Positions 1 to 64,000 of a DNA stretch of 64,000 nucleotides are shown here, piece after piece. Each line of letters starts with the position of its first letter. Position 1 is the first letter of the stretch. The stretch spans positions 37,670 through 101,669 of the forward strand of contig JADFNV010000005.1 in NCBI GenBank assembly GCA_022563195.1. Direction: 5' to 3'. The notes under the pieces are model-generated. The model did not search any database. It saw only the letters and a program-made list of their open reading frames with translations, and was not told the DNA's origin. The stretch is from Pseudomonadota bacterium. GTDB taxonomy: Bacteria > Pseudomonadota > Gammaproteobacteria > Steroidobacterales > Woeseiaceae. The position numbers and the translations under genes were made by a program.

Positions 1-488
1 AAGTACGGCCCCGAGGCAAATAACCTCGGACCTATCGCCTCCCCGGCGTCGATCAGATCACGATGCTTAATGACGCGATCGGGAAAAAACTCACCGGCTG
101 ACCAGGTCGACGTCACGCCGTTCGCCAGGAAGACGATGCCGTTGTAGACGACTTCTTCCGCACGTCCGTTGTCCACGAGATCGAAATTGTAGTGTGCGTG
201 CAGATCAATCATGCCCGGCAAGATCGTTGCCGAATCGGTCAGATCAACGACTATTGCCGCAGCAAGATCGCTCTCAGATATATAGGCGTCTATTGCGACG
301 AAAACTCCGTCGCGAATCACGATGCCCGTATTGCGCCGACGCGTATCGCTGATGCCATCGAACAGCCAGCCACCACGGACGATGATTTGCTCCGACGACG
401 GTTCAGCCCATTGCGCGTGCACCGACACAGAGGCCAACAACAGGCACAGCGCTATCGTTTTCAAGGAATTGCGTATGGATGCGGACAT
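1..488 (-). CDS. Amidohydrolase family protein, N-terminal part (runs off the window)
   Basis: The frame is open from an ATG at 488 to the window edge, giving about 162 residues of N-terminus; the ORF track missed it because no stop lies inside the window. The protein starts with a basic stretch and a hydrophobic signal peptide ending near VHAQ, so it is probably exported. After that comes the usual amidohydrolase start: a beta-sandwich stretch (IIVRGGWLFDG, VVDLTDSATILPGMIDLHAH). The HAH of DLHAHYNFD is the first metal-binding HxH motif of the superfamily. Family members hydrolyse amide or cyclic amide bonds with one or two metal ions. The substrate cannot be inferred from this part. It is divergent from the small membrane protein gene at 614. 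Confidence 0.8.
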   Translation of the reverse strand, partial: MSASIRNSLKTIALCLLLASVSVHAQWAEPSSEQIIVRGGWLFDGISDTRRRNTGIVIRDGVFVAIDAYISESDLAAAIVVDLTDSATILPGMIDLHAHYNFDLVDNGRAEEVVYNGIVFLANGVTSTWSAGEFFPDRVIKHRDLIDAGEAIGPRLFASGPY

Positions 489-613
489 TTCAACCTCGCA
501 CTCTTGCTGATGACCGACCAGGCCAAGACTAGTTTTTTAAAAACCCAAAGTGACCTGAAGCCGTAAATTAGATACTGTCTAACAAGGTCTAAATTTAATG
601 TATCGGAGAGATA

Positions 614-1039
614 TTGCAGCTAAAGCAAAAAATTATCAGGATTTTGTTGCACGTCGTTGGTGTGGCCATGCTTGTCAACGGAATCTGGATGGTCTCCCAA
701 GCGCTCGAATGGTTTTTCAACATTCCCGCGGACATGATGGCGACGGGCGAACCGAACGGCCACTTGATCCGTGACGTCGGGATTGCCTATATCGTATTTG
801 GGTCCGCACTGAACTGGTGTGCATTGGAATTGCAAAACCGTCGTTACGTGTTCTTGATGGTTGCTTTTTTTATGGTTGCTCACGCGATCGGACATGCGGT
901 CGAAATCCTGATCGGCCTGCTACCGGATTCGCATTGGTGGATTGACTTCCCGCTGGTCCTGCTTCCGGGACTGATATTCGGCGTCCTCGCTATTCCGCGT
1001 GTCTGGGTATCCATGATCGGCGACGGAATGCGCCACTGA
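614..1039 (+). CDS. Small four-helix membrane protein of unknown function
   Basis: A 141-residue protein starting at TTG, with the SD-like sequence GGAGAG ending four bases before the start. About four hydrophobic segments are visible (around residues 10-30, 50-68, 77-97 and 112-130), with polar, histidine-containing loops between them (AHAIGHAVE, PDSHWW). No family is recognised with confidence; the layout resembles small DoxX-like or DUF4345-like membrane proteins, but this is weak. Its last 120 bases overlap, tail to tail, the 3' end of the histidine kinase gene on the other strand. Confidence 0.6.
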   Translation: MQLKQKIIRILLHVVGVAMLVNGIWMVSQALEWFFNIPADMMATGEPNGHLIRDVGIAYIVFGSALNWCALELQNRRYVFLMVAFFMVAHAIGHAVEILIGLLPDSHWWIDFPLVLLPGLIFGVLAIPRVWVSMIGDGMRH

Positions 1040-2743
1040 GATATCCGCAAGCAGCGTCGCGGTGAATACAGACCCTTCGCCCGGCGTGCCGGAAAGCTCC
1101 AGCTTACCGCCGAGCAGATGACAGTATTCCTGGGTGATCGTGAGCCCTAGGCCCGTGCCTGATTCACCACTTTCGGCGGAATTTCTGACTTGTACGAATG
1201 CGTCGAACACGGTTTTCGCCTGCTCAAGCGTGATGCCAATTCCGGAGTCTCTTACCTCGAGGACAATCACTGCGTCGCCGCCAACGATATCCCGTCGGAC
1301 ATTGACCTCGATGTGACCATCCTTCGTAAACTTGGCAGCATTGCTCAACAAGTTGAATAACACCTGACGCATCTTGGTCATGTCCGACCGCATCATGCCG
1401 ACGTCGGCGGAGCACACAAGATCCAGTGTATTGCTATTTTTTTCGATCAGCTGACTGCAGGTCGCCACAACTTCATTCACCAGGTCCTTGACGGCAAATC
1501 GAGTAAGCTGCATGTCGGTTTTGCCGGCTTCGATCTTGGACAAGTCCAGAACATCCGAGATCAGGGATAGCAGGTGCAATCCTGCCGCATTTATCTTTCT
1601 GAGATCCGATATCGTTGCTGCGTGATTCCGATCCTCGGATTCGTCTTGCAAGATTTCGCTGTAACCGATGATGGTTGTCAACGGTGTCCGCAGTTCATGA
1701 CTCATATTAGCCAGAAATTCCGACTTGGCACGGCTGGCTGCCTCCGCCGCCTCCTTGGCGGCGCGCAGTTCGACCTCTACCTGTCGCAGCTCGGTAATGT
1801 CCTGCAGTGTACCGTCATACCTTAAGTGCCCGTCCGGCGTGTCGGGTACATTTCTTACCGTCTCGAGCACCGTTCGTACGCTGCCGTCCGCGCGCACGAT
1901 GCGGTATTCAACTGTAAATTTCTCTCCACTTTCGTACACTTCGGCGACCATTACCCGGTCCTCCGGGTGTATGAGTTCCATGTCCCGGTCCAATGTTGAG
2001 AAGCGATTTATAAAGACATCCGCGGTGTAGCCGAAGATTTCGGCGAATTCGTCGGAAACATTCAGATATTTCGCATCCGTATAATCAAAGCTCCAGTAGC
2101 CTAGCTTCGCAGTCTGGGCGGCTATGCGCAGCTGCTCCGAGGCCTTTTTTTCGCGGTCGTGTGATTGCTGCAGCGCTTGTAAGATATTCGCCCAGTCCTT
2201 CCAAATCAGATCGGCGATTCCAAGAATTATCCCAATAACCACGATAGCTGCGTAAAACTTGGCAATCGCTACGCCAGCTGGATTCGGCCGTATGGGAAAC
2301 GTAACCCCAAGCCAACTCAGCACAAGCGTCGCCGCAATCGCAGCAATAGTCATTCCTGACCAAAATACGACCGCGCGCCGATTGCCGACGAGCATCGCGA
2401 AAGCCGGCACCACGGGCATCCCTATCAGGAAACCCACCGATTCGCCGCCCGTAGCCAGCAGCATGCCGTACAGCAGAACGGCGTTCACGGCAATGAATGC
2501 ATTCGAAATGCCAACGATCGCAATGTTGGCTTTCAGAGCAACGCCGCATGCCACGAGCGCAAGCAGCGTAAGGAATAATGGTATGGCAATGACCGCCTGT
2601 CCGGTCGCCAACACGATGACTATACCGACTGAGTAAGCGACAACCGACACGATCACTGCGCCGGCTGTTCGCCGTGCGCGTCTCAGGTCTTCGGAGCTGA
2701 CCGCAGCGTAGCCTGCCGTCCAACCAGTCCATGAGCGCCGCAA
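920..2743 (-). CDS. Membrane-bound PAS-domain sensor histidine kinase
   Basis: A 607-residue kinase. Residues about 25-185 form six or so hydrophobic helices. A linker and a PAS/PAC domain follow (about 205-325, with the typical YDGTLQDIT end). A short coiled coil leads to the HisKA dimerisation domain with the phospho-acceptor in FLANMSHELRTPLTT (about residue 350). The HATPase domain has an N box (LFNLLSNAAKF), a G1 box (DSGIGI) and a G2 box (GTGLGL). There is no receiver or HPt domain, so it must pass phosphate to a separate response regulator, and none is adjacent. The protein continues about 40 residues past the normal end of the ATPase domain, through DNA antisense to the neighbouring membrane gene; this tail is polar and looks like read-through rather than a domain. 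Confidence 0.88.
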   Translation of the reverse strand: MRRSWTGWTAGYAAVSSEDLRRARRTAGAVIVSVVAYSVGIVIVLATGQAVIAIPLFLTLLALVACGVALKANIAIVGISNAFIAVNAVLLYGMLLATGGESVGFLIGMPVVPAFAMLVGNRRAVVFWSGMTIAAIAATLVLSWLGVTFPIRPNPAGVAIAKFYAAIVVIGIILGIADLIWKDWANILQALQQSHDREKKASEQLRIAAQTAKLGYWSFDYTDAKYLNVSDEFAEIFGYTADVFINRFSTLDRDMELIHPEDRVMVAEVYESGEKFTVEYRIVRADGSVRTVLETVRNVPDTPDGHLRYDGTLQDITELRQVEVELRAAKEAAEAASRAKSEFLANMSHELRTPLTTIIGYSEILQDESEDRNHAATISDLRKINAAGLHLLSLISDVLDLSKIEAGKTDMQLTRFAVKDLVNEVVATCSQLIEKNSNTLDLVCSADVGMMRSDMTKMRQVLFNLLSNAAKFTKDGHIEVNVRRDIVGGDAVIVLEVRDSGIGITLEQAKTVFDAFVQVRNSAESGESGTGLGLTITQEYCHLLGGKLELSGTPGEGSVFTATLLADISVAHSVADHGYPDTRNSEDAEYQSRKQDQREVNPPMRIR

Positions 2744-2824
2744 CCCGCACTGCCCTGCTATTCATCGTATCCGTGTCTTGCCCCCCTGACGCCATTATAG
2801 CCACCCTAATCGCCCGGCTGCGGC

Positions 2825-3427
2825 TCAGTCGGGCAAGTTTGCGCCGCCGTCATCCATTTTTTCCGGACGTTGCCAGTAGACATACTGCGGCGTCCAGTCG
2901 GCCTCGCCCATTCCGGCGAGCCCCAGCAGGCTCCACATCGAGCAATAGATATCGCCCGGTCCGAATATGCAGCTGTTCTTGCGAGTGATCTTGTCTCCGT
3001 CCCGTTCGTAGACGACAGCTCCGGGCATGTTGCCGGTGCCATCCATGACGGTCTGTTCGCTTATGTAGTCGCCGCCGCCGTGGGAAGCCAGGCGAAATCG
3101 CCATTCTCTCGAATTCGCAAAGCGGCGCTGCAGCTCGGGTGGATCTTTTGATACCAGGACAACGGACATCACGGACTCGAGATGCTTGACGAAACCGTTG
3201 AAGCCATCCGCCCACAGTGTGCAGTATCGGCATCCCTGGCCCATATTGTGAATCAGCAACAACTGTTTCCTGTCGCCGAACAGGTCCAGCAAGCTGGTTT
3301 CACCATTAATCGTTGCAAACGAATAATTCCGAACCTCGTCACCTACATTGGATTTTCGCAGTTCGTTGAGCTTTGCAGTGAGCTCAACTATCTGTTTTTC
3401 CACCTCGGATATTTCTGTATTTGCCAT
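2825..3427 (-). CDS. DUF899 family thioredoxin-like protein
   Basis: A 200-residue protein matching the DUF899 family by overall sequence: a predicted N-terminal helix (residues 1-28), then a thioredoxin-like fold with a CRYC motif (GQGCRYCTLW, around residue 85) in the position of the redox CxxC, and the characteristic IYCSMW near the C-terminus. Family members are annotated as dithiol-disulfide isomerase-like, but no reaction is established that I know of. It stands alone on the minus strand between the kinase gene and the divergent SWIB gene. Confidence 0.75.
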   Translation of the reverse strand: MANTEISEVEKQIVELTAKLNELRKSNVGDEVRNYSFATINGETSLLDLFGDRKQLLLIHNMGQGCRYCTLWADGFNGFVKHLESVMSVVLVSKDPPELQRRFANSREWRFRLASHGGGDYISEQTVMDGTGNMPGAVVYERDGDKITRKNSCIFGPGDIYCSMWSLLGLAGMGEADWTPQYVYWQRPEKMDDGGANLPD

Positions 3428-3623
3428 GTGGCCCCCCTGTTACAAAGTTGCAGTTTATGCTTTTTCAGCACCCAGCATGGCTGTACTTGTGGGATACTCT
3501 GCCTGCTTTCACGATTTCAAGACATTATGAAATGCGAAATTTCTGGAAACCGTGACGTCTATCGGCCTTGTCCTATTCAAAGGCTATATTATCCGCTGAC
3601 CTTTACCCTATGAGGAATTTGTT

Positions 3624-3950
3624 GTGGCTGAACTAAAAGGACTCAAGAAACCCGTAAAACTTAAAGCTGATATGGCTGAGTTTTGTGGAGTAAGCGAACT
3701 TCCCCGTACTGAGATCACCAAACGACTCTGGGATTACATTAAAGCCAATAAACTTCAAACCCGGTCTGCTAATGGCAAACCCGAAAACGCAGGCAAATAC
3801 ATCGTCGCCGACGCGAAACTTCTGACATTGTTCAAGAACACGAATTCGACCAGTAAATCGGGCAACCTCACCGATCTACGCAACTTAGCGGAAGGCGACA
3901 CGATAGATATGATGCAGATGGCTGCTGTCGTCAGTGCAAACGTAGAATAG
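3624..3950 (+). CDS. SWIB/MDM2 domain-containing small protein
   Basis: A 108-residue protein starting at GTG, preceded by GAGGA at good spacing. The body is a SWIB/MDM2 fold: the sequence runs through CGVSELPRTEITKRLWDYIKAN, then KYIVADAKLLTLF. The first part (LKKPVKLKADMAEF) is basic. SWIB domains are best known from eukaryotic chromatin remodelling; bacterial versions occur as small stand-alone proteins or fused to topoisomerase, and are thought to bind DNA or DNA-bound partners. The role here is not known. Two inverted repeats lie just downstream. Confidence 0.82.
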   Translation: MAELKGLKKPVKLKADMAEFCGVSELPRTEITKRLWDYIKANKLQTRSANGKPENAGKYIVADAKLLTLFKNTNSTSKSGNLTDLRNLAEGDTIDMMQMAAVVSANVE

Positions 3951-4022
3951 CCAGGATCGCCCTGAGTACTGTCCAACCCACCCCAAATTGAATCACAGCC
4001 GCTCGGCTGCAATTATCACAAA

Positions 4023-4052
4023 CTGGCGGCCGCGTTCCTGCGGCCCGGCCAG
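4023..4052 (+). terminator. Strong GC hairpin downstream of the SWIB gene
   Basis: CTGGC-GGCCGC, loop GTTCCT, then GCGGCC-CG-GCCAG form an 11-bp stem with a 2-nt bulge, about 70 bases past the SWIB stop codon. No run of T follows, so it is at best a weak or Rho-assisted terminator, or a transcript-stabilising hairpin. Confidence 0.4.
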
Positions 4053-4080
4053 GTGACACAAAACCTGAGAAATGTGTCAC
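4053..4080. promoter_or_regulatory. Perfect inverted repeat GTGACACA-N12-TGTGTCAC
   Basis: Two perfect 8-bp arms separated by 12 bases, immediately after the preceding hairpin and about 175 bases upstream of the barrel gene start. It could be a regulator operator for the c-di-GMP operon or part of a tandem hairpin. No binding protein can be named from the sequence. Confidence 0.45.
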
Positions 4081-4126
4081 ATTCCAATCACTTATATGCC
4101 CTGCTGTGCGGCATGAAGTAGCCCAG

Positions 4127-4142
4127 TGTGATCTCGATCACA
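4127..4142. promoter_or_regulatory. Perfect CRP/Vfr-type binding site upstream of the c-di-GMP operon
   Basis: TGTGA-TCTCGA-TCACA matches the CRP consensus TGTGA-N6-TCACA at all ten conserved bases; the spacer differs by one base from the symmetric TCTAGA of the ideal Escherichia coli site. The site centre lies about 120 bases upstream of the proposed TTG start of the barrel gene, and there is no gene between them, so it is well placed for cAMP-dependent control of that operon. Whether it activates or represses cannot be told without a mapped transcription start. Confidence 0.7.
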
Positions 4143-4254
4143 GTTCCAATCGGGCACACGGGATAAAACCTCTATTGCTTATCGAGAAGCGCATCGGCGA
4201 CCCGATAATCCGTGGTTTTTTCGGTTGCTCCGAGCGACTTGCAGGAGATCAATT

Positions 4255-5331
4255 TTGACTGGGATATCAGCAAATCAGAGACCGCTCGCAGCTCTGTCTG
4301 TGTCCTTGTTTTTAACAGGATGGTCTCTGATCACGATACCCACGGCATCGGCGCAGCCAGGTGCATCTGGAAACGCACTCGCGCAATTCAGTATCGAGGA
4401 ATTACTCGATATAACCGTTTATTCTCGCGAACCCCTGAGACTCCACCATACCCACCCCGAGGGCGAGTGGATGTTCGGTTACTCCTACATGTTTATGAGC
4501 ATGGATGGCAATCGAGATGGCACGTCCAGGCAAAGCCCGGCGGATGTCCTGAACGCCGGATTCGCGGTGTCGCCGACGGCGATGACTATGAACATGCATA
4601 TGCTCGAGCTGATGTACGGTTGGCGCGAGGACCTCACCGTAATGGCCATGTTGCCATTCAACAGCTATTCAATGGATCACATTACGGGTACCGGTGCTCA
4701 GTTCGCGACATCCAGCTCCGGCGTAGGTGACTTATCCCTGACAGCCCTCTACAACATCTATGACAAGAAGCGGCGGCGCGTTCACTTGACGGCCGGATTA
4801 ATGTTTCCAACCGGCTCGATCAAGGAGCGCGGCACTACGCCCCTCGGCCCGGATCAGAAACTACCCTATCCCATGCAGCTTGGCTCCGGAACTTTCGATC
4901 CTGTTGTCGGCATCACCTACGTGGCCACCGAAAAAATCTGGTCGTGGGGCTTTCACTTATCCCACACCTATCGGATCGGCGAGAACAGCGAAGACTATAC
5001 CCTGGGTAATCGCAAGCGATTCGACGCTTGGCTCGTGCGCCAATGGTCCGATCGAATATCTTCGACTCTTCGGCTCAGCGGCGAAAACTGGGGCAACATC
5101 GACGGCACGGATCCTGAACTCAATCCGGGCATGGTCCCAACAGCAGATCCCGCCAGGCGTGGTGGCAAGAGACTGGATTTGGGCATGGGCATCAATTTTT
5201 ATATGCCCGAAGGCGCAATGTCGGGAAGTCGAGTCGTACTCGAGCTTAGCTACCCAATATACGAATCACTCGATGGCCCACAGCTGGCAAAAGATTATGA
5301 TCTAAGCGTTGGCTTGCAATGGGTATTCTGA
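4255..5331 (+). CDS. Outer-membrane beta-barrel (MetA/transporter-like), first gene of c-di-GMP operon
   Basis: The start is set at the TTG at 4255 because AGGAGA lies six bases upstream; the ORF track start at 4225 has no such site. The 358-residue product has a signal peptide ending near TASAQ. A short segment FSIEELLDITVYSREP resembles the pre-plug stretch seen at the start of many TonB-dependent receptors. The rest looks like a 12-to-14-strand barrel of the transporter/MetA-like type (repeated aromatic-ended strands such as GLQWVF at the very C-terminus, an outer-membrane insertion signal). The segment HHTHPEGEWMFGYSYMFM is rich in His and Met, as in some metal-related porins. It overlaps the YfiR-like gene by 13 bases, so both are translated from one mRNA. 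The substrate is unknown. Confidence 0.72.
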   Translation: MTGISANQRPLAALSVSLFLTGWSLITIPTASAQPGASGNALAQFSIEELLDITVYSREPLRLHHTHPEGEWMFGYSYMFMSMDGNRDGTSRQSPADVLNAGFAVSPTAMTMNMHMLELMYGWREDLTVMAMLPFNSYSMDHITGTGAQFATSSSGVGDLSLTALYNIYDKKRRRVHLTAGLMFPTGSIKERGTTPLGPDQKLPYPMQLGSGTFDPVVGITYVATEKIWSWGFHLSHTYRIGENSEDYTLGNRKRFDAWLVRQWSDRISSTLRLSGENWGNIDGTDPELNPGMVPTADPARRGGKRLDLGMGINFYMPEGAMSGSRVVLELSYPIYESLDGPQLAKDYDLSVGLQWVF

Positions 5332-5900
5332 TCCGATTCAGTTTTCGACGACTGTTTATCGCAGGCGCCGTAATCGTATTAATCAACCCATCCCTGATCG
5401 TGGGATCGGTCTGGGCAGCTGAGACTTTCCCGGAATATGAGGTCAAGGCCGCTCTCATCGCCCAGGTGGCAAAGTTTATCCATTGGCCACAAACCAGCGA
5501 TAGCGACAGCAGTCTCCATGTATGCGTATTGGGTGAAGATCCTTTCGGACCTGCTCTAGACGCACTGCGTGACAAGCAAGTCGGTGGACGTCCACTGACG
5601 ACCGAACGGCTGCAGAACCTGCGATTCGCCGCGGACAGGTGCCATATCCTCTTCATCAGCCGTTCCGAGAAATCACGACTGACGTCGATCCTTGCCAAGC
5701 TGCAGGCGTCGCCGATCCTGACCATCGCCGATACGAAGGGATTTGCGCAACTGGGTGGCATCCTCAACCTGGAGATTGCGAACGACCGGGTGATATTCGA
5801 GATCAACGTTCGATCGAGTCAGATAGCGGGGCTTCGGATCGACACTCGCCTGCTCGAGTTAGTGACAATCGTCGGTGACGAACTGGCAGGGGGCAAATAA
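5319..5900 (+). CDS. YfiR-like periplasmic protein (DUF4154)
   Basis: A 193-residue protein with a signal peptide (cleavage near VWAAE) followed by the DUF4154/YfiR pattern: EYEVKAALIAQVAKFIHWP, then CVLGEDPFG, CHILFIS and a C-terminal VIFEINVRSSQIAGLRIDTRLLEL. YfiR of Pseudomonas is a periplasmic protein that represses the diguanylate cyclase YfiN and responds to redox or envelope stress. Here no YfiN is present. The gene sits instead between a barrel and a hybrid kinase whose sensor domain faces the periplasm, so it probably signals to that kinase. It overlaps the upstream gene and ends directly before the kinase ATG. Confidence 0.85.
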   Translation: MGILIRFSFRRLFIAGAVIVLINPSLIVGSVWAAETFPEYEVKAALIAQVAKFIHWPQTSDSDSSLHVCVLGEDPFGPALDALRDKQVGGRPLTTERLQNLRFAADRCHILFISRSEKSRLTSILAKLQASPILTIADTKGFAQLGGILNLEIANDRVIFEINVRSSQIAGLRIDTRLLELVTIVGDELAGGK

Positions 5901-8822
5901 ATGCATACCCCGAAAAAGTCCATTCGTCACAAGCTGCAGGTCATCTCGATAATTGCAACGATGACCGCTGTATTTCTGGCCTCCGTTACGTTTCTATTGA
6001 CCGAGATCATGTCCAAACGTCAGGACATGGCGGACCACTACGTCTCTGTCGCGAGTCTCATTGCAAAAAACAGCGTTGGCGCTCTTACCTTCGGCGATTC
6101 GAATCGCGCGACCGAGATCCTGGCGTCACTCGGGGAACAGAAGCATATCGTTTTCGCCGAGCTGCGTAATCCAGACGGGGGCCTGATTGCGCGATTTGAG
6201 AATTCCAGCAACTCGTCGAGCGATGTCTCATCGATATCTGAGGCTGACGTTGCATGGCGAATGGAGAACTTTCAATCGCAAAAAGCGACTGTTCATATCA
6301 GTGGATTCCAGTTCATCGACGTCCTGGTCCCGGTCCTGTTCGATGGCGAGCAGCTCGGTGTCGTGCAGATGCGAGCCGCACTATCAAGCCTCGTTGAATC
6401 CATGATTTCACTTGCCTACATCACTGGAATCGCTTTCCTGTTCGCCATAGTCGTCGCCTACATTCTCTCTGTGCAATTGAACAGGACGGTCTCCCGGCCA
6501 ATTCTTGAACTCGCCAATCTCATGCGGATCGTGTCAGAAACGCAGGACTATTCGCTGCAAATACCTGTAGAACATGGCGATGAGAGTGATGAGATAGATT
6601 CATTGAACGAAGGCTTCAACCTCATGCTGCGCGAGATACACCAAAGAGACAAGCGACTGGGTAAGCATCGTGAGGAGCTGGAACAGAGGGTGATCCAACG
6701 CACACAGAATCTTGCCGCTGCGGTTGCAGCCTCTGAAGAGGCCAAAAAGACCGCAGAAGCCGCAAGTCTTGCGAAGAGTGAATTTCTTGCGCGCATGAGT
6801 CACGAAATACGAACGCCGATGAACGGCGTGTTGGGCATGACAGAATTGCTGCTCTCAACGACACAGCTGGATGACCGCCAGAGGGACTACGCCACTACCA
6901 TTCGCCAGTCCGGCGATTCTCTGCTGGCGATCATCAATGACATCCTGGACTTCTCCAAAATTGAGGCCGGTAAGCTGGAGCTCGAGGTTGCGCCGTTCGA
7001 TTTCCGCAGGATGATCGAAAGTAGCGTCGCCCTGCTCGCCGAGTTCGCCCACAGAAAGGGCCTGGAGCTGATCGTGGATATTCCGCCAGATCTCCCCAGG
7101 GGTGTGCGCGGCGATGCGATACGCCTGCGGCAAGTGCTGATTAATCTCATCAGCAATGCCGTGAAATTTACGGAAAACGGCGAGATCGTGGTCCGCGTGA
7201 GGGCGATCAGCGCCGAGGCTGGATCGACGCTGTTCCGATTCGAGATTCGAGATACGGGTATTGGCATCAAAGCGGAGAGCCAGGCCCTGATTTTCGACGC
7301 CTTCTCGCAAGAGGACGGGTCAGACACACGTAGAACGGACGGCACAGGACTGGGATTGGCAATTGCCAAACAATTGGTCGCCCTGATGAACGGTGATATC
7401 GGCGTGAACAGCGAGCCGGGTCGAGGCTCAGTGTTCTGGTTCACAACGCGGCTGGAAAATGGTGAACCCGACACATTGACGCTGAAACCGGAGCTACTCG
7501 CCGGAATGCGTGCACTGATCGTGGATGACAATGCAACCAACAGGAAAATTCTGCGACTGCAACTCGAGAGCTGGCGCATGGACGTCACCGAAGCAACGTC
7601 CGGGGCCCTTGCCCTGGAGCAACTACGGCAAACGGCAAATAGCAGCGAATCGTATGATGTGCTGCTGCTGGATATGCAGATGCCCGAGATGGATGGGCTG
7701 GATCTCGCGCGGGCCGTGCAGGCGATGCCGGCCTTGGCGGAATTGGTGCTGGTGCTGCTCAGTTCGGTGACGGGAGATGTGCAAAATAGCCAGATCCAGG
7801 AAGCCGGGATCAGCGCACACCTGACCAAACCGGTCAGACGCACCGATTTGTATGATTGCCTGACGCGGACCTTGGCCGACACCGTTACAGCGGAGACCCG
7901 CGAGAACGCAATGGCACAGACCGGTGTCTGCCATAAGCCGGCAAACCTTGGCGCGCATGTACTGATAGTGGATGACAACCTCATCAATCAGGAAGTAGCA
8001 CGATCAATGCTTGTCGAACTGGGCTGCCGTGTGACCGTTGCGAAAAATGGTCGCGAAGCTGTGGCGGAGTTCGAGCGCGATTCCTGGGATGCGGTTCTGA
8101 TGGACTGCCAGATGCCCGAAATGGATGGCTATGAGGCAACCCGAGTTATCCGTCGATTGGAAGCCAGTCGGAAGGATTCGCGGACACCTATTATCGCGCT
8201 CACAGCCAATGCCCTGCAGGGCGATCGGGAGCGATGCCTGGAGGCCGGGATGGACGACTACCTGAGCAAGCCATTTAATCTCGCCAGTCTCCAGGACATG
8301 CTATCAGCACATATGGCCGAACTGCCGGCGGCGGCCGCACCGCCCGAATCGAAGGCAACAGCTGGGGCGTCGAACAGCAAGGAACCATCGCCGCTCGAAT
8401 CAAGCCAGACAAATAGCAAGTTGATCAGAACCGATACACTTCCGGCCAATTTCGAGACTGACACCGTCGTCCTCGAGCCGAATGCCCTCAACACCATCCG
8501 CAAACTTCAGCAACCCGGGGAGCCCTGTTTGCTGAGCAAAGTAATCAACTTGTATCTCGAGACCTCGAAGGAACTCCTGGTCAACCTACGCACGGCTATC
8601 GACAAAGCGGATGCGAATGCGCTGGTCGAAGCAGCCCACGCACTGAAATCGTCCAGCGCCAACGTCGGCGCCAAAGTGCTTGCCGAACTCGGCAAACAAT
8701 TTGAATCGATGGGCCGCCGCGATGATCTCAACGGCGCCCCATCTCTGCTCATGCAATTTAATGCGGAATATCGCCGCGTCGTTGACGCGCTGACCAGAGA
8801 GATGCGTGACACAGCAGCATGA
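5901..8822 (+). CDS. Hybrid sensor histidine kinase with CHASE8-like sensor, two receivers and HPt
   Basis: A 973-residue kinase of BarA/GacS layout. TM1 is near residues 15-37, then a periplasmic CHASE8-like domain (about 40-155, containing [14 protein letters not shown]), TM2 near 165-190 and HAMP to about 245. A coiled coil leads to HisKA with His301 in [11 protein letters not shown]. The HATPase domain (about 400-510) has intact N, G1 and G2 boxes ([25 protein letters not shown]). Receiver 1 has Asp591 ([12 protein letters not shown]), receiver 2 has Asp735 ([11 protein letters not shown]), and the HPt domain has His913 ([12 protein letters not shown]). All phospho-sites are present, so a full His-Asp-His relay is possible. 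The likely final target is the Asp57 receiver of the GGDEF-EAL protein encoded next, whose start overlaps by four bases. Confidence 0.93.
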
Positions 8823-10924
8823 CTGAGAGCGTAAAACCAGTGGTGATGGTTGCGGACGATGATCCGGCCGTACGGTTACTCTGCGAGCAGTCACTGGGAC
8901 CAGCCGGCTTCGATGTCTCATGCTTCCCCGACGGCGTATCTGCGCTCGAAGCCCTGTCCGCGCTGCAACCCGATATCATCTTGCTGGATGTTGAAATGCC
9001 CGGCACCGATGGATTCTCGGTATGCCAGGAAATCCGCGCCCGCAAATCCACGGCAGACATTCCAATCGTCATGGTCACGGGCAACAACGATACAGAATCG
9101 ATTAATCGCGCCTATGATCTCGGCGCTACCGATTTCATCAGGAAGCCCATCGCGTGGGCTGTACTTCCTCATCGCATTCGCTACCTGTTGCGCGCGAAAT
9201 CGGCTTTTGCCGATCTAAAACTCGCCGAGAAAAAGACTCGCGCCCTTCTCAAAACCATTCCGGACATGATCCTGAGCATTGATTCAAAAGGTGTAATCCA
9301 GGAGTTGGTAGGCGGCGATATGCGTTACTCGGACGGATGCGAAAACCATGTTGGGCAGCCACTGGAATCGTTTTTCCCGCCAGCGGTTGCCAAGACCATA
9401 CGCGAGTTTATGCATGTCGCATTATCCAAAGGAGGCGTTCACGTTTGCGAGCACGTGCTCTCCGACAATAAACGATATTGCGAGACGCGCCTGATTGCGC
9501 GCGATGAGAACAATGTGCTGGCCATTGTGCGAGACATCACCGACCGCAAGGAATCGGCGGCTAAAATTCATCGGCTGGCCTATTACGACAATCTAACCGG
9601 GTTGCCGAATCGTCAACAGTTCTTGCGAGACCTTCGGCTGGCGATCGCGATCGGCAAACGCGAAGACACATCGATCGCCGTACTCTTCATAGACCTTGAT
9701 CGTTTCAAACGCATAAACGATACATTGGGGCATAGCGTCGGTGATATGTTGCTCAACTCGGTTGCTAAACGACTCGAAAACTGCGTCCGAAAATCGGATT
9801 ATGTTGCCAGGCTGGACACTCAGGACCTGCCCAATGTGCAACTCTCGCGCGTCGGCGGAGATGAGTTTGTCATCCTCATGACGAATATCAAATACGAGGA
9901 AGAAACCTCCGTGGTCGCGAAGCGCATCCTCGACGCACTGGCAGCTCCATTCAACTTCAAGGACCATCAATTCGTCGTCACGCCGAGCGTCGGAATCGCT
10001 ATGTTTCCGGGAGATGGCGATAACGTGGAAGACCTGATGATGAATGCGGATGTCGCCATGTATCGGGCCAAATCCGCTGGCCGGAACATGTATCGATTTT
10101 ATTCAGACACGATGCGCACTCGATCGCTCGAGCGCCTTGATCTCGAAGCCGACCTGCGCAAGGCAATCGCCAACGAGGAATTTTGTCTGCACTACCAGCC
10201 AAAGGTCGAGATTGCGACGTGGTCAGTCGTCGGTGTCGAGGCGCTGCTGCGGTGGCACCACCCTAAACGTGGCTGGGTCTCGCCGGGGGTATTTATTCCG
10301 ATCGCCGAGGAAACCGGCCTCATTGGGCAAATCGGCGAGTGGGTGATCCGCGAAGCATGTAACCAGCTCAAGAAGTGGGAGGACACTAGCCTGGATAAGC
10401 TCAGTATTGCTGTCAACGTCTCGAGCCAACAAGTCGGTGGTGCCGACTTTCTGCACACAGTCCTGAACCTCGTTGAGAAAGCAGCAGTCAAACCCGAACG
10501 CCTTGAGCTCGAAATTACGGAAAGCCTGTTGATGACTGATGTGCAAGAGACTGTCGCGGCACTAGTTTCATTGAGAGAAGCGGGATTTCGTCTCTCGGTT
10601 GACGACTTTGGCACCGGCTACTCATCTCTGGCTTACCTCAAACAGTTTCCGTTGAACGCACTCAAGATCGATCGATCTTTCGTGCAAGGGCTGCACGAGA
10701 ACCCAGACGACGCGGCCATCTGCACTGCCATCCTCGCGATGGCGAAAAAGCTGGGCTTGAAGGTTGTCGCAGAAGGCGTCGAATATGAGGAGCAACTCGA
10801 ATTCCTGCGGCAGCATCGGTGCGACGAGATCCAGGGCTTCCTGTTCAGCAAGCCACTGCCCGCAGACGAGTTGGAAGAATTAATGCAACGCCACAAGACC
10901 GTCGACGTGGTAATTACCCTGTAA
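8819..10924 (+). CDS. Response regulator with PAS, GGDEF and EAL domains
   Basis: A 701-residue protein. The receiver domain (1-125) has acidic residues DDD near the N-terminus and phospho-acceptor Asp57 ([11 protein letters not shown]). A PAS-like domain follows (about 140-245, ending in [11 protein letters not shown]). The GGDEF domain (about 255-425) has an intact GGDEF at 346-350. The EAL domain (about 440-690) has EAL at 474-476, with EITESLL and the DDFGTGYSS metal/catalytic motif. Both c-di-GMP synthesis and breakdown motifs look intact, so the net activity cannot be read from sequence; the receiver presumably switches it. Some FGD-like spacing differences occur in the GGDEF domain (insert [15 protein letters not shown] before the motif). 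It is the last gene of the operon and overlaps the kinase by ATGA. Confidence 0.92.
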
Positions 10925-11060
10925 GCTCAACGCGAACACGCACACACAGGGGCGTTCGAATCCTGTTTTGCGGTAAACCAGTCCTGCAGCTTGCCGCTCC
11001 AGCTTTTGCTTGTCTCCCACGCTACAATCGAGGCAGGTTTGGAATGGACTGGGGAACGCC

Positions 11061-11801
11061 GTGAAGGAAAATCTACAGGTCACCGCGTACGAGATCATCG
11101 AAGAACCGATGGCGCTGCAGACAGCACAACGGTCGCGACAGTGGATGGACGATACGATCGACCGCTTTGCGTATCGATGCCTTCCCGTAGCGATCGCCAA
11201 TCAGGTCGGTTGGGACATTTTGTGTCCGGTCCCGTTTACGGCCAAATGGAACGGCAGGGAAGGAAAAGATGCTATTGCGATCAAATTCCATGGTCAGGAA
11301 TCGCAGCTGGTCAGCTCGCACTTCGGCCATGGCGTCCTCACGTTTACGCTGGGTTATTTATTCCGCACCAGCAAGTCGCATAATCTGTGGGTCAAAGGGC
11401 CAACCAACTGTTTCAAGGATGGAATTGCGCCGCTCGAGGGCCTGATCGAAACCGATTGGGCGCCGTTTTCATTTACGATGAACTGGAAGTTCACGAGGCC
11501 GCGGCACAAGGTGCAATTCGATGCGGGCGAGCCGATTTGCCGGATTCTACCGTACCCGCGGCATTACATCCGCAAATTCGACCCACAGATTCAGGATATC
11601 CACCGCAACGCCAAGCTATTCGGTCAATATGACGCGTGGCGAAAGACCCGCGTGGCATTCAATGCGGATCTAAAAGACGCCGATTCCGATGCCGCAAAGG
11701 CGAAATGGCAACGCACGTATATGAAGGGTCAGGATTCGATGGGCAATGCCTTTGCCGGACATCAAACCAAGATTCAGATGAAGAACTTCAGGCGTACTTG
11801 A
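11061..11801 (+). CDS. DUF6065 family protein
   Basis: The GTG at 11061 is chosen over the track start at 11010 because GGGGA lies five bases upstream and the conserved part (VTAYEIIEEPM) begins right after it, giving 246 residues. The sequence fits a family of unknown function that I recall as DUF6065: MDDTIDRFAYRCLPVAIANQVGWDILCP, then FGHGVLTF, a central GPTNCFKDGIAPLEGLIETDW and FEAGEPIC-like DAGEPICRILPYPR. No catalytic motif can be named. No signal peptide is seen, so it is probably cytoplasmic. Such proteins often lie near oxygenase or natural-product genes, but no such genes are adjacent here. Confidence 0.65.
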   Translation: MKENLQVTAYEIIEEPMALQTAQRSRQWMDDTIDRFAYRCLPVAIANQVGWDILCPVPFTAKWNGREGKDAIAIKFHGQESQLVSSHFGHGVLTFTLGYLFRTSKSHNLWVKGPTNCFKDGIAPLEGLIETDWAPFSFTMNWKFTRPRHKVQFDAGEPICRILPYPRHYIRKFDPQIQDIHRNAKLFGQYDAWRKTRVAFNADLKDADSDAAKAKWQRTYMKGQDSMGNAFAGHQTKIQMKNFRRT

Positions 11802-11840
11802 TAAAATTGGCGCACAATAGACGAAAAAGAGGAGACTCCA

Positions 11841-12305
11841 ATGAAAAAACTAACGATCCTGGCGTTGGCCCTGTTGATCGCAGGCTGTATGCAGGCCCCG
11901 CAGACAGATCTGGACGGACTCAAGGCAATGCGAGACGTTTGGCAGTCCGCTTTTGACACGAACGATGCAGCGTTAATTGCCGCAATTTATGCAGAGGACG
12001 GCGCAGTAATGCCACCGAACGGCGAAACAGTGCATGGCCGATCCGCTATCGAAGAATTTTTTGGTGGTTTTCAAGCCTCTGGCATGGCCATCGAAATACA
12101 AGACAGCGACGCGTATGCACACGGTGATGTCGGTTACAAAATAGGCTCATTCACCATAGTCGATGCCGACGGAACAACGATCGACGTCGGTAAATACGTC
12201 GAAATCTGGCGACATATTGATGGCAAATGGCAAATGTACCGCGACATCTTCAACAGCGACCTTGCATTGCCAGCAGCAGAAGCTGATGCAGAAGTCGGTG
12301 AGTAA
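11841..12305 (+). CDS. SnoaL-like/DUF4440 lipoprotein
   Basis: A 154-residue protein with a lipoprotein signal peptide and lipobox LIAGC (Cys16), so it is predicted to be anchored in an envelope membrane. The mature part is a SnoaL/NTF2-like domain of DUF4440 type: VWQSAFDTNDAALIAAIYAEDGAVMPPNGETVHGRSAIEEF is split here across the first two helices and strand, and the C-terminal strand pair ends in IWRHIDGKWQMYRDIFNS. Members bind small ligands in a cone-shaped pocket; no specific activity can be assigned. GAGGAGA precedes the ATG. It is convergent with the AAA-FHA gene, with an AT-rich hairpin (GTAATTT/AAATTAC) in between. Confidence 0.8.
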   Translation: MKKLTILALALLIAGCMQAPQTDLDGLKAMRDVWQSAFDTNDAALIAAIYAEDGAVMPPNGETVHGRSAIEEFFGGFQASGMAIEIQDSDAYAHGDVGYKIGSFTIVDADGTTIDVGKYVEIWRHIDGKWQMYRDIFNSDLALPAAEADAEVGE

Positions 12306-12378
12306 TAGACGTTTCCGCGGTAATTTTTCTGCGAAATTACATTAGGAATTGGCTGTAACTTAATTGGGAATTGCTGCA

Positions 12379-13626
12379 CTAGCCTGCAGCTTTTGTGCGG
12401 CGTCTCGCCCTCTGCCGGCGAATATCGATGAAGTTTTTCATTTTGAGCGTGTCGGGTGACTTCATGATCTCCGCCATCTCTTCACTGATTGCCGGCGCGT
12501 GCTTGACTTTGATTCGGTGCTGGCCCAGGGAAATGACGTCGTCGTCCCGAAGTATGGTCTTTGTGACGATTTCCGAATTGACGGTCGTGCCGTTGGCACT
12601 GTTCAGATCGAGCAGGATCAGTGCATCCGAATACAGCAGCAGCACAATATGCAGCTTGCTCACGAAATCGTCGTCGACGACGATATCTGCAAAATCTGAA
12701 CGACCGATCAGGACCTTTTTTTCCGTGAACGTGTATTCCCCCAGCGATTCGCCGTCTTTCGTTACAACGAGTCTTGGTGCTATGCGACCGACTGCCTCGC
12801 AAACACCCAGCACTGGAATATCCACGTCGGTTTGAACGTTGTTCTCGTTCGAAGCGTAGGTATCCACGACGCTGATCGGGATATCCGCGGAACGCAGCAT
12901 GGCCTCAAGAGCGTAATGATTCAGTGAACCCGGCCACCCACCCGATTGTTCGTGCAGACGATCGCAGACATCGAATGGAAAAACCGTATCCGCACGCCCA
13001 CTACCTGCGGCGTGCAGTCTGGCGTGCAGGTAGATCATTGTTTCCTTGGCGGACAATGGCTGCATCGAAAACGTGCCAGGGTCACGCTGAGCAATGCTGC
13101 CCATGCCGTCTGACCGGATCAGCGTACCCAGGTCTTTAGTGCCCGTGAGAATGAAACGCATCGCGAATCTTCCCTGCACCGAAAATGCTGCAAGCGCATT
13201 CAAAATACGCAGTGCGCTCGGGTACATACGATCGACGTTGTCGATGATCAGCACCGGAGGCTGCCATGAGCGCGTCTGCGCAATGGCATACTGGTGGAGT
13301 GTTTTGAGCAATTCTTCGTCGGCTTCGGGGCTGGATTCGAAGCCAAATTGACACAGTATTCTCGTCAACAGGCCGCGTGGCCTGAGGTGCAAGCCGTCGA
13401 CGAACGCAATCTCGGTGTCGCTGGACAATTGCAGGGCCAGCTCACGCACTGTGATGGTTTTGCCAGAGCCTGCCGGACCGTGCAGAAGACCGATGCCATT
13501 GGGATTGCGCAGCGCCGACTGCAGGAATGCCAAGCCATCGTGATGCGACAGGTACTTGATCGTGATCAGCGATCCGGCGTCCTCTCCAAACGCCTGATTG
13601 CCCAGTATGGAGTGATTTGCTTGCAT
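12379..13626 (-). CDS. ExeA-like AAA ATPase fused to an FHA domain
   Basis: A 415-residue fusion. Residues 1-265 are an ExeA/GspA-type AAA ATPase: YLSHHDGLAFLQSAL, Walker A HGPAGSGKT (49-57), Walker B VLIIDNVDR and a sensor region ILTGTKDL. Residues about 300-385 form an FHA domain with GRS (VLIGRSDFADIVVDDDFVSKLH) and the NGT loop (LNSANGTTVN), which in other proteins binds phosphothreonine. ExeA helps assemble the type II secretin in Aeromonas; here the peptidoglycan-binding part is replaced by FHA, so the partner is more likely a phosphoprotein. No Ser/Thr kinase is encoded nearby. The gene lies downstream of two coupled genes of unknown function on the same strand, with a 0.25-kb gap. Confidence 0.85.
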   Translation of the reverse strand: MQANHSILGNQAFGEDAGSLITIKYLSHHDGLAFLQSALRNPNGIGLLHGPAGSGKTITVRELALQLSSDTEIAFVDGLHLRPRGLLTRILCQFGFESSPEADEELLKTLHQYAIAQTRSWQPPVLIIDNVDRMYPSALRILNALAAFSVQGRFAMRFILTGTKDLGTLIRSDGMGSIAQRDPGTFSMQPLSAKETMIYLHARLHAAGSGRADTVFPFDVCDRLHEQSGGWPGSLNHYALEAMLRSADIPISVVDTYASNENNVQTDVDIPVLGVCEAVGRIAPRLVVTKDGESLGEYTFTEKKVLIGRSDFADIVVDDDFVSKLHIVLLLYSDALILLDLNSANGTTVNSEIVTKTILRDDDVISLGQHRIKVKHAPAISEEMAEIMKSPDTLKMKNFIDIRRQRARRRTKAAG

Positions 13627-13668
13627 CGGGATGTGGTTTAAAAAGTGCCAGTTATCAGTATTATTCCT

Positions 13669-13890
13669 CTAATACTCGCTGTAGCGAGCACAAGGTTCCA
13701 TAATATGGACATTGGACGATGACAATTTTTCGTCTTTAGTTGAGAAAGCATCGATTCGCAGCCCGGTGGCTTCGCCCGGTCCGATCGTTAGCTCTGCACC
13801 AAATGGTTGGCTCAATATTCTATTAGTACGGCGGGCTCCTACAGGCGCAATGCCTTCCCTCATGGTTGCCGTCAGCAGGGCCTCGACCAT
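13669..13890 (-). CDS. Possible small ORF between the unknown pair and the AAA-FHA gene
   Basis: A 73-codon frame starting at an ATG that overlaps the end of the upstream gene by 19 bases. The product has no recognised domain or signal sequence. It fills an otherwise empty 0.24-kb stretch inside a same-strand gene run, and the overlap would allow translational coupling; these are the only arguments for it. It could equally be non-coding leader DNA of the AAA-FHA gene. Confidence 0.25.
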   Translation of the reverse strand: MVEALLTATMREGIAPVGARRTNRILSQPFGAELTIGPGEATGLRIDAFSTKDEKLSSSNVHIMEPCARYSEY

Positions 13891-14531
13891 GCCTGCGCGT
13901 GGATGTGGCTGATCTTTTCGGGCAGCTGCAGGCGGTAAAACCGGCGCAGTTCGGACAGGGCGAGCCGGTTGTCATCGATCAGCTGCGTTTGCAAGCCGTG
14001 GCAAAATCGCGCGGCATAGCTATTAGCCGATCGGTATCGGTCCAGCTGTTCGCCATCGAGTTCGCCATGAAAACTGATGTTGTCGAACAACCAGCCGTGC
14101 AAGCCCCTTATCAGCTCATTATCGGTCTGGCCCAGTGCGAGCAACATCGTACAAACATACTTGTCGATCTCGCCTTGCAATTCGAGTTCAAGCAGCGTGA
14201 CGGTGCGATTTTGCGTGGCTTTCCACACAAGGCAATTGAAGTGGCTGATGCCCTCGAGAACCTTCCACAGGTCATCAAGCAATTCGGCACGAAGACAGTC
14301 CAGCGGCCTGGCAGATTCAAGGCGCTCGAGCATTTCGCCGTCGAGGAACAGCGACAGGGCCAGGCCGTCATTGTCTTCCGACAAGAGCAGTGTCTCGTGC
14401 GTGTTGCTGAGCATTGCATCCTGGCCGATGAACTTTGCCAGCGCCGGATCGGTGATCAGGTAATCCCGGACGTCACAGGCGCGATCTACCTGGTAGATGT
14501 CGCTCAGTTGACGTTGCAATTCGGCGAGCAT
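13872..14531 (-). CDS. Unknown protein coupled to its upstream partner (second of a pair)
   Basis: A 219-residue, mostly helical, soluble protein with no recognised motif, signal peptide or membrane segment. Its ATG lies one base after the TGA of the upstream gene, so translation is probably coupled. The sequence is acidic and rich in Leu (LDGEMLERLESARPLDCLRAELLDDLW), like a scaffold or adaptor. Codon use matches the neighbours and the frame is long with few alternatives, so I take it as a real gene. Its position between another unknown gene and the AAA-FHA ATPase suggests that the three act together. Confidence 0.65.
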   Translation of the reverse strand: MLAELQRQLSDIYQVDRACDVRDYLITDPALAKFIGQDAMLSNTHETLLLSEDNDGLALSLFLDGEMLERLESARPLDCLRAELLDDLWKVLEGISHFNCLVWKATQNRTVTLLELELQGEIDKYVCTMLLALGQTDNELIRGLHGWLFDNISFHGELDGEQLDRYRSANSYAARFCHGLQTQLIDDNRLALSELRRFYRLQLPEKISHIHAQAWSRPC

Positions 14532-14532
14532 T

Positions 14533-15162
14533 TCAGTGGCGCAGTCTCTTGGCCGCCGAGATCGGCACGACGCCCTGCTGGCGCAACAGGTTTTCGGCTC
14601 GCCGGCTACCGGTCTTCAGCCAGATTTCATAGGTGCGCAGCAGATCGACGTCGGATTCTTTGCGCACTCCATCGCGAACCTCGTTGAGCACGTCAATCAA
14701 AACTTGAAAGTTGCTGGCGAGCTCTTTGTAGATATCGGCAAACGCATTGCCGCGAAACGTGCCGCGAACCTCTTCGGATAGCGAACCGTAGGCATTCTCA
14801 CCCATGTAAATGTAGTAGTCGACGTCAACTGCTTTGTTCGCCAGGCTTTCGATGAAGAATCCCGATATGAACAGTGCAACATCGCCAATGCGCTGCAAGT
14901 ATTGCGATCGCTGCTCGACGTTCGGTGCGTCAGCTGCGTCTGCAAGCATCAGCGCAAGAGGCTTAACACCGTAAGTATCGCCGTCGTCTTCATAGAATTC
15001 TTCGGAGCGGGCGAACAGGGTAAGAAGATTGACCACGTAATGGGCGGCATGCGGATCCAGATCGACGCCTTGCTTCACGATCACGTCATCAATTGACGTG
15101 CGAAAGTAGTCACGAAGATTATGCACCGGCATAACGCGATCATGATTCAATCGATTACCCAT
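14533..15162 (-). CDS. Unknown protein, first gene of the pair upstream of AAA-FHA
   Basis: A 209-residue soluble helical protein of no family known to me. It contains an acidic loop (EEFYEDDGDTYGVKPL) and an aromatic stretch (VDYYIYMGENAYGSL) followed by AFADIYKELASNFQVL, and ends basic. It is the promoter-proximal gene of a minus-strand run; a CRP-like inverted repeat lies about 50 bases upstream of its start. The run continues through the coupled 219-residue protein towards the AAA-FHA ATPase. Confidence 0.68.
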   Translation of the reverse strand: MGNRLNHDRVMPVHNLRDYFRTSIDDVIVKQGVDLDPHAAHYVVNLLTLFARSEEFYEDDGDTYGVKPLALMLADAADAPNVEQRSQYLQRIGDVALFISGFFIESLANKAVDVDYYIYMGENAYGSLSEEVRGTFRGNAFADIYKELASNFQVLIDVLNEVRDGVRKESDVDLLRTYEIWLKTGSRRAENLLRQQGVVPISAAKRLRH

Positions 15163-15212
15163 ATCGTTTATTCCTCGTCTTTATTGGTATATCGCAATTC
15201 GAGCGAAAATCG

Positions 15213-15228
15213 TGTGACGAGGTTCACG
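15213..15228. promoter_or_regulatory. CRP-like inverted repeat upstream of the unknown-pair operon
   Basis: TGTGA-CGAGGT-TCACG matches nine of ten conserved CRP positions and lies inside a wider ATCGTG...CACGAT palindrome, about 50 bases upstream of the start at 15162. This distance is typical of activator sites. It is weaker than the site at 4127. Confidence 0.4.
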
Positions 15229-15281
15229 ATCTGCCTACGGGTGCCACATTGAATGGCTCCCGCAAGCTGGGATTCAGAGAC

Positions 15282-17048
15282 TTATTTTGACCGGGCGGAT
15301 CCTGTTTCGGAGATCCATGCCGTTATCGCATCTGCCAGCATCGGCAGGGTGACGGTGCCGTTTTCGAGCACGCGAGTGTGGAACTGGCGTATGTCGAAGT
15401 CGTCGCCCAGCTTTGCCTCAGCCAGCGCCCGCAGGCGCCGAATTTCGAGCATACCCAGCATGTAGGCGTTGGCCTGTCCGGGCCAGGAAATGTAACGATT
15501 GATTTCGGATTCAATGCCAACGGGCGGCCACGCGGTATTGGCCAGCATGTAATCAACTGCCTGCTGTCGCGTCCAGCCCCTGGTGTGCACGCCGCTGTCT
15601 ATGACCAGTCGCGCCGCGCGCGCACCCTGATCCGATAACATGCCCATGCGTTCGAGCGGACCGTTGTACAGGCCCATTTCGTCGGCGAGGCGCTCTGAGT
15701 ACAGCCCCCAGCCTTCGCCGAAGCCGGAATTTCCCAGGTAGCGAGCGAGCGCGTGTACGCGGTCGCCGAGTTCCAGCGCGATGGCGCCTTGCAGGTGGTG
15801 ACCGGGGTAGGTTTCGTGATGCAGAAACGACTGTTGACCCGCCCGCGAACGATGTTCGGGATCCGTGACGGGAAGGTAAAAGATGCCGGGTCGCGTACCG
15901 TCTTCGGATGACGAATGGTATTCGCCGGAGCCACTGGCACGGAAGGCCGGATAGGCTTTGATCAGCACATCGGCTTTCGGCATCAACGCGAAAACCTCCG
16001 GCATCCTGACGCGCACAGCGGCCAGTGAATCCATCGCATACTGCAATACTTCCGCTTCGCTGCCGAACGTGTATTGCGGATCGACGTTCAGGTTTAGCAG
16101 GAATGCCTCGATCTCTCCACCGCCGAAATGTGCATCGATGATGACCTGCATTTCGGCTCGAATCGCTGCGATTTGTTCGAGACCGAGCTCGTGAATCTCA
16201 TCGGCCGACGGACTAATAGTCGCGAACGAGCGTACGAGTGCCGGGTAGCACTCAGCGCCGTCAGGGTTAAAGCTCAATGCGATTTCCTCGCGCGCCTGTG
16301 GCAGGTACTCCTTATCGATATACACGGCAAAGCGTTCGATCGCCGGCGCAATTTGCTCGTTGTAAATTTTCCGCACGGCCGACTCGAATTCTGCGTCATC
16401 GGCGCGTGTCCCCATACCGACAAACGGGTTGTCATCCGCAAGCAACGCCCGTACTTCACTGGCGACCTTTACTACTGTAAGTCGCGGTGCGCTGTAGCCA
16501 AGTTCGAGGCCGGTGCGCAAGTTGGCAACTTCAGTGTCAATATAGCCAGCAACCTGGCCCAGGCGTTGCAATGCCTGATCGCGCAGTTCGCGCGTTTCCA
16601 GAGGCTGTATATCGAAGACAAACGGCAATCTCGAGTGCCATGCCGTGAAGGTGCTGGCCCGCCACAACTCGCTGCGACACACGCGGCGTCCGATCGAACC
16701 AGCCAGTTCCTCGTGCAAAACGCCATAGGTCACCCAGTCTCGACTGCCGATATCGGCTGGCTTGCCGATATCATCCAACTCGGCAAGCCAGTCATCTTCC
16801 AGCAATTCCCAGGCTGCCTGTGCTTTCAGCGAATTATCAAACAGGTTCTCGTGACGGGCCCCGGCGATCGTGTAATAGGTCGCGTATTCGGGGTTGCGCT
16901 GCAGCATCGCCGCAAGATATTCGTCGGCGATGGCCTCTACGGAGCGTGGTGCGGGCTCAGCTTCCTGCGCTTTCCGGCCGCAGCCGGCTATCACGAGGCA
17001 AAGAAACGCAAGCAGCAGCATTTTTTTCGTGTTTTCTGACAGGTGCAT
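15282..17048 (-). CDS. DUF885 family lipoprotein (putative metallohydrolase)
   Basis: The ATG at 17048 is preferred to the TTG at 17078, because it starts right before the signal peptide; product 588 residues. The signal ends in the lipobox VIAGC, so it is a predicted lipoprotein. The mature part is a long helical DUF885 domain. Near residue 405 is the family hallmark HHETYPGHHLQ, an HExxxxHH-like pattern probably binding zinc, followed by GEGWGLYSERLADEMGLY and, near the end, MLGMLEIRRLRALAEAKLGD. Members are presumed peptidases or hydrolases of the envelope, although direct evidence is scarce. It stands alone, divergent from the rhomboid gene. Confidence 0.85.
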   Translation of the reverse strand: MHLSENTKKMLLLAFLCLVIAGCGRKAQEAEPAPRSVEAIADEYLAAMLQRNPEYATYYTIAGARHENLFDNSLKAQAAWELLEDDWLAELDDIGKPADIGSRDWVTYGVLHEELAGSIGRRVCRSELWRASTFTAWHSRLPFVFDIQPLETRELRDQALQRLGQVAGYIDTEVANLRTGLELGYSAPRLTVVKVASEVRALLADDNPFVGMGTRADDAEFESAVRKIYNEQIAPAIERFAVYIDKEYLPQAREEIALSFNPDGAECYPALVRSFATISPSADEIHELGLEQIAAIRAEMQVIIDAHFGGGEIEAFLLNLNVDPQYTFGSEAEVLQYAMDSLAAVRVRMPEVFALMPKADVLIKAYPAFRASGSGEYHSSSEDGTRPGIFYLPVTDPEHRSRAGQQSFLHHETYPGHHLQGAIALELGDRVHALARYLGNSGFGEGWGLYSERLADEMGLYNGPLERMGMLSDQGARAARLVIDSGVHTRGWTRQQAVDYMLANTAWPPVGIESEINRYISWPGQANAYMLGMLEIRRLRALAEAKLGDDFDIRQFHTRVLENGTVTLPMLADAITAWISETGSARSK

Positions 17049-17136
17049 GAATTCGGTCCGTTGAAAAGTTACTGGCAAGATACAGTGTGGACTAAGTCCG
17101 CGCTAGCCAATTGACGCGCGTGATAAGCTCGATTTT

Positions 17137-18111
17137 ATGTTCATTCCTGTCAGAGCCGATTTTGCGTTGCCCCGCATGCCGGTGATGACAGTGCTCATTT
17201 GCCTGCTGTGCGTTGGCGTATTTCTCGTGCAGGAAAGTGGCTGGCGGGAATTCGAGACGGCCATCGAACGTTACTGCGCTGTCCCGCGCAGCCATCTGGC
17301 CGAGATAGTCATCAAGCGGGTTCAGGAACAACAGGACGCAATTGTTTGTGGTCAGACGATGTACAGGATCCACACGTCGGACAACCCGTCCGAAAAGATC
17401 GAAGCAATCGTCGGCTCGCTCAAACCGCTCTCGGGCCTCAGCGTCGAGGACTCCCGGGAATATTTCAATCGTTTGCTCAATGACGAGTTGCGCAGTTTTC
17501 GAAATTACGTCCCCGATGACCCGGACTCAGCCGTTGCCTACAACACAGCATCGTGGAATCCGTGGCACATGATTACGGCGAGCTTCGCACACGGCGATTG
17601 GGGACACATCATCTTCAACCTGATCTTTTTCTTTGCGTTTGCAGCAACGGTCGAGTCCTTGATCGGTCCGATCGGTTTTGTTTTTTTCATTGTCTTGAAC
17701 TCCCTGATCATCGGCGCAACTGACTCGGTCGTATCCACGCTGTTGGACGATCATCACTGGACGCTCGGCTTGTCCGGAATCGTTATGGGCATGATGGGTC
17801 TTTTTGCCTATTTGCTGCCAAGAGCCAAGATTCGCTGTTACTACTGGATCATCGTCATATTCGGCTCCGTCGCCATACCCGGCTGGATTCTTGCCGCCTG
17901 GTACATCGGTGGCGATGTCTACCAGTTGTTCACCCGCGACGACCACGGTGCTATCAACGTACTCGCGCATGTCTCGGGCGGTGTTGCCGGGTACCTCTAC
18001 GGTTTCTTTTTTCTCCGCAAAGTACGAAGAGAAGCATCAGACCTGCAAGAAGAAGTGGACAAGACTGTCGCCAACGCGATGTTCATGACGAGTCGAATGC
18101 ACCGACGTTGA
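17137..18111 (+). CDS. Rhomboid-family intramembrane serine protease
   Basis: A 324-residue membrane protein. The first helix (about 12-30) is separated from the rest by a soluble insert of about 110 residues (35-145). Then WHMITASFAHGDWGHIIFNL holds the conserved His and Asn of the oxyanion region. The catalytic Ser213 is in LGLSGIVMGMMG (GxSG) and the catalytic His278 in VLAHVSGGVAGY, so the dyad is intact. Rhomboids cleave transmembrane substrates within the bilayer. The C-terminus carries a short charged coiled stretch (KVRREASDLQEEVDKT) on the cytoplasmic side. No substrate candidate is adjacent. Confidence 0.88.
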   Translation: MFIPVRADFALPRMPVMTVLICLLCVGVFLVQESGWREFETAIERYCAVPRSHLAEIVIKRVQEQQDAIVCGQTMYRIHTSDNPSEKIEAIVGSLKPLSGLSVEDSREYFNRLLNDELRSFRNYVPDDPDSAVAYNTASWNPWHMITASFAHGDWGHIIFNLIFFFAFAATVESLIGPIGFVFFIVLNSLIIGATDSVVSTLLDDHHWTLGLSGIVMGMMGLFAYLLPRAKIRCYYWIIVIFGSVAIPGWILAAWYIGGDVYQLFTRDDHGAINVLAHVSGGVAGYLYGFFFLRKVRREASDLQEEVDKTVANAMFMTSRMHRR

Positions 18112-18125
18112 CGAGTCGACGGGTT

Positions 18126-18755
18126 CTACCTGTCGCTGGACTGGGACATCACAGACAAAAAGCGCAGCGGTAACTCCAATAGTTCATCCGGGCCGTGCGG
18201 CGCATCCGAATCGAAGAACAGTGAATCGCCGGGCGTCATCGTGTAAGTTGCATTCAGGTGCCGATACACCATGCGTCCCTGCAAAACATAGATGAACTCC
18301 ACGCCCGTGTGTTGAAAAATAGGGAATACGTCGGCGTCTGATTCCAGCGTGATCAGGTAAGGCTCAACCGCAACATCGCTGTGAATGCTGTGGCCTAGCA
18401 GCTGATATTGATGGCCGGCCCGCGTTCCCCGCCTTTCGATCGCCAGTCCCTGGCCTGCTTTGACAAAGGTTGCGTCACGCTGCTCCTCGAATTCACGAAA
18501 CAACGCGGTAACGGGAACGTTTAAGGCTGTGGACAGCGACCGCAGCGTTGCCAGCGACGGCGAGGTAATGCCATTTTCGATCTTAGACACCATGCCGGCG
18601 GACAGGCCGGTGCGGGTACACATCTCGGTGATCGTCAGGCCCATCTGTTTCCGGTAACGTTTCACCTGCCTGCCGATCGCCTTTTCCAAAGCGTATTCAG
18701 ACACTTGCACGTGTGCCGGGTCGACTTCGTCGCCCGCCTGCCGTGGCCTGCTCAT
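18126..18755 (-). CDS. XRE-family regulator with cupin domain
   Basis: A 209-residue regulator: an XRE-type helix-turn-helix (about 27-82, KQMGLTITEMCTRTGLSAGMVSKIENG) and a C-terminal cupin barrel (about 125-200, ending in LFFDSDAPHGPDEL). This is the PuuR/SutR-type layout, in which the cupin senses a small metabolite. It is divergent from the amidotransferase/GlxC/GlxD/GlnT operon with about 110 bases between the starts, and a 22-bp inverted repeat sits in that gap, so it very likely controls that operon and itself. The ligand may be an amine or amino acid, by analogy with PuuR; this is inference. Confidence 0.85.
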   Translation of the reverse strand: MSRPRQAGDEVDPAHVQVSEYALEKAIGRQVKRYRKQMGLTITEMCTRTGLSAGMVSKIENGITSPSLATLRSLSTALNVPVTALFREFEEQRDATFVKAGQGLAIERRGTRAGHQYQLLGHSIHSDVAVEPYLITLESDADVFPIFQHTGVEFIYVLQGRMVYRHLNATYTMTPGDSLFFDSDAPHGPDELLELPLRFLSVMSQSSDR

Positions 18756-18806
18756 GATCAGGATCTCCGGAATCAGTTATTCATGTCAGGAAAATTACTT
18801 TAACAG

Positions 18807-18828
18807 CAGTTTACAGAGGTGTACACTG
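18807..18828. promoter_or_regulatory. Candidate operator of the XRE-cupin regulator
   Basis: CAGTTTACA-GAGG-TGTACACTG is an inverted repeat with eight of nine matching bases per arm, containing the palindrome GTGTACAC. It lies in the divergent gap, 37 bases before the ATG of the amidotransferase gene, where bound protein would cover the promoter of that gene. Confidence 0.5.
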
Positions 18829-18864
18829 CAACACCGCGCCCTGCGGCGCAATCGTGGACCGATC

Positions 18865-19758
18865 ATGTGCGGAATCGTTGGCATTTACCTGAAGAATGAG
18901 CGCCTCAATGCGGAGCTTGGCAAGCTCCTGGCCGCGATGCTCATCGAAATGAGCGACCGTGGTCCGGACAGTGCCGGCATCGCCCTGTACCGGGATCCCG
19001 TCGACGATTCGAGTTGCAAGCTGACCTTGCATGCCGCCAGCGCCTACGACTGGGATTCGCTGCAGACAGCGATGGCGGTGCATCTGCAAGCCGACGTCAA
19101 GCTGGATGTCCATGCCAGTCATGCCGTTGTCATCGCGGCAGCCGATGTCGCGTCTGTACAGGATTGGCTCAGTGCAGAGCACCCGGAACTGCGCATCATG
19201 AGTGCCGGTTCCTCCATCGAGATCTACAAAGAAAAGGGACTGCCGAGTGAGTTTGTCCGGCAATTCAAACTGCATGAGCTCAATGGCACACATGCGCTCG
19301 GGCATACGCGCATGGCGACCGAAAGCGCCGTCACGACCGAACACTCGCATCCGTTCTCGACCGGCATGGATCTTTGTCTCGTGCACAATGGTTCACTGTC
19401 AAATCACAACCGGTTGCGGCGATTCTTGCGTGACCAGGGAGTGTCGATTCAGACGGACAATGACAGCGAGGTCGCTGCCGGCTATCTCATGTGGCGTCTG
19501 CGTGAGGGGGACTCGCTCGAGACCGCATTGGAGCGGGCATTGGTGGACCTGGACGGTTTCTACACCTTCGCCATCGGCACCAGGGATGGCTTCGCCGTGC
19601 TGCGCGATCCGATTGCCTGCAAACCCGCCGTCATGGCCGAAACCGATGACTGGGTTGCCATGGCCTCGGAATTTCGCGCCATCGCGCAACTTCCCGGAGT
19701 GGCTAATGCCACGATATGGGAACCCGCGCCTGCCACCGTGTATACCTGGGGTCAGTGA
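18865..19758 (+). CDS. Class II glutamine amidotransferase (MgsA/GlxB-like)
   Basis: The true start is the ATG at 18865 and not the track start at 18754, since class II amidotransferases need Cys as residue 2 (MCGIVGIY) to act as the N-terminal nucleophile. The 297-residue product has GHTRMATESAVTTEHSHPF and LCLVHNGSLSNH, the glutamine-binding and oxyanion parts of the Ntn-hydrolase fold. It matches the small amidotransferase subunit of three-part glutamate-synthase-like enzymes: MgsA of N-methylglutamate synthase or GlxB. It would release ammonia, or bind a gamma-glutamyl amide, for transfer to the FMN subunit. The next gene starts in its stop codon. Confidence 0.87.
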   Translation: MCGIVGIYLKNERLNAELGKLLAAMLIEMSDRGPDSAGIALYRDPVDDSSCKLTLHAASAYDWDSLQTAMAVHLQADVKLDVHASHAVVIAAADVASVQDWLSAEHPELRIMSAGSSIEIYKEKGLPSEFVRQFKLHELNGTHALGHTRMATESAVTTEHSHPFSTGMDLCLVHNGSLSNHNRLRRFLRDQGVSIQTDNDSEVAAGYLMWRLREGDSLETALERALVDLDGFYTFAIGTRDGFAVLRDPIACKPAVMAETDDWVAMASEFRAIAQLPGVANATIWEPAPATVYTWGQ

Positions 19759-20429
19759 TGACGACCTTCGATCTGAACACGGACTCGGTCCGCGCACTGA
19801 ATCAATCGCTGCATGATGCATCGTCCGGGCACACGTCGGTCACCAATACGGGCGGACAACATTGCATTGCATGCGGTATTGACGCCGCGCTCGAGGTATC
19901 GATCGACGGTCACGTCGGTTATTACTGTGCCGGCATGAACAAGGAAGCGCAGGTCACGATTACCGGCAATGCAGGCCCGGGTGTCGCCGAGAACATCATG
20001 TCGGGGACGGTTCGCGTCAAGGGCAATGCCTCGCAATACGCCGGTGCCAGCGGCCACGGTGGCACGCTGATCATTGAAGGCGACGCCAGCTCACGCTGCG
20101 GCATATCGATGAAAGGCGTCGACATCGTCGTCGCCGGAAGCGTCGGTCACATGAGTGCCTTCATGGCACAAAAGGGACGCCTCGTTATCTGCGGCGATGC
20201 CGGTGATTTCCTTGGTGATTCCATTTACGAGGCATGCATCTACGTTCGCGGCACGGTCGGCGAGCTGGGCGCCGACTGCATAGAGAAGGAAATGACCGAT
20301 CAGCACGTTCAGAAACTCACGCAGTTATTGGCGGCGACGGGTGTCGATGCGGCTGCAGACGAGTTTCGTCGTTACGGCTCGGCTCGAAAGCTCTACCACT
20401 TCAACATCGATCACGCCGATGACTACTGA
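19758..20429 (+). CDS. GXGXG-domain subunit (MgsB/GlxC-like)
   Basis: The start is the ATG overlapping the upstream TGA (TGATG), giving 223 residues. The protein is a right-handed beta-helix of the glutamate synthase C-terminal (GXGXG) type, seen as repeated glycine turns: GNAGPGVAENIMSGTVRVKG, GASGHGGTLIIEGDAS and GDAGDFLGDSIYEACIYVRG. In full-size glutamate synthase this domain holds the others together; here it is a separate subunit, as in MgsB of N-methylglutamate synthase and in GlxC. It has four Cys near the N-terminal side (HCIACGID) that are not part of a known cluster motif. Confidence 0.85.
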   Translation: MTTFDLNTDSVRALNQSLHDASSGHTSVTNTGGQHCIACGIDAALEVSIDGHVGYYCAGMNKEAQVTITGNAGPGVAENIMSGTVRVKGNASQYAGASGHGGTLIIEGDASSRCGISMKGVDIVVAGSVGHMSAFMAQKGRLVICGDAGDFLGDSIYEACIYVRGTVGELGADCIEKEMTDQHVQKLTQLLAATGVDAAADEFRRYGSARKLYHFNIDHADDY

Positions 20430-21738
20430 TAATAAATCGCTGCGCCCATCGGCCACGTTTCCCCGGCATGTGCTCGATGAAATTCATCGCGCAGCGGACG
20501 AAGGCATTTACGAGATTCGGGGGTTCGGCGCAAAACGCAGTCTGCCGGGTTTTGATGACCTTGTTTTCCTCGGCGCGTCGATGTCGCGTTATCCGCTGGA
20601 GGGCTATCGCGAAAAGTGCGCGACCGACGTTGTGTTGGGAACGCGATATGCAAAGAAACCCATTGAGCTGAAGATTCCGATCACCATCGCCGGCATGAGC
20701 TTCGGCGCACTCGGCGCGAACGCGAAAGAGTCTCTCGGCCGCGCGGCAACGGCCATGGGCACGAGTACGACCACGGGCGACGGTGGCATGACCGAGGAAG
20801 AACGTCAGTCGTCGAAGACCTTGATCTACCAGGTACTGCCATCTCGATACGGATTAAACCCCGATGATGTCAGACGCGCCGATGCCCTGGAGGTCGTCGT
20901 CGGACAAGGTGCCAAACCCGGTGGTGGCGGCATGTTGCTCGGCCACAAGATCACTGCGCGTGTGGCCCAGATGCGTGACCTGCCCGAAGACATCGACCAA
21001 CGCAGCGCCTGCCGGCATCCCGATTGGACCGGACCCGATGACCTGAAAATCAAGATTCAGGAACTGCGCGAGATCACCGACTGGCAGATCCCGATTTATA
21101 TCAAGATCGGGGCGGCTCGAGTCAGTTACGACGTCGCATTGGCTGTCAAGGCCGGCGCGGATGTCATTGTCGTCGACGGCATGCAGGGCGGCACCGCCGC
21201 CACACAGGATGTATTCATCGAACACGTCGGTATTCCAACGTTGCCGGCGGTACGCATGGCGGTCGAAGCACTGCAGGAAATCGGCATGCACCGAAAGGTT
21301 CAACTCATCGTATCGGGCGGCATACGCAGCGGCGCCGACGCCGCAAAAGCGCTGGCGCTGGGCGCTGATGCCGTGTCCATCGGCAGCGCCGCGATGGTCG
21401 CACTCGGTTGCAACCGCAAGGTATTTGTCGAAGATTACGCCGCTCTGGGTACGGCGCCCGGCTATTGCCATCACTGTCATACCGGTCGATGTCCTGTCGG
21501 CATCACGACGCAGGATCCGAAACTGGAGGCTCGACTGGAGCCCGAGCAAGGTGCACGATGGGTCAGGAACTACCTGAGCACGATGGTGCTCGAAATTCAG
21601 ACACTGGCTCGCGCCTGTGGCAAGTCACATGTGCTGAACCTGGAACCGGAAGACCTGGTCGCGTTGACGGTTGAAGCAGCGGCCATGGCAAAAGTTCCGT
21701 TGGCCGGAACTGACTGGATCCCGGGCGGCAACAAATAA
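20419..21738 (+). CDS. FMN-binding glutamate synthase-type subunit (MgsC/GlxD-like)
   Basis: The start at 20419 overlaps the previous gene by 11 bases; product 439 residues. It is the synthase domain of GltB as a stand-alone protein: GMSFGALGANAKESLGRAA and TTTGDGGMTEEE near the substrate site, KPGGGGMLLGHKIT, the FMN phosphate loop region VSGGIRSGADAAKALALGADAV, and a Cys triad CHHCHTGRCPVGI for a [3Fe-4S] cluster. Together with the two previous subunits it should catalyse a glutamate-synthase-like transfer of an amine to 2-oxoglutarate or glutamate. In methylamine users this set makes N-methylglutamate. Confidence 0.88.
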   Translation: MTTDNKSLRPSATFPRHVLDEIHRAADEGIYEIRGFGAKRSLPGFDDLVFLGASMSRYPLEGYREKCATDVVLGTRYAKKPIELKIPITIAGMSFGALGANAKESLGRAATAMGTSTTTGDGGMTEEERQSSKTLIYQVLPSRYGLNPDDVRRADALEVVVGQGAKPGGGGMLLGHKITARVAQMRDLPEDIDQRSACRHPDWTGPDDLKIKIQELREITDWQIPIYIKIGAARVSYDVALAVKAGADVIVVDGMQGGTAATQDVFIEHVGIPTLPAVRMAVEALQEIGMHRKVQLIVSGGIRSGADAAKALALGADAVSIGSAAMVALGCNRKVFVEDYAALGTAPGYCHHCHTGRCPVGITTQDPKLEARLEPEQGARWVRNYLSTMVLEIQTLARACGKSHVLNLEPEDLVALTVEAAAMAKVPLAGTDWIPGGNK

Positions 21739-21773
21739 CGAATAACGCAGGCACTGCGACAAGGAGAAGTTCA

Positions 21774-23081
21774 ATGGCAAAAGACCTGGCGGCCACCGCT
21801 AAAGCCAACAACATCCACTATTTCCTGATCAGCTTTGTCGATCTGCTCGGGCAATTACGCGCCAAACTCGTCCCCGCGCGTGCCATTCGCGGTATGCAAA
21901 GAGATGGCGCGGGCTTCGCCGGGTTCGCGGCCTGGCTGGATATGACACCGGCGCATCCGGATATGTTCGCCATTCCCGACCCCGACAGCCTGATCCAGCT
22001 GCCCTGGAAACCCGAGGTCGCATGGCTCGCCGCGGATCTGTGGATGGATGGCAAGCCCGTGGAGGCTTCGCCGCGAGTGGCGTTGAAGCGCCAGATTGCA
22101 GCAGCCACGAAGCGTGGTTTCAGGGTCAAGACGGGCGTCGAGTGCGAATTCTTTCTGACCAATGCCTCGGGCGATGAACTGTCCGATGCGATGGATAAAG
22201 AGGAAAAACCCTGCTACGACCAGTCTGCATTGATGCGCCGCTTCGACGTCATCAGTGAAATCTGCGATGCGATGCTGGGTCTTGGCTGGAATCCGTATCA
22301 AAACGACCACGAGGACGCCAATGGCCAGTTCGAAATGAACTGGGATTACGCGGACTGCCTGGTGACCGCGGACCGGCATACGTTCTTCAAGTTCATGGCC
22401 AAGTCGATTGCCGAGAAACACGGTTACCGCGCGACCTTCATGCCGAAGCCATTCGCAGACCTGACCGGTAACGGCTGTCACGCGCACGTATCCGTGTGGG
22501 ACAAAGCTGGCAAGAAAAACCTGTTCCTGAACAAACGCGACGAGATGGGTTTATCGAAACTCGCGTACCAGTTCATGGCCGGTGTCCTGCACAGTGCCGA
22601 TTCGATGGCCGCAATATTCATTCCTACCGTGAACAGCTACAAGCGCATTGATGCCGCCGTGACGTCATCAGGCGCAACCTGGTCACCGAATGCCATCACT
22701 TACTCCGGCAACAATCGTACCCACATGGTGCGTATTCCCGATGCGGGCCGCTTCGAGATACGTCTGATGGACGGTGCGACCAATCCCTACCTGCTGCAGG
22801 CGGCCGTCGTGGCCGCCGGACTCGACGGTGTTGCGAACAAACGCGATCCCGGAAAACGAATCGATCTCAACATGTACACGGAGCAACACAAGCTCAAGAA
22901 AGTCCGCAAGCTGCCAGCCAATTTGCTGGATGCGATTCGCCTGCTCGACTCGAGCAAGGTTGCGAGATCGGCCTTCGGTGATGAATTCATCGACAGCTAC
23001 GTCAAACTGAAAAATGAGGAGTGGCAACGCTTCACTCGCGAAATCACGCCCTGGGAGCGCGATCACACTCTGGATTGCTGA
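21774..23081 (+). CDS. glnT: Type III glutamine synthetase family protein (GlnT/GmaS-like)
   Basis: A 435-residue member of the glutamine synthetase family in the GlnT/gamma-glutamylmethylamide synthetase branch. The beta-Grasp N-terminus holds HYFLISFVDLLGQLRAKLVP. The catalytic domain has VECEFFL (metal-binding Glu), NDHEDANGQFEMNW, GNGCHAHVSVW (ATP/metal His) and NRTHMVRIPDAGRFEIRLMDG. AAGGAGAA precedes the ATG. It ligates ammonia or methylamine to glutamate with ATP. Next to the MgsABC-like genes the gamma-glutamylmethylamide reaction is attractive, but the usual N-methylglutamate dehydrogenase genes (mgdABCD) are not in the window, so plain glutamine or another gamma-glutamyl amide remains possible. 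Confidence 0.82.
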   Translation: MAKDLAATAKANNIHYFLISFVDLLGQLRAKLVPARAIRGMQRDGAGFAGFAAWLDMTPAHPDMFAIPDPDSLIQLPWKPEVAWLAADLWMDGKPVEASPRVALKRQIAAATKRGFRVKTGVECEFFLTNASGDELSDAMDKEEKPCYDQSALMRRFDVISEICDAMLGLGWNPYQNDHEDANGQFEMNWDYADCLVTADRHTFFKFMAKSIAEKHGYRATFMPKPFADLTGNGCHAHVSVWDKAGKKNLFLNKRDEMGLSKLAYQFMAGVLHSADSMAAIFIPTVNSYKRIDAAVTSSGATWSPNAITYSGNNRTHMVRIPDAGRFEIRLMDGATNPYLLQAAVVAAGLDGVANKRDPGKRIDLNMYTEQHKLKKVRKLPANLLDAIRLLDSSKVARSAFGDEFIDSYVKLKNEEWQRFTREITPWERDHTLDC

Positions 23082-23091
23082 ATCCTGCTTC

Positions 23092-23850
23092 TCAGCTTAG
23101 TTTCGATTTTCTTGCGCGGTCTACCAACTCCTTGCGTTCGGGCGAAGCGAGAGTGGCTCCACGTAACATCTGCCAGTTTTCAAGGTTCGTGTCGCCGGAT
23201 TCGAACGCGACGAGCACGTCCTTGGTCGCAGCAACAGCGTCGCGCGTTCCCGCAAGCACCTGTGATGCCAGCTCACGGGACTTATCCAGTGCGCTACCGG
23301 CCGCTACGACATGCGACGCGATGCCGGCTTGAAACGCGGCATCAGCCGCCAGGCGTTCACCGGTCAGCAGCATAGATCGCAGTGTCAACCCGCTGAGGCG
23401 GTTGCGCCAGCGCAGGATTGCGCGCGGATTGTATAACAGGCCCATGCGTGTAGCCGGCACCTCGAAAAATGCGTCTGCACCTGCCACCAGCAGGTCGCAG
23501 GCCAGTGCGACATCGACTGCGCCGCCCATGCACGGGCCCTCGACCGCCGCTATGACTGGTGCCGGCAACTCCAGCATGGCGTCGACAACTTTCTCGATGG
23601 CCTCGTCCATCGCCAGGTCCTCGATAGTGCCTGTCAGGTCGGCGAGATCCGCCCCGGCACTGAAAGTACTGCCGGCACCGCTGATGATGACGACTCGTGC
23701 CTTCTCTTGCCGGGCAATTTCGAGTTGCGCGGCCAGGTCGTCCAGCAGCACCAGCGACAAGGCGTTGCTGCGCCCGGGATTGTCCAGCACGAGTTCACAG
23801 ATGCCTTCGTCTATCGTGCAGTGCACGTGCGCTTCTTGATGCTCAGTCAT
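23092..23850 (-). CDS. Enoyl-CoA hydratase/isomerase family protein (1)
   Basis: A 252-residue crotonase-fold protein, last gene of a minus-strand catabolic operon. The oxyanion-hole segments are present: SGAGSTFSAGADL in the first and VEGPCMGGAVDVALACDLLVA in the second. In the second segment the glutamates of classical hydratases are replaced (GGAVDVALA, MGLLYNPRAILRW), so dehydratase activity is doubtful; isomerase, hydrolase or ring-cleaving lyase chemistry is as likely. It ends ten bases from the convergent glnT gene. Confidence 0.82.
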   Translation of the reverse strand: MTEHQEAHVHCTIDEGICELVLDNPGRSNALSLVLLDDLAAQLEIARQEKARVVIISGAGSTFSAGADLADLTGTIEDLAMDEAIEKVVDAMLELPAPVIAAVEGPCMGGAVDVALACDLLVAGADAFFEVPATRMGLLYNPRAILRWRNRLSGLTLRSMLLTGERLAADAAFQAGIASHVVAAGSALDKSRELASQVLAGTRDAVAATKDVLVAFESGDTNLENWQMLRGATLASPERKELVDRARKSKLS

Positions 23851-23863
23851 TGACTACTCCCAT

Positions 23864-24664
23864 CTACATCGCGTAGCCGCCACTCACGCTGACCACCTGG
23901 CCAGTCGTATACGACGATTTGTCCGATGCCAGCAGCAACACCAACGGCACGATGTCGCTCGGGACGCCGTGGCGTCGCAACGGGTAACGGCGCACGACTT
24001 TTGCCAGCACTTCGTCATTCTGGAATATCCGGCTCTGGTGGCTGTCGCTATGCCAGAGACTGTTGGCACCCGCATCGTCGCTGCTTTCCGGCAACGTCAA
24101 GCCCGGACAGACGACATTGACCGTCAGCTGGTATTTGCCGAATTCGCGTGCCAGCGCTTTGCTCCAGGCAATGATGCCGCCCTTGCAAGCGCTGTAAACG
24201 GCCTCCTGGTACTCACCGACCCGCCCCGCATCGGATCCGATCGTTATGATCCTGCCGCTGGAACGCGCAATCATCGACGGCGCCACGGCCCTGACACAGT
24301 TAATCGGCCCCCAGAGATTGATCGCGATCTCACGCTCGAAATCTTCGACGGGTTTGTCGAGGAACAAGCCGTTGGCCGTCCAGCCCGCGTTATTGATGAG
24401 GATGTCGATCTGGCCGAAGCGGTCCATCGTGCGCTCCGCCATCCGCTCGACCTGCTCCGCGTTCGTGACATCGGCTTCTATGAACAACGCGTCACCGGGG
24501 CCCGCCTTGCATAATTGCAGCGTGACCTTCTCGGCCTGCACACAGTCGACATCCGCGATAACGACATTGGCGCCCTCTGCCACCAGTCCTTCAGCGATCG
24601 CCTTACCGATATTCGATGCACCGCCAGTGACGATGGCCGTCTTTCCACTCAGTCCCAGATCCAT
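23864..24664 (-). CDS. Short-chain dehydrogenase/reductase
   Basis: Start at 24664, where ATG overlaps the stop of the upstream hydratase gene (TAATG); 266 residues. Classical SDR: cofactor motif TGGASNIGKAIA (TGxxxGxG with Asn/Ile variation), ADVD after beta-2 (NAD-type acidic residue), NNAG, catalytic Ser in IITIGSDAG, YSACKGG (Tyr-x-x-x-Lys) and the C-terminal TGQVVSVSGGYAM. The catalytic tetrad is complete. In this operon it would oxidise a hydroxyacyl-CoA or a cyclic alcohol formed by the neighbouring hydratases. Related enzymes include FabG-like and 2-hydroxycyclohexanecarboxyl-CoA dehydrogenases; which applies is not known. Confidence 0.88.
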   Translation of the reverse strand: MDLGLSGKTAIVTGGASNIGKAIAEGLVAEGANVVIADVDCVQAEKVTLQLCKAGPGDALFIEADVTNAEQVERMAERTMDRFGQIDILINNAGWTANGLFLDKPVEDFEREIAINLWGPINCVRAVAPSMIARSSGRIITIGSDAGRVGEYQEAVYSACKGGIIAWSKALAREFGKYQLTVNVVCPGLTLPESSDDAGANSLWHSDSHQSRIFQNDEVLAKVVRRYPLRRHGVPSDIVPLVLLLASDKSSYTTGQVVSVSGGYAM

Positions 24665-25473
24665 TACTTCTCTTTCCTGTTCTTTTTGGATTTCGCTGCG
24701 CCGCGTTCCTGGAATGCACGCAGTCGCTCTTCGATTTCTTCGCCCGCCTCTTCCCTGTTGCGCTTGAAATAGACCTGCTCGAGCCACAAAGCCTCCGGCA
24801 ACGGCAGCATGAGCCCCTGCAATGCAACTTCCTTGATAAGGCGAACCGCGTTCCTGCCGCCGCGGCAGATCGCGTCGGCCACTTTCAGCGCCTCATCCAG
24901 CAAAGCCTCTGCCGGCACCACTTTTTGCACCATTCTTAATCGTAGCGCTTCGGCCGCATCCACCGATTCGCCCGTTAACATCATCATCATCGCATCACCG
25001 AGGCCTATGAGTCGCGGCAGGAGTTGCGTCCCACCACCACCGGGCAGCGCGCCAAGCAACACCTCGGGAAGACCGAACACGGCTTTTTCAGATGCGATGC
25101 GAATATCGCAACCGAGTGCCAGTTCGCAGCCGCCACCGAAGGCGTAGCCATTGACCGCCGCGATCGTGGGTTTGCTGATTTTCATCGAGGCCGGCGTCAC
25201 CCAGTATCGATGCCGTACTTCCGGCTCCCAGTTGAGGAAATCGGGCGCCTTCTTGATGTCGATGCCGGCGCAAAACGCGCGCCCTTCGGCCGCATAAACC
25301 AGGACCCTCAGATCATCGTTCGCCTCGAATTCCTCGAGCCTCTGCCTATGCTCCTGCATCAGTTCGAGATCGAATGAATTCAAGGCATGCGGCCTGTTGA
25401 GCGTCAGGATCGCTACGCTGTCTCGCGTCTCCCACTTGAGCGGCTCACTGTCGGAATTTTGAGAATCACTCAT
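24664..25473 (-). CDS. Enoyl-CoA hydratase/isomerase family protein (2)
   Basis: A 269-residue crotonase-fold protein. YAAEGRAFCAGIDIKK is the first oxyanion segment; NGYAFGGGCELALGCDIRIA with Glu, and FGLPEVLLGALPGGGGTQLLPRLIG with the second Glu, are as in active hydratases. So this paralogue looks catalytically complete, unlike the one at 23092. The Lys-rich tail ends AAKSKKNRKEK. It overlaps the SDR gene by one base and follows the alpha/beta hydrolase gene by 15 bases, consistent with one mRNA. Confidence 0.87.
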   Translation of the reverse strand: MSDSQNSDSEPLKWETRDSVAILTLNRPHALNSFDLELMQEHRQRLEEFEANDDLRVLVYAAEGRAFCAGIDIKKAPDFLNWEPEVRHRYWVTPASMKISKPTIAAVNGYAFGGGCELALGCDIRIASEKAVFGLPEVLLGALPGGGGTQLLPRLIGLGDAMMMMLTGESVDAAEALRLRMVQKVVPAEALLDEALKVADAICRGGRNAVRLIKEVALQGLMLPLPEALWLEQVYFKRNREEAGEEIEERLRAFQERGAAKSKKNRKEK

Positions 25474-25488
25474 ACCTCGTGTCCGTCC

Positions 25489-26265
25489 TTAAGCTTGTGT
25501 CGAATGCGTGCTGACAAAGTCTGCGATGGCTTGATTCAGTGTATCGCTGGCTTCGAACTGCAGGCAATGCCCAACAGCGTCGATAACGAGCAGTTCGGCG
25601 CCTGGAATGGCTTTCGAGATCATCGCGGCCGCTTTCGGCGGGCAGTACGGATCGTGTTCGCCCGATATGACGAGTGTCGGCTGTCGGATAGCCGCTATCT
25701 GATCGGTCAGGGGTTCGGCCGCAATGCCCAGCATCGCGTGGCAGGCGTTCAGATAGCCCAGCGGATCGATGACGGCCCCTGTACGCAAGTCACTGTATTC
25801 ATTGATCAAATCTTCGTTATCGGTCCAAAAACAGCTGCGCGCATCAGCGTCGTTGGTCTTTGCAAGGCTCGCCAGCCCCCCCGTTTCGACGGCTTCGATT
25901 CGATTCTTAAAAAACTCCTGCCCACCGCGACCGACCGTGCAGGAACTCGCGATAAGCACGAGTCCTTTGCTTAATTCGGGAAAATCCAGCGCGAAACGTT
26001 GGGCAATCACGCCACCCATTGAAAAACCGACGAGCCAGGCCGGAGCGGCCGCATGCGCGCTCAGAAATTGCGCGAGGTCGTCGGCGAATTGCCGCACGGT
26101 GCCATCAGCGGCGCCGGTCGGACTGCTGCCGAAACCGCGCACGTCATAGGCCAAAACATGCATCGAGGATTGCAGGGCCGCCACCTGACGCGACCACACG
26201 TCGCGCGTTTCGGACAAGCCGTGAATCAGGACAACTGTCTCCGCGTCACTCATCGCCGGGCTCAT
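25489..26265 (-). CDS. Alpha/beta hydrolase
   Basis: A 258-residue alpha/beta hydrolase: oxyanion motif LIHGLSE, nucleophile elbow GFSMGG (Ser about 98), an acid in SGEHDPYCPP, and His in AVGHCLQFE. The triad is complete. It resembles 3-oxoadipate enol-lactonase and other C-C or ester hydrolases of aromatic or cyclic compound degradation. No signal peptide is seen. The start could be the ATG at 26265 or the in-frame ATG at 26253. It lies between the luciferase-like oxidoreductase gene (six bases upstream) and the second hydratase. Confidence 0.87.
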   Translation of the reverse strand: MSPAMSDAETVVLIHGLSETRDVWSRQVAALQSSMHVLAYDVRGFGSSPTGAADGTVRQFADDLAQFLSAHAAAPAWLVGFSMGGVIAQRFALDFPELSKGLVLIASSCTVGRGGQEFFKNRIEAVETGGLASLAKTNDADARSCFWTDNEDLINEYSDLRTGAVIDPLGYLNACHAMLGIAAEPLTDQIAAIRQPTLVISGEHDPYCPPKAAAMISKAIPGAELLVIDAVGHCLQFEASDTLNQAIADFVSTHSTQA

Positions 26266-26271
26266 GCATTG

Positions 26272-27276
26272 CTATGCCAGGTCTTTCAGCGGCTTGATGA
26301 TGCCTTCGTTCAATATCTCCATGCGCTGTCGTCGACCGCCCGCGCGAAACGCGAGCGTGACGCCATCGAGCCCGAGCTTTTCGAGCTTTAATATCCTTGC
26401 GAGGCACTCATCGGCTGTGCCGACGAAGGCAAGGTAGTCGACGAGTTCCGGCGACACGGCGCTTTTGTGTCGGGCGTGCTGAGACATATGCTCCAGGCGA
26501 TCATAGGCCTTTGAGGCCGATTCAAAATCCGCTTTGTAGGGATGCAGAAACTCCGGCAACTGTTTCCACTTGCTGAAGGTCTCTGCTTGCGAGGCGACCC
26601 AATGACTGACGTCATCCCTGGCCTGGTCGCGATCGTCGGAAATCGCGATGGCCGCCCACAGGTGCAGCTTGATCTCGTCCATCGATCTGCCTGCCTCCTC
26701 GGCGCCCTTTCGCACGAGATCAATCTGCCAGCTCGTGAACTCTTCGTTGGCGCCGCCCATCAGGATGACGCCGTCGGCCACACGCCCACACAGTTGCAGC
26801 ATGCGTGGCTGATTGGCCGCGATATATATCGGTATCGGACCCTTGCCTGTGACCATGCGATATGGGCCTTTCTCGCCACCTTCAACTTCCTCACCCGAAC
26901 AAAGCCTGCGAATCGTGATGACGGCTTCTTCAAGCTGTTTGATCGTCGCCGGTTTCAGTCCGATCGGGTACACGCCGGTCCAGCCGGTTCCCAAGCCGAT
27001 CAACGCCCGACCATTGCTTATTTCGTTCAGTGCCGTGAACGAGTTGGCGATGATGCTCGGGTGCCGGGTGATCGGATTGGCAACGCCGGTCGAAAGCTGG
27101 ATGGTCGAGGTATTCACCGCACACAGCGTCAACGCCGTGAAGCAGTCCTTCATCGAGAGCTGTACGTCCGCGATCCAAACGCTGTCAAATCCGAGTTCTT
27201 CCGCAGCTTGCACAACTTCGACGTTGTGCATGATCGGCTCACGTTGGCTTATCCCCAGTGACAATCCTACCTTCAC
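26272..27276 (-). CDS. Luciferase-like (LLM class) flavin- or F420-dependent oxidoreductase
   Basis: The track ORF is too long; the GTG at 27276 is preceded by a perfect AGGAGG eight bases upstream, and the family start VKVGLSLG begins there, giving 334 residues. It is a TIM-barrel LLM protein: AAEELGFDSVWIADVQ, a GLGTGWTGVYP phosphate/cofactor region and IPIYIAANQPRML. This superfamily includes F420-dependent reductases (MER, FGD) and FMNH2-dependent monooxygenases. It is only distantly like the FGD protein encoded at 41 kb. With F420 biosynthesis seven kilobases away, F420 is a sensible guess, not a proof. It is the first gene of the minus-strand operon. Confidence 0.82.
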   Translation of the reverse strand: MKVGLSLGISQREPIMHNVEVVQAAEELGFDSVWIADVQLSMKDCFTALTLCAVNTSTIQLSTGVANPITRHPSIIANSFTALNEISNGRALIGLGTGWTGVYPIGLKPATIKQLEEAVITIRRLCSGEEVEGGEKGPYRMVTGKGPIPIYIAANQPRMLQLCGRVADGVILMGGANEEFTSWQIDLVRKGAEEAGRSMDEIKLHLWAAIAISDDRDQARDDVSHWVASQAETFSKWKQLPEFLHPYKADFESASKAYDRLEHMSQHARHKSAVSPELVDYLAFVGTADECLARILKLEKLGLDGVTLAFRAGGRRQRMEILNEGIIKPLKDLA

Positions 27277-27301
27277 CCCGGTATCCTCCTGATCGATAAG
27301 A

Positions 27302-27316
27302 CGGGCAGTATGCCCG
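27302..27316. promoter_or_regulatory. Inverted repeat CGGGCA-GTA-TGCCCG in the divergent promoter region
   Basis: A perfect six-base inverted repeat with a three-base centre, in the 87-bp gap between the divergent luciferase-like and CoA-transferase genes. It is placed to control both. No regulator gene is adjacent. Confidence 0.4.
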
Positions 27317-27363
27317 CATGATTTGGCGAACTCAATTTCGACGGCGTGTGGCGAGAAACGATA

Positions 27364-28641
27364 ATGACAACATGGATCGACGCAGACAAGGTGGCGGAAT
27401 ATCTGCAACCGGGGATGACCGTCTTTGTCGCCGGCGCCACCGCAGAGCCCGGATTGCTCCTGGACGCACTGCGCAACAATCCTGCTTGCTGTGCCGGGAT
27501 TCGCTTTGTCTCGGTATCCGTCCCGGGCATTAATAAGGTCGACTTTGCAGCCTTTCACGAAGACTGTCGATCGACGGCCTTTTTTGCAACGCCCGACAAC
27601 AGAGATGCCATCGCGGCCGGTCGCGTCGATTTCGTGCCGCTGCAATATCGTTCAATATTCGACTACCTGGCCGGGGAAATCAGTTTCGACCTGGTCCTGG
27701 CACAGCTGCCAGCGCCGGATAATAACGGCAGGTTTTCCCTCGGTGTCTGTGCCGATTTTCTGCCCGCCGTGCTCGATAATGCCAAGCTCCTGATTGGCGA
27801 GATCAATAGGCAACAGCCGCGGGCGGCCGATTCACCGACCTGGCCACTATCGAGGCTCGATGTCGCCGTCGAATGCGACCGGCCGGTCGCTACTGTTACC
27901 GAGGCAAGTATCGATCAGGCTGCGATCGACATCGGCCGTCATGTCGCTGAACTCATCAGGGACGGCGATTGCCTTCAGATCGGCATCGGAGGCGTACCCA
28001 ATGCGATTCTCGCTGCGCTGAATGACCGGAACGATCTCGGCATTCATTCCGGACTGGTTTCGGATGGCGTAATGGCATTGGCATCGACGGGAAATATCAA
28101 CGGCAAGAACAAGAGTGTCGATACGGGACGTATTGTCACCGGCACCACGCTGGGCAGTAGTCAACTGATCGACTGGGCCGGCAACAACGCGAAACTGAGC
28201 TTCCGTCCAGTCAGCTACACGCACGATGTCGGCGTTATTCGTCAGCTTGATAACTTCGTATCCATCAACTCGGCATTGGAGGTCGATCTCTTCGGCCAGG
28301 TCAACGCAGACATGTTGCACGGTCGCCAGCAATCGGGTACCGGTGGATCGATCGATATGATGCGCGCAGCGGCTTTATCGCGTGGCGGGCGTTCCATCAT
28401 TGCACTCAAGGCAACCGCCGCTGGCGGCTCGAGGTCACGAATTGTCGCGACACTGTCGCACGATACGGCCGCAACGATCCTGCGGACCGATGTTGACTAT
28501 GTCGTTACTGAATATGGCACGCGGCGCATCCGGCACCTGTCAACCATCGCGCGTGCGGACGCGCTGGCTGAAATTGCCGCGCCGCAGTACCGGGACAGTG
28601 TACGTGATGACTGGACGCGCCTGTCCTTGCATCGAAACTGA
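27364..28641 (+). CDS. Acetyl-CoA hydrolase/transferase family protein (CoA-transferase)
   Basis: Start at ATG 27364 (MTTWIDADKVAEYL), 425 residues. Two-domain family I CoA-transferase of the 4-hydroxybutyrate/succinyl-CoA:acetate type. Seen motifs are GIGGVPNAILAAL (CoA-binding glycine loop), SALEVDLFGQVNAD, with a candidate catalytic Glu at about 306, and SGTGGSIDMMRAA. It would activate an organic acid by CoA transfer or release an acid from its thioester. Being divergent from the beta-oxidation-like operon and sharing its promoter region, it probably provides CoA activation for that pathway. Confidence 0.85.
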   Translation: MTTWIDADKVAEYLQPGMTVFVAGATAEPGLLLDALRNNPACCAGIRFVSVSVPGINKVDFAAFHEDCRSTAFFATPDNRDAIAAGRVDFVPLQYRSIFDYLAGEISFDLVLAQLPAPDNNGRFSLGVCADFLPAVLDNAKLLIGEINRQQPRAADSPTWPLSRLDVAVECDRPVATVTEASIDQAAIDIGRHVAELIRDGDCLQIGIGGVPNAILAALNDRNDLGIHSGLVSDGVMALASTGNINGKNKSVDTGRIVTGTTLGSSQLIDWAGNNAKLSFRPVSYTHDVGVIRQLDNFVSINSALEVDLFGQVNADMLHGRQQSGTGGSIDMMRAAALSRGGRSIIALKATAAGGSRSRIVATLSHDTAATILRTDVDYVVTEYGTRRIRHLSTIARADALAEIAAPQYRDSVRDDWTRLSLHRN

Positions 28642-28657
28642 GGACAAAAGCGGTGCG

Positions 28658-29059
28658 TCACCCGGGTTTCGACGGGCCTCGCTTCAGAAGCGCCTGGATC
28701 ATTTCCTGCAGTCGACCGAAGTCGACAGGCTTGGCGCTGTATTCATCACAGCCCGCTTCCAGCGCCTTGTCGCGATCACTTTCCATCACATACCCTGTCA
28801 CCGCAATGATCGGGAGGTGACTGGTTTTCGCAGTAGCCTTCAATTGACGGGTGGCCTCCCAACCATCAATTTTCGCCAGGCCCAGATCCATAAGAATCAG
28901 GTCCGGGTTATCATTAATGCCCTTGCGGATGGCCTCTTCCCCATCAATGGCTGTTATCACGTCATAGCCTTTCGATACGAGCCAGCGTGACATCATGTCA
29001 CGATTCATATCGTTGTCTTCCACCAGGAGTATTTTTGGCCTGGCGTCCTTCGCGTCTAT
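28658..29059 (-). CDS. Stand-alone response regulator receiver with an altered start codon
   Basis: The track starts at an internal GTG (29023), but this would cut off beta-strand 1 and the start of the acidic pocket. The frame in fact runs on upstream through RPKILLVEDND to an ATA at 29059, seven bases after AAGG; before that is TAA. If ATA was once ATG, the protein begins (M)DAKDARPKILLVED, an ordinary receiver start, and has 133 residues. The rest is complete: acidic pair ED, phospho-acceptor Asp in LILMDLGLAKIDG, Thr in AVTGY and Lys in SAKP. So it is a CheY/DivK-like single-domain regulator that uses AUA, a poor start, or none. It lies alone, convergent with the CoA-transferase. Confidence 0.75.
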   Translation of the reverse strand: MDAKDARPKILLVEDNDMNRDMMSRWLVSKGYDVITAIDGEEAIRKGINDNPDLILMDLGLAKIDGWEATRQLKATAKTSHLPIIAVTGYVMESDRDKALEAGCDEYSAKPVDFGRLQEMIQALLKRGPSKPG

Positions 29060-29147
29060 CGTTTACCTTATTACTTGTCGGCCATATTGCGTCGGATATT
29101 AATATCAATTTTACCGTCCCGTACAAAGTGATTTTCCTTATGAATTT

Positions 29148-29573
29148 CTATCTCGCAATTATGATCCTCGGGTCCAGCACCCCCCCGTCGACGATGCCGA
29201 TATCGTACTTGTAATCGCCACCTTCCTTGGCTGGACCGCCTATGGTCGCAAGGATCTTGCCGTTAGCATTTGAGTTCTTCCTGGTTGCGCCCTCATACGG
29301 CGCACCACCGGGAAAATCGATGTAATAGTCACTGGCCGAACCAACGATATGCCACTCGACCTGGTCACCGATGCACACCGTAATTACGTCGGCATCTCCG
29401 CCATTGGCACCAGCATGAACAACTTTTGTCGGTCGGTTGTTGGTGACGATGATTACCAGCTTGTGCGTGTCGGAATTCTCATCACACGTACTATCGGCAA
29501 ATGAGGGATTTTGCGTCATCGAGACACCAGTCAAAAAGATGGCGCAGGCAATGACCGTTGTTGTAGTTTTCAT
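29148..29573 (-). CDS. Secreted protein, possibly cupredoxin-like
   Basis: A 141-residue protein with a signal peptide (cleavage near SFA-DS) and AGGAG before the ATG. The mature part is mostly beta: LVIIVTNNRPTKVV, VITVCIGDQVEWHIVG, a Tyr- and Gly-rich loop and a C-terminal strand RIIIAR. GDQVEW is a pattern common in cupredoxin-like domains, but the usual copper ligands (His...Cys...His...Met) cannot be placed, so metal binding is not claimed. Two Cys could form a disulfide. It is located 34 bases after the frameshifted TPR gene. Confidence 0.6.
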   Translation of the reverse strand: MKTTTTVIACAIFLTGVSMTQNPSFADSTCDENSDTHKLVIIVTNNRPTKVVHAGANGGDADVITVCIGDQVEWHIVGSASDYYIDFPGGAPYEGATRKNSNANGKILATIGGPAKEGGDYKYDIGIVDGGVLDPRIIIAR

Positions 29574-29606
29574 TGGACTACTCCTTAGAGGATTGAAAGC
29601 TTTTTG

Positions 29607-31557
29607 TCAGTTCTTCTGATTGATCAGGTTTTTGAATCTTTCTTCCGCCATTATGCTGCGGAAGCCGGCGTCGATCGATAACAGACTTGTCTCGTACTGC
29701 AGATCCACCGCCCGCTCCAGTGCAGCCAATGCCTCGACTGTCTCGCCCAGATGAGCATGAATCAATGCGCTATAGTAATGCACATACATGTTATTCGGTT
29801 CTGCAGCGAGCGCCGCCTGAATCAGTTCTCGTGATATTTCGGTTTTGCCGACCCGTGAGTAGTAGAAGGCAAGGTCCGACGTCGTATCGACGTTGTGCAC
29901 GTTAATATCCAGTTCCTGTTCGGCGATCTCGATCGCGCGCCCATAGGCTACACGCGCGGCGTCTTTAAGCAGGTCCGTGTAGAAATACGAGTCGCCAAGA
30001 TTACCCCACAAGCGATAGTCGAGCGGCATGAGTTCTACCGCCTTTGCGTAACGTTGCGCCGCTTTTTTAAAATCGCCGAGATAAAAATACATCGAGCCGG
30101 TGTTTGAATAGGCATTGTGCGTCGGCTTGATCGCAAGCGAGTTATCCCATGCCGCCGCCGCATTCGCGAAATCACCCGCGAGGTAATAAGCGGCTCCAAG
30201 GTTATTCAAGGCGTCGGCATCGTCGTCCGCACGACTCACGTACATCTGGTAGAACTCCGCCGCTTCGAGAAAGCGGCTGTTCGAGAACAGGAAATTTCCC
30301 ATCGCCGCAAAACTCGCCCAGTAACTGACATCGATTTCGATCGCGCGCCGCAGGTTCACCTCCGCCGCGACGATTTGCGACATGGCCAGTTGTGTCTCCG
30401 CCAGGCCGATATGCGCATCGGCGGAGTTTGGGTTAGCAGACAACGCTGTCTCGAACTCGTGCAACGCAACATCGTATTTCCCCGAAGTTCTGTACAAACC
30501 ACCGAGCGCCAGGTGCACTTCGAATGAGTCCGCGGCGTATTCCAGCGCGAGATGACACGCCTGCTCCGCATCGCCAAAGCTGGTCACATCGTGTTCCAAC
30601 TCATAAATCTCCAGGTGTACCTCGCATATCGCAGCGTGTGCGCCAGCAAACTGCGGATCGAGTGCCGTTGCCTGTCGCAGATAGGCAAGCGCCTTTGATT
30701 GCACTTCTTTATCGTTGGGCCGGCGCAAGTAATCCAGCCCACGCAGATAGAGATCGTAGGCCTCGACGTTTTTCGTACCCAGTCGATCAAGTCGCTTTTG
30801 CGCCGCAACGGGCAGTACGACATGTAACGAACGGGCAACCTGCCGCGCAATATCCTCCTGGATCGCGAATACATCGGACAATTGCCGGTCGTAGGTTTCC
30901 GACCAAATCTCGATGCCGTCCTCGCCATCGAACAGCCGTGCCGTAAACACTTAGCCGATTCTCATTTCGCCTCACACTGCCCAGTAGAACGACGTCAGCG
31001 CGAAGCCGTTTCGCCAATGTCGCAACATCGAGAACTGTTCCTTTGAGCTGATTCGTTGTGCTGATCGCGACGACGCGAAACTCATTCAGCCGCACAATCA
31101 GGCTGCGGATTTCCTCAGTCAGGCCGTCGCTGAAGTAATCAGTGTTCAATTCATTCGTTGCATTGGCAAATGGCAACACAGCAATGGCTAGCTGTGAGGG
31201 CTCCCAATGTTCCTGTGATACGTAATAGACAAGGCCGCCACAGGCAACGACCACAACCGCGATCAGCAAAAGGAATTTGGCCCGTGCGAGCTTCGGTGCA
31301 CCACCATCGGTATCCTCGTGGCGCACGACGCCTTCAATCGTGATTTCGTAACCCCAGGCCAGGATTAGCGTGATCGGGAATCCAATAATGATGAGCACAA
31401 TCAATATGGTCATTGCGCTATCTGGAATTGGCAAGCGATCGAAAGTTACGTCAGCAATTTGCAGCAACACCCAGACGACGACCGCATACGCAACCATGGC
31501 GCGAAAGACGCTGCGTTCGCGCAGTTCCCCCATCAAGCTTTGTAGACGCTGTTTCAT
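29607..31557 (-). pseudogene. Frameshifted membrane-TolB/FlgO-like-TPR protein (paralogue 1)
   Basis: Two overlapping track ORFs belong to one gene. The first part starts at ATG 31557 (SD-like GAGGGGG): TM helices at about 20-40 and 48-70, a third near 95-115, then the TolB/FlgO-like domain (IAVLPFANATNELNTDYFSDGLTEEI). Around 30951 the frame breaks; the protein continues in the next frame as VFTARLFDGEDGIEIWSETYDR, followed by about ten TPR repeats to 29607. Removing one A in CTAAGTG gives GSVRRNENRL-VFTARLFDG, which then aligns to the intact paralogue at 42120 with the same length. So a single-base insertion (or a sequencing error) explains it. The intact family is often annotated as adenylate cyclase-like or TPR protein of unknown role. 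Confidence 0.82.
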
Positions 31558-31693
31558 CCGCCCCCTCTGGGTCCCAGCGCTATACCGCAATTTGCAAAGG
31601 CATATTTCTTATTCAAATTATGAGGCAAATCAAGCGCTTCAGCTTTTTTTTATATTGCACCAATTGCGCCTGTATTGCAGTAATTACAGCTTG

Positions 31694-31851
31694 GGAACCT
31701 CTGATTTATTCTGGACGAAGTAGATTGTCTTTAAAATGTTCAGGTTCAAGGCGCGGATCGCACGTAATAGCTGGCTATTGCGAAGATTCGCAACGCAGAA
31801 CCTGGACATTTTGGATGCAAGATACGAGTTCATGAATAGATCAGAGGTTCC
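31694..31851. mobile_element. 158-bp palindromic MITE with IS5-type ends
   Basis: The ends are GGAACCTCTGATTTATTC and its near-exact inverse (one mismatch). A nested pair AAAATGTTCAGGTTC (31733-31747) and GAACCTGGACATTTT (31798-31812) also matches with one mismatch, and AATAGC-TG-GCTATT sits at 31766-31779. All three pairs share one centre, 31772.5, which is the exact midpoint of the element, so the whole element is one long imperfect palindrome. It is flanked by CTTG on the left and CTAG on the right, a near-match to the four-base CTAG duplication of IS5-group elements. No coding capacity; it would depend on a transposase elsewhere. The right flank lies on the stop codon of the acyl-CoA dehydrogenase gene. 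Confidence 0.8.
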
Positions 31852-33018
31852 CTAGTAGGACTTCGGTAAACCGAGCGCCTTTTCGGCGATATGGCACAGG
31901 ATCAACTCGGGACTGACGGGCGCCAGCCGGGCGATCATGACTTCACGCATCAGGCGCTCTACGTGGAACTCCTTCGCATAGCCCATGCCGCCATGCGTCA
32001 TGACGGCACGTGTACAGGCTTGAAAGCCGGCTTCGGCGCCGAGGTATTTCGCGGCGTTAGCTTCAAGCCCGCAAGGTTCCCCGTGGTCATACAAGGACGC
32101 CGCTTTCATCGCCATCAGGAATGCGGCCTCCAGTTCCATCCAGCTTTGCGCCAGCGGATGCTGTATAGCCTGGTTCTGGCCGATGGGACGATCGAATACG
32201 ATGCGCTCCTTCGCATACTCGGCCGCTCGGGCCAACGCGTTCTGCCCGATGCCGATCGCTTCCACCGCGATTAATATGCGCTCCGGGTTGAGGCTGTGCA
32301 GCAGGTAGCGAAAGCCCATGCCCTCTTCACCGATTCGATCTTCGACCGGAACGGGCAAACCGTCGATGAAAATTTCATTGGAGTCGACAGCCGCACGACC
32401 CATCTTCGCTATGAGTCGAACATCGCAGAAATTACGATCCAGGTCGGTGTAGAAAAGCGTCATGCCGTCGGTGGGCTTGGCGCACTCCTCTTTGGGCGTC
32501 GTCCGCGTCAGCAACATGATCTTGTCTGCTTGTTGCGCGGTCGATATCCATACTTTCCGGCCATGCACCCGATAGCGTTCACCGTCGCGTACCGCGCGTG
32601 TCGTTATTGATGTTGTATTGAGTCCCGCATCGGGTTCTGTAACACCGAAGCAGGATTTTCGACGGCCCTTAATCAAATCCGGCAGCCAGCGCTTTTTTTG
32701 TTCCGCAGAACCGAAAACGACGATCGAGTGGGGGCCGAAAATATTGAGGTGCACGGCGGATGCTGCGCTCATCGCCCCGGCTGAACGACCAACAACGTGC
32801 ATCATCAACGCCGCATCGGTCACGCCGAGCCCGGCGCCACCGTATTCTTCCGGCATTGCGATGCCCAACCAGCCTCCGTCCGCGATGGCCTGGTAGAAAT
32901 CCGCGGGGAACTCGCCGCTGGCATCGCGCTCCAGCCAATAATCGTCATCGAATCCGGCACAGATTTTCTGCACTGCATCGCACACGGACTGTTGCTCGGA
33001 GGTCATCGCAAAATCCAT
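31852..33018 (-). CDS. Acyl-CoA dehydrogenase
   Basis: A 388-residue acyl-CoA dehydrogenase with AAGGAG before the ATG. The flavin/substrate motifs are CFGVTEPDAGLNTTSI and VRLIAKMGRAAVDSNEIFIDGLPVP; the C-terminal helical domain has RIVFDRPIGQNQAIQHPLA and MTHGGMGYAKEFHVERLMREVMIARLAPVSPELI. The catalytic base position of the C-terminal domain reads HGGMGYAKEFHVER, so as in several non-classical members the base is not obvious. It oxidises an acyl-CoA to the enoyl-CoA with FAD and would feed the hydratases at 23-25 kb. Its stop codon TAG lies in the target-site duplication of the MITE. Divergent from the amidase/F420 operon. Confidence 0.88.
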   Translation of the reverse strand: MDFAMTSEQQSVCDAVQKICAGFDDDYWLERDASGEFPADFYQAIADGGWLGIAMPEEYGGAGLGVTDAALMMHVVGRSAGAMSAASAVHLNIFGPHSIVVFGSAEQKKRWLPDLIKGRRKSCFGVTEPDAGLNTTSITTRAVRDGERYRVHGRKVWISTAQQADKIMLLTRTTPKEECAKPTDGMTLFYTDLDRNFCDVRLIAKMGRAAVDSNEIFIDGLPVPVEDRIGEEGMGFRYLLHSLNPERILIAVEAIGIGQNALARAAEYAKERIVFDRPIGQNQAIQHPLAQSWMELEAAFLMAMKAASLYDHGEPCGLEANAAKYLGAEAGFQACTRAVMTHGGMGYAKEFHVERLMREVMIARLAPVSPELILCHIAEKALGLPKSY

Positions 33019-33114
33019 CGATCTGTTCTCCTTGAGCTCTTCAGCAATACCGGTGCATCATTTAGCTACGGCAGCTTGTGTCGGTCAAGCCTATGGCAGC
33101 TAAAGGCAAGCACT

Positions 33115-34557
33115 GTGGATGAATTGATGTACCTGGATGCAAGGGCTCAAGCGGAGCTCGTTCGCAACGGCGAGCTGACGGCGATCGATCTTGTCGATGC
33201 CGCGATCGCCCGCATCGAAGCAGTGAATCCGGCGATCAATGCCGTTATCGCGACTTTTTTCGAACGGGCTCGCGAACAGGCGGCGCTCGCGTCCACTGAC
33301 ACAACGTTCGCCGGCGTGCCCTTCCTGCTCAAGGATATTGTCGCGGAGTACGAAGGCACGCCGATTGCCGAGGGCTCCGCCTTCCTTGTCGGAAACTACA
33401 TCTCGCCACAGGACAGCGAGCTGGTGCGGCGCTATCGGCAGGCAGGGCTGATCATCCTTGGCAAAACCAATACAGCGGAATTCGCACTGTTGCCAACCAC
33501 CGAACCGGCACAATTCGGGGCCAGCCGAAATCCCTGGAATACCGGGCTGACGACCGGGGGATCGAGTGGCGGTTCCGCCGCTGCCGTAGCGGCGGGCATG
33601 GTTGCGGCCGCACACGGCAATGATGGCGGCGGATCGATACGAGTGCCATCAAGTTGCTGTGGCCTCGTCGGCCTCAAACCGACGCGCGGCCGGAATTCCC
33701 TGGGACCCTATTTCGGCGACGTCGCCAACGGCTTGCTCTGCGACCATGTCATGACGCGCTCCGTCAGAGACAGCGCTGCAATTCTTGATGTTACGGCCGG
33801 CACTGCCGCAGGAGACCCCTACTGGCCCCGCACACCTGAACGTGCCTACGCCGACGAAGTCGAACGGGAACCGAGGCGCCTGCGTATCGGCTTATCGACG
33901 CTGCCACCGATCGGTGCGACGGCGCATCCCGACTGTATTGCCGCCGCCGAGGCGACGGCGCGTCTGTGCGAGGAACTGGGCCACGATGTTGTCGAGGCAG
34001 CGCCGCAAATCGATGGTGACAGACTGTTCAAAGCCTTCGGCAAGGTCTGGGCGGGCTTTCTGTGCTGGGCGATCAAGGACTGGGCAATTCGCATTGGCCG
34101 CGAACCCGAGGAGCAATATTTTGAACTGGCGACGTGGCGCACCTATTTGCACGGACAGCGACAGAGTTCGGGCGACTACCTGCTCGCGGTACAGACGCTG
34201 CAGCACATCAGTCGCGATGTGGCGCAATTCTATAATGATTACGACCTTTGGCTCACACCGACACTGGCACAGCCACCGATGCCGTTGGGTTATTTCGACT
34301 ACACGCCAGACACGCGCGATCAACACATCGCGCGACTGGGTGAATACACATGCTTTACCCTGATCGCCAATGTGACGGGTCAGCCGGGCATCTCGTTGCC
34401 ACTGCACTGGAATGACGACAAGCTGCCGATCGGTGTGCAGTTCATCGGACGATATGGCGATGAAGCCACGCTGCTGCAGCTTGGCCGGCAGCTCGAACGC
34501 GCCCTGCCCTGGTCGCATCGTCGGCCGCCGCTTGGCAACGACGCTTCAGAAGCCTGA
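33115..34557 (+). CDS. Amidase signature family protein, first gene of the F420 operon
   Basis: The track ORF begins far upstream in the acyl-CoA dehydrogenase antisense; the likely start is GTG 33115 with AAGG seven bases upstream (an ATG at 33127 is possible), about 480 residues. It is an amidase-signature enzyme with the Ser-cisSer-Lys triad: Lys in FLLKDIV, then [16 protein letters not shown] and [23 protein letters not shown]. Members hydrolyse amides or carbamates; it is most like 6-aminohexanoate-cyclic-dimer hydrolase or aryl acylamidases. The stop is four bases from cofE, so it is probably co-transcribed with F420 biosynthesis. A role in F420 metabolism (for example trimming of the gamma-glutamyl tail) is conceivable but not supported by motifs. 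Confidence 0.82.
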
Positions 34558-34561
34558 AGCA

Positions 34562-35326
34562 ATGGCCACGAGTCTCACGATCCGACTGTTGGAGGGTCTG
34601 CCGATCGTCCGCAGCGGCGACGATCTTTGTGACGTGATCAATATCGCACTCGCCGCATCAGACACGCCGCTGGTCGATGGCGACGTCCTTGTCGTCGCAC
34701 AAAAAATTGTTTCGCTATCCGAAGGCCGGCTGGTACGCCTTGGCGATGTGCAGCCATCGGCTGCAGCACTTGAGCTTGCGGCGGAAACCGAAAAAGACCC
34801 GCGCATTGTCGAGCTGATACTCAAAGAGTCTGTTGATATCCTACGCTCGAAACCCGGCGTGATCATCGCGCGACACATCCTTGGCACTGTCGGCGCCAAC
34901 GCGGGTATCGATCAATCCAATATCGATCACTCTGCCGGCGAATGCGCGCTGTTGCTGCCGGAGAATCCCGACAAGTCAGCCCGACTCCTGCGTAAGGCCT
35001 TAATGGAGAAAACCGGGAAAAAGCTGGGCCTTATCATCAGCGACAGCATGAATCGGCCCTGGCGCCTGGGCTCTATTGGCAGCGCAATCGGTAGCGCCGG
35101 GCTGGCCGTGCTTGACGACAAGCGCGGGCAAAGCGATTTGTTCGGGCGTGAACTCAAGGTGACGCTGTGCAATCGGGCCGATGCGATCGCCGCCGCCGCC
35201 GTGTTGATGATGGGCGAAACCACCGAGCGAACGCCGGTTGCAATCGTTAGCGGCTTGCCAGCGGACGATAGTGCGCAGACCGCAGCCGACTGTATCCGGC
35301 CCCTCTCGGACGACTTGTTCCCCTGA
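34562..35326 (+). CDS. cofE: Coenzyme F420-0:L-glutamate ligase CofE
   Basis: Start at ATG 34562, 254 residues, the length of archaeal CofE. Family segments seen: GDVLVVAQKIVSLSEGRLV near the N-terminus, then GVIIARHILGTVGANAGIDQSN, LGLIISDSMNRPWRLGSIGSAIG and a C-terminal Ala-rich stretch with ERTPVAIVSG. CofE adds glutamate through gamma-linkages to F420-0 with GTP. In mycobacteria the same function is the N-terminal half of FbiB, whose C-terminal half is a nitroreductase-like FMN domain; that half is absent here. cofD starts one base after the stop of this gene. Confidence 0.92.
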   Translation: MATSLTIRLLEGLPIVRSGDDLCDVINIALAASDTPLVDGDVLVVAQKIVSLSEGRLVRLGDVQPSAAALELAAETEKDPRIVELILKESVDILRSKPGVIIARHILGTVGANAGIDQSNIDHSAGECALLLPENPDKSARLLRKALMEKTGKKLGLIISDSMNRPWRLGSIGSAIGSAGLAVLDDKRGQSDLFGRELKVTLCNRADAIAAAAVLMMGETTERTPVAIVSGLPADDSAQTAADCIRPLSDDLFP

Positions 35327-35327
35327 C

Positions 35328-36311
35328 ATGGCAACGCCGCGTTATCTTGCGATCACGGGTGGCATCGGCGGCGCGAAGCTCGCGCTCGGCCTGTCGAGAA
35401 TTCTCGGCAGCGACGAACTCGCATTCATCGTCAATACCGGCGATGACTTCGAACATCTCGGTCTGCACATATCGCCGGACATCGATACGCTGGTCTATAC
35501 ACTGGCCGGCGAAAGCAACCTGGATTCGGGCTGGGGACGCAGCGGCGAGAGCTGGCAGTTCATGGCAGCCGTCGCCGCTCTCGGGGGCGAGACCTGGTTT
35601 CGCCTCGGTGACAAAGACCTGGCGATGCACGTCGAGCGTACGCGCCGGCTGGTCGAAGGCCAGAAACTTACGCCCGTGACCGCATGTTTGGCGACTGCGC
35701 TCGGCGTAACGCATCGCATCCTGCCGATGTCAGATGACGCGATCCGCACCGTGGTTCACACGACCCAGGGTGATCTGGATTTCCAGCACTATTTCGTGCG
35801 CGACAAATGCGAGCCCATTGTGACCGGCTTCGATTTCTCAGGCGCCGAGCACGCCAGCTTGACGTCGGAGCTCGCCGAATGGCTGCAGTCGGATGACTTG
35901 TCGGGCGTCATCGTGTGTCCGTCGAATCCATTCGTCAGCATCGATCCGATCCTGGCCGTGCCAGGACTGCGTGAAGCGCTGCAACACTGTGCGGCACCGG
36001 TCATCGCCGTGTCCCCTATTGTCGGTGGTCTGGCGATACGAGGACCCACCGTAAAGATGATGCAGGAAATGGCGATCCCGCCGACGACGGCCTGGGTGGC
36101 CGGGCATTACCGCGACTTTCTGCAGGGATTCATAGTCGATACGCTCGACGCAGCGATCAAACCCGACATCGAGGAGCTGGGCATCGCCAGTCACGTCACG
36201 CAGACCGTCATGCAAACGCTCGATGACCGCGTACATCTGGCCGATGCCTGCCTTGAGTTTATTGCGCAGCTCAGCCAAAGTCAGCGGGCAACGACCAAAA
36301 TTAAGGAATGA
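35328..36311 (+). CDS. cofD: F420 biosynthesis transferase CofD
   Basis: Start at ATG 35328, 327 residues. The N-terminal Rossmann-like GDP-binding start YLAITGGIGGAKLALGLSRIL and IVNTGDDFEHLGLHISPDIDTLVYTLAGE, with GWGRSGESWQFM, are the CofD/FbiA signature. The later part has VCPSNPFVSIDPIL and SPIVGGLAIRGPTVKMM. The enzyme transfers the phospholactyl (or phosphoenolpyruvyl or phosphoglyceryl) group from the guanosine-diphosphate-activated form to Fo, making F420-0 or a variant. It ends four bases inside cofC. Confidence 0.94.
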   Translation: MATPRYLAITGGIGGAKLALGLSRILGSDELAFIVNTGDDFEHLGLHISPDIDTLVYTLAGESNLDSGWGRSGESWQFMAAVAALGGETWFRLGDKDLAMHVERTRRLVEGQKLTPVTACLATALGVTHRILPMSDDAIRTVVHTTQGDLDFQHYFVRDKCEPIVTGFDFSGAEHASLTSELAEWLQSDDLSGVIVCPSNPFVSIDPILAVPGLREALQHCAAPVIAVSPIVGGLAIRGPTVKMMQEMAIPPTTAWVAGHYRDFLQGFIVDTLDAAIKPDIEELGIASHVTQTVMQTLDDRVHLADACLEFIAQLSQSQRATTKIKE

Positions 36312-36946
36312 ACATGTTGTGGGCCCTGGTGCCGCTGAAGCAACTGACCCGATCAAAGCAACGCCTGGGCCCGGTATTAGCCCCCGAGGAGCGCAAAGGC
36401 CTGGTACTTGCCATGACCCGGGACGTACTGACGGTGGTCCGGCAACATGCCGCGGTCGATGGTGTACTGCTGGTATCGCGTGCGGCCGAAGCAAGGCAGC
36501 TCGCGAAAGAATGCGCGGTCGAACTATTCGCAGAATCTGCAGGCGCGACCTTGTCTCAAGCGCTCACCGAAGCCAGTCAATATGTTGTTCGCCATCGTGG
36601 CGCGAGCACAACGCTGGTCATCCCCGGCGACGTGCCTTTGATTCGCGATGACGATATCGCCGCGCTGCTCGAGCAACATGATCAGGTCACACTGGTGCCA
36701 GACAACTCGGGTGAAGGCACGAATGCGCTGATGTTGTCCCCGCCCGATATCATCGGCTATGCCTTTGGCGCGCGAAGCTTCCGCCACCACATCGAGTCTT
36801 CGAGCACCGCGGGCGTGTCTGCGCTCGTCCTGCGCAACACACATCTTGAACGGGACATCGATGTTCCCGATGATCTCGTTCAACTTGTCGGTGACTTGCC
36901 TCCGTCGGCCACTCGCGACTTCCTGCGCCGCAGCGGCCTGGCATGA
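36308..36946 (+). CDS. cofC: 2-phospho-L-lactate-type guanylyltransferase CofC
   Basis: A 212-residue nucleotidyltransferase of the CofC/FbiD family: LWALVPLKQLTRSKQRLGPVLAPEER at the GTP-binding start, TLVIPGDVPLIRDDDI (metal-binding Asp) and VTLVPDNSGEGTNALML, then a C-terminal RDIDVPDDL. It activates 2-phospho-L-lactate, phosphoenolpyruvate or 3-phospho-D-glycerate with GTP for CofD; which one is used differs between lineages and is not clear from this reading. It overlaps both cofD and fbiC by four bases, so the three are one translational unit. Confidence 0.92.
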   Translation: MNMLWALVPLKQLTRSKQRLGPVLAPEERKGLVLAMTRDVLTVVRQHAAVDGVLLVSRAAEARQLAKECAVELFAESAGATLSQALTEASQYVVRHRGASTTLVIPGDVPLIRDDDIAALLEQHDQVTLVPDNSGEGTNALMLSPPDIIGYAFGARSFRHHIESSSTAGVSALVLRNTHLERDIDVPDDLVQLVGDLPPSATRDFLRRSGLA

Positions 36947-39318
36947 CTGACGAGAGCAGGCCTGATCACGCCGCCGCGCTGGCAATGGCCAGGATCAACG
37001 ATTTAGAGGGTCTGCTCAGCACGGCCTCGGCACTGCGCGATTCCCATCATCGCAACCTTGTGACCTACTCCAAAAAGGTCTTCATACCGCTGACGCACCT
37101 GTGCCGCGATGTTTGCCACTACTGCACCTTCGCCCGCACGCCGAAGCGCACTGCCGCACCCTATCTGACGATCGAACAGATTCTTGAGGTCGCCAGACGA
37201 GGTGCAGACCAGGGCTGCAAAGAGGCCTTGTTTACGCTTGGCGAAAAACCCGAGCTTCGCTACCGCGTCGCCAGGGATGCGCTTGCCGATATGGGATATG
37301 TCACTACGCTCGAGTATCTTCGCGAGGCGGCCCGGCTCGTTTACGCCGAAACCGGGCTGTTACCACACCTGAATCCCGGCACGATGACGGCGGATGAAAT
37401 CGCGATGCTGAGACCCGTGGCACCGTCGATGGGATTGATGCTGGAGTCTGCCTCTGCACGGCTTGCCCTGCGGGGCATGCCGCATTACGGCTCACCCGAC
37501 AAGAATCCCGCACTGCGCCTCGCGACTCTCGAAGCGGCCGGCAAAGCGTGCGTGCCGATGACCTCCGGGATCCTGATCGGCATCGGTGAGACGCGCAGGG
37601 AACGCATCGAGTCGCTGCTGGCCTTGCGCGACATTCATGAAGCCTACGGCAATCTGCAAGAGATCATCATTCAGCCCTTTCGTGCGAAACCGGGGACAAA
37701 GATGGCGAATGCCATCGAACCCGGGCTCGACGACCTGCTCTGGACTATTGCCGTCGCGCGCATCGTTTTCGGCGCGCGCATGAGCATTCAGGCACCGCCG
37801 AACTTGAGCCCAGGCGATCTGCCGCGGCTCATCGGCGCGGGAATCAACGACTGGGGCGGCGTGTCCCCAGTGACGCCCGACTACGTCAACCCCGAAGCGC
37901 CGTGGCCACATCTCGAGGAATTGCGTTTCGCCACGGCCAGTGCCGGCAAACACCTGCATGAGCGACTGACGATTTACCCGGAATATGTTCGCGATGCGGA
38001 CCAGTGGACGGATAGTGCCTGGCGAACACCGCTGCTCAGATTGACCGATGCCGCTGGCCTGCCACGTACTGACGACTGGGCGCCGGGTACCACGACAACA
38101 CCGCCCGCTGTGACGACGCGAAGCAAAGCGGCCACGGTGTCCGCGGACGTCGTGGCGATTCTCGACAAAGCGCTGGCGGGTGCCAATCTCGACGAAGCGG
38201 AGATGGTGCGATTGTTCGACGCACACGGCGATGATTTTGCAGCCGTGGTCGATGCCGCCGATACGCTGCGCCGTATCACTAACGGCGATACGGTGACCTA
38301 TGTCGTCAATCGCAATATCAACTACACCAACGTCTGTTACTACCACTGCCGGTTCTGTGCGTTCTCGAAGGGCAAGACCAGCGAAGACCTTCGTGGCAGT
38401 CCCTATGATCTGAGCCTGGATGAGATCCGGCGTCGCACGGTCGAGGCGTGGGACTGCGGCGCAACCGAAGTCTGCATGCAGGGTGGCATTCATCCCCGTT
38501 ACACGGGCCAGACCTACCTGGACATCCTGCACACCGTCAAAGACGCCGCACCCGAGATGCACGTGCACGCCTTTTCGCCGCTGGAAGTCTGGCAAGGCGC
38601 CGCAACGCTCGGCGTGTCTCTCGAAGATTACCTGCTGCGACTCAAGGCCATGGGCCTGGCCACGTTGCCCGGCACGGCGGCGGAAATTCTCGATGACGAG
38701 ATCCGCGACATCCTGTGCCCGGACAAGATATCCACGCAGGAGTGGCTAACCGTGATGGAGACCGCGCACGGTATCGGTCTGCGCTCCACGGCAACCATCA
38801 TGTTCGGCCATATCGACCGGCCGCTGCACTGGGCGCGACACCTGTTGCGAATTCGTGAGCTGCAATCGAGAACCGGCGGCTTTACCGAATTCGTGCCGCT
38901 GCCCTTCGTGCACATGGAAGCGCCGATGTACCGTCGCGGCGGCGCGCGTAAGGGGCCAACCTGGCGCGAGAGCATCCTGATGCATGCGGTGGCGCGCCTG
39001 GCGTTGCACCCGCATATCAGCAATATCCAGGTGTCCTGGGTCAAGATGGGCCACCGCGGCGCCATCGCCTGCCTCAACAGCGGCTGCAATGATCTGGGCG
39101 GCACCTTGATGAACGAGAGCATATCGCGCGCGGCGGGCGCACAGCATGGACAGGAAACGACGCCGTCGCAATTTGCCGAACTGATCGGCGCGGCAGGCAG
39201 GGTTGCCAGGCAGCGCAGCACACTCTATGGCGACGTATCGCAGCATCGAATTAACGCTGGCCTCAATGCCGGGCTTCGTGAAAAGATCGTCAATACGCCA
39301 ATATCGCGACAGTGGTGA
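36943..39318 (+). CDS. fbiC: Fo synthase FbiC (CofG-CofH fusion)
   Basis: A 791-residue fusion of two radical-SAM enzymes. The CofG half (about 1-375) has CRDVCHYC (Cys54, 58, 61), the CofH half (about 430-780) has CYYHCRFC (Cys465, 469, 472); both CxxxCxxC motifs are intact. CofH joins tyrosine to 5-amino-6-ribitylamino-uracil, and CofG closes the deazaflavin ring to Fo. The two-domain form is typical of actinobacteria and other bacteria, whereas archaea usually have separate proteins. An Ala- and Thr-rich linker (TTTPPAVTTRSKAATVS) joins the halves. It starts inside cofC and ends four bases before the 6-phosphogluconate dehydrogenase gene. Confidence 0.95.
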   Translation: MTDESRPDHAAALAMARINDLEGLLSTASALRDSHHRNLVTYSKKVFIPLTHLCRDVCHYCTFARTPKRTAAPYLTIEQILEVARRGADQGCKEALFTLGEKPELRYRVARDALADMGYVTTLEYLREAARLVYAETGLLPHLNPGTMTADEIAMLRPVAPSMGLMLESASARLALRGMPHYGSPDKNPALRLATLEAAGKACVPMTSGILIGIGETRRERIESLLALRDIHEAYGNLQEIIIQPFRAKPGTKMANAIEPGLDDLLWTIAVARIVFGARMSIQAPPNLSPGDLPRLIGAGINDWGGVSPVTPDYVNPEAPWPHLEELRFATASAGKHLHERLTIYPEYVRDADQWTDSAWRTPLLRLTDAAGLPRTDDWAPGTTTTPPAVTTRSKAATVSADVVAILDKALAGANLDEAEMVRLFDAHGDDFAAVVDAADTLRRITNGDTVTYVVNRNINYTNVCYYHCRFCAFSKGKTSEDLRGSPYDLSLDEIRRRTVEAWDCGATEVCMQGGIHPRYTGQTYLDILHTVKDAAPEMHVHAFSPLEVWQGAATLGVSLEDYLLRLKAMGLATLPGTAAEILDDEIRDILCPDKISTQEWLTVMETAHGIGLRSTATIMFGHIDRPLHWARHLLRIRELQSRTGGFTEFVPLPFVHMEAPMYRRGGARKGPTWRESILMHAVARLALHPHISNIQVSWVKMGHRGAIACLNSGCNDLGGTLMNESISRAAGAQHGQETTPSQFAELIGAAGRVARQRSTLYGDVSQHRINAGLNAGLREKIVNTPISRQW

Positions 39319-39322
39319 CAGT

Positions 39323-40318
39323 ATGCAAATGGGAATGATTGGCTTGGGCCGAATGGGCTCCAGCATGGTGCAGCGATTACTGGCCGGCGGCCATCAGTGC
39401 GTTGTCTATGACCAGGATTCCCAAGCCGTCGATCAGCTTGTCGCTGCTGGAGCCGTGGCTGCCGACTCTCTCGATAGCCTCGTGAGTTCGCTGCAGGCGC
39501 CGCGTGCGATATGGATCATGCTGCCAGCATCCGTGGTCGATGACATCATCGGCCAACTCGCTGGTTCGCTGGACGCTGGTGACACCGTTATCGATGGCGG
39601 CAATTCCTACTTTGGCAACGATCTGATTCGTGCTGATGTGCTTGCCGCCGAGGACATTAGTTACGTGGATGTTGGGACCAGCGGCGGTGTCTGGGGACGC
39701 GAACGCGGTTACTGCCTGATGATCGGCGGCGATGGCGCGGTAGTAAAAAAACTCGAGCCCTTATTTCAGTCGCTCGCCCCCGCTGCAGATTCCGTGTCAC
39801 GAACACGCGGCCGAACGGACAGCAATAGCACGGCCGACAAGGGCTATTTGCATTGCGGCGGCCATGGTGCCGGTCATTTCGTCAAGATGGTTCACAACGG
39901 CATCGAATACGGTTTGATGGCCGCGTACGCTGAAGGATTTGCGATGATCGACAAGGTCGAAAGAGACGGTATGGCCCCGCCGGACGGTCAAGGCGGCGCC
40001 GGGATATTGCTCGATGTCGATGCGGGGGAAATTGCGGAATTGTGGCGTCGCGGCAGTGTCGTGGGATCCTGGCTACTCGACCTGACGGCCGAATCGCTGG
40101 CTGACGATCCGTCGCTGCAGCGCTTCGGTGGTGAGGTTGCGGATTCGGGTGAGGGGCGCTGGTTCGTCAAGACGGCGACCGATCTCGGCATCCCCGCCCA
40201 TGTTCTCACGGCCGCGCTGTTTGAGCGCTTCAGCTCCCGAGGCGAGGCACGCTATGGCAATAAAATGCTGTCCGCAATGCGCCTCGCATTCGGCGGTCAC
40301 GAGGAAGAGCAGGAGTGA
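39323..40318 (+). CDS. gnd: 6-phosphogluconate dehydrogenase, short (GndA/YqeC-like) type
   Basis: Start at ATG 39323 rather than the track start at 39203, which lies in fbiC; 331 residues. The N-terminal dinucleotide motif is MIGLGRMGSSM; substrate residues follow in DGGNSYF, VDVGTSGGVWGRERGYCLMIGG, and the catalytic Lys/Asn in GHFVKMVHNGIEYGLM. The C-terminal dimerisation domain is much shorter than in the 470-residue type. It oxidatively decarboxylates 6-phosphogluconate to ribulose 5-phosphate with NAD(P). The gene sits between F420 biosynthesis and lactonase genes and overlaps the latter (GTGA). Confidence 0.9.
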   Translation: MQMGMIGLGRMGSSMVQRLLAGGHQCVVYDQDSQAVDQLVAAGAVAADSLDSLVSSLQAPRAIWIMLPASVVDDIIGQLAGSLDAGDTVIDGGNSYFGNDLIRADVLAAEDISYVDVGTSGGVWGRERGYCLMIGGDGAVVKKLEPLFQSLAPAADSVSRTRGRTDSNSTADKGYLHCGGHGAGHFVKMVHNGIEYGLMAAYAEGFAMIDKVERDGMAPPDGQGGAGILLDVDAGEIAELWRRGSVVGSWLLDLTAESLADDPSLQRFGGEVADSGEGRWFVKTATDLGIPAHVLTAALFERFSSRGEARYGNKMLSAMRLAFGGHEEEQE

Positions 40319-41031
40319 ATCTGCAGCGGCTGGCCTCAGCGGATGATGTTGCGAAGGCCGGCGCAGAATTTATCTTCGCCCGCGCCGGGGAGGCGCTGGC
40401 ACGGCGGGATCGATTCATCCTGGCGTTGAGCGGTGGCAGCACACCGTGGCAGATGCTGCGCGAATTAGCGGCCTATGAGCTGCCGTGGAACAAGGTGCAT
40501 GTCCTGCAGGTAGACGAACGAGCCGTAGCCGATACGGACCCGGAGCGCAATCTGCTGCACATCCGAAAAGTATTTGCCGACCCTGTTTCGCTCCCGCCAG
40601 ATCATTTACACGCGATGCCGGTCGGTGCCGCAGACCTTCAAGACGGCGCGCGGCAATACGAGCGCGAGCTGGGAGAACTGGCCGGATCGCCACCGATAGC
40701 AGATGTCGTTCACCTCGGGCTTGGAACGGACGGTCACACCGCCTCGCTGCTTCCCGGTGATCCGGTGCTGGAGATTTCCGATCGAGACGTCGGCGTGACA
40801 GGCCCGTACAACGGCTGTCCTCGCATGACCTTAACCTATCCATTCATCGACAGGGCAAGACACATTTTGTGGCTGATCACGGGCGTCGGTAAAGCCGCGA
40901 TGACGGTTCGCCTGATTCTACAAGACGGCAGCATTCCCGCGGGGCGTGTCAGCCAGCAGCACGCAACCCTTATTGCCGATAGGGGGGCGATGCCTGTGAG
41001 CGATCACGATGGAGTGCGGCACTCGTGCTGA
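40315..41031 (+). CDS. pgl: 6-phosphogluconolactonase
   Basis: A 238-residue DevB/Pgl-type lactonase starting with GTG in the end of gnd. Motifs: [18 protein letters not shown] near the N-terminus, [17 protein letters not shown], and [15 protein letters not shown], the last carrying the catalytic His. It opens 6-phosphogluconolactone, the product of the glucose-6-phosphate dehydrogenase encoded next, to give the substrate for gnd. The last seven bases overlap the fgd gene, so the lactonase and the dehydrogenase should be made in fixed proportion. Confidence 0.92.
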
Positions 41032-42029
41032 AACTCGGTTACAAGGCATCGGCCGAGCAATTCGGCCCAAGAGAATTGCTGGACTTCGCCGTGATTGCCG
41101 AAGAAGTCGGTTTTGATTCGGTCATGGTCAGCGATCACTTTCAGCCCTGGCGACATCACGGCGGCCATGCACCCTATTCCTTCGCCTGGCTGGCGGCCCT
41201 GGGCGAACGCACATCCAGGGTCACAATCGGCACCAGCGTTGCGACGCCGACGTTTCGTTATCATCCCGCCGTCGTTGCGCAGGCGATGGCAACCATTGCC
41301 GTTCTGAATCCGGGCCGCGTCATTCTCGGTGTCGGCACCGGCGAGTCACTCAATGAAGTGCCGGCCACCGGGATGGAATGGCCGAAGTTCAAGGAACGTT
41401 TCGGTCGGCTTAGAGAAGCAATCGAATTGATGCGGGCTTTGTGGACGGAGGAACGCGTCAGTTTCGACGGCGAGTACTACAAGACCACGAACGCCACGAT
41501 CTACGACCGGCCCGATGAGCCGGTGCCGATCTATATCGCAGCCGCCGGTCCAACGGCATCACGCCTGGCCGGGCGCGTCGGCGACGGCTTTATCTGCACG
41601 AGTGGTAAGGCTCCGGAGCTATATCGCGAGACGCTGTTGCCCAATGTCCAGCTAGGTCTGGATAAAGCCGGTCGCGCAATGGATGACATCGAAAAGACGA
41701 TTGAAATGAAAGTCTCGTTTGATACGGATAAAGATCGCGCAACCGAGGATACGAGGCACTGGGCCGCGCTTGCACTCACGCCCGAGGAAAAGACCGGCGT
41801 CGACGATCCGATTGAAATGGAAAAACTCGCCGATGCGTTACCCACAGAGCGCGCCGCCAGCCGCTGGCTGGTTTCCGACGATCCCGATGAGCACATCGAG
41901 CAAATCACACCCTACATCGAACTCGGATTTACTCACCTGGTCTTTCACGCGCCGGGCCCGGACCAGGAACGCTTCCTGCGCCTGTATGCAAAAGAAATCC
42001 TGCCGAGAATCAGAAACAAATTCGGCTAG
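41025..42029 (+). CDS. fgd: F420-dependent glucose-6-phosphate dehydrogenase
   Basis: A 334-residue LLM-family protein that aligns end to end with mycobacterial FGD as I recall it: [78 protein letters not shown] and [11 protein letters not shown]. The active-site residues Asp39, His40, Trp44 and Glu109 of the mycobacterial enzyme have counterparts at 37, 38, 42 and 107, a constant offset of two; the phosphate-binding Lys in IEMEK and the Arg in ASRW are also present. It oxidises glucose 6-phosphate to 6-phosphogluconolactone and reduces F420 to F420H2. It is the last gene of the operon, right after pgl and gnd, which act on its product. Confidence 0.93.
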
Positions 42030-42052
42030 CTGTGGCAGCACAGACATTGGTG

Positions 42053-42081
42053 CTGACGATGTCGGCAGATTTGGGTAGAAT
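42053..42081 (+). promoter_or_regulatory. Sigma-70-like promoter for the TPR gene at 42120
   Basis: CTGACG and TAGAAT, 17 bases apart, match the -35 (four of six) and -10 (five of six) consensus; the start codon is about 38 bases further. This separates the TPR gene from the F420 operon that ends at 42029. Confidence 0.45.
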
Positions 42082-42119
42082 CCTCGACAACGCTATCTCT
42101 TCGGGTTCTGGGGAAAGGC

Positions 42120-43952
42120 ATGTCGTCATTGTGGGGTGAGTTAAAACGACGCAACGTCGTGCGTGTTGCGATCGCCTACGCCATCGTCAGTTGGTTGATT
42201 TTGCAGCTGACGGATGTGCTGATGCCCCTGCTGAACCTGCCCGAGTGGACCGGCAGGCTCGTTATTCTCTTATTGCTTATTGGTTTTCCCCTGGCGTTGT
42301 TCTTTGCCTGGGCATTCGAACTTACGCCTGAGGGCATCAAGAAAGAAAAGGACATTGACCGGTCCGAGTCAGTCACGCATATCACGGGCCGCAAGCTCGA
42401 TTTCATGATTATTGGCGTACTCGCGGTTGCGCTGGCGTTTTTTGCCGTCGACAAATTTGTTCTGGATACGAGTCCGGCTTCAGGCGCCACAAAAGAGATC
42501 GCCGCCGCCGAAGTTCAGCCATCGATCGCCGTTCTGCCTTTTGTCAACATGTCATCGGACCCGGAGCAGGAGTACTTTTCGGATGGTTTGTCCGAAGAGA
42601 TACTGAACCTGCTGGCCAAAATTCCGGAACTGAAAGTAATCGGCCGCACATCGTCGTTTGCCTTCAAAGGCAAGAACGAGGATCTGCGGGTCATCGGCAA
42701 GGCACTCGGTGTAAGCACAGTGCTCGAAGGATCGGTTCGCAAGTCCGGGGAGCGGGTACGCATCACGGCGCAATTGATTGACGTCGCGGACGGCGCACAT
42801 CTCTGGTCCGACACCTATGACCGGACCATCACCGATATCTTTGCGGTGCAGGACGATGTTGCAGCGGCCATTATCGATGCGCTGCACATACACGTTGGCG
42901 CCGCTCCTACTCGTGGGCGTCCCACCGAAAATTCGGCAGCTTATGCACTGTATCTCAAGGCCAAAGCTGCGTTTAACGCGACGGAGTGGGCAGAATCCGA
43001 TGCGCATTTGCTAACAGCGATCGAACTCGATCCGAAATTTGCAGAAGCCTATGAAATGCTGGCATATAGCTATTGGTATCAGGCCGGATGGTTTCTCAAT
43101 GTCGCAGACGGACAACGGCTCACCTTTGAGACTGCTGCAAAAGCGCTTGCCATCGACTCGACTCTGGTGCTCGCGCAAGCGTTGTACCAATCGGCAAACA
43201 CCGAAAATTACTCGGTTCTGAATGCCATAGAGGCGTTCGAGCGGGCCTTGCGCGAACAGCCCGGCAATCCGGCGCATTTTGAGGCTTTGACCTGGTACGC
43301 GCTACAAACCGGGTATCTCCAGGAGTCGCTTCGACTGGCTGAACGGTTTGTCGATCTCGAGCCCTTGTTGCCGACCGCAAATCATGCCTTGGCCAATGCG
43401 CTCTATGCCGTGGGGCGTTTCAGCGAATTCAGTGCCGCACTGGAAGTCGCCGACCAATTGGGCAGCACCGCATCGAAATGGGTTGCTGGCGATGTGCACC
43501 TGGCGGATGAGCAGTATGAAAGCGCCATCGCCAGCTTTGAGGCCGCGATGGCGCAAATCGGATTACCCGGTGACTGGGTCAGGGACTTGGTGACCGGCGC
43601 CCGCGATCCGGCAACCGGTCAGGCACACCTGGACAGACGCATCCCCGAAATCGTCGCGTCAATGCCGGCAGAGAGTGCCTATAACATGCGAGGGTCTCTG
43701 AGCCTGTGGTATGTGTATTTTGGCTTCCTCGATCGCTACATTGAACTGATTCTCGATCTCGATATTGTCGACTCACAGTGGACGGATGCCGAGGTTCCTA
43801 TCCATGCCGGCACTGTATTCTGGCGCCAGGGCTTTACCGCGCATCCAGGGTATCTGGAAATAGCCGAATCCGCCGGCATCGTTGCAATGTGGGAGAAACG
43901 CGGCCCGCCGGATCTCTGTGAGAAGGTGGCCAGCCAGTGGGTCTGCGAATAG
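42120..43952 (+). CDS. Membrane-TolB/FlgO-like-TPR protein (paralogue 2, intact)
   Basis: A 610-residue protein with GGGGAAAGG before the ATG. N-terminal helices at about 15-37 and 42-65, a charged loop with PEGIKKEKDIDRSE, a third helix near 95-113, then a TolB/FlgO-like domain (IAVLPFVNMSSDPEQEYFSDGLSEEIL...GSVRKSGERVRITAQLIDVADGAHLWSDTYDR) and TPR repeats from about 270 on. The N-terminal part replaces the DNA-binding or cyclase domains found in relatives. Function is unknown; the fold suggests envelope sensing or complex assembly. It is the only intact one of three paralogues in the window and serves as the template for recognising the other two as frameshifted. Confidence 0.8.
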   Translation: MSSLWGELKRRNVVRVAIAYAIVSWLILQLTDVLMPLLNLPEWTGRLVILLLLIGFPLALFFAWAFELTPEGIKKEKDIDRSESVTHITGRKLDFMIIGVLAVALAFFAVDKFVLDTSPASGATKEIAAAEVQPSIAVLPFVNMSSDPEQEYFSDGLSEEILNLLAKIPELKVIGRTSSFAFKGKNEDLRVIGKALGVSTVLEGSVRKSGERVRITAQLIDVADGAHLWSDTYDRTITDIFAVQDDVAAAIIDALHIHVGAAPTRGRPTENSAAYALYLKAKAAFNATEWAESDAHLLTAIELDPKFAEAYEMLAYSYWYQAGWFLNVADGQRLTFETAAKALAIDSTLVLAQALYQSANTENYSVLNAIEAFERALREQPGNPAHFEALTWYALQTGYLQESLRLAERFVDLEPLLPTANHALANALYAVGRFSEFSAALEVADQLGSTASKWVAGDVHLADEQYESAIASFEAAMAQIGLPGDWVRDLVTGARDPATGQAHLDRRIPEIVASMPAESAYNMRGSLSLWYVYFGFLDRYIELILDLDIVDSQWTDAEVPIHAGTVFWRQGFTAHPGYLEIAESAGIVAMWEKRGPPDLCEKVASQWVCE

Positions 43953-44107
43953 CCCGCAGACGGCTTAGAATAAGGCTTCCCCGATATCATTTATCAGGCG
44001 GCTGTTGGCACGCGAATTCAGAAAAAAGCTGAAACTGGGACCGCCGTCGCAGATTTATGTAAAGCGAAAGTCTTATGGTTCCAGCTGGATTCTGATGGTC
44101 CAAAATC

Positions 44108-45256
44108 ATGCTTCTGAAGCAACTGCTACAACAGCCGCAAACCTCCTCGAAGTTGTTCGTCTGTGACCCATTTCGCGAGCCGGACCACGAGGAATTGGTC
44201 AAAGAGGTCATCGGCCTGGCGAATGCCGACGTTGACGGCCCCCGGTACATCCTCTTTGGGGTCAATGCGGGCGCCATGGAAGGCAGCGGCTACGTCGGTA
44301 TCGCCGACAGCGCCATGGCCAATCTAAAAAAAGCCCATCGGCTGATGTCCTCGATGATCGAACCGGTTCTGCACCTGGCGTTCATCTACGACAAAATCAA
44401 CAGCAAGCTCGTTGGCGCCCTTGAAATTGACGGTTGTGATGAGGGGCCCTATGTCGTCGGTCAGGATTTTTCCGAAGAGCTGTCGCGCGGTCGGTGCTGG
44501 ATCCGGGAAGGCCGCGAACTTCGCGCCGTCCATCAATCCGACCTGGCTTCAAAAAGCACACCCGCAGCGTCCGGGCCGCACAAGTTGATCGAAGCACCGC
44601 AGTTAAAAGTGGGTTTCAATGATCAGGCCGACTGCAAGTTGCTCGAGATGACCGTGCCGGACACGTCTGATCCACCGTTTGGCGGAGAAAAACAAAAGTT
44701 CAAGAAGTCTTTGAACCTGAAGCAGACGATCAAAAATGTTGTCGAGACGGTAACCGTTCAAATCTTGCGCCTTGGAAAGACGCAAAATACGACTGCGTCA
44801 ACCGATATGTTCAGCGAAACCGAGACAATATTTTCCGGCGCCGCTGACCACTACTATTTCGAAGAAAAAGCACTGCAATTGAATCTTTGTGTTTGCAACG
44901 AGGGTACGGAGAGCATCGAAGATGTGAGCATTGAACTCGGCTTCCCGCGAATTTCGGACTTCGAAATAGCCGATCACTTATACCTCAGTCCGTTTGACAA
45001 ACGCTCTTCGAATGAGATCAAGAATCTCGGCTACCCGAACGTAGAGGTCCTTGCCAAAGCAATCATGGTGCGAAGTTCATTGGATGTTCTAAATCCTGGC
45101 AGCCCGGTAAACGCGTTCAGATACGCGCTGCGTATGGCGGTGGGGCCCGGCATGCAGAAAAAGAAAATAGCGATCGTCTACAAGCTGCGTTGGCAAAACG
45201 AGGAAGTTATCGGTCAAGGACGCTTGAAGATCCAATTCGGCGAGATATCTGCCTGA
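44108..45256 (+). CDS. Schlafen/AlbA_2-type domain protein with novel C-terminal region
   Basis: A 382-residue protein. The first 140 residues look like the AlbA_2 (Schlafen AAA-4) divergent fold: KLFVCDPFREPDHEELVKEVIGLANAD, PRYILFGVNAG, LVGALEIDGCDEGPYVVGQDF and GRCWIREGRELRAV. This domain often occurs in transcription factors and defence-related proteins; here neither a helix-turn-helix nor a nuclease motif is seen. Residues 145-380 are mostly beta strands with no family known to me (LNLCVCNEGTESIEDVSIELGFPRI looks like an immunoglobulin-type beta-sandwich). No signal peptide. It has no operon partner; it is convergent with the molybdenum hydroxylase operon. Confidence 0.65.
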   Translation: MLLKQLLQQPQTSSKLFVCDPFREPDHEELVKEVIGLANADVDGPRYILFGVNAGAMEGSGYVGIADSAMANLKKAHRLMSSMIEPVLHLAFIYDKINSKLVGALEIDGCDEGPYVVGQDFSEELSRGRCWIREGRELRAVHQSDLASKSTPAASGPHKLIEAPQLKVGFNDQADCKLLEMTVPDTSDPPFGGEKQKFKKSLNLKQTIKNVVETVTVQILRLGKTQNTTASTDMFSETETIFSGAADHYYFEEKALQLNLCVCNEGTESIEDVSIELGFPRISDFEIADHLYLSPFDKRSSNEIKNLGYPNVEVLAKAIMVRSSLDVLNPGSPVNAFRYALRMAVGPGMQKKKIAIVYKLRWQNEEVIGQGRLKIQFGEISA

Positions 45257-45270
45257 ACAAGCGTTCAAAT

Positions 45271-47529
45271 CTAGCCTTTCAACACCCGCTCCGCCGTCAT
45301 CGGTAACTCGTAAAGCGGCCTATCTATTGCATCCAGTATGGCGTTGCGAATAGCCGGGGCGGTAGGAATGATCGGTGATTCCGCGATGCCTTTGGCGCCG
45401 AGTGGCGCACCCGACGGTTCAGGTATTTCCAGCACCACCATTTCCATTTCCGGCATGTCGAACGCCATTGGAATCACGTAATTCTCCAGCGATGGATTCT
45501 GTGTGCGGCCTTCTTTAACGATGAGTTCCTCGCTCAATGCATAGCCGATGCCTTGTGCGACACCGCCCTCGATCTGCCCGAAAACGCCACCTGGATTGAT
45601 CATCTTCCCCGCATCGTGAACGGCGATGAGCCTTTCGACAGTGACCTGGCCGGTTTCGCAGTCAACCAGCACCTGTGCGATCTGCGTGCAGAATTGAAAA
45701 ACTTCCTGGCTGAAGCGGTAACCGTTCTTGGGAAATTCGGTTGGGTACTCGAAGTGCACGAGGCTCTCGGCACGCAGGGGTTTGCCCCAGTTGCTGCAAC
45801 GCAGCGCGAGATCCTTGACGGACATCTCGTGTGGTTCGCCATCGACAGTAAGATAGCCCGCTTTCAGATCGAGCCGGTCCTTGTCAATTTTCATTTTGCC
45901 GGCCGCCATCGTCAGCAAGGTGTCGCGAATCGTGTCGGCCGCCTCAAGTACGGCGTTGCCCGACACCATGGCTTGTCGGCTGGCGCAGGATGGTCCCGCA
46001 TCGGGCGCTTTGGACGTATCCGCCCTGACGACCCGGATGTCGGCCATGGGCACACCCAGTCTCTCGGCTGCGAGTTGTGCCATCACGGTGATGATGCCCT
46101 GGCCCATGTCGGCGGCGCCGCTTTGCAGGACCACGGATCCATCGCGATGCATTTGCAAAACCACGCCGGCATGATCGGCCAGTCCGCGCCCGAGTCCTGA
46201 GCCTTTGAGGATCGTCGCCATGCCGACACCGCGGCGCAGATGGGGGGCCGGTCGACGTTCGATTTGATCGCGATGTTCCCAGTCGATCATCGCCGCAGCT
46301 TTCCTGAGGGAGGCCTTCATCGCCGAACCTTCCCGTATCACAACGCCCGTGTACATTTTGGTGCCGGTCTCTACGCCGTTCGCTAAGCGTATTTCTAAAG
46401 GATCCATGCCCAGTTTGCGTGCCAGGTCGTCCATCTGCGATTCGTACACGAACGCGGCCTGCGGCGCACCGAAACCGCGGAACGCACCCGTGATGGGATT
46501 GTTGGTGCGCACGCCGATCTTCTCGACTTCGAGATTCTGCACTTTGTACGGTCCGCCGATGAACTCACCGAATTTGTTGAGTACTTCATGCGTTGCGTTG
46601 GTGTACGGACCCGCGTCAGCAATCGCCCTGGCTTTGACGGCGACGAGCTTGCCGTCTTTCGTGGCCGCCGTCGTGTACTCAACGATGAACGGATGACGCT
46701 TCACATGCGTCAGCATCGATTCCCTGCGTTCGCGGATGAGGTGCACGGGACGCTGTGCCGCATGGGCCAGGAGCCCTGCGTGTATTTGCACATGCGCTTC
46801 GTCCTTGGCGCCGAAAGCACCGCCTATATAAGGTGTAATGACGCGTACTTTGCTCTCCGGCATGGCCAGTGCCCGCGCGATCTGCATCCTGTCCCGGTGC
46901 GGCGCCTGGCAGGAGGAATAGACCGTGATTCCGCCTTCGGAATCAACGAGTCCAACGCCGCCTTCGGTCTCGAGGAATGCCTGTTCAGCCCATTGCGTGC
47001 GATAGGTGTTCTCGATCACGATATCTGCAGACGCGATCGCCGCCTCGACATCGCCCGCCCGGAACGTCTGTCTCATCATGACGTTGTCTTCGCCCGGCAC
47101 GATCTGATCGGCGCCCGGCTGCATGGCCTCAAGCGGATCGAAAATGCCCGGCAACTCTTCGTATTCGACCTCGATCGCCGCCAACGCCGCATCGGCCGTC
47201 CGCTCATCCACGGCCGCCACGGCGGCGACGGCATCTCCCTGGAAACGTACCTCGTCGACAACCAATAGTGGCTGGTCCGGCACCGCATACAGGTAACTGT
47301 TCTCTCCGGGAATATCGGCATGGGTGATTACCGCGAACACGCCTGGAATTTTTCTGGCCTTGCCGACGTCGAGTTTCACAACACGCGCCCGCGCATACGG
47401 ACTGTACAAAAGCTTGCCGCAAAGCAATCCCGGCAACTCTATGTCCGGACAGTAGCGGGCTTTGCCGGTCACGATCTCTTCCGCGCCCGGTGCGGCGACC
47501 CACTGACCGACGACCGATGTTTCAGTCAT
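45271..47529 (-). CDS. Xanthine dehydrogenase family molybdenum-binding subunit
   Basis: The ATG at 47529 overlaps the stop of the iron-sulfur subunit gene; 752 residues. It is the large subunit of a CO dehydrogenase/xanthine oxidase-type hydroxylase: GKARYCPDIELPGLL at the start, GGAFGAKDE, the active-site loop GAFRGFGAPQAAF, GAADMGQGI and near the C-terminus PLGAKGIAESP with the conserved Glu (KGIAE) that activates water. The loop is not the AYxCSFR of form I CO dehydrogenase, so a CO substrate is unlikely; aldehydes, N-heterocycles or aromatic acids fit better. Maturation factors are not encoded nearby. Confidence 0.9.
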   Translation of the reverse strand: MTETSVVGQWVAAPGAEEIVTGKARYCPDIELPGLLCGKLLYSPYARARVVKLDVGKARKIPGVFAVITHADIPGENSYLYAVPDQPLLVVDEVRFQGDAVAAVAAVDERTADAALAAIEVEYEELPGIFDPLEAMQPGADQIVPGEDNVMMRQTFRAGDVEAAIASADIVIENTYRTQWAEQAFLETEGGVGLVDSEGGITVYSSCQAPHRDRMQIARALAMPESKVRVITPYIGGAFGAKDEAHVQIHAGLLAHAAQRPVHLIRERRESMLTHVKRHPFIVEYTTAATKDGKLVAVKARAIADAGPYTNATHEVLNKFGEFIGGPYKVQNLEVEKIGVRTNNPITGAFRGFGAPQAAFVYESQMDDLARKLGMDPLEIRLANGVETGTKMYTGVVIREGSAMKASLRKAAAMIDWEHRDQIERRPAPHLRRGVGMATILKGSGLGRGLADHAGVVLQMHRDGSVVLQSGAADMGQGIITVMAQLAAERLGVPMADIRVVRADTSKAPDAGPSCASRQAMVSGNAVLEAADTIRDTLLTMAAGKMKIDKDRLDLKAGYLTVDGEPHEMSVKDLALRCSNWGKPLRAESLVHFEYPTEFPKNGYRFSQEVFQFCTQIAQVLVDCETGQVTVERLIAVHDAGKMINPGGVFGQIEGGVAQGIGYALSEELIVKEGRTQNPSLENYVIPMAFDMPEMEMVVLEIPEPSGAPLGAKGIAESPIIPTAPAIRNAILDAIDRPLYELPMTAERVLKG

Positions 47530-48019
47530 TACCCGCGCCTCCGTTCGCGGCCCGCATTTCCGCCGCGGCCTGCTGCACCGCCGTAACCACGGCCTGGTAG
47601 CCCGTGCAACGACAGAAATTGCCCGCAATCGCAGTCAAAATGTCGTCGCGCGTCGGGTTGTCGTTCGACTCGAGTAATGCATAACAGGAAATGAGCATCC
47701 CCGGCGTGCAGAAGCCGCATTGAAAAGCCCAGGTCTCGCCGAAAAGACGCTGCACCGGGTGCAATTGCCCGTCTTTGGCAATGCCTTCGATAGTCAGGAC
47801 GGAAGACCCATCCGCCTGCGGTCCCAGCACCATGCAGGAGTTCACGGGCTTGCCGTCGAGCAGCACCACACAGGCGCCGCAGTCGCCGGAACTGCAGCCA
47901 TCCTTGGTACCTGTGAGTCCCAGGTTCTGTCGCAGTATATAAAGGAGTGTTTTGCCGGGTTCCGCGGTAAGCTGCTCGATCTTGCCGTTCACTTCGAACT
48001 CGAACACCATCTCAGCCAT
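47522..48019 (-). CDS. [2Fe-2S] subunit of the molybdenum hydroxylase
   Basis: Start at ATG 48019, overlapping the stop of the FAD subunit gene; 165 residues. The N-terminal plant-ferredoxin-like cluster motif is GCSSGDCGACVVLLDGKPVNSC, and the C-terminal helical cluster motif is CGFCTPGMLISC with CRCTGYQ. All eight cysteines are present, so both clusters should form. It carries electrons from the molybdenum centre to the FAD subunit. Confidence 0.93.
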   Translation of the reverse strand: MAEMVFEFEVNGKIEQLTAEPGKTLLYILRQNLGLTGTKDGCSSGDCGACVVLLDGKPVNSCMVLGPQADGSSVLTIEGIAKDGQLHPVQRLFGETWAFQCGFCTPGMLISCYALLESNDNPTRDDILTAIAGNFCRCTGYQAVVTAVQQAAAEMRAANGGAGND

Positions 48020-48890
48020 CAGCGGCACTCCCTCGCAGCTCGTCCCAGGTAGCAAATAATGCGCGTCGAACCAGGACCGCCGTCATCTGCAGACGGTAGC
48101 TATCCGACGCACGCACATCCGAGATTGGTGTGATCTCCTCCTGTGCCTTACTCGCGGCCGCAAGAAATACCTGCTCCGACGGTTCCTCGCCCACGAGAAT
48201 CTGCTCGGCGGCGGCCACACGATACGGCGTCGGCGCCACAGAACCCAACACGATGCGCGCCACGCTGATCGCGCCAGACTCATCGATCGAAAGCCTGGCC
48301 GCCACGTTGACCTGGGAAATCGCCATCGAGCGTCGCTGCCCGAGCTTGATGAATGCTGCGGCCGAATGCGCTGGCATCAGCGGCAGCCGGATTTCGGTCA
48401 AAATCTCATCAGGCTCCATCACGCTCTGACCCGGCCCGACAAAGAATTCCACCAATGGTAAAACGCGCTCGCCGGTGATTGAACTCAACGCGATATTGGC
48501 GTCGTAGGCAATCAGGGGCGGCACGAGATCCGCCGCGGGAGAGGCATTGACAATATTGCCGCCCAGCGTACCGCGGTTGCGAATGGGCGGCCCGGCAAAT
48601 TCGCGACATGCCGCCGGCATAGCCGGAAACAGGCTGGCCATATCGGCACTGGTGAGCAGCTGCTCCAGGGTCACGTAGGCACCTATGTGCATTGTATTGG
48701 CGGTCATGGACATGCTGTCGAGCGAAATGCGGCGCAGATCAATTAATAGCGCAGGTGAGAGGACTTTGTCGCGCATTCTGAGGATCAGGTCTGTGCCCCC
48801 CGCTATCACTCTCGCGTCAGCCCCATGCTCCTGCTTCAGCTGCAGGGCATCCGCAAGCGATGTTGGCGCAATGTACTCGTGAACGGGCAT
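48012..48890 (-). CDS. FAD-binding subunit of the molybdenum hydroxylase
   Basis: A 292-residue CoxM-type protein. The FAD-binding motifs are VIAGGTDLILRMRD and, in the second part, NRGTLGGNIVNASPAADLVPPLIA, the typical TxGGN pattern. The C-terminal CO-dehydrogenase flavoprotein domain carries FIKLGQRRSMAISQVNVAARL. First gene of the operon: FAD, iron-sulfur and molybdenum subunits follow with overlaps of eight bases each. The divergent aldehyde dehydrogenase gene shares the 126-bp promoter region. Confidence 0.92.
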   Translation of the reverse strand: MPVHEYIAPTSLADALQLKQEHGADARVIAGGTDLILRMRDKVLSPALLIDLRRISLDSMSMTANTMHIGAYVTLEQLLTSADMASLFPAMPAACREFAGPPIRNRGTLGGNIVNASPAADLVPPLIAYDANIALSSITGERVLPLVEFFVGPGQSVMEPDEILTEIRLPLMPAHSAAAFIKLGQRRSMAISQVNVAARLSIDESGAISVARIVLGSVAPTPYRVAAAEQILVGEEPSEQVFLAAASKAQEEITPISDVRASDSYRLQMTAVLVRRALFATWDELRGSAADG

Positions 48891-49016
48891 GCAGACTTAG
48901 TGCATTCTTTCGCGTCGCATGTCAAGCCATTGATTGTCGTGACCGCCCGACGCCGATTAGCCCTCCACACCGCTCGCGCATGGCACAATGGGTAATTCGC
49001 AACACGAGGCCTTCCC

Positions 49017-50480
49017 ATGGTTGCTGACAGCGAAGTCGTCCCTTCAGCTGATGCCGCCGTAATTGAGCGCTTGCATCGCGTCTTCGAGGCACAGAGGCGG
49101 TCTTTTGAAGCTGACACTGATGCCGATCTCAAGACCCGTACCGATCGCATCAGTCGTGTTATCGCGATGGTGGTCAAGCATGCGGACCGTTTTGCCGCAG
49201 CCACGCACGCCGATTACGGTTCCAGGGACCCGCTGCTCGCCAAAGCCATTGATATGGTTAGCCTTGTCGATGGGCTTAAGCACGATCGCAAAACCGTCGC
49301 CCGCTTCAAACGCGGCGAGCGCCGTGCATCGGCGTTTCCACTCGGCCTGCTCGGCGGCAGATCACGAATTCACTACGAGCCGCTTGGTGTTATCGGCAAT
49401 ATCTCGCCGTGGAATTTCCCCATTTCTTTGTCTTTTTCGATGCTAGGCGCGGCCTTTGGCGCCGGTAATCGCGTCATGATCAAGCCCTCCGACCAGACAA
49501 TGCAAACGTCGCAGGCGATCGAAGCAGCGATACGCGAATATTTCGATGAGACCGAGCTTGCCGCTTTCGCCGGCGGCCTGGATCTTGCCGTTGCGTTCCC
49601 GAAGTTGCCCTTCGACCACCTGATGTTCACAGGCTCCCCGGCCCTGGCGCGCATCATCTGCGCCGAAGCCGCGAAAAACCTGACGCCCGTCACGCTGGAA
49701 CTCGGCGGCAAGTCACCCGTCATCATCAGTCGCACGGCCGATATCCGTGAAGCTGCGAGGCGCATCATGTGGGGCAAGGTCTTGAATGGCGGGCAAGTCT
49801 GTCTCGCACCCGATTATGCCCTGGTTCCGGCCGGGTGCGAGTCTGAGTTCGTCGACGCCGCGAGCAACGTCGTCAAAAAAATGTTCCCGACGATGCTGGA
49901 TAACGATCAATACGTGAGCTTCGTCAATGATCGGCATTTCGAACGCGTCAAGGGCTATCTCGACGACGCGCGGGCGAAAGGCGCGCAGATTGTCGAGGTC
50001 AATCCGGCCAACGAAGAGTTCCCGGATGCATCGCGCAAGATGCCGGTCACGTTCGTGCTCGGTGTGACCGATGACATGGTCATTGTGCGGGAGGAAATAT
50101 TCGGGCCCGTGCTCCTGATCAGGACCTATACCGATTTTGCCGACGCCATCGACACCATCAACTCGGGACATAAGCCGCTGGCGCTCTATTATTTCGGTAA
50201 GGACAATAAGGAGTGGCGCACGGTCCTCGAGGAAACCTCATCAGGCGGCGCCGTGCGCAATGATGTCATCGTGCACGTCATGCAACATGACCTGCCCTTC
50301 GGCGGTGTCGGCAATTCGGGTACTGGCCGCTACCACGGCATCGAAGGCTTCCACCGCTTCTCGAACGTGCGCAGTATTTACGAGCAAAGCAACTTCGCAG
50401 CAAAAGCTCTGCGGCTGGCGCTGAACTTTCCAATGCAGAACTTGCACCGCAAGATCGTTAAGACCAAGCTACAAAAATAG
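49017..50480 (+). CDS. Coniferyl aldehyde dehydrogenase-type aldehyde dehydrogenase
   Basis: A 487-residue aldehyde dehydrogenase of the class 3-like coniferyl aldehyde dehydrogenase (CalB) branch. GVIGNISPWNFPISLSF and ELGGKSPVII (catalytic Glu) are standard; the catalytic Cys lies in GGQVCLAPDYALV, the family pattern for this branch. Near the C-terminus LPFGGVGNSGTGRYHGIEGFHRFS is typical. It oxidises aldehydes to acids with NAD(P). Divergent from the molybdenum hydroxylase and upstream of the MAPEG gene by 20 bases. GAGG lies before the ATG. Confidence 0.9.
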   Translation: MVADSEVVPSADAAVIERLHRVFEAQRRSFEADTDADLKTRTDRISRVIAMVVKHADRFAAATHADYGSRDPLLAKAIDMVSLVDGLKHDRKTVARFKRGERRASAFPLGLLGGRSRIHYEPLGVIGNISPWNFPISLSFSMLGAAFGAGNRVMIKPSDQTMQTSQAIEAAIREYFDETELAAFAGGLDLAVAFPKLPFDHLMFTGSPALARIICAEAAKNLTPVTLELGGKSPVIISRTADIREAARRIMWGKVLNGGQVCLAPDYALVPAGCESEFVDAASNVVKKMFPTMLDNDQYVSFVNDRHFERVKGYLDDARAKGAQIVEVNPANEEFPDASRKMPVTFVLGVTDDMVIVREEIFGPVLLIRTYTDFADAIDTINSGHKPLALYYFGKDNKEWRTVLEETSSGGAVRNDVIVHVMQHDLPFGGVGNSGTGRYHGIEGFHRFSNVRSIYEQSNFAAKALRLALNFPMQNLHRKIVKTKLQK

Positions 50481-50500
50481 AACAACAAGAGGGGAACCCC

Positions 50501-50908
50501 ATGCAATTACCTATCACCGCGCTATATGCGGGGATCCTGACAATTTTCGCCCTGGTATTGAGTTTCCAGGCAGGCAGCTTTCGCGGCAAGTCCGGAATTT
50601 CTCTGCTGTTTGGCGACCCACCGAACATGGAACTCGTCCAGAAAGTCCGTGTACATCAGAATTTTCTCGAGTATGTGCCGATGATCGTGATCCTCATGGC
50701 CGTGATCGAACTCAACGGCGGATCGATTACGTTTCTGCACGCTATCGGGGCTTTATTGATCGTTGCGAGAATTGCGCACGCGCTAGGGCTCAAACACGAG
50801 ACGATGAGTCATCCGGGTCGGCTCATCGGCGCCGGTGGTACGGCGTTGATTACTCTCGTCACGGGCGTCTACACGTTGTGGATGGTTAGCGGGACCATGA
50901 TGGGCTGA
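50501..50908 (+). CDS. MAPEG family membrane protein
   Basis: A 135-residue protein with four membrane helices (about 5-23, 48-68, 73-93 and 108-130). It has FRGKSGISLLFGDPPNMELVQKVRVHQNFLEYVPMIVILMAVIE reading through the family glutathione-binding region RVHxNxxEYxP and then ARIAHALGL. MAPEG enzymes are glutathione transferases or isomerases in the membrane. With AGAGGGGA before the ATG and 20 bases from the aldehyde dehydrogenase gene, it is likely co-transcribed with it; a shared role in handling reactive aldehydes is an inference. Confidence 0.87.
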   Translation: MQLPITALYAGILTIFALVLSFQAGSFRGKSGISLLFGDPPNMELVQKVRVHQNFLEYVPMIVILMAVIELNGGSITFLHAIGALLIVARIAHALGLKHETMSHPGRLIGAGGTALITLVTGVYTLWMVSGTMMG

Positions 50909-50933
50909 GATCGCTCTGTCGCGCAGAGCGATC
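50909..50933. terminator. Bidirectional hairpin between convergent genes
   Basis: GATCGCTCTG-TCGCG-CAGAGCGATC is a perfect 10-bp stem with a five-base loop, directly after the MAPEG stop and reaching into the stop codon of the convergent Rieske-glutamate synthase gene. There is no T run on either side, so termination strength is uncertain, but the position between two convergent stops is typical. Confidence 0.6.
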
Positions 50934-52545
50934 AGGGACCATTGACGCCGCCATAGGCGATGCCGGTCAAGCTCGCCATATCGGTCTTGAAGGTTGTCAG
51001 GTCATCGACGGTGAAGTCCTGCAGGTGATCGTGACCTGCGGCCCTGGCCAATACGGTCATGAGTTCGACCGACGCTGCGAAGAATCGCGCCAGGCGTTCG
51101 GCCGCGAGATCAACGGGTAACCGCGCACGCAAATGCGGTTTCTGCGTTGCAATGCCGACCGGACAGTTGTTGGTGTGGCAGGCACGCATGCCGATGCATC
51201 CGATAGCCTGGATGGCCGCATTCGACACGGCAATGGCATCCGCACCGAGTGCCATCGCCTTGGCGAAGTCAGCCGGGGTTCGCAATCCGCCCGTGATGAC
51301 CAGCGTCACGCCTTTGGCGTCACTCGAATCGAGATGCCGCCGCGCGCGAGCTAACGCGGGAATCGTCGGTACAGAAATGTTGTCGCGGAAAATCAGCGGT
51401 GCGGCGCCCGTGCCACCGCCGCGACCATCGAGAATGATGTAGTCGACACCAATCTCGAGGGCGGCGTCGATATCTTTCTCGATGTGCTGTGCCGACAGTT
51501 TGAAACCAATTGGAATGCCCCCCGTCTTGTCGCGAACCTCGGCGGCAAAGTCCCGGTACTGACTGAGTTCGGTCCAGTCCGGAAAATGCGCTGGCGATAT
51601 TGCAGGCTCACCTTCCGGCAGGTTACGCACCGCCGCGATCTTGCCTTTGACCTTCGGCCCGGGCAGATGGCCGCCCGTGCCCGTCTTGGCGCCCTGCCCG
51701 CCCTTGAAGTGAAACGCCTGGGTCTTCTGCACCTTGTCCCACGAGAAGCCGAAACGTGCCGACGCCAGTTCGTAAAAGTAACGCGAGTTGGCGGCCTGTT
51801 CTTCGGGCAACATGCCGCCCTCGCCCGAACAAATGCCCGTGCCGGCCAACTCGGCGCCTTTCGACAGCGCGACCTTGGCCTCTTCGGACAATGCACCGAA
51901 ACTCATGTCCGATACGAACAACGGGATGTCGAGCACAAGCGGTTTGGCGGCATTACCCCCGATCACAACATCGGTACCAACCGGCTCTTCGTCGAGCAAC
52001 GGCAGCTTGTGCAGTTGGCCGACGACGAACTGGATGTCGTCCCACTTGGGCAGAAGATTTCGGGATACACCCATGGCCGCGGCCTGGCCATGGTGCCCGA
52101 CCTTGCTCAAGCCGTCGGTCGCCAGGTTGCGAATGAACTTGACGTAGGGCTCGTCTGGCGTGCCCGAGTGATCCTGGTATACACCCTGGTAGGCATCGCG
52201 CTGGTACGGTTGCGGATGCGCCTTCGCCCAGGCCGATATTTCATCCGCGTCGACGAGCACCTTGCCGCCTTCAATCCAGGCATTGAATTTCGCCAGCGTT
52301 TCCGAGTGCTTGTATTCGCTAACGCCCGTATCGAGCCGGTAGTCCCAGAAATGCACGCCGCAAATCAGGTTATCGCCCTTGACGAAACCATCGGCCATCA
52401 ATGCGCCGCGGTGCGCGCAGCGACCGTACATGACCGACACCGCATCATCCAGACGCACGATGACGAGATCGACGTCACCGACAAGCGCATGTTGCGGCCT
52501 ACGATCTTCGAGTTTTTCCCAATCGGCAATCTCGGTTTTATTCAT
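50932..52545 (-). CDS. Rieske [2Fe-2S] domain fused to a glutamate synthase FMN domain
   Basis: A 537-residue fusion. Residues about 1-110 form a Rieske domain with both ligand pairs: Cys43/His45 (CAHRGALMADG) and Cys62/His65 (CGVHFWDYR). Residues about 130-530 are the synthase domain of GltB: FVSDMSFGALSEEAKVALSKGAEL, GICSGEGGMLPEE, FKGGQGAKTGTGGHLPG, VITGGLRTPADFAKAMALGADAI and a [3Fe-4S] Cys triad in CIGMRACHTNNCPVGIATQ. No glutaminase domain is encoded. The Rieske centre might take the place of the reductase subunit as electron source for FMN. Last gene of the operon with the ABC exporter, eight bases after the permease stop. Confidence 0.88.
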   Translation of the reverse strand: MNKTEIADWEKLEDRRPQHALVGDVDLVIVRLDDAVSVMYGRCAHRGALMADGFVKGDNLICGVHFWDYRLDTGVSEYKHSETLAKFNAWIEGGKVLVDADEISAWAKAHPQPYQRDAYQGVYQDHSGTPDEPYVKFIRNLATDGLSKVGHHGQAAAMGVSRNLLPKWDDIQFVVGQLHKLPLLDEEPVGTDVVIGGNAAKPLVLDIPLFVSDMSFGALSEEAKVALSKGAELAGTGICSGEGGMLPEEQAANSRYFYELASARFGFSWDKVQKTQAFHFKGGQGAKTGTGGHLPGPKVKGKIAAVRNLPEGEPAISPAHFPDWTELSQYRDFAAEVRDKTGGIPIGFKLSAQHIEKDIDAALEIGVDYIILDGRGGGTGAAPLIFRDNISVPTIPALARARRHLDSSDAKGVTLVITGGLRTPADFAKAMALGADAIAVSNAAIQAIGCIGMRACHTNNCPVGIATQKPHLRARLPVDLAAERLARFFAASVELMTVLARAAGHDHLQDFTVDDLTTFKTDMASLTGIAYGGVNGP

Positions 52546-52552
52546 ATTTAAC

Positions 52553-53707
52553 TCACTCGTATTTGAAGCGACTAACCGCGAACATCGCGACGAGCAGCGA
52601 GGCCGTCAGCAAGATGGCGACATGCGGCAACACCGACGCGGGTCCGTCCTGAAAGCTGATGAGTTTGTGCAGCGCGTCCATCGTCCAGCCGGTCGGCAGC
52701 AGTTTTTGCAGGAACTGCATCCAGTCGGGCGTGATTTCGATCGGCCACCAGCAACCGCCGAGCGCGGCCAGCAAATTTGCGAGCAGGACACCGAGGCCGG
52801 ACGCCTGACCCTCGGTTTTTGCAATGCTGCCGAGCAACAACCCGCCCGAGGCGCAAAACGCCGCCCACGATGCCAGCACAAGGATAACCATCGCGAGATT
52901 CGGCCCCCAGTCCATCTTGAACAGGAACGTGCCGAAGATCAGAGCAACGCCGATCTGCACGGTCGCGAGCACCATGCGACCACCCCACTTACCCGTTACG
53001 ATTTCGGTCCGCGACATCGGCGCCGATGCGAGCCGGCGCAACAGGCCCTGTGTCCGCTCGACAACGAGCATCGTTGCGCCACTCGTCAACAACACGAGCA
53101 GCGTGAACATCACGAGGATGCCCGGGATCGTCTGTTCGAAGCCACTGGGAATTTTCTGCCGTTTGCCCGCTGCCGACGTCTCGAGTTGCCAGATCCGCGG
53201 TGTGGCGTTGAGATCCTGCAGCGCCTGCGCGGATAACGCACCGTCCGATGTCACCTCTGCAGCCGCAATATCCGCAAGCGCCGTGTACAGGCTGCGTTGT
53301 ATTCGTATCGCCTCGAAGTCGCGTGAAATCGACGTTGCCTTTGTGTCGTAGCTCGCCGACACCGCTTCGCCGGCAGCGATGTGATCGGTGAGATTGTCGC
53401 CAAAGGTGAGTGTGCGAAATGGCGCCGGTTGTTCAACTGCAACAATCGTAGACGCATCGCGCCATTCGGGCGCGAAATCGTTGTCGCGCAGTCGAAGATC
53501 GATCTGCTGTTGCAGGAACCCGGGAGCCTCGGCCAGGACCACGACAGGCGTCACTGTGCCACCGGTGAGCCCAGTGGAGAATCCGCCCGTCACGGTGCCG
53601 ATAAAGTAGAAAAAGATGGGCGGCATGACGAGCAACCATACGATGGTCCCGCCTTGTCGCAACTGGTTGCGGACGTCATGCCATGCGATAAACCATGCGT
53701 TCTTCAT
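52553..53707 (-). CDS. ABC-2 type transporter permease (second)
   Basis: Start at ATG 53707 (MKNAWFIAWHDV), overlapping the stop of the first permease gene (ATGA); 384 residues. One N-terminal helix (about 20-42) is followed by a periplasmic domain of about 140 residues, then five helices in the last 180 residues with the ABC-2 pattern SGATMLVVERTQGLLRRLASAPMSRTEIVTGK. This resembles the YhhJ/YbhR or LnrN type of export permease. It should pair with the first permease and the ATPase. Substrate unknown. Confidence 0.87.
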   Translation of the reverse strand: MKNAWFIAWHDVRNQLRQGGTIVWLLVMPPIFFYFIGTVTGGFSTGLTGGTVTPVVVLAEAPGFLQQQIDLRLRDNDFAPEWRDASTIVAVEQPAPFRTLTFGDNLTDHIAAGEAVSASYDTKATSISRDFEAIRIQRSLYTALADIAAAEVTSDGALSAQALQDLNATPRIWQLETSAAGKRQKIPSGFEQTIPGILVMFTLLVLLTSGATMLVVERTQGLLRRLASAPMSRTEIVTGKWGGRMVLATVQIGVALIFGTFLFKMDWGPNLAMVILVLASWAAFCASGGLLLGSIAKTEGQASGLGVLLANLLAALGGCWWPIEITPDWMQFLQKLLPTGWTMDALHKLISFQDGPASVLPHVAILLTASLLVAMFAVSRFKYE

Positions 53708-54942
53708 GCTCGCGCAAATCCGCTGCGCAGCCGCCAGGTGCAAAACGCGAGCCCCAGGAAAGTCATCGAAATCAAGATCAACCAGCTGTTCATATCAATC
53801 GACCAGGCGCCAGTCGCGACCAGTGCATTGCTCAGTCGATCCGCGACAAATCCATTGGGCGAGAGCCGGCCTATCGCCGCGATCCAGTCGGGCATTACGG
53901 CCATGGGAAAGAAACTGCCACCGGCCATGAGCAATGGGAACAACAGGATGGACGTCAGTGTGTTTGCGGCGGTCCTGGTTGCGAATGCCATCTGCAGTAC
54001 CGAAAACCAGGCGAAAATGCCGACGCCCGAGATCGCCACCCAGATCAGCGACGGTGCAAACTTAACCCAGTCAACATCGTGATACACAAAACCAGCCAGC
54101 AATGTGATACCGGCAATCGCCGATACGACAACGCCGGCAGCAAGCGCCTTGCCCGCGATGAACTGGCCAAGCTTGCCCGGTGCAAACAGCATGCGCCGCA
54201 GCGTGCCGTTGCGGCGCTCGACCCAGAAGTCCGCGGCCAGGCTATTGGTGCAAAACAGGATCGCCATCATCACAATACCGGGCAGGAACATCAGCGCCAA
54301 CGGCAGTCTTGGTTCCGCCGGTGGCGGCGCGACGATCTCGAGATCAATCGCGGGTGGCAACAGGTGCGGAGCGATCGCTTCAATCCTGTTTTGGATGTTC
54401 ACGGCGATTGCGGCCACCAAAGCGCTGTCGGGTTCACCCGACGCATCGTTGATCTGCTTGATTTCGGGACCGAACATCTGCTGTGCGTAGAAGCCGACGT
54501 CCAGAAGTATTTCGGTAATGTCCCTGATGATCCCCGGCAATATAGTTTGTGCAGGGTTGGTCTTGAGTGTCAGCGTGATAGGAACTTCATTAATAAAAGC
54601 GTTGCTGAATCCCTTAGGGATGACAAGCAGTCCGCTCGCTTCGCCCGCGTTGATTCTCTGGGTACCCGCTTCGAGCGAGGTCTTTTCCACCGTGATGAGG
54701 TCGCCGAGCTCGCCGCTACTGTAGGCACCCGCCATAAGACCGCTGAGCAAGCTGTCGTCCTGATCGACGATCAAGAGCACGCCTCGCGGTTTCGCCCCGT
54801 CGCCGCCATCCATCAGCGTCGTAATCATACCGCCCATCAGGAACGGGATGCCGAGCCAGATCAGAAATACAGTCTTATCCTGCCACCAGCGCGTCAGGTC
54901 TTTTCTTGCGGATGACAGGATGAATTGCATCGCTTTACTCAC
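53704..54942 (-). CDS. ABC-2 type transporter permease (first)
   Basis: A 412-residue permease starting at GTG 54942 inside the ATPase stop region (GTGAGTAA). Same layout as the second permease: helix at about 22-42, a large extracytoplasmic domain (about 45-215) and five helices at the C-terminal side, with FWVERRNGTLRRMLFAPGKLGQFIAGKALAAG as the ABC-2 motif. Together the two permeases and the ATPase form a heterodimeric exporter similar to the linearmycin- or drug-export type. Substrate unknown. Confidence 0.87.
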   Translation of the reverse strand: MSKAMQFILSSARKDLTRWWQDKTVFLIWLGIPFLMGGMITTLMDGGDGAKPRGVLLIVDQDDSLLSGLMAGAYSSGELGDLITVEKTSLEAGTQRINAGEASGLLVIPKGFSNAFINEVPITLTLKTNPAQTILPGIIRDITEILLDVGFYAQQMFGPEIKQINDASGEPDSALVAAIAVNIQNRIEAIAPHLLPPAIDLEIVAPPPAEPRLPLALMFLPGIVMMAILFCTNSLAADFWVERRNGTLRRMLFAPGKLGQFIAGKALAAGVVVSAIAGITLLAGFVYHDVDWVKFAPSLIWVAISGVGIFAWFSVLQMAFATRTAANTLTSILLFPLLMAGGSFFPMAVMPDWIAAIGRLSPNGFVADRLSNALVATGAWSIDMNSWLILISMTFLGLAFCTWRLRSGFARA

Positions 54943-55879
54943 GCAGCTCTTTGCCGGTCAACAACAGGAACAGGGTCTCGAGGTTTGGGCTGCGCAGGCT
55001 CGTCTCAGTGACGTTACCGCCGACCTCACTCACGGCCTGGAAAATTGCCGGCAGGTACTGCGAAGCCGATGACATCGTCAGTGTAACGCTGTCTTCCTCC
55101 TCAGATAGAATATCAATATCGATATTGCTGCGCTTGCCAAGCGCCTCGATTGAATTTTTCGTCGATTCAGCCGGAAAATGCCCGCTGAGCTGCAACACGT
55201 CGCGCGCACCGAGCTGTGCGCGAAGCTCCTCGACCGTACCCTGAGCGATCATCTTGCCGTGATCGATAATCGCGAGCGAATCGCAGAGTCGCTCTGCCTC
55301 TTCCATGTAGTGTGTCGTATAGACAATGCAGGCACCGTTGTCTCGCTCGGCTTCAATCATATCGAATAGTTTTGACCGTGACTGCAGGTCGACACCGACT
55401 GTCGGCTCGTCGAGCAATAACACCTCCGGTCGGTGCACGATGCCGCATCCGAAGTTCAGGCGCCGTTTCATGCCGCCCGAGAAGTTCTTCGGCAGATCCC
55501 GTGCACGATCGCCAAGGCCGACGTGCGCCAGCACTTCGCTGACGCGATCCTCGAGCACCTGACCGCGCAGGCCATAGGCCTTGCCCCAATAGCGCAGGTT
55601 CTCGATGGCCGGCAGGTCTTCGTAGAGCGCTATGTCCTGTGGCACGACACCGAGCGACCGGCGCGCGGCTTTGCCATCGGTCGCGATATTGTGGCCAGCG
55701 ACCGAAATGTGACCGGACGTCGGTGGCAGCAGTCCGGATATGCAATTGATCGTCGTCGACTTGCCGGCCCCGTTCGGTCCGAGCAGGCCAAATATCGTGC
55801 CTTTACCGGCTTTGAAACTGATGCCGTCAGCTGCGACGAGGTCGCCATACTGTTTGACCAGGTTATCTACTACCAGCAT
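54935..55879 (-). CDS. ABC transporter ATP-binding protein
   Basis: Start at ATG 55879 (MLVVDNLVKQYG), since the longer track ORF reads into the upstream TPR pseudogene; 314 residues. Walker A GPNGAGKST, signature motif FSGGMKRRL, Walker B VLLLDEPTVGVD and the His switch THYMEEAERLCD are all intact. The last 80 residues form the C-terminal domain common in NatA/CcmA-like export ATPases. It begins 20 bases after the stop of the frameshifted TPR gene and overlaps the first permease gene by eight bases. Confidence 0.92.
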   Translation of the reverse strand: MLVVDNLVKQYGDLVAADGISFKAGKGTIFGLLGPNGAGKSTTINCISGLLPPTSGHISVAGHNIATDGKAARRSLGVVPQDIALYEDLPAIENLRYWGKAYGLRGQVLEDRVSEVLAHVGLGDRARDLPKNFSGGMKRRLNFGCGIVHRPEVLLLDEPTVGVDLQSRSKLFDMIEAERDNGACIVYTTHYMEEAERLCDSLAIIDHGKMIAQGTVEELRAQLGARDVLQLSGHFPAESTKNSIEALGKRSNIDIDILSEEEDSVTLTMSSASQYLPAIFQAVSEVGGNVTETSLRSPNLETLFLLLTGKELRE

Positions 55880-55898
55880 TGTAATTCCCGTGGTTTTT

Positions 55899-58048
55899 TT
55901 AATTCGAATTGGGATCGACTGCGACAAAGATACCGACTTCCGGGACCGGATCCCAACCGAGCTTGGCACGCTCGGCGTTGATCGCATCGAGGTTGTCTTT
56001 CTTAAGCGCGATCATCCGCGGGTCTCGAGCGACGGGGGCCAGTTCGCCATTGTATTGCCAGAACCAAATCCGATTTCCGCGATCGATTGAGCGTTGCAGG
56101 CGGGCGATTGCTTCTTCGTACTCACCGCTCAGTGCGAAGTACTGCGCCCAGTTGCCGTCGTGCTCCGGGCTGTCATAGCCCAGTGCATCGAGCTCTTCAA
56201 GATTCGCGCGACAAGCTGCGAGTAACTCCGCTGCGTCCTCGTCACGACCCAACGCTTGTATAGCGAGAACAAACTCTGGCGACAGGAAATCGAATCCTGC
56301 GGACGACCACGTCTGTGGCGACTGTATGTGTTGATCGTAAAAATCGACGAGACCTTCATAGTCGCCGATATAGGTCGAACCTTGCGCGAAGGCAAATGTC
56401 AGGAAAGCATTCATCGGATCTGCATCGAGCGTTGCACGCAGTTGCGGCAAAGCCTCGTCCCACTGTCCGGTCACCCAATTCCTCAGAAAAGAGAACTGCG
56501 GCGGCATGACATCAATCGCCTGCTCGAAATCCTGCAGTGCAATCAAATTGAAACCATGCCGCACCGAGATCCCCGGTGTGTCAGGTGACAATTCGTAAGC
56601 AATTCGATAAGCGCGATGCGCATCGGCAAGTGCCCCGGCATTCGATTTCACCTCACCGTCCATCGCATGAAAAGCAGCAGAATCCTGGTGGAATGGCCGC
56701 AAACGCTCGAGGATTTCCCACGCTTCGTCAGTACGCCCGAGCTCCTCGTAGTAAGAGACCATGTTCGAATTGGGGACCAGCCAAAGCGGATCGATCGCCG
56801 TCGCCTCGACCAGGTAGTCCATTGCTTCGGCGACTTTATTCTGGGCGCCCGCCGTATTGGACAACCAGTTCCACGCGTTGGATAAAGAGGGATTGAGGCT
56901 TACTGCTCGCTGTAAGGCGGCCTCGGCTTCTTGCCACTGATTATCGTGATAGAGCATCAATCCACGCACGGCGTATGCGTTCGCAAGGTCCGGGTCGATC
57001 TCGATCGCACGATCCAGTAATGGAGTCGCGGTCTGCCGAACTTCCTCTGCACCAAGATCTCCATAGCTCAGGAACATGTCTCCCTGCAGCAGCACGACGG
57101 TTTCCGCCAGCGACGCCAGCCCCGGCGCATAATTTGGCGCTGCCGCGACGATTTTTTCCAGCAGTGCACGAGCCTCCAGCAGGCTCTGGTTCGTGCGTCC
57201 GAGAATTAACGTTCGCGCCTCGAGATATTTCTCGTAGTTTGCGACATCGATCGGAACCGGCTCTGCGCCAAGCGTCACGTCGCCCAACAGACTGCCGCGA
57301 AGTTCTCGCACTATCGCCGCAGAGATCTCATCCTGTACGGCGAAGACATCGACAAGCTCGCGGTCGTAGGTCTCCGACCACATGTGAAAACCATCGCTGA
57401 CTTTGACGAGCTGCGCCGTAATGCGCAGCCTGTTGCCATCTGTACGAACAGATCCTTCGAGCACATGTTGCACGCCCAGTGCCGCGCCGATGTCTCGCAG
57501 GTCCTCGTTGCGCCCCTTGAACGCAAACGACGATGTGCGGCCCGCAACCTTGAGTGTTCTGAGCTGAGCGAGTCCATTCAGGATCTCTTCGGTGATGCCG
57601 TCAGAGAAATAGTCCTGGTCTCTGTTCGGCGACATGTCGGCAATACGGCGATCGATATTTCATCGGTCGCGACCCCGGTCGGGGTCTTGTCACTGGAACT
57701 CGGCAACAGGACCCTATCACCTACGACCAGTACGACGACAAGAATTAATGCGGCCAGGGTTACGTAGTCAAGTTTCCTGGCCGTTGCAGTGGTGATCGAC
57801 ACACTACGGTCGATGTCCTTTTCGCGTTTCAGGCCCTCCGGCGTTAGCTCAAACGCCCAGGCGAAAACAAGCGTTGGCACGATTCCCAGCACGAGCAGCA
57901 GAAAAATAAGTGAGTTGACCCAGTCTGGCAGGTGTAAAGCAGGAATCGCCGTATCGGCAATCTGGATGATCAGCCACGAGATAACAGCGTAGGCCATCGC
58001 GACCCGGAACACGTTTCTTCGTTTGAATTCTTGGAACAGGCTGGGCAT
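55899..58048 (-). pseudogene. Frameshifted membrane-TolB/FlgO-like-TPR protein (paralogue 3)
   Basis: Two track ORFs are one gene. It starts at ATG 58048 (SD GGGAG) with FKRRNVFRVAMAYAVISWLI, helices and PEGLKREKDIDRS, nearly the same as paralogue 2. At about 57640 the frame breaks right after ISIAVLP; the other frame continues DMSPNRDQDYFSDGITEEILN and on through many TPR repeats to 55899. The intact paralogue reads SIAVLPFVNMSSDPEQEYFSDG. If GTATTGCCGTTTGCCGAC was the original, loss of seven bases between the two TTGCC copies gives exactly the observed GTATTGCCGAC. So a 7-nt repeat-mediated deletion is the simplest explanation. The long, otherwise open TPR frame argues that the break is recent. 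Confidence 0.82.
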
Positions 58049-58144
58049 CGCTACTCCCTGTCGCGCCAGTGCGTATGTTAGCAGCTTTGCTCTATAATCT
58101 GGTCTGCGGCAGGCGCTTCACGCACATGAACTGGGAACCAAAAA

Positions 58145-58855
58145 ATGAAAAACTGCGCATCGTTGACTCGAATCCTGATATTCGCGATGGCCATTGTCGC
58201 GATGGCCAATCCAGCAGCCGCCGAGACGATCGCCGTCATCGGTACCGGTGATGTTGCTACTGCACTCGGGCCTGCGTTTGCGGCACAGGGGCACACGATC
58301 GTCTACGGCTCGCGAGATCCATCGCGAGCCAGCGTCGAAGAGCTCGTGGCCGTAACCGGTGACGGCGCGTCCGCGACCACACCGGCGGCAGCGGCAGCCA
58401 GTGCTGACATCGTTGTTCTCGCGGTACCGGGTTTGCTGGTCGAGGAAATCGTCAGGAGCCTTGGCGACCTGTCGGGCAAGATCATTATCGATCCGACCAA
58501 TCCGCTGCAACAGTCGTCGGGAGCTTTGACACATGCAGTTGAGACATCAAATGCCGCGATCATTCAGAATGTGGTGCCCGAAGCGCATGTCGTCAAAGCC
58601 TTCAACACATTGAACTGGAGGACGATGGTCGACCCGGCCTCTGCTGGCGGGCCCGTCTCAATTCCATTGGCCGGCAACAACGCCGACGCGAAGAAGGTCG
58701 TCGCCAAGCTCGTCGAAGGCATGGGCCTCGAAGCAATCGACGTCGGCGGCATCGAGAACGCGCACTGGGTCGAAGGCATGTTGATGCTCTGGATAAACAA
58801 TCGCTACGGTAATGATACTCGCCAGTCCTTCGATTTTCACCTGCGTAAGAACTAG
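58145..58855 (+). CDS. Secreted F420H2:NADP oxidoreductase-like Rossmann protein
   Basis: A 236-residue protein with a clear signal peptide (hydrophobic core about 8-20, cleavage near PAAA-ET) followed directly by a Rossmann fold: IAVIGTGDVATALGPAFAAQGHTIVYGSRDP, then ADIVVLAVPGLLVEEIV and IIIDPTNPL. This is the NADP oxidoreductase, coenzyme F420-dependent family (PF03807-like), similar to archaeal Fno/NpdG in the N-terminal half; the end HWVEGMLMLWINNRYG is also family-like. The cofactor family is normally cytoplasmic, so a signal peptide is unusual. Whether it uses F420 is not shown; homologues without F420 exist. Divergent from the frameshifted TPR gene; its stop codon is shared with the antisense chimeric ORF. 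Confidence 0.78.
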   Translation: MKNCASLTRILIFAMAIVAMANPAAAETIAVIGTGDVATALGPAFAAQGHTIVYGSRDPSRASVEELVAVTGDGASATTPAAAAASADIVVLAVPGLLVEEIVRSLGDLSGKIIIDPTNPLQQSSGALTHAVETSNAAIIQNVVPEAHVVKAFNTLNWRTMVDPASAGGPVSIPLAGNNADAKKVVAKLVEGMGLEAIDVGGIENAHWVEGMLMLWINNRYGNDTRQSFDFHLRKN

Positions 58856-58983
58856 GCGGACGACGACCAGGTCTGGGTACACGCATCGAGGATTTCCTGA
58901 CACGTTTCGCCTTCGCACCGATTGGTGAAGTCATCCGGGGTTCGCAAACCGCCTGTGATGGCCAAGTTCTCTACTAGCAGCAT
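58852..58983 (-). pseudogene. Chimeric relic: ABC ATPase 5' end joined to a Rieske-glutamate synthase fragment
   Basis: A 43-codon ORF with GAGG before its ATG. The first seven codons (MLLVENL) and the bases upstream match the start of the ABC ATPase gene at 55879 (MLVVDNL). From there it reads AITGGLRTPDDF, which matches VITGGLRTPADF of the Rieske-glutamate synthase gene; over 58922-58965 the DNA differs from 51260-51303 at only about five of 44 positions. Both parent genes have CTGGTCA exactly at the junction, so a microhomology deletion is likely. After DDF an 11-base deletion relative to the parent shifts the frame. It is too short and composite to be a working protein as either parent. 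Confidence 0.72.
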
Positions 58984-59052
58984 TGTGATCCTCGTTTGTT
59001 TTTCTATGGCGGGACGGGTGAAGGCTGCGCGTATTTTATGAGCAGATGTGAA

Positions 59053-59074
59053 AGCGGGACCTGAAGGTCCCGCT
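59053..59074 (-). terminator. Rho-independent-type terminator of the DUF4382 lipoprotein gene
   Basis: Perfect 9-bp stem AGCGGGACC/GGTCCCGCT with a four-base loop, 31 bases after the stop codon of the minus-strand gene; on that strand TTT follows the stem. The stem is strong and the T run short. Confidence 0.7.
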
Positions 59075-59104
59075 GCGCCGAACTGATATTTGCCGCGTCG
59101 ATCT

Positions 59105-60049
59105 TTACGGAAAGTCGACCTCGGTCAACTCCTGTACAAAGATCTCCGCCGGCTTGCCGTCAACCGGTTGGAACGTCGTTCCGTCGCAGGTGAAAGCGAC
59201 TTCATAGTCGCCCGGCAACAGGTAGCCCACCGTGTAATGGTACGAGACCTGACCTTCGAGGTCGGTTTGCTCATTGACCATCGCTGTTGCAATCGGGTCC
59301 ATTTCATCCACGACTTCCATGTCGATCGCGTTCGGCGTCACGCCGTCATCAAATACATAAACTGAAGGCTCGCAAGTCAGTAGTTCGAGAATCGAGCCTG
59401 TCGCGAGACCGCTGGACACTGCTCCAGTCAAGGTGCCAACTTCCACGTTGTTGACAAGGCGAATCGTGGGACGCAGTACGACGTCAGGTTGCAATCCATT
59501 GGGCGCCGTCACAGATTTCATCAGGTCGAATTCGGCCGTGAAATCGGCAGAACCATTTACTGGAACCGTGAACCCGCCAACCAGCTTCAGACCGTTGAGG
59601 GCGCTGCTCGGTACATACAGGTTGTATACGGTCCCGTCTGCCATTTCGATGTACGACTCGTCGCCCTGACATTCCGCAACACCTGAATCGTTAGCCATAC
59701 CACCCGTGCCGCCGAAAACCGCGTTAACGCCCAGGCGCAGCCATTGATAATCGCCCGCCGGTAACTCCAAATCGAATAACAAGGTCGCAGCGTTCATTCC
59801 CTGAAACTCGAGAAGGTTAACGACGACGGGACCGAGGTCTTCAACAAACGACACTGCGCCGCTGTGAAATTCAATCTCGCTAAATGCGATGCAGACCTTG
59901 TTCGCGCCGTGAATGGGTCCATCGCTAACGCTCAGTGAAATCCGGCCGGTCTTATCCCCCGACCCTGATCCGGAGCCACCGCAGCCTGCGATGACCAGGA
60001 GAGTTACCGCGATGAGTCCAACGGTGGTTCGATATCTAGAAATATTCAT
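59105..60049 (-). CDS. DUF4382 domain lipoprotein
   Basis: A 314-residue protein with lipobox VIAGC and a Gly/Ser-rich linker (GGSGSGSGDK) after the lipidated Cys. Residues about 35-185 match DUF4382: RISLSVSDGPIHGANKVCIAFSEIEFH, then LLEFQGMNAATLLFDLELPAGDYQWLRL. The C-terminal part (about 200-314) has beta-sandwich features (YHYTVGYLLPGDYEVAFTCD) like a carboxypeptidase-regulatory-type fold. Probably a cell-surface or periplasmic structural lipoprotein; no enzymatic motif. AAGGAAA lies before the ATG. Divergent from the ECF sigma factor gene. Confidence 0.83.
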   Translation of the reverse strand: MNISRYRTTVGLIAVTLLVIAGCGGSGSGSGDKTGRISLSVSDGPIHGANKVCIAFSEIEFHSGAVSFVEDLGPVVVNLLEFQGMNAATLLFDLELPAGDYQWLRLGVNAVFGGTGGMANDSGVAECQGDESYIEMADGTVYNLYVPSSALNGLKLVGGFTVPVNGSADFTAEFDLMKSVTAPNGLQPDVVLRPTIRLVNNVEVGTLTGAVSSGLATGSILELLTCEPSVYVFDDGVTPNAIDMEVVDEMDPIATAMVNEQTDLEGQVSYHYTVGYLLPGDYEVAFTCDGTTFQPVDGKPAEIFVQELTEVDFP

Positions 60050-60255
60050 GCTGTTTCCTTAAGTGTCGATTCTCAAAAGGCTTCGGCGCACGCCGGCCGC
60101 ACTTTGTTGAATGTTAATGAACACTTTCGTCCTGCTGCCAAGAACGCCAAGCAGGCGACTATGGTTCCGCTTGTTTGACATAATTTGAGAGAAACGTGAC
60201 GCACAACACTTTGAGAAGGCTTCCGATTATGTAAAATCCATGGAACGCGTGCCGT

Positions 60256-60891
60256 GTGTCTGACGTTAAAAGCAATCAAGCAACGCAGGAACCGGACAAC
60301 TTTATGGCAAGGCTGTTGAAATTCCGCAACGCGAAATCATCGTCAGATCGCTTTGAGACCCTGATGCGCCCGCATTTCGAGGCACTCTACAGATCGGCGC
60401 GACGATTCGCAGCCAACGATGCCGATGCCGAGGATCTCGTCCAGGATGTGTGCATCAAAGCATACCTGCATTTCGACGAATTCGAGCGCATAGAACATCC
60501 GCGAGCCTGGCTACTGCGCGTCCTTTATTACACGTTTGTTGATACGCGACGTAGCCAAAATCGCGCGCCCACATTCATTGGCAAGTCGATCGACCAGGAC
60601 GATGACCTGCATCTTGCGGAGAACGCGAGCTTACAGCCGGATGCACAGGCCGACCAGATAATGCGTGTCGAACGCGTTCTGGCGGCAATGGCGCTGCTCG
60701 ACAAGGAGCTGTGTACATTGCTTGCGATGCACGATGTCGATGGACTCAGTATCGCGGAGCTAAGCGTGCTGACGAACCTACCGCAGGGCACTATCAAGTC
60801 GAGGTTGTTCCGCACCCGCGCGAAACTCGGTCGTCTGTTGCAAAACAAGCAACTCGGCAGAGTGAAATTGAAAGTGGTCAGTGGTGGATAA
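60256..60891 (+). CDS. ECF-type RNA polymerase sigma factor
   Basis: A 211-residue sigma factor. Region 2 holds MRPHFEALYRSARRFAANDADAEDLVQDVCIKAYLHFDEFERIEHPRAWL read in three blocks, with the DAEDLVQDV motif; region 4 has LCTLLAMHDVDGLSIAELSVLTNLPQGTIKSRLFRTRAKL, a typical helix-turn-helix. The start is uncertain: GTG at 60256 is given, with ATG at 60304 as alternative. The anti-sigma gene follows after 33 bases. A seven-codon ORF (ATG 60240 to TGA 60263) overlaps the GTG and might couple or attenuate translation. Confidence 0.9.
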   Translation: MSDVKSNQATQEPDNFMARLLKFRNAKSSSDRFETLMRPHFEALYRSARRFAANDADAEDLVQDVCIKAYLHFDEFERIEHPRAWLLRVLYYTFVDTRRSQNRAPTFIGKSIDQDDDLHLAENASLQPDAQADQIMRVERVLAAMALLDKELCTLLAMHDVDGLSIAELSVLTNLPQGTIKSRLFRTRAKLGRLLQNKQLGRVKLKVVSGG

Positions 60892-60924
60892 TGACGAAGC
60901 AAACTTGGCAGAGGACAGAATCTC

Positions 60925-61563
60925 ATGAAATGTGAAGACATCGTCGAACTTGCACAGAGCAGCGAATCCGGAGTTATGGACGAGACCGAGCGCCAGAATA
61001 TTGTCGAGCATGTCGCTCAATGTTCCGACTGTCAGGACGCACTCAGGGCCGTTGAGGCAACGCGATGGCTGCGAAATCAGGCTGTCGCCCCCCCAAGCGA
61101 TGAACTATTCAGCAAGACGATGGCAGCTGTGCTCCAACAACCGGCGTCAGTTAGCAGTCGCGGGGCAGGATTTTGGCTCGGTACGGGCGTTGGTGGCGCA
61201 GTGGCGGCGGCAATTTTTGCCGCTGTCGTTGTTCTTGGCTTGCCAGGCACACCCGTAGTACAGGATTCACGCACTGCCGAGTTCTTGGTGTCCATGACAG
61301 AATCGCGAGAATTGAACATAGCGATTGATGTCGATTCCGCCCTGCCGGACGCGACGCTCAGTGTCAGCATTTTCGGTGGTGTCGAATTAGCCGGATACGC
61401 CAGCCAGCGGCACCTGTCCTGGACGACGGATCTGGACGCGGGCGTCAACAAGCTATCACTGCCGATTATTGCGCTCGACCAATCTGGTGGACAGGTAGTC
61501 GTTCGCCTCGAGCATGCCGACAATCGGCAGGAGTTCCTGATAATACTGCAACACGAGGGTTGA
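60925..61563 (+). CDS. Anti-sigma factor with zinc-binding ZAS motif and one TM helix
   Basis: A 212-residue protein. The N-terminus has the anti-sigma zinc motif His29-x3-Cys33-x2-Cys36 (HVAQCSDC) and a further Cys3, so it should bind and hold the ECF factor. A single membrane helix follows at about 85-107 (GVGGAVAAAIFAAVVVLGL), then a periplasmic domain of about 100 beta-rich residues (FLVSMTESRELNIAIDVDS) that could sense the signal. AGAGGA is near the ATG. It follows the sigma gene closely, the standard pairing. Confidence 0.87.
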   Translation: MKCEDIVELAQSSESGVMDETERQNIVEHVAQCSDCQDALRAVEATRWLRNQAVAPPSDELFSKTMAAVLQQPASVSSRGAGFWLGTGVGGAVAAAIFAAVVVLGLPGTPVVQDSRTAEFLVSMTESRELNIAIDVDSALPDATLSVSIFGGVELAGYASQRHLSWTTDLDAGVNKLSLPIIALDQSGGQVVVRLEHADNRQEFLIILQHEG

Positions 61564-61639
61564 TTATGGAAAGATCAGGGAACCAGAATTCACGGCGTGC
61601 GTTTATTCGAATAGTGATCGAAGTATTGAGGCAAAAATC

Positions 61640-62029
61640 ATGAAATTCAGGCAAACAATTACATTGTTCGGAGTAGCGGTTGTACTCTTCAGCAGTCCTG
61701 CATGGACGCAGGAATCAGGCAATGACGAAACGATATCTGCCACGATCCGGCTGATGAGCAACGCTGAGGCCGAACTTCCCGATGCGGTAACCAAGAAAAT
61801 CAAGTTGCCTGAGTCCCTGACGGACGACTCCGAAGCCGTCGCAAATTCTACACGTGGACTTGAAACGGCGAATCAGAATCGCCTTGACGGCAACGATGGT
61901 CTTGAGCGGGCGGAAGAGGCGCAACAACATGGCGCCGAGATGGCCGAATCAGCGCAAGAAAACCGCGAGAACCAGGGTCGTGCGGACAATCAACCAGAAC
62001 TACCCGACAGAGGACCTGGTTCACAGTAA
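61640..62029 (+). CDS. Small secreted acidic protein in the ECF operon
   Basis: A 129-residue protein with a signal peptide (cleavage near AWTQ-ES) and a hydrophilic mature part rich in Glu, Asn, Gln and Asp (ANQNRLDGNDGLERAEEAQQHGAEMAESAQENRENQGRADNQ in shorter pieces), likely disordered or a helical coiled segment. No domain is recognised. Its place between the anti-sigma and barrel genes suggests a helper of the sigma regulon, such as a periplasmic chaperone or surface protein. Confidence 0.65.
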   Translation: MKFRQTITLFGVAVVLFSSPAWTQESGNDETISATIRLMSNAEAELPDAVTKKIKLPESLTDDSEAVANSTRGLETANQNRLDGNDGLERAEEAQQHGAEMAESAQENRENQGRADNQPELPDRGPGSQ

Positions 62030-62101
62030 TCGATACATACGCCCTCACCTCGTTCTGGCGCGTTGTATGCTGCGTGGCCGAATAATAATTACACGTTGAA
62101 G

Positions 62102-63370
62102 ATGCTGCGAATAGTCGCAAGATTTACAGTCAGAGCTTGTTGCATTTACCTGTCATTTGCCTCAAGCATTGCCTTGGCCACTGACGACACAGCCTGGGAT
62201 GGCGGGCTGGCGGCGTATGCCAACGGTGAATATTCAACAGCGCTCATCGCGTTCCAGTCGGCACTGGCTGCAGGTCAGTCGGGTCCAGCCGTTTATTACA
62301 ATATTGGCGTTTGTCAATTTCAGATCGAGGCATACAGTGACGCTGCGGCGACATTCGCCCATATATCGATGCAGTATCCAAAAATGCGCGCCCTTGCCGA
62401 ATACAATCGTGGTCTGGTAGCGGTCGAGCAAGACAGATTCCAGTCAGCCCGGCAGTATTTCCTGACAACTTACGAGTTGAGTGCGGGCGACCAGACCCTG
62501 CGCATTCTCGCATCAACGATGTTGCGCCGCATCGAATCGAATACAGACCAGTCGAGTACCTGGACCGTTGCTTTGAGCGCCAACGCCGGATATGACGACA
62601 ATATCGTCTTGCGCGACGACATCGGGTTGCCGCTCGGTGTCTCGCCCGAAAGCTCCCTGGTCGATGTTTTCGCGTCAGTACGCGGTCCGATCACAGGGAT
62701 CGCAGGCCTGTATTTCAATGCCAACGCGTATCTAATTTCCTATTTGGACAACGACGATTTCGATCAGGGACAATTTAAAATTGGGTTCAGCTACGATTGG
62801 ACCCAAAGAAACTGGCACGCCCGAATCGGGATCAATGCCGGGTTCAGTACAATCGGCGGTGACTCATTCGATGCCTCGCGCAACCTGGACGCTAAGCTGA
62901 CCCGAGTACTATCAGCGACCTCATCATTGCGTTTGCGCTATCGGATTGCCGATATCAGCGCCGCTGATGCAATCTATGCCGGGATCGACGGGTCACGCCA
63001 GATCTATGAGATCGCGTATCAGTGGAACCAGGCACCCCGCCGATTTGATGTGGCGTATGCGTTCGAAAACAACGACCGAGCAGACCCTGGCGTATCGGCA
63101 ACTCGCAATCGGCTGCGCCTGCGTTATCGATATAGCCTGAATCCGGCGTGGACGATCGATCTCGGTGGCGAGCTTCGCATCAGCCGATATACCGATCTTG
63201 CACTTGAACGGACCGAAGACCTCGTCGCCCTCAAGGTTGGTCTCAATCGGTTTTTTGAATCTGACTGGCAATTGCTGGCGCAATACCAGCATTTCACAAA
63301 CTCTGCGACCGATGATGCGTTTTCCTACGACAGAAATCAGCTCAGCATTGGCCTGTTGAAGATTTTTTAG
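62102..63370 (+). CDS. TPR plus outer-membrane beta-barrel protein (SLAM-like layout)
   Basis: Start placed at ATG 62102 (TTG 62096 possible), just before the signal peptide that ends near SIALA-TD; about 422 residues. Residues about 30-150 hold TPR repeats (GLAAYANGEYSTALIAFQSALAAGQSGPAVYYNIGVC in two pieces). Residues about 165-422 are a beta-barrel of about 14 strands, ending in QLSIGLLKIF with a C-terminal Phe, the outer-membrane assembly signal. A periplasmic TPR followed by a barrel is the layout of Slam-type and PgaA-type exporters. As the last gene of the ECF operon it may export the small acidic protein or another polymer; this is inference. Confidence 0.78.
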   Translation: MLRIVARFTVRACCIYLSFASSIALATDDTAWDGGLAAYANGEYSTALIAFQSALAAGQSGPAVYYNIGVCQFQIEAYSDAAATFAHISMQYPKMRALAEYNRGLVAVEQDRFQSARQYFLTTYELSAGDQTLRILASTMLRRIESNTDQSSTWTVALSANAGYDDNIVLRDDIGLPLGVSPESSLVDVFASVRGPITGIAGLYFNANAYLISYLDNDDFDQGQFKIGFSYDWTQRNWHARIGINAGFSTIGGDSFDASRNLDAKLTRVLSATSSLRLRYRIADISAADAIYAGIDGSRQIYEIAYQWNQAPRRFDVAYAFENNDRADPGVSATRNRLRLRYRYSLNPAWTIDLGGELRISRYTDLALERTEDLVALKVGLNRFFESDWQLLAQYQHFTNSATDDAFSYDRNQLSIGLLKIF

Positions 63371-63374
63371 GAAA

Positions 63375-63450
63375 TGGTGCCGGATAGAAGATTCGAACTT
63401 CTGACCCCATCATTACGAATGATGTGCTCTACCAACTGAGCTAATCCGGC
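63375..63450 (-). tRNA. tRNA-Thr (anticodon CGT)
   Basis: The minus strand reads a full cloverleaf of 76 bases: acceptor GCCGGAT/ATCCGGC, D arm AGCTCAGTTGGTAGAGC, anticodon arm CATCA-TTCGTAA-TGATG with anticodon CGT, T arm with GTTCGAATC, discriminator A and encoded CCA. It reads ACG codons. Confidence 0.95.
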
Positions 63451-63504
63451 TTTTACTTTAAAAACAATATGTTATATGACAACTAGATTCTCAGATTATC
63501 CTTT

Positions 63505-63541
63505 GGGTAGCAATACGGGTAGCAAATAGTTCGTATTTGCT
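63505..63541. repeat. Direct repeat GGGTAGCAA x2 and hairpin AGCAAATA-GTTCG-TATTTGCT
   Basis: Two copies of GGGTAGCAA start 12 bases apart (63505 and 63517); the second overlaps a perfect 8-bp inverted repeat (63521-63541). The rest of 63451-63705 has an imperfect hairpin around 63578-63618 and no gene. The site is near the tRNA 5' end, so it could be a recombination relic or promoter DNA; no integrase is present. Confidence 0.35.
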
Positions 63542-63705
63542 GAATTTCTAGGGCCGCATATTACTTGAGATACCTACTGAGCCGCTAGTGGTTTTGAAAT
63601 CCACAAACCACTCAGTGCTAAAAGTGACAGAACCCCGGCTTCGTCATGTCAGCGTACAGTCAGGGGCGAGTTCACGTAGAATGCCGCCCCTGAAAACGCT
63701 GGAAT

Positions 63706-64000
63706 TTAATGCGGCACTGGGTGATCTCCAGCCGTACCCTTAACTGTATCGTGTCCCTTACCGAACTTTGGAATCAGCATCGGCACTTTTCCGCGATACC
63801 TGGCGTAATCATCGCCGAGGAATTTCACCAAATCGCGTTCTTCATAACGAATCGCAATCATTATGTACGCCGTCATGCCGACCGCGAACATCAGATGACC
63901 CAACGTCATCCGCGGTGTTCCCCAGAACGACATTATCCAGCCGACATATAAGGGATGCCGGACAAACTTGTAAAAGAACGTGACTTTGAAGCCGGAAGAC
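63706..64000 (-). CDS. MddA-like methanethiol/isoprenylcysteine methyltransferase family protein, C-terminal part
   Basis: The frame is open to the right window edge; the visible 97 residues are the C-terminus. The pattern FYKFVRHPLYVGWIMSFWGTPRMTLGHLMFAVG, read in pieces, followed by YIMIAIRYEERDLVKFLGDDYARYRGKVPMLIP is typical of the membrane methyltransferases of the isoprenylcysteine/NnrU class, and is especially like MddA, which methylates methanethiol to dimethyl sulfide. RHPLY and EERDL are the SAM-binding motifs. The track ORF at 63706-63933 is only the last part from an internal Met. N-terminal membrane helices lie outside the window. Confidence 0.78.
   Translation of the reverse strand, partial: SSGFKVTFFYKFVRHPLYVGWIMSFWGTPRMTLGHLMFAVGMTAYIMIAIRYEERDLVKFLGDDYARYRGKVPMLIPKFGKGHDTVKGTAGDHPVPH

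Follow-up and report, generated by a model that had tools for sequence, protein, structure and literature searches.

The luciferase-like enzyme LLM encoded in the window, the stretch of 64,000 nucleotides analysed here, is well supported by computation as a reductase that uses F420H2 in CoA-linked catabolism. F420 is a rare cofactor that carries electrons. With moderate confidence, the surrounding gene island can be assigned to the aerobic, CoA-linked catabolism of a cyclic acid that includes one F420H2-dependent reduction, with F420H2 supplied from glucose 6-phosphate. The identities of the genes, the conservation of the set, its association with F420 synthesis and the F420-type fold of LLM have computational support. 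The genome is a draft bin (G000; completeness 83%, contamination 5%) of what is probably a marine bacterium.

All genes named in the initial annotation were recovered by gene calling, with Pfam assignments to two ECH_1 crotonases, an SDR, an alpha/beta hydrolase, Bac_luciferase (LLM), an AcetylCoA_hyd_C CoA-transferase and an acyl-CoA dehydrogenase (Table 1). Its reading of a CoA-dependent pathway acting on a ring compound fits this gene set. The proposed interval, 23092-33018, holds real genes but was drawn too narrowly: the amidase and the Mo hydroxylase of the conserved set lie outside it. F420 biosynthesis had been placed directly beside the acyl-CoA dehydrogenase; the amidase, a gene of the catabolic set, intervenes. 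LLM, alpha/beta hydrolase, ECH1, SDR and ECH2 form a tightly spaced run on the minus strand, in which the SDR (coordinates corrected from the initial call) has a start overlapping the stop of ECH1. The LLM start is the GTG at 27276 behind AGGAGG, and the protein therefore has 334 amino acids and not the 457 of the open reading frame. The gene of the CoA-transferase-fold protein is transcribed divergently from this operon. An insert separates it from the acyl-CoA dehydrogenase gene in the window; the two adjoin in the related genomes G588 and G488. The TPR protein gene of the insert has an apparent frameshift near 30945. Promoter and terminator scans gave signals no higher than those of shuffled sequence.

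Table 1. Features of the catabolic island and the F420 genes in the window.
Feature	Position	Strand	Remarks
mgsABC-gmaS-like N-methylglutamate synthase and gamma-glutamylmethylamide synthetase	18754-23081	+	gene set as in PMC6237917
ECH2, crotonase fold without both hydratase glutamates	23092-23850	-	PF00378
SDR oxidoreductase	23864-24664	-	closest NCBIfam model BadH, below cut-off
ECH1, enoyl-CoA hydratase	24664-25473	-	both catalytic glutamates; GGGCE and LPE motifs in translation
Alpha/beta hydrolase, PcaD-like	25489-26265	-	Ser-Asp-His retained
LLM, Mer-like luciferase-fold hydride transferase, predicted F420H2-dependent reductase	26272-27276	-	PF00296
4-Hydroxybutyrate CoA-transferase-fold protein	27364-28641	+	HSGL at HTEM motif
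Insert outside the system: response regulator, small secreted protein, TPR protein	28658-31590	-	
Acyl-CoA dehydrogenase	31852-33018	-	base Glu inferred at isovaleryl/long-chain type position
Amidase-signature hydrolase	33115-34557	+	nearest solved structure NylA; first gene of F420 run
cofE, F420-0:L-glutamate ligase	34562-35326	+	TIGR01916 251 bits, cut-off 181
cofD, 2-phospho-L-lactate transferase family	35328-36311	+	TIGR01819 271 bits, cut-off 257
cofC, guanylyltransferase	36308-36946	+	TIGR03552 152 bits, cut-off 105
cofGH (FbiC), FO synthase	36943-39318	+	NF006687 1154 bits, cut-off 1018
gnd, 6-phosphogluconate dehydrogenase	39323-40318	+	TIGR00872 374 bits, cut-off 297
pgl, 6-phosphogluconolactonase	40315-41031	+	TIGR01198 156 bits, cut-off 124
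FGD	41025-42029	+	TIGR03554 505 bits, equivalog cut-off 420
Mo hydroxylase, xanthine dehydrogenase family	45271-48890	-	large subunit 45271-47628, 2Fe-2S 47522-48055, FAD 48012-48890

Three of the catabolic proteins are altered at catalytic positions. ECH2 has GGAVD and VPA in place of GGCE and PE, in agreement with the earlier remark on its missing hydratase glutamates, and the alignment shows both substitutions (E144 to D, E164 to A) in six homologues or loci. Because these two glutamates are missing, ECH2 is likely a hydrolase or isomerase and not a hydratase. In the CoA-transferase-fold protein of the window, G488 and G588, glycine replaces the glutamate of the HTEM motif, which we take to be the catalytic residue of 4-hydroxybutyrate CoA-transferase. 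Ordinary CoA-transferase chemistry is therefore doubtful, and the protein is perhaps a hydrolase. In its alignment, the acyl-CoA dehydrogenase has no glutamate at the usual MCAD position and has one at the isovaleryl/long-chain position, where it is the presumed base. Together, the altered residues of these proteins hint at hydrolytic steps of an unusual kind, perhaps including ring opening.

The core of LLM, hydrolase, crotonase, SDR, in part a CoA ligase, and acyl-CoA dehydrogenase is kept in five other genomes, which share the gene order at roughly 60-85% identity. G488 and G588 belong to other genera of the window's family and G362, G382 and G397 to another family; the five span three genera other than the window's and two families. 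The order LLM, hydrolase, ECH1, SDR is present in G488 and G588 (LLM 79-81% identical) and in G362, G382 and G397 (71-73%). Identities are 73-82% for the SDR and 68-79% for ECH1 across five loci, and 78-84% for the acyl-CoA dehydrogenase across four. The acyl-CoA dehydrogenase accompanies the core in all five relatives and a CoA ligase in four; the window contains no such ligase. The order conserved in five genomes and the co-occurrence with cofGH described below rule out a chance neighbourhood.

G488, G588, G362 and G397 also encode, close to the core, a Mo hydroxylase from the xanthine dehydrogenase family; the contig of G382 ends before this region. The domains of the family were found in the window's enzyme, and all xanthine dehydrogenase and 4-hydroxybenzoyl-CoA reductase equivalog models scored below cut-off. 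Its subunits are 62-90% identical to the copies beside the G588 and G488 clusters, but the large subunit shares only 30% with that of G362; the Mo hydroxylases of the two families may act on different compounds. The LLM search of genome contigs yielded one named relative, a Halioglobus MAG, by which the window's host is probably a gammaproteobacterium. Its LLM is 65% identical and has as neighbours a ligase-hydrolase fusion, an SDR, an ECH2 homologue and an amidase that is distant from the window's (32% identical). No Mo hydroxylase was seen in this 21-kb locus (L017).

The assignment of LLM to F420 was supported by profiles, solved structures and fold. PF00296 matched with 195 bits. The Mer profile scored 171 bits and the F420-specific TIGR03842 165 bits, more than 100 bits above the FMN families (about 28-48 bits). 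The closest PDB sequences are those of Mer, followed by FGD, and F420 enzymes including Adf precede the FMN enzymes. A fold search with the AlphaFold model (pLDDT 84) placed eight Mer chains on top, with TM-scores up to 0.84 at 28% identity to Mer; FMN enzymes ranked lower (0.65-0.72). The Mer enzyme jMer has a cis-peptide at Gly-Val that backs F420 (PMC11094777). LLM Gly64-Val65, its predicted cis-peptide site, aligns with jMer Gly61-Val62 and is invariant in eight homologues. At the catalytic Glu6 of jMer, a position matched by visual alignment and followed by a two-residue gap, LLM has Ser6; in place of the pterin-contacting Asp96 it has Trp99. With Gly-Val kept and both acids replaced, LLM appears to resemble Mer at its cofactor site but not at its substrate site. 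LLM also stays below both NCBIfam equivalog cut-offs for Mer (171 of 276 and 158 of 349 bits), and the low scores and missing active-site acids rule out a true Mer.

All five F420 biosynthesis functions (cofC, cofD, cofE, cofG, cofH) scored above cut-off in the window. From the amidase to FGD, the genes of the run overlap or are separated by at most 5 bp. Between amidase and Mo hydroxylase, the window carries the F420 genes plus two others. In G488 nothing separates the pair: the amidase gene and that of the Mo hydroxylase large subunit converge with overlapping 3' ends. FGD resembles the mycobacterial enzyme in passing the TIGR03554 equivalog cut-off and differs in being encoded in a run that also holds cofE, cofD, cofC, cofGH, gnd and pgl. 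The picrate system works with an F420-NADPH reductase. An F420-NADP reductase as F420-reducing partner was rejected for the window, where the npdG-like protein encoded at 58145-58855 does not reach cut-off. A search of the 83% complete genome for PF00296 proteins turned up LLM and FGD and no others. A weak PF04075 protein encoded elsewhere in G000 could be another F420H2 user.

Across genomes, LLM and F420 synthesis occur together. All eight other LLM-positive genomes examined have cofGH, although the LLM of two of them is only remotely similar (about 38-45%); among 99 relatives, 12 have cofGH. Within the genus of G362 (31 genomes), cofGH is present in 3/3 LLM carriers versus 1/28 non-carriers (Fisher p 0.0009, uncorrected for shared ancestry). 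The initial annotation had named distance between the cluster and F420 genes in relatives as counting against its proposal, and the outcome is mixed. They are distant in G488 and G588, on other contigs, where G588 has a cofE-FGD run like that of the window; G362 and G397 have them side by side. The G397 genes for a CoA-ligase-like protein, Mo hydroxylase, ECH2, cofC and cofGH follow one another with little or no spacing, in part overlapping, and a physical link to F420 therefore also exists in another family, through different genes. Adjacency to F420 genes is not fixed; the co-occurrence of LLM with F420 synthesis is, among the genomes examined. FGD is absent from G488, G362, G382 and G397, and an F420-NADP reductase above cut-off was not found in these four. 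Taken with the profile, PDB and fold results, the co-occurrence with cofGH makes LLM very probably F420-dependent and, as had been suggested, the consumer of the F420H2 made next door.

For the pathway we infer the direction of the reaction, the order of steps and the substrate class. The Mo hydroxylase would hydroxylate the ring; with an N-heteroaromatic ring, the product would be a lactam or pyridone. A ligase such as that of the relatives would convert the acid to its CoA thioester. The Mer-like LLM may then reduce a C=C or C=N bond of the ring by hydride transfer from F420H2. Hydrolytic ring opening could be catalysed by the amidase, the alpha/beta hydrolase, the glutamate-less crotonase or the CoA-transferase-fold protein, and beta-oxidation would proceed via acyl-CoA dehydrogenase, ECH1 and SDR. 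The cofEDC-cofGH genes would supply F420, and FGD would return it to F420H2 at the expense of glucose 6-phosphate, while Pgl and Gnd would draw the product onward. LLM had earlier been suggested as a possible first step, which is not upheld, as Mo hydroxylase, amidase and, in relatives, CoA ligase also belong to the set. Sterol degradation is likewise unsupported: no sterol-ring genes were seen at the annotated loci, in searches aimed at other genes.

Among substrate classes, an N-heteroaromatic acid is tentatively favoured. The amidase, the N-methylglutamate genes and a carnitine-type module tip the evidence towards a ring acid that contains nitrogen and may be N-methylated. The amidase is nearest to NylA, the 6-aminohexanoate cyclic dimer hydrolase (349 bits; next match 174). 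GlxB-, GltB3- and GltB2-type subunits and, after them, a type III glutamine synthetase that is a putative gmaS match the mgsABC-gmaS layout (PMC6237917). These genes are located near the cluster in the window, G488 and G588 and are a possible fate of released methylamine. The carnitine-type module (BCCT transporter, BKACE, CoA ligase) is near the cluster in G488 and G588. Homology to enzymes for alicyclic acids points away from a nitrogen-containing substrate. Literature on F420 in pyridine or isonicotinate breakdown, on homarine breakdown and on F420 in Halieaceae yielded nothing relevant. A possible isonicotinate pathway with an F420 step is not counted as evidence here.

The same pathway may instead serve an alicyclic or other non-nitrogen ring acid (cyclohexanecarboxylate-, terpenoid- or furoate-like), with amidase and methylamine genes incidental or acting on a side group, and this is a serious possibility. 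BadH is the closest model of the SDR, the ligase of the relatives has cyclohexanecarboxylate-CoA ligase as its second-highest match, models of cyclohexane-carbonyl-CoA dehydrogenase match the dehydrogenase and the Mo enzyme is closest in the PDB to 4-hydroxybenzoyl-CoA reductase. However, all these scores are far under cut-off, the amidase closest to a cyclic amide hydrolase is kept in the same-family clusters, and methylamine genes are near the cluster at three loci. The degradation of cyclohexanecarboxylate (Ali/Bad) and furoate (Hmf) shares the layout of ligase, dehydrogenase, hydratase, SDR and ring opening, and the Hmf pathway combines a Mo hydroxylase with a ligase. The window differs in best-match scores far under the family cut-offs. 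We know of no F420 enzyme in the Ali/Bad and Hmf pathways.

LLM might also work in the opposite direction, as an F420-reducing dehydrogenase of an alcohol or hydroxyacyl intermediate. The related enzymes FGD and Adf act in this way, and no enzyme that reduces F420 was recognised in G362, G382 and G397. This is unlikely, since the closest relatives are Mer-type reductases and, in the window, FGD already reduces F420 and the genome yielded no second LLM-type protein as a consumer. That LLM is an FMN-dependent monooxygenase with F420 genes as unrelated neighbours is very unlikely: PF00296 takes in such enzymes, some of them catabolic, and the F420 genes of G488 and G588 are on other contigs, but F420 enzymes rank top in profile, PDB and fold searches, LLM strictly co-occurs with cofGH and a flavin reductase partner was not seen among the annotated cluster genes.

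The reading of LLM as an F420H2-dependent reductase has a catabolic precedent in picrate degradation (PMC8498797). Like LLM, the picrate reductases (Fht) of Rhodococcus and Nocardioides are luciferase-like hydride transferases (LLHTs), which hydrogenate a ring with F420H2 in aerobic catabolism (PMC8498797). In the window, by contrast, the set is CoA-linked and includes Mo hydroxylase and amidase, the host lies outside the Actinobacteria and the pairing is with FGD. FGD is listed for Actinomycetales and Chloroflexi and, with question marks, for Alphaproteobacteria and Thaumarchaeota; the text does not mention Gammaproteobacteria (PMC8498797). As of 2021, experimental work on F420H2-dependent reductases and F420-reducing dehydrogenases had not extended to bacteria other than Actinobacteria (PMC8498797).

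F420 synthesis, its regeneration and a single obvious consumer are encoded together, and the role of F420 is therefore directly testable with one enzyme and defined candidate substrates. The second family, whose link to F420 genes is a separate one, is an independent replicate. A more specific proposal, doubtful at present, is that F420H2 serves an aerobic proteobacterium to dearomatise an aryl acid, heteroaromatic or other, and that the resulting ring is then hydrolysed. If true, the pathway would be the first F420-dependent one of defined function in bacteria outside the Actinobacteria, and sugar-derived F420H2 would pay for ring reduction as a catabolic strategy.

The mgsABC-gmaS-like genes and the HTH-cupin regulator accompanying them are syntenic with G488, a relative from another genus of the family. 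The Rieske fusion protein shares 35% identity with the mgsC homologue of G488. Between mgs and the Mo hydroxylase, G488 and G588, a second relative in the family, have a carnitine-type module; in G397, from another family, a relative of its ADP-forming CoA ligase adjoins the Mo hydroxylase. The amidase stop is overlapped in G588 by an MTHFR-family gene, and cofE occupies this place in the window.

Coordinates of the features (window unless a locus in a relative's genome is named)
Feature	Location	Remark
HTH-cupin regulator	18126-18755
mgsABC-gmaS-like genes	18754-23081	N-methylglutamate pathway
TPR protein	29607-31590	two frames, break near 30945
TPR protein and Schlafen/AlbA-domain gene	42120-45256	between FGD and Mo hydroxylase
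Fusion protein	50932-52545	Rieske and glutamate-synthase FMN domains
npdG-like protein	58145-58855	F420-NADP reductase family, score below cut-off
Carnitine-type module	L045:13418-20000	BCCT transporter, BKACE, ADP-forming CoA ligase, 3HCDH
MTHFR-family gene	L041:15515-16411	G588

The split TPR protein reflects a frameshift or an assembly error. The TPR and Schlafen/AlbA-domain genes behind FGD were not seen in the relatives' clusters.

No FGD or F420-NADP reductase was recognised in the genomes of three relatives' loci (L022, L047 and L048), which encode both cofGH and the LLM. The npdG-like protein shares the window with the F420 genes.
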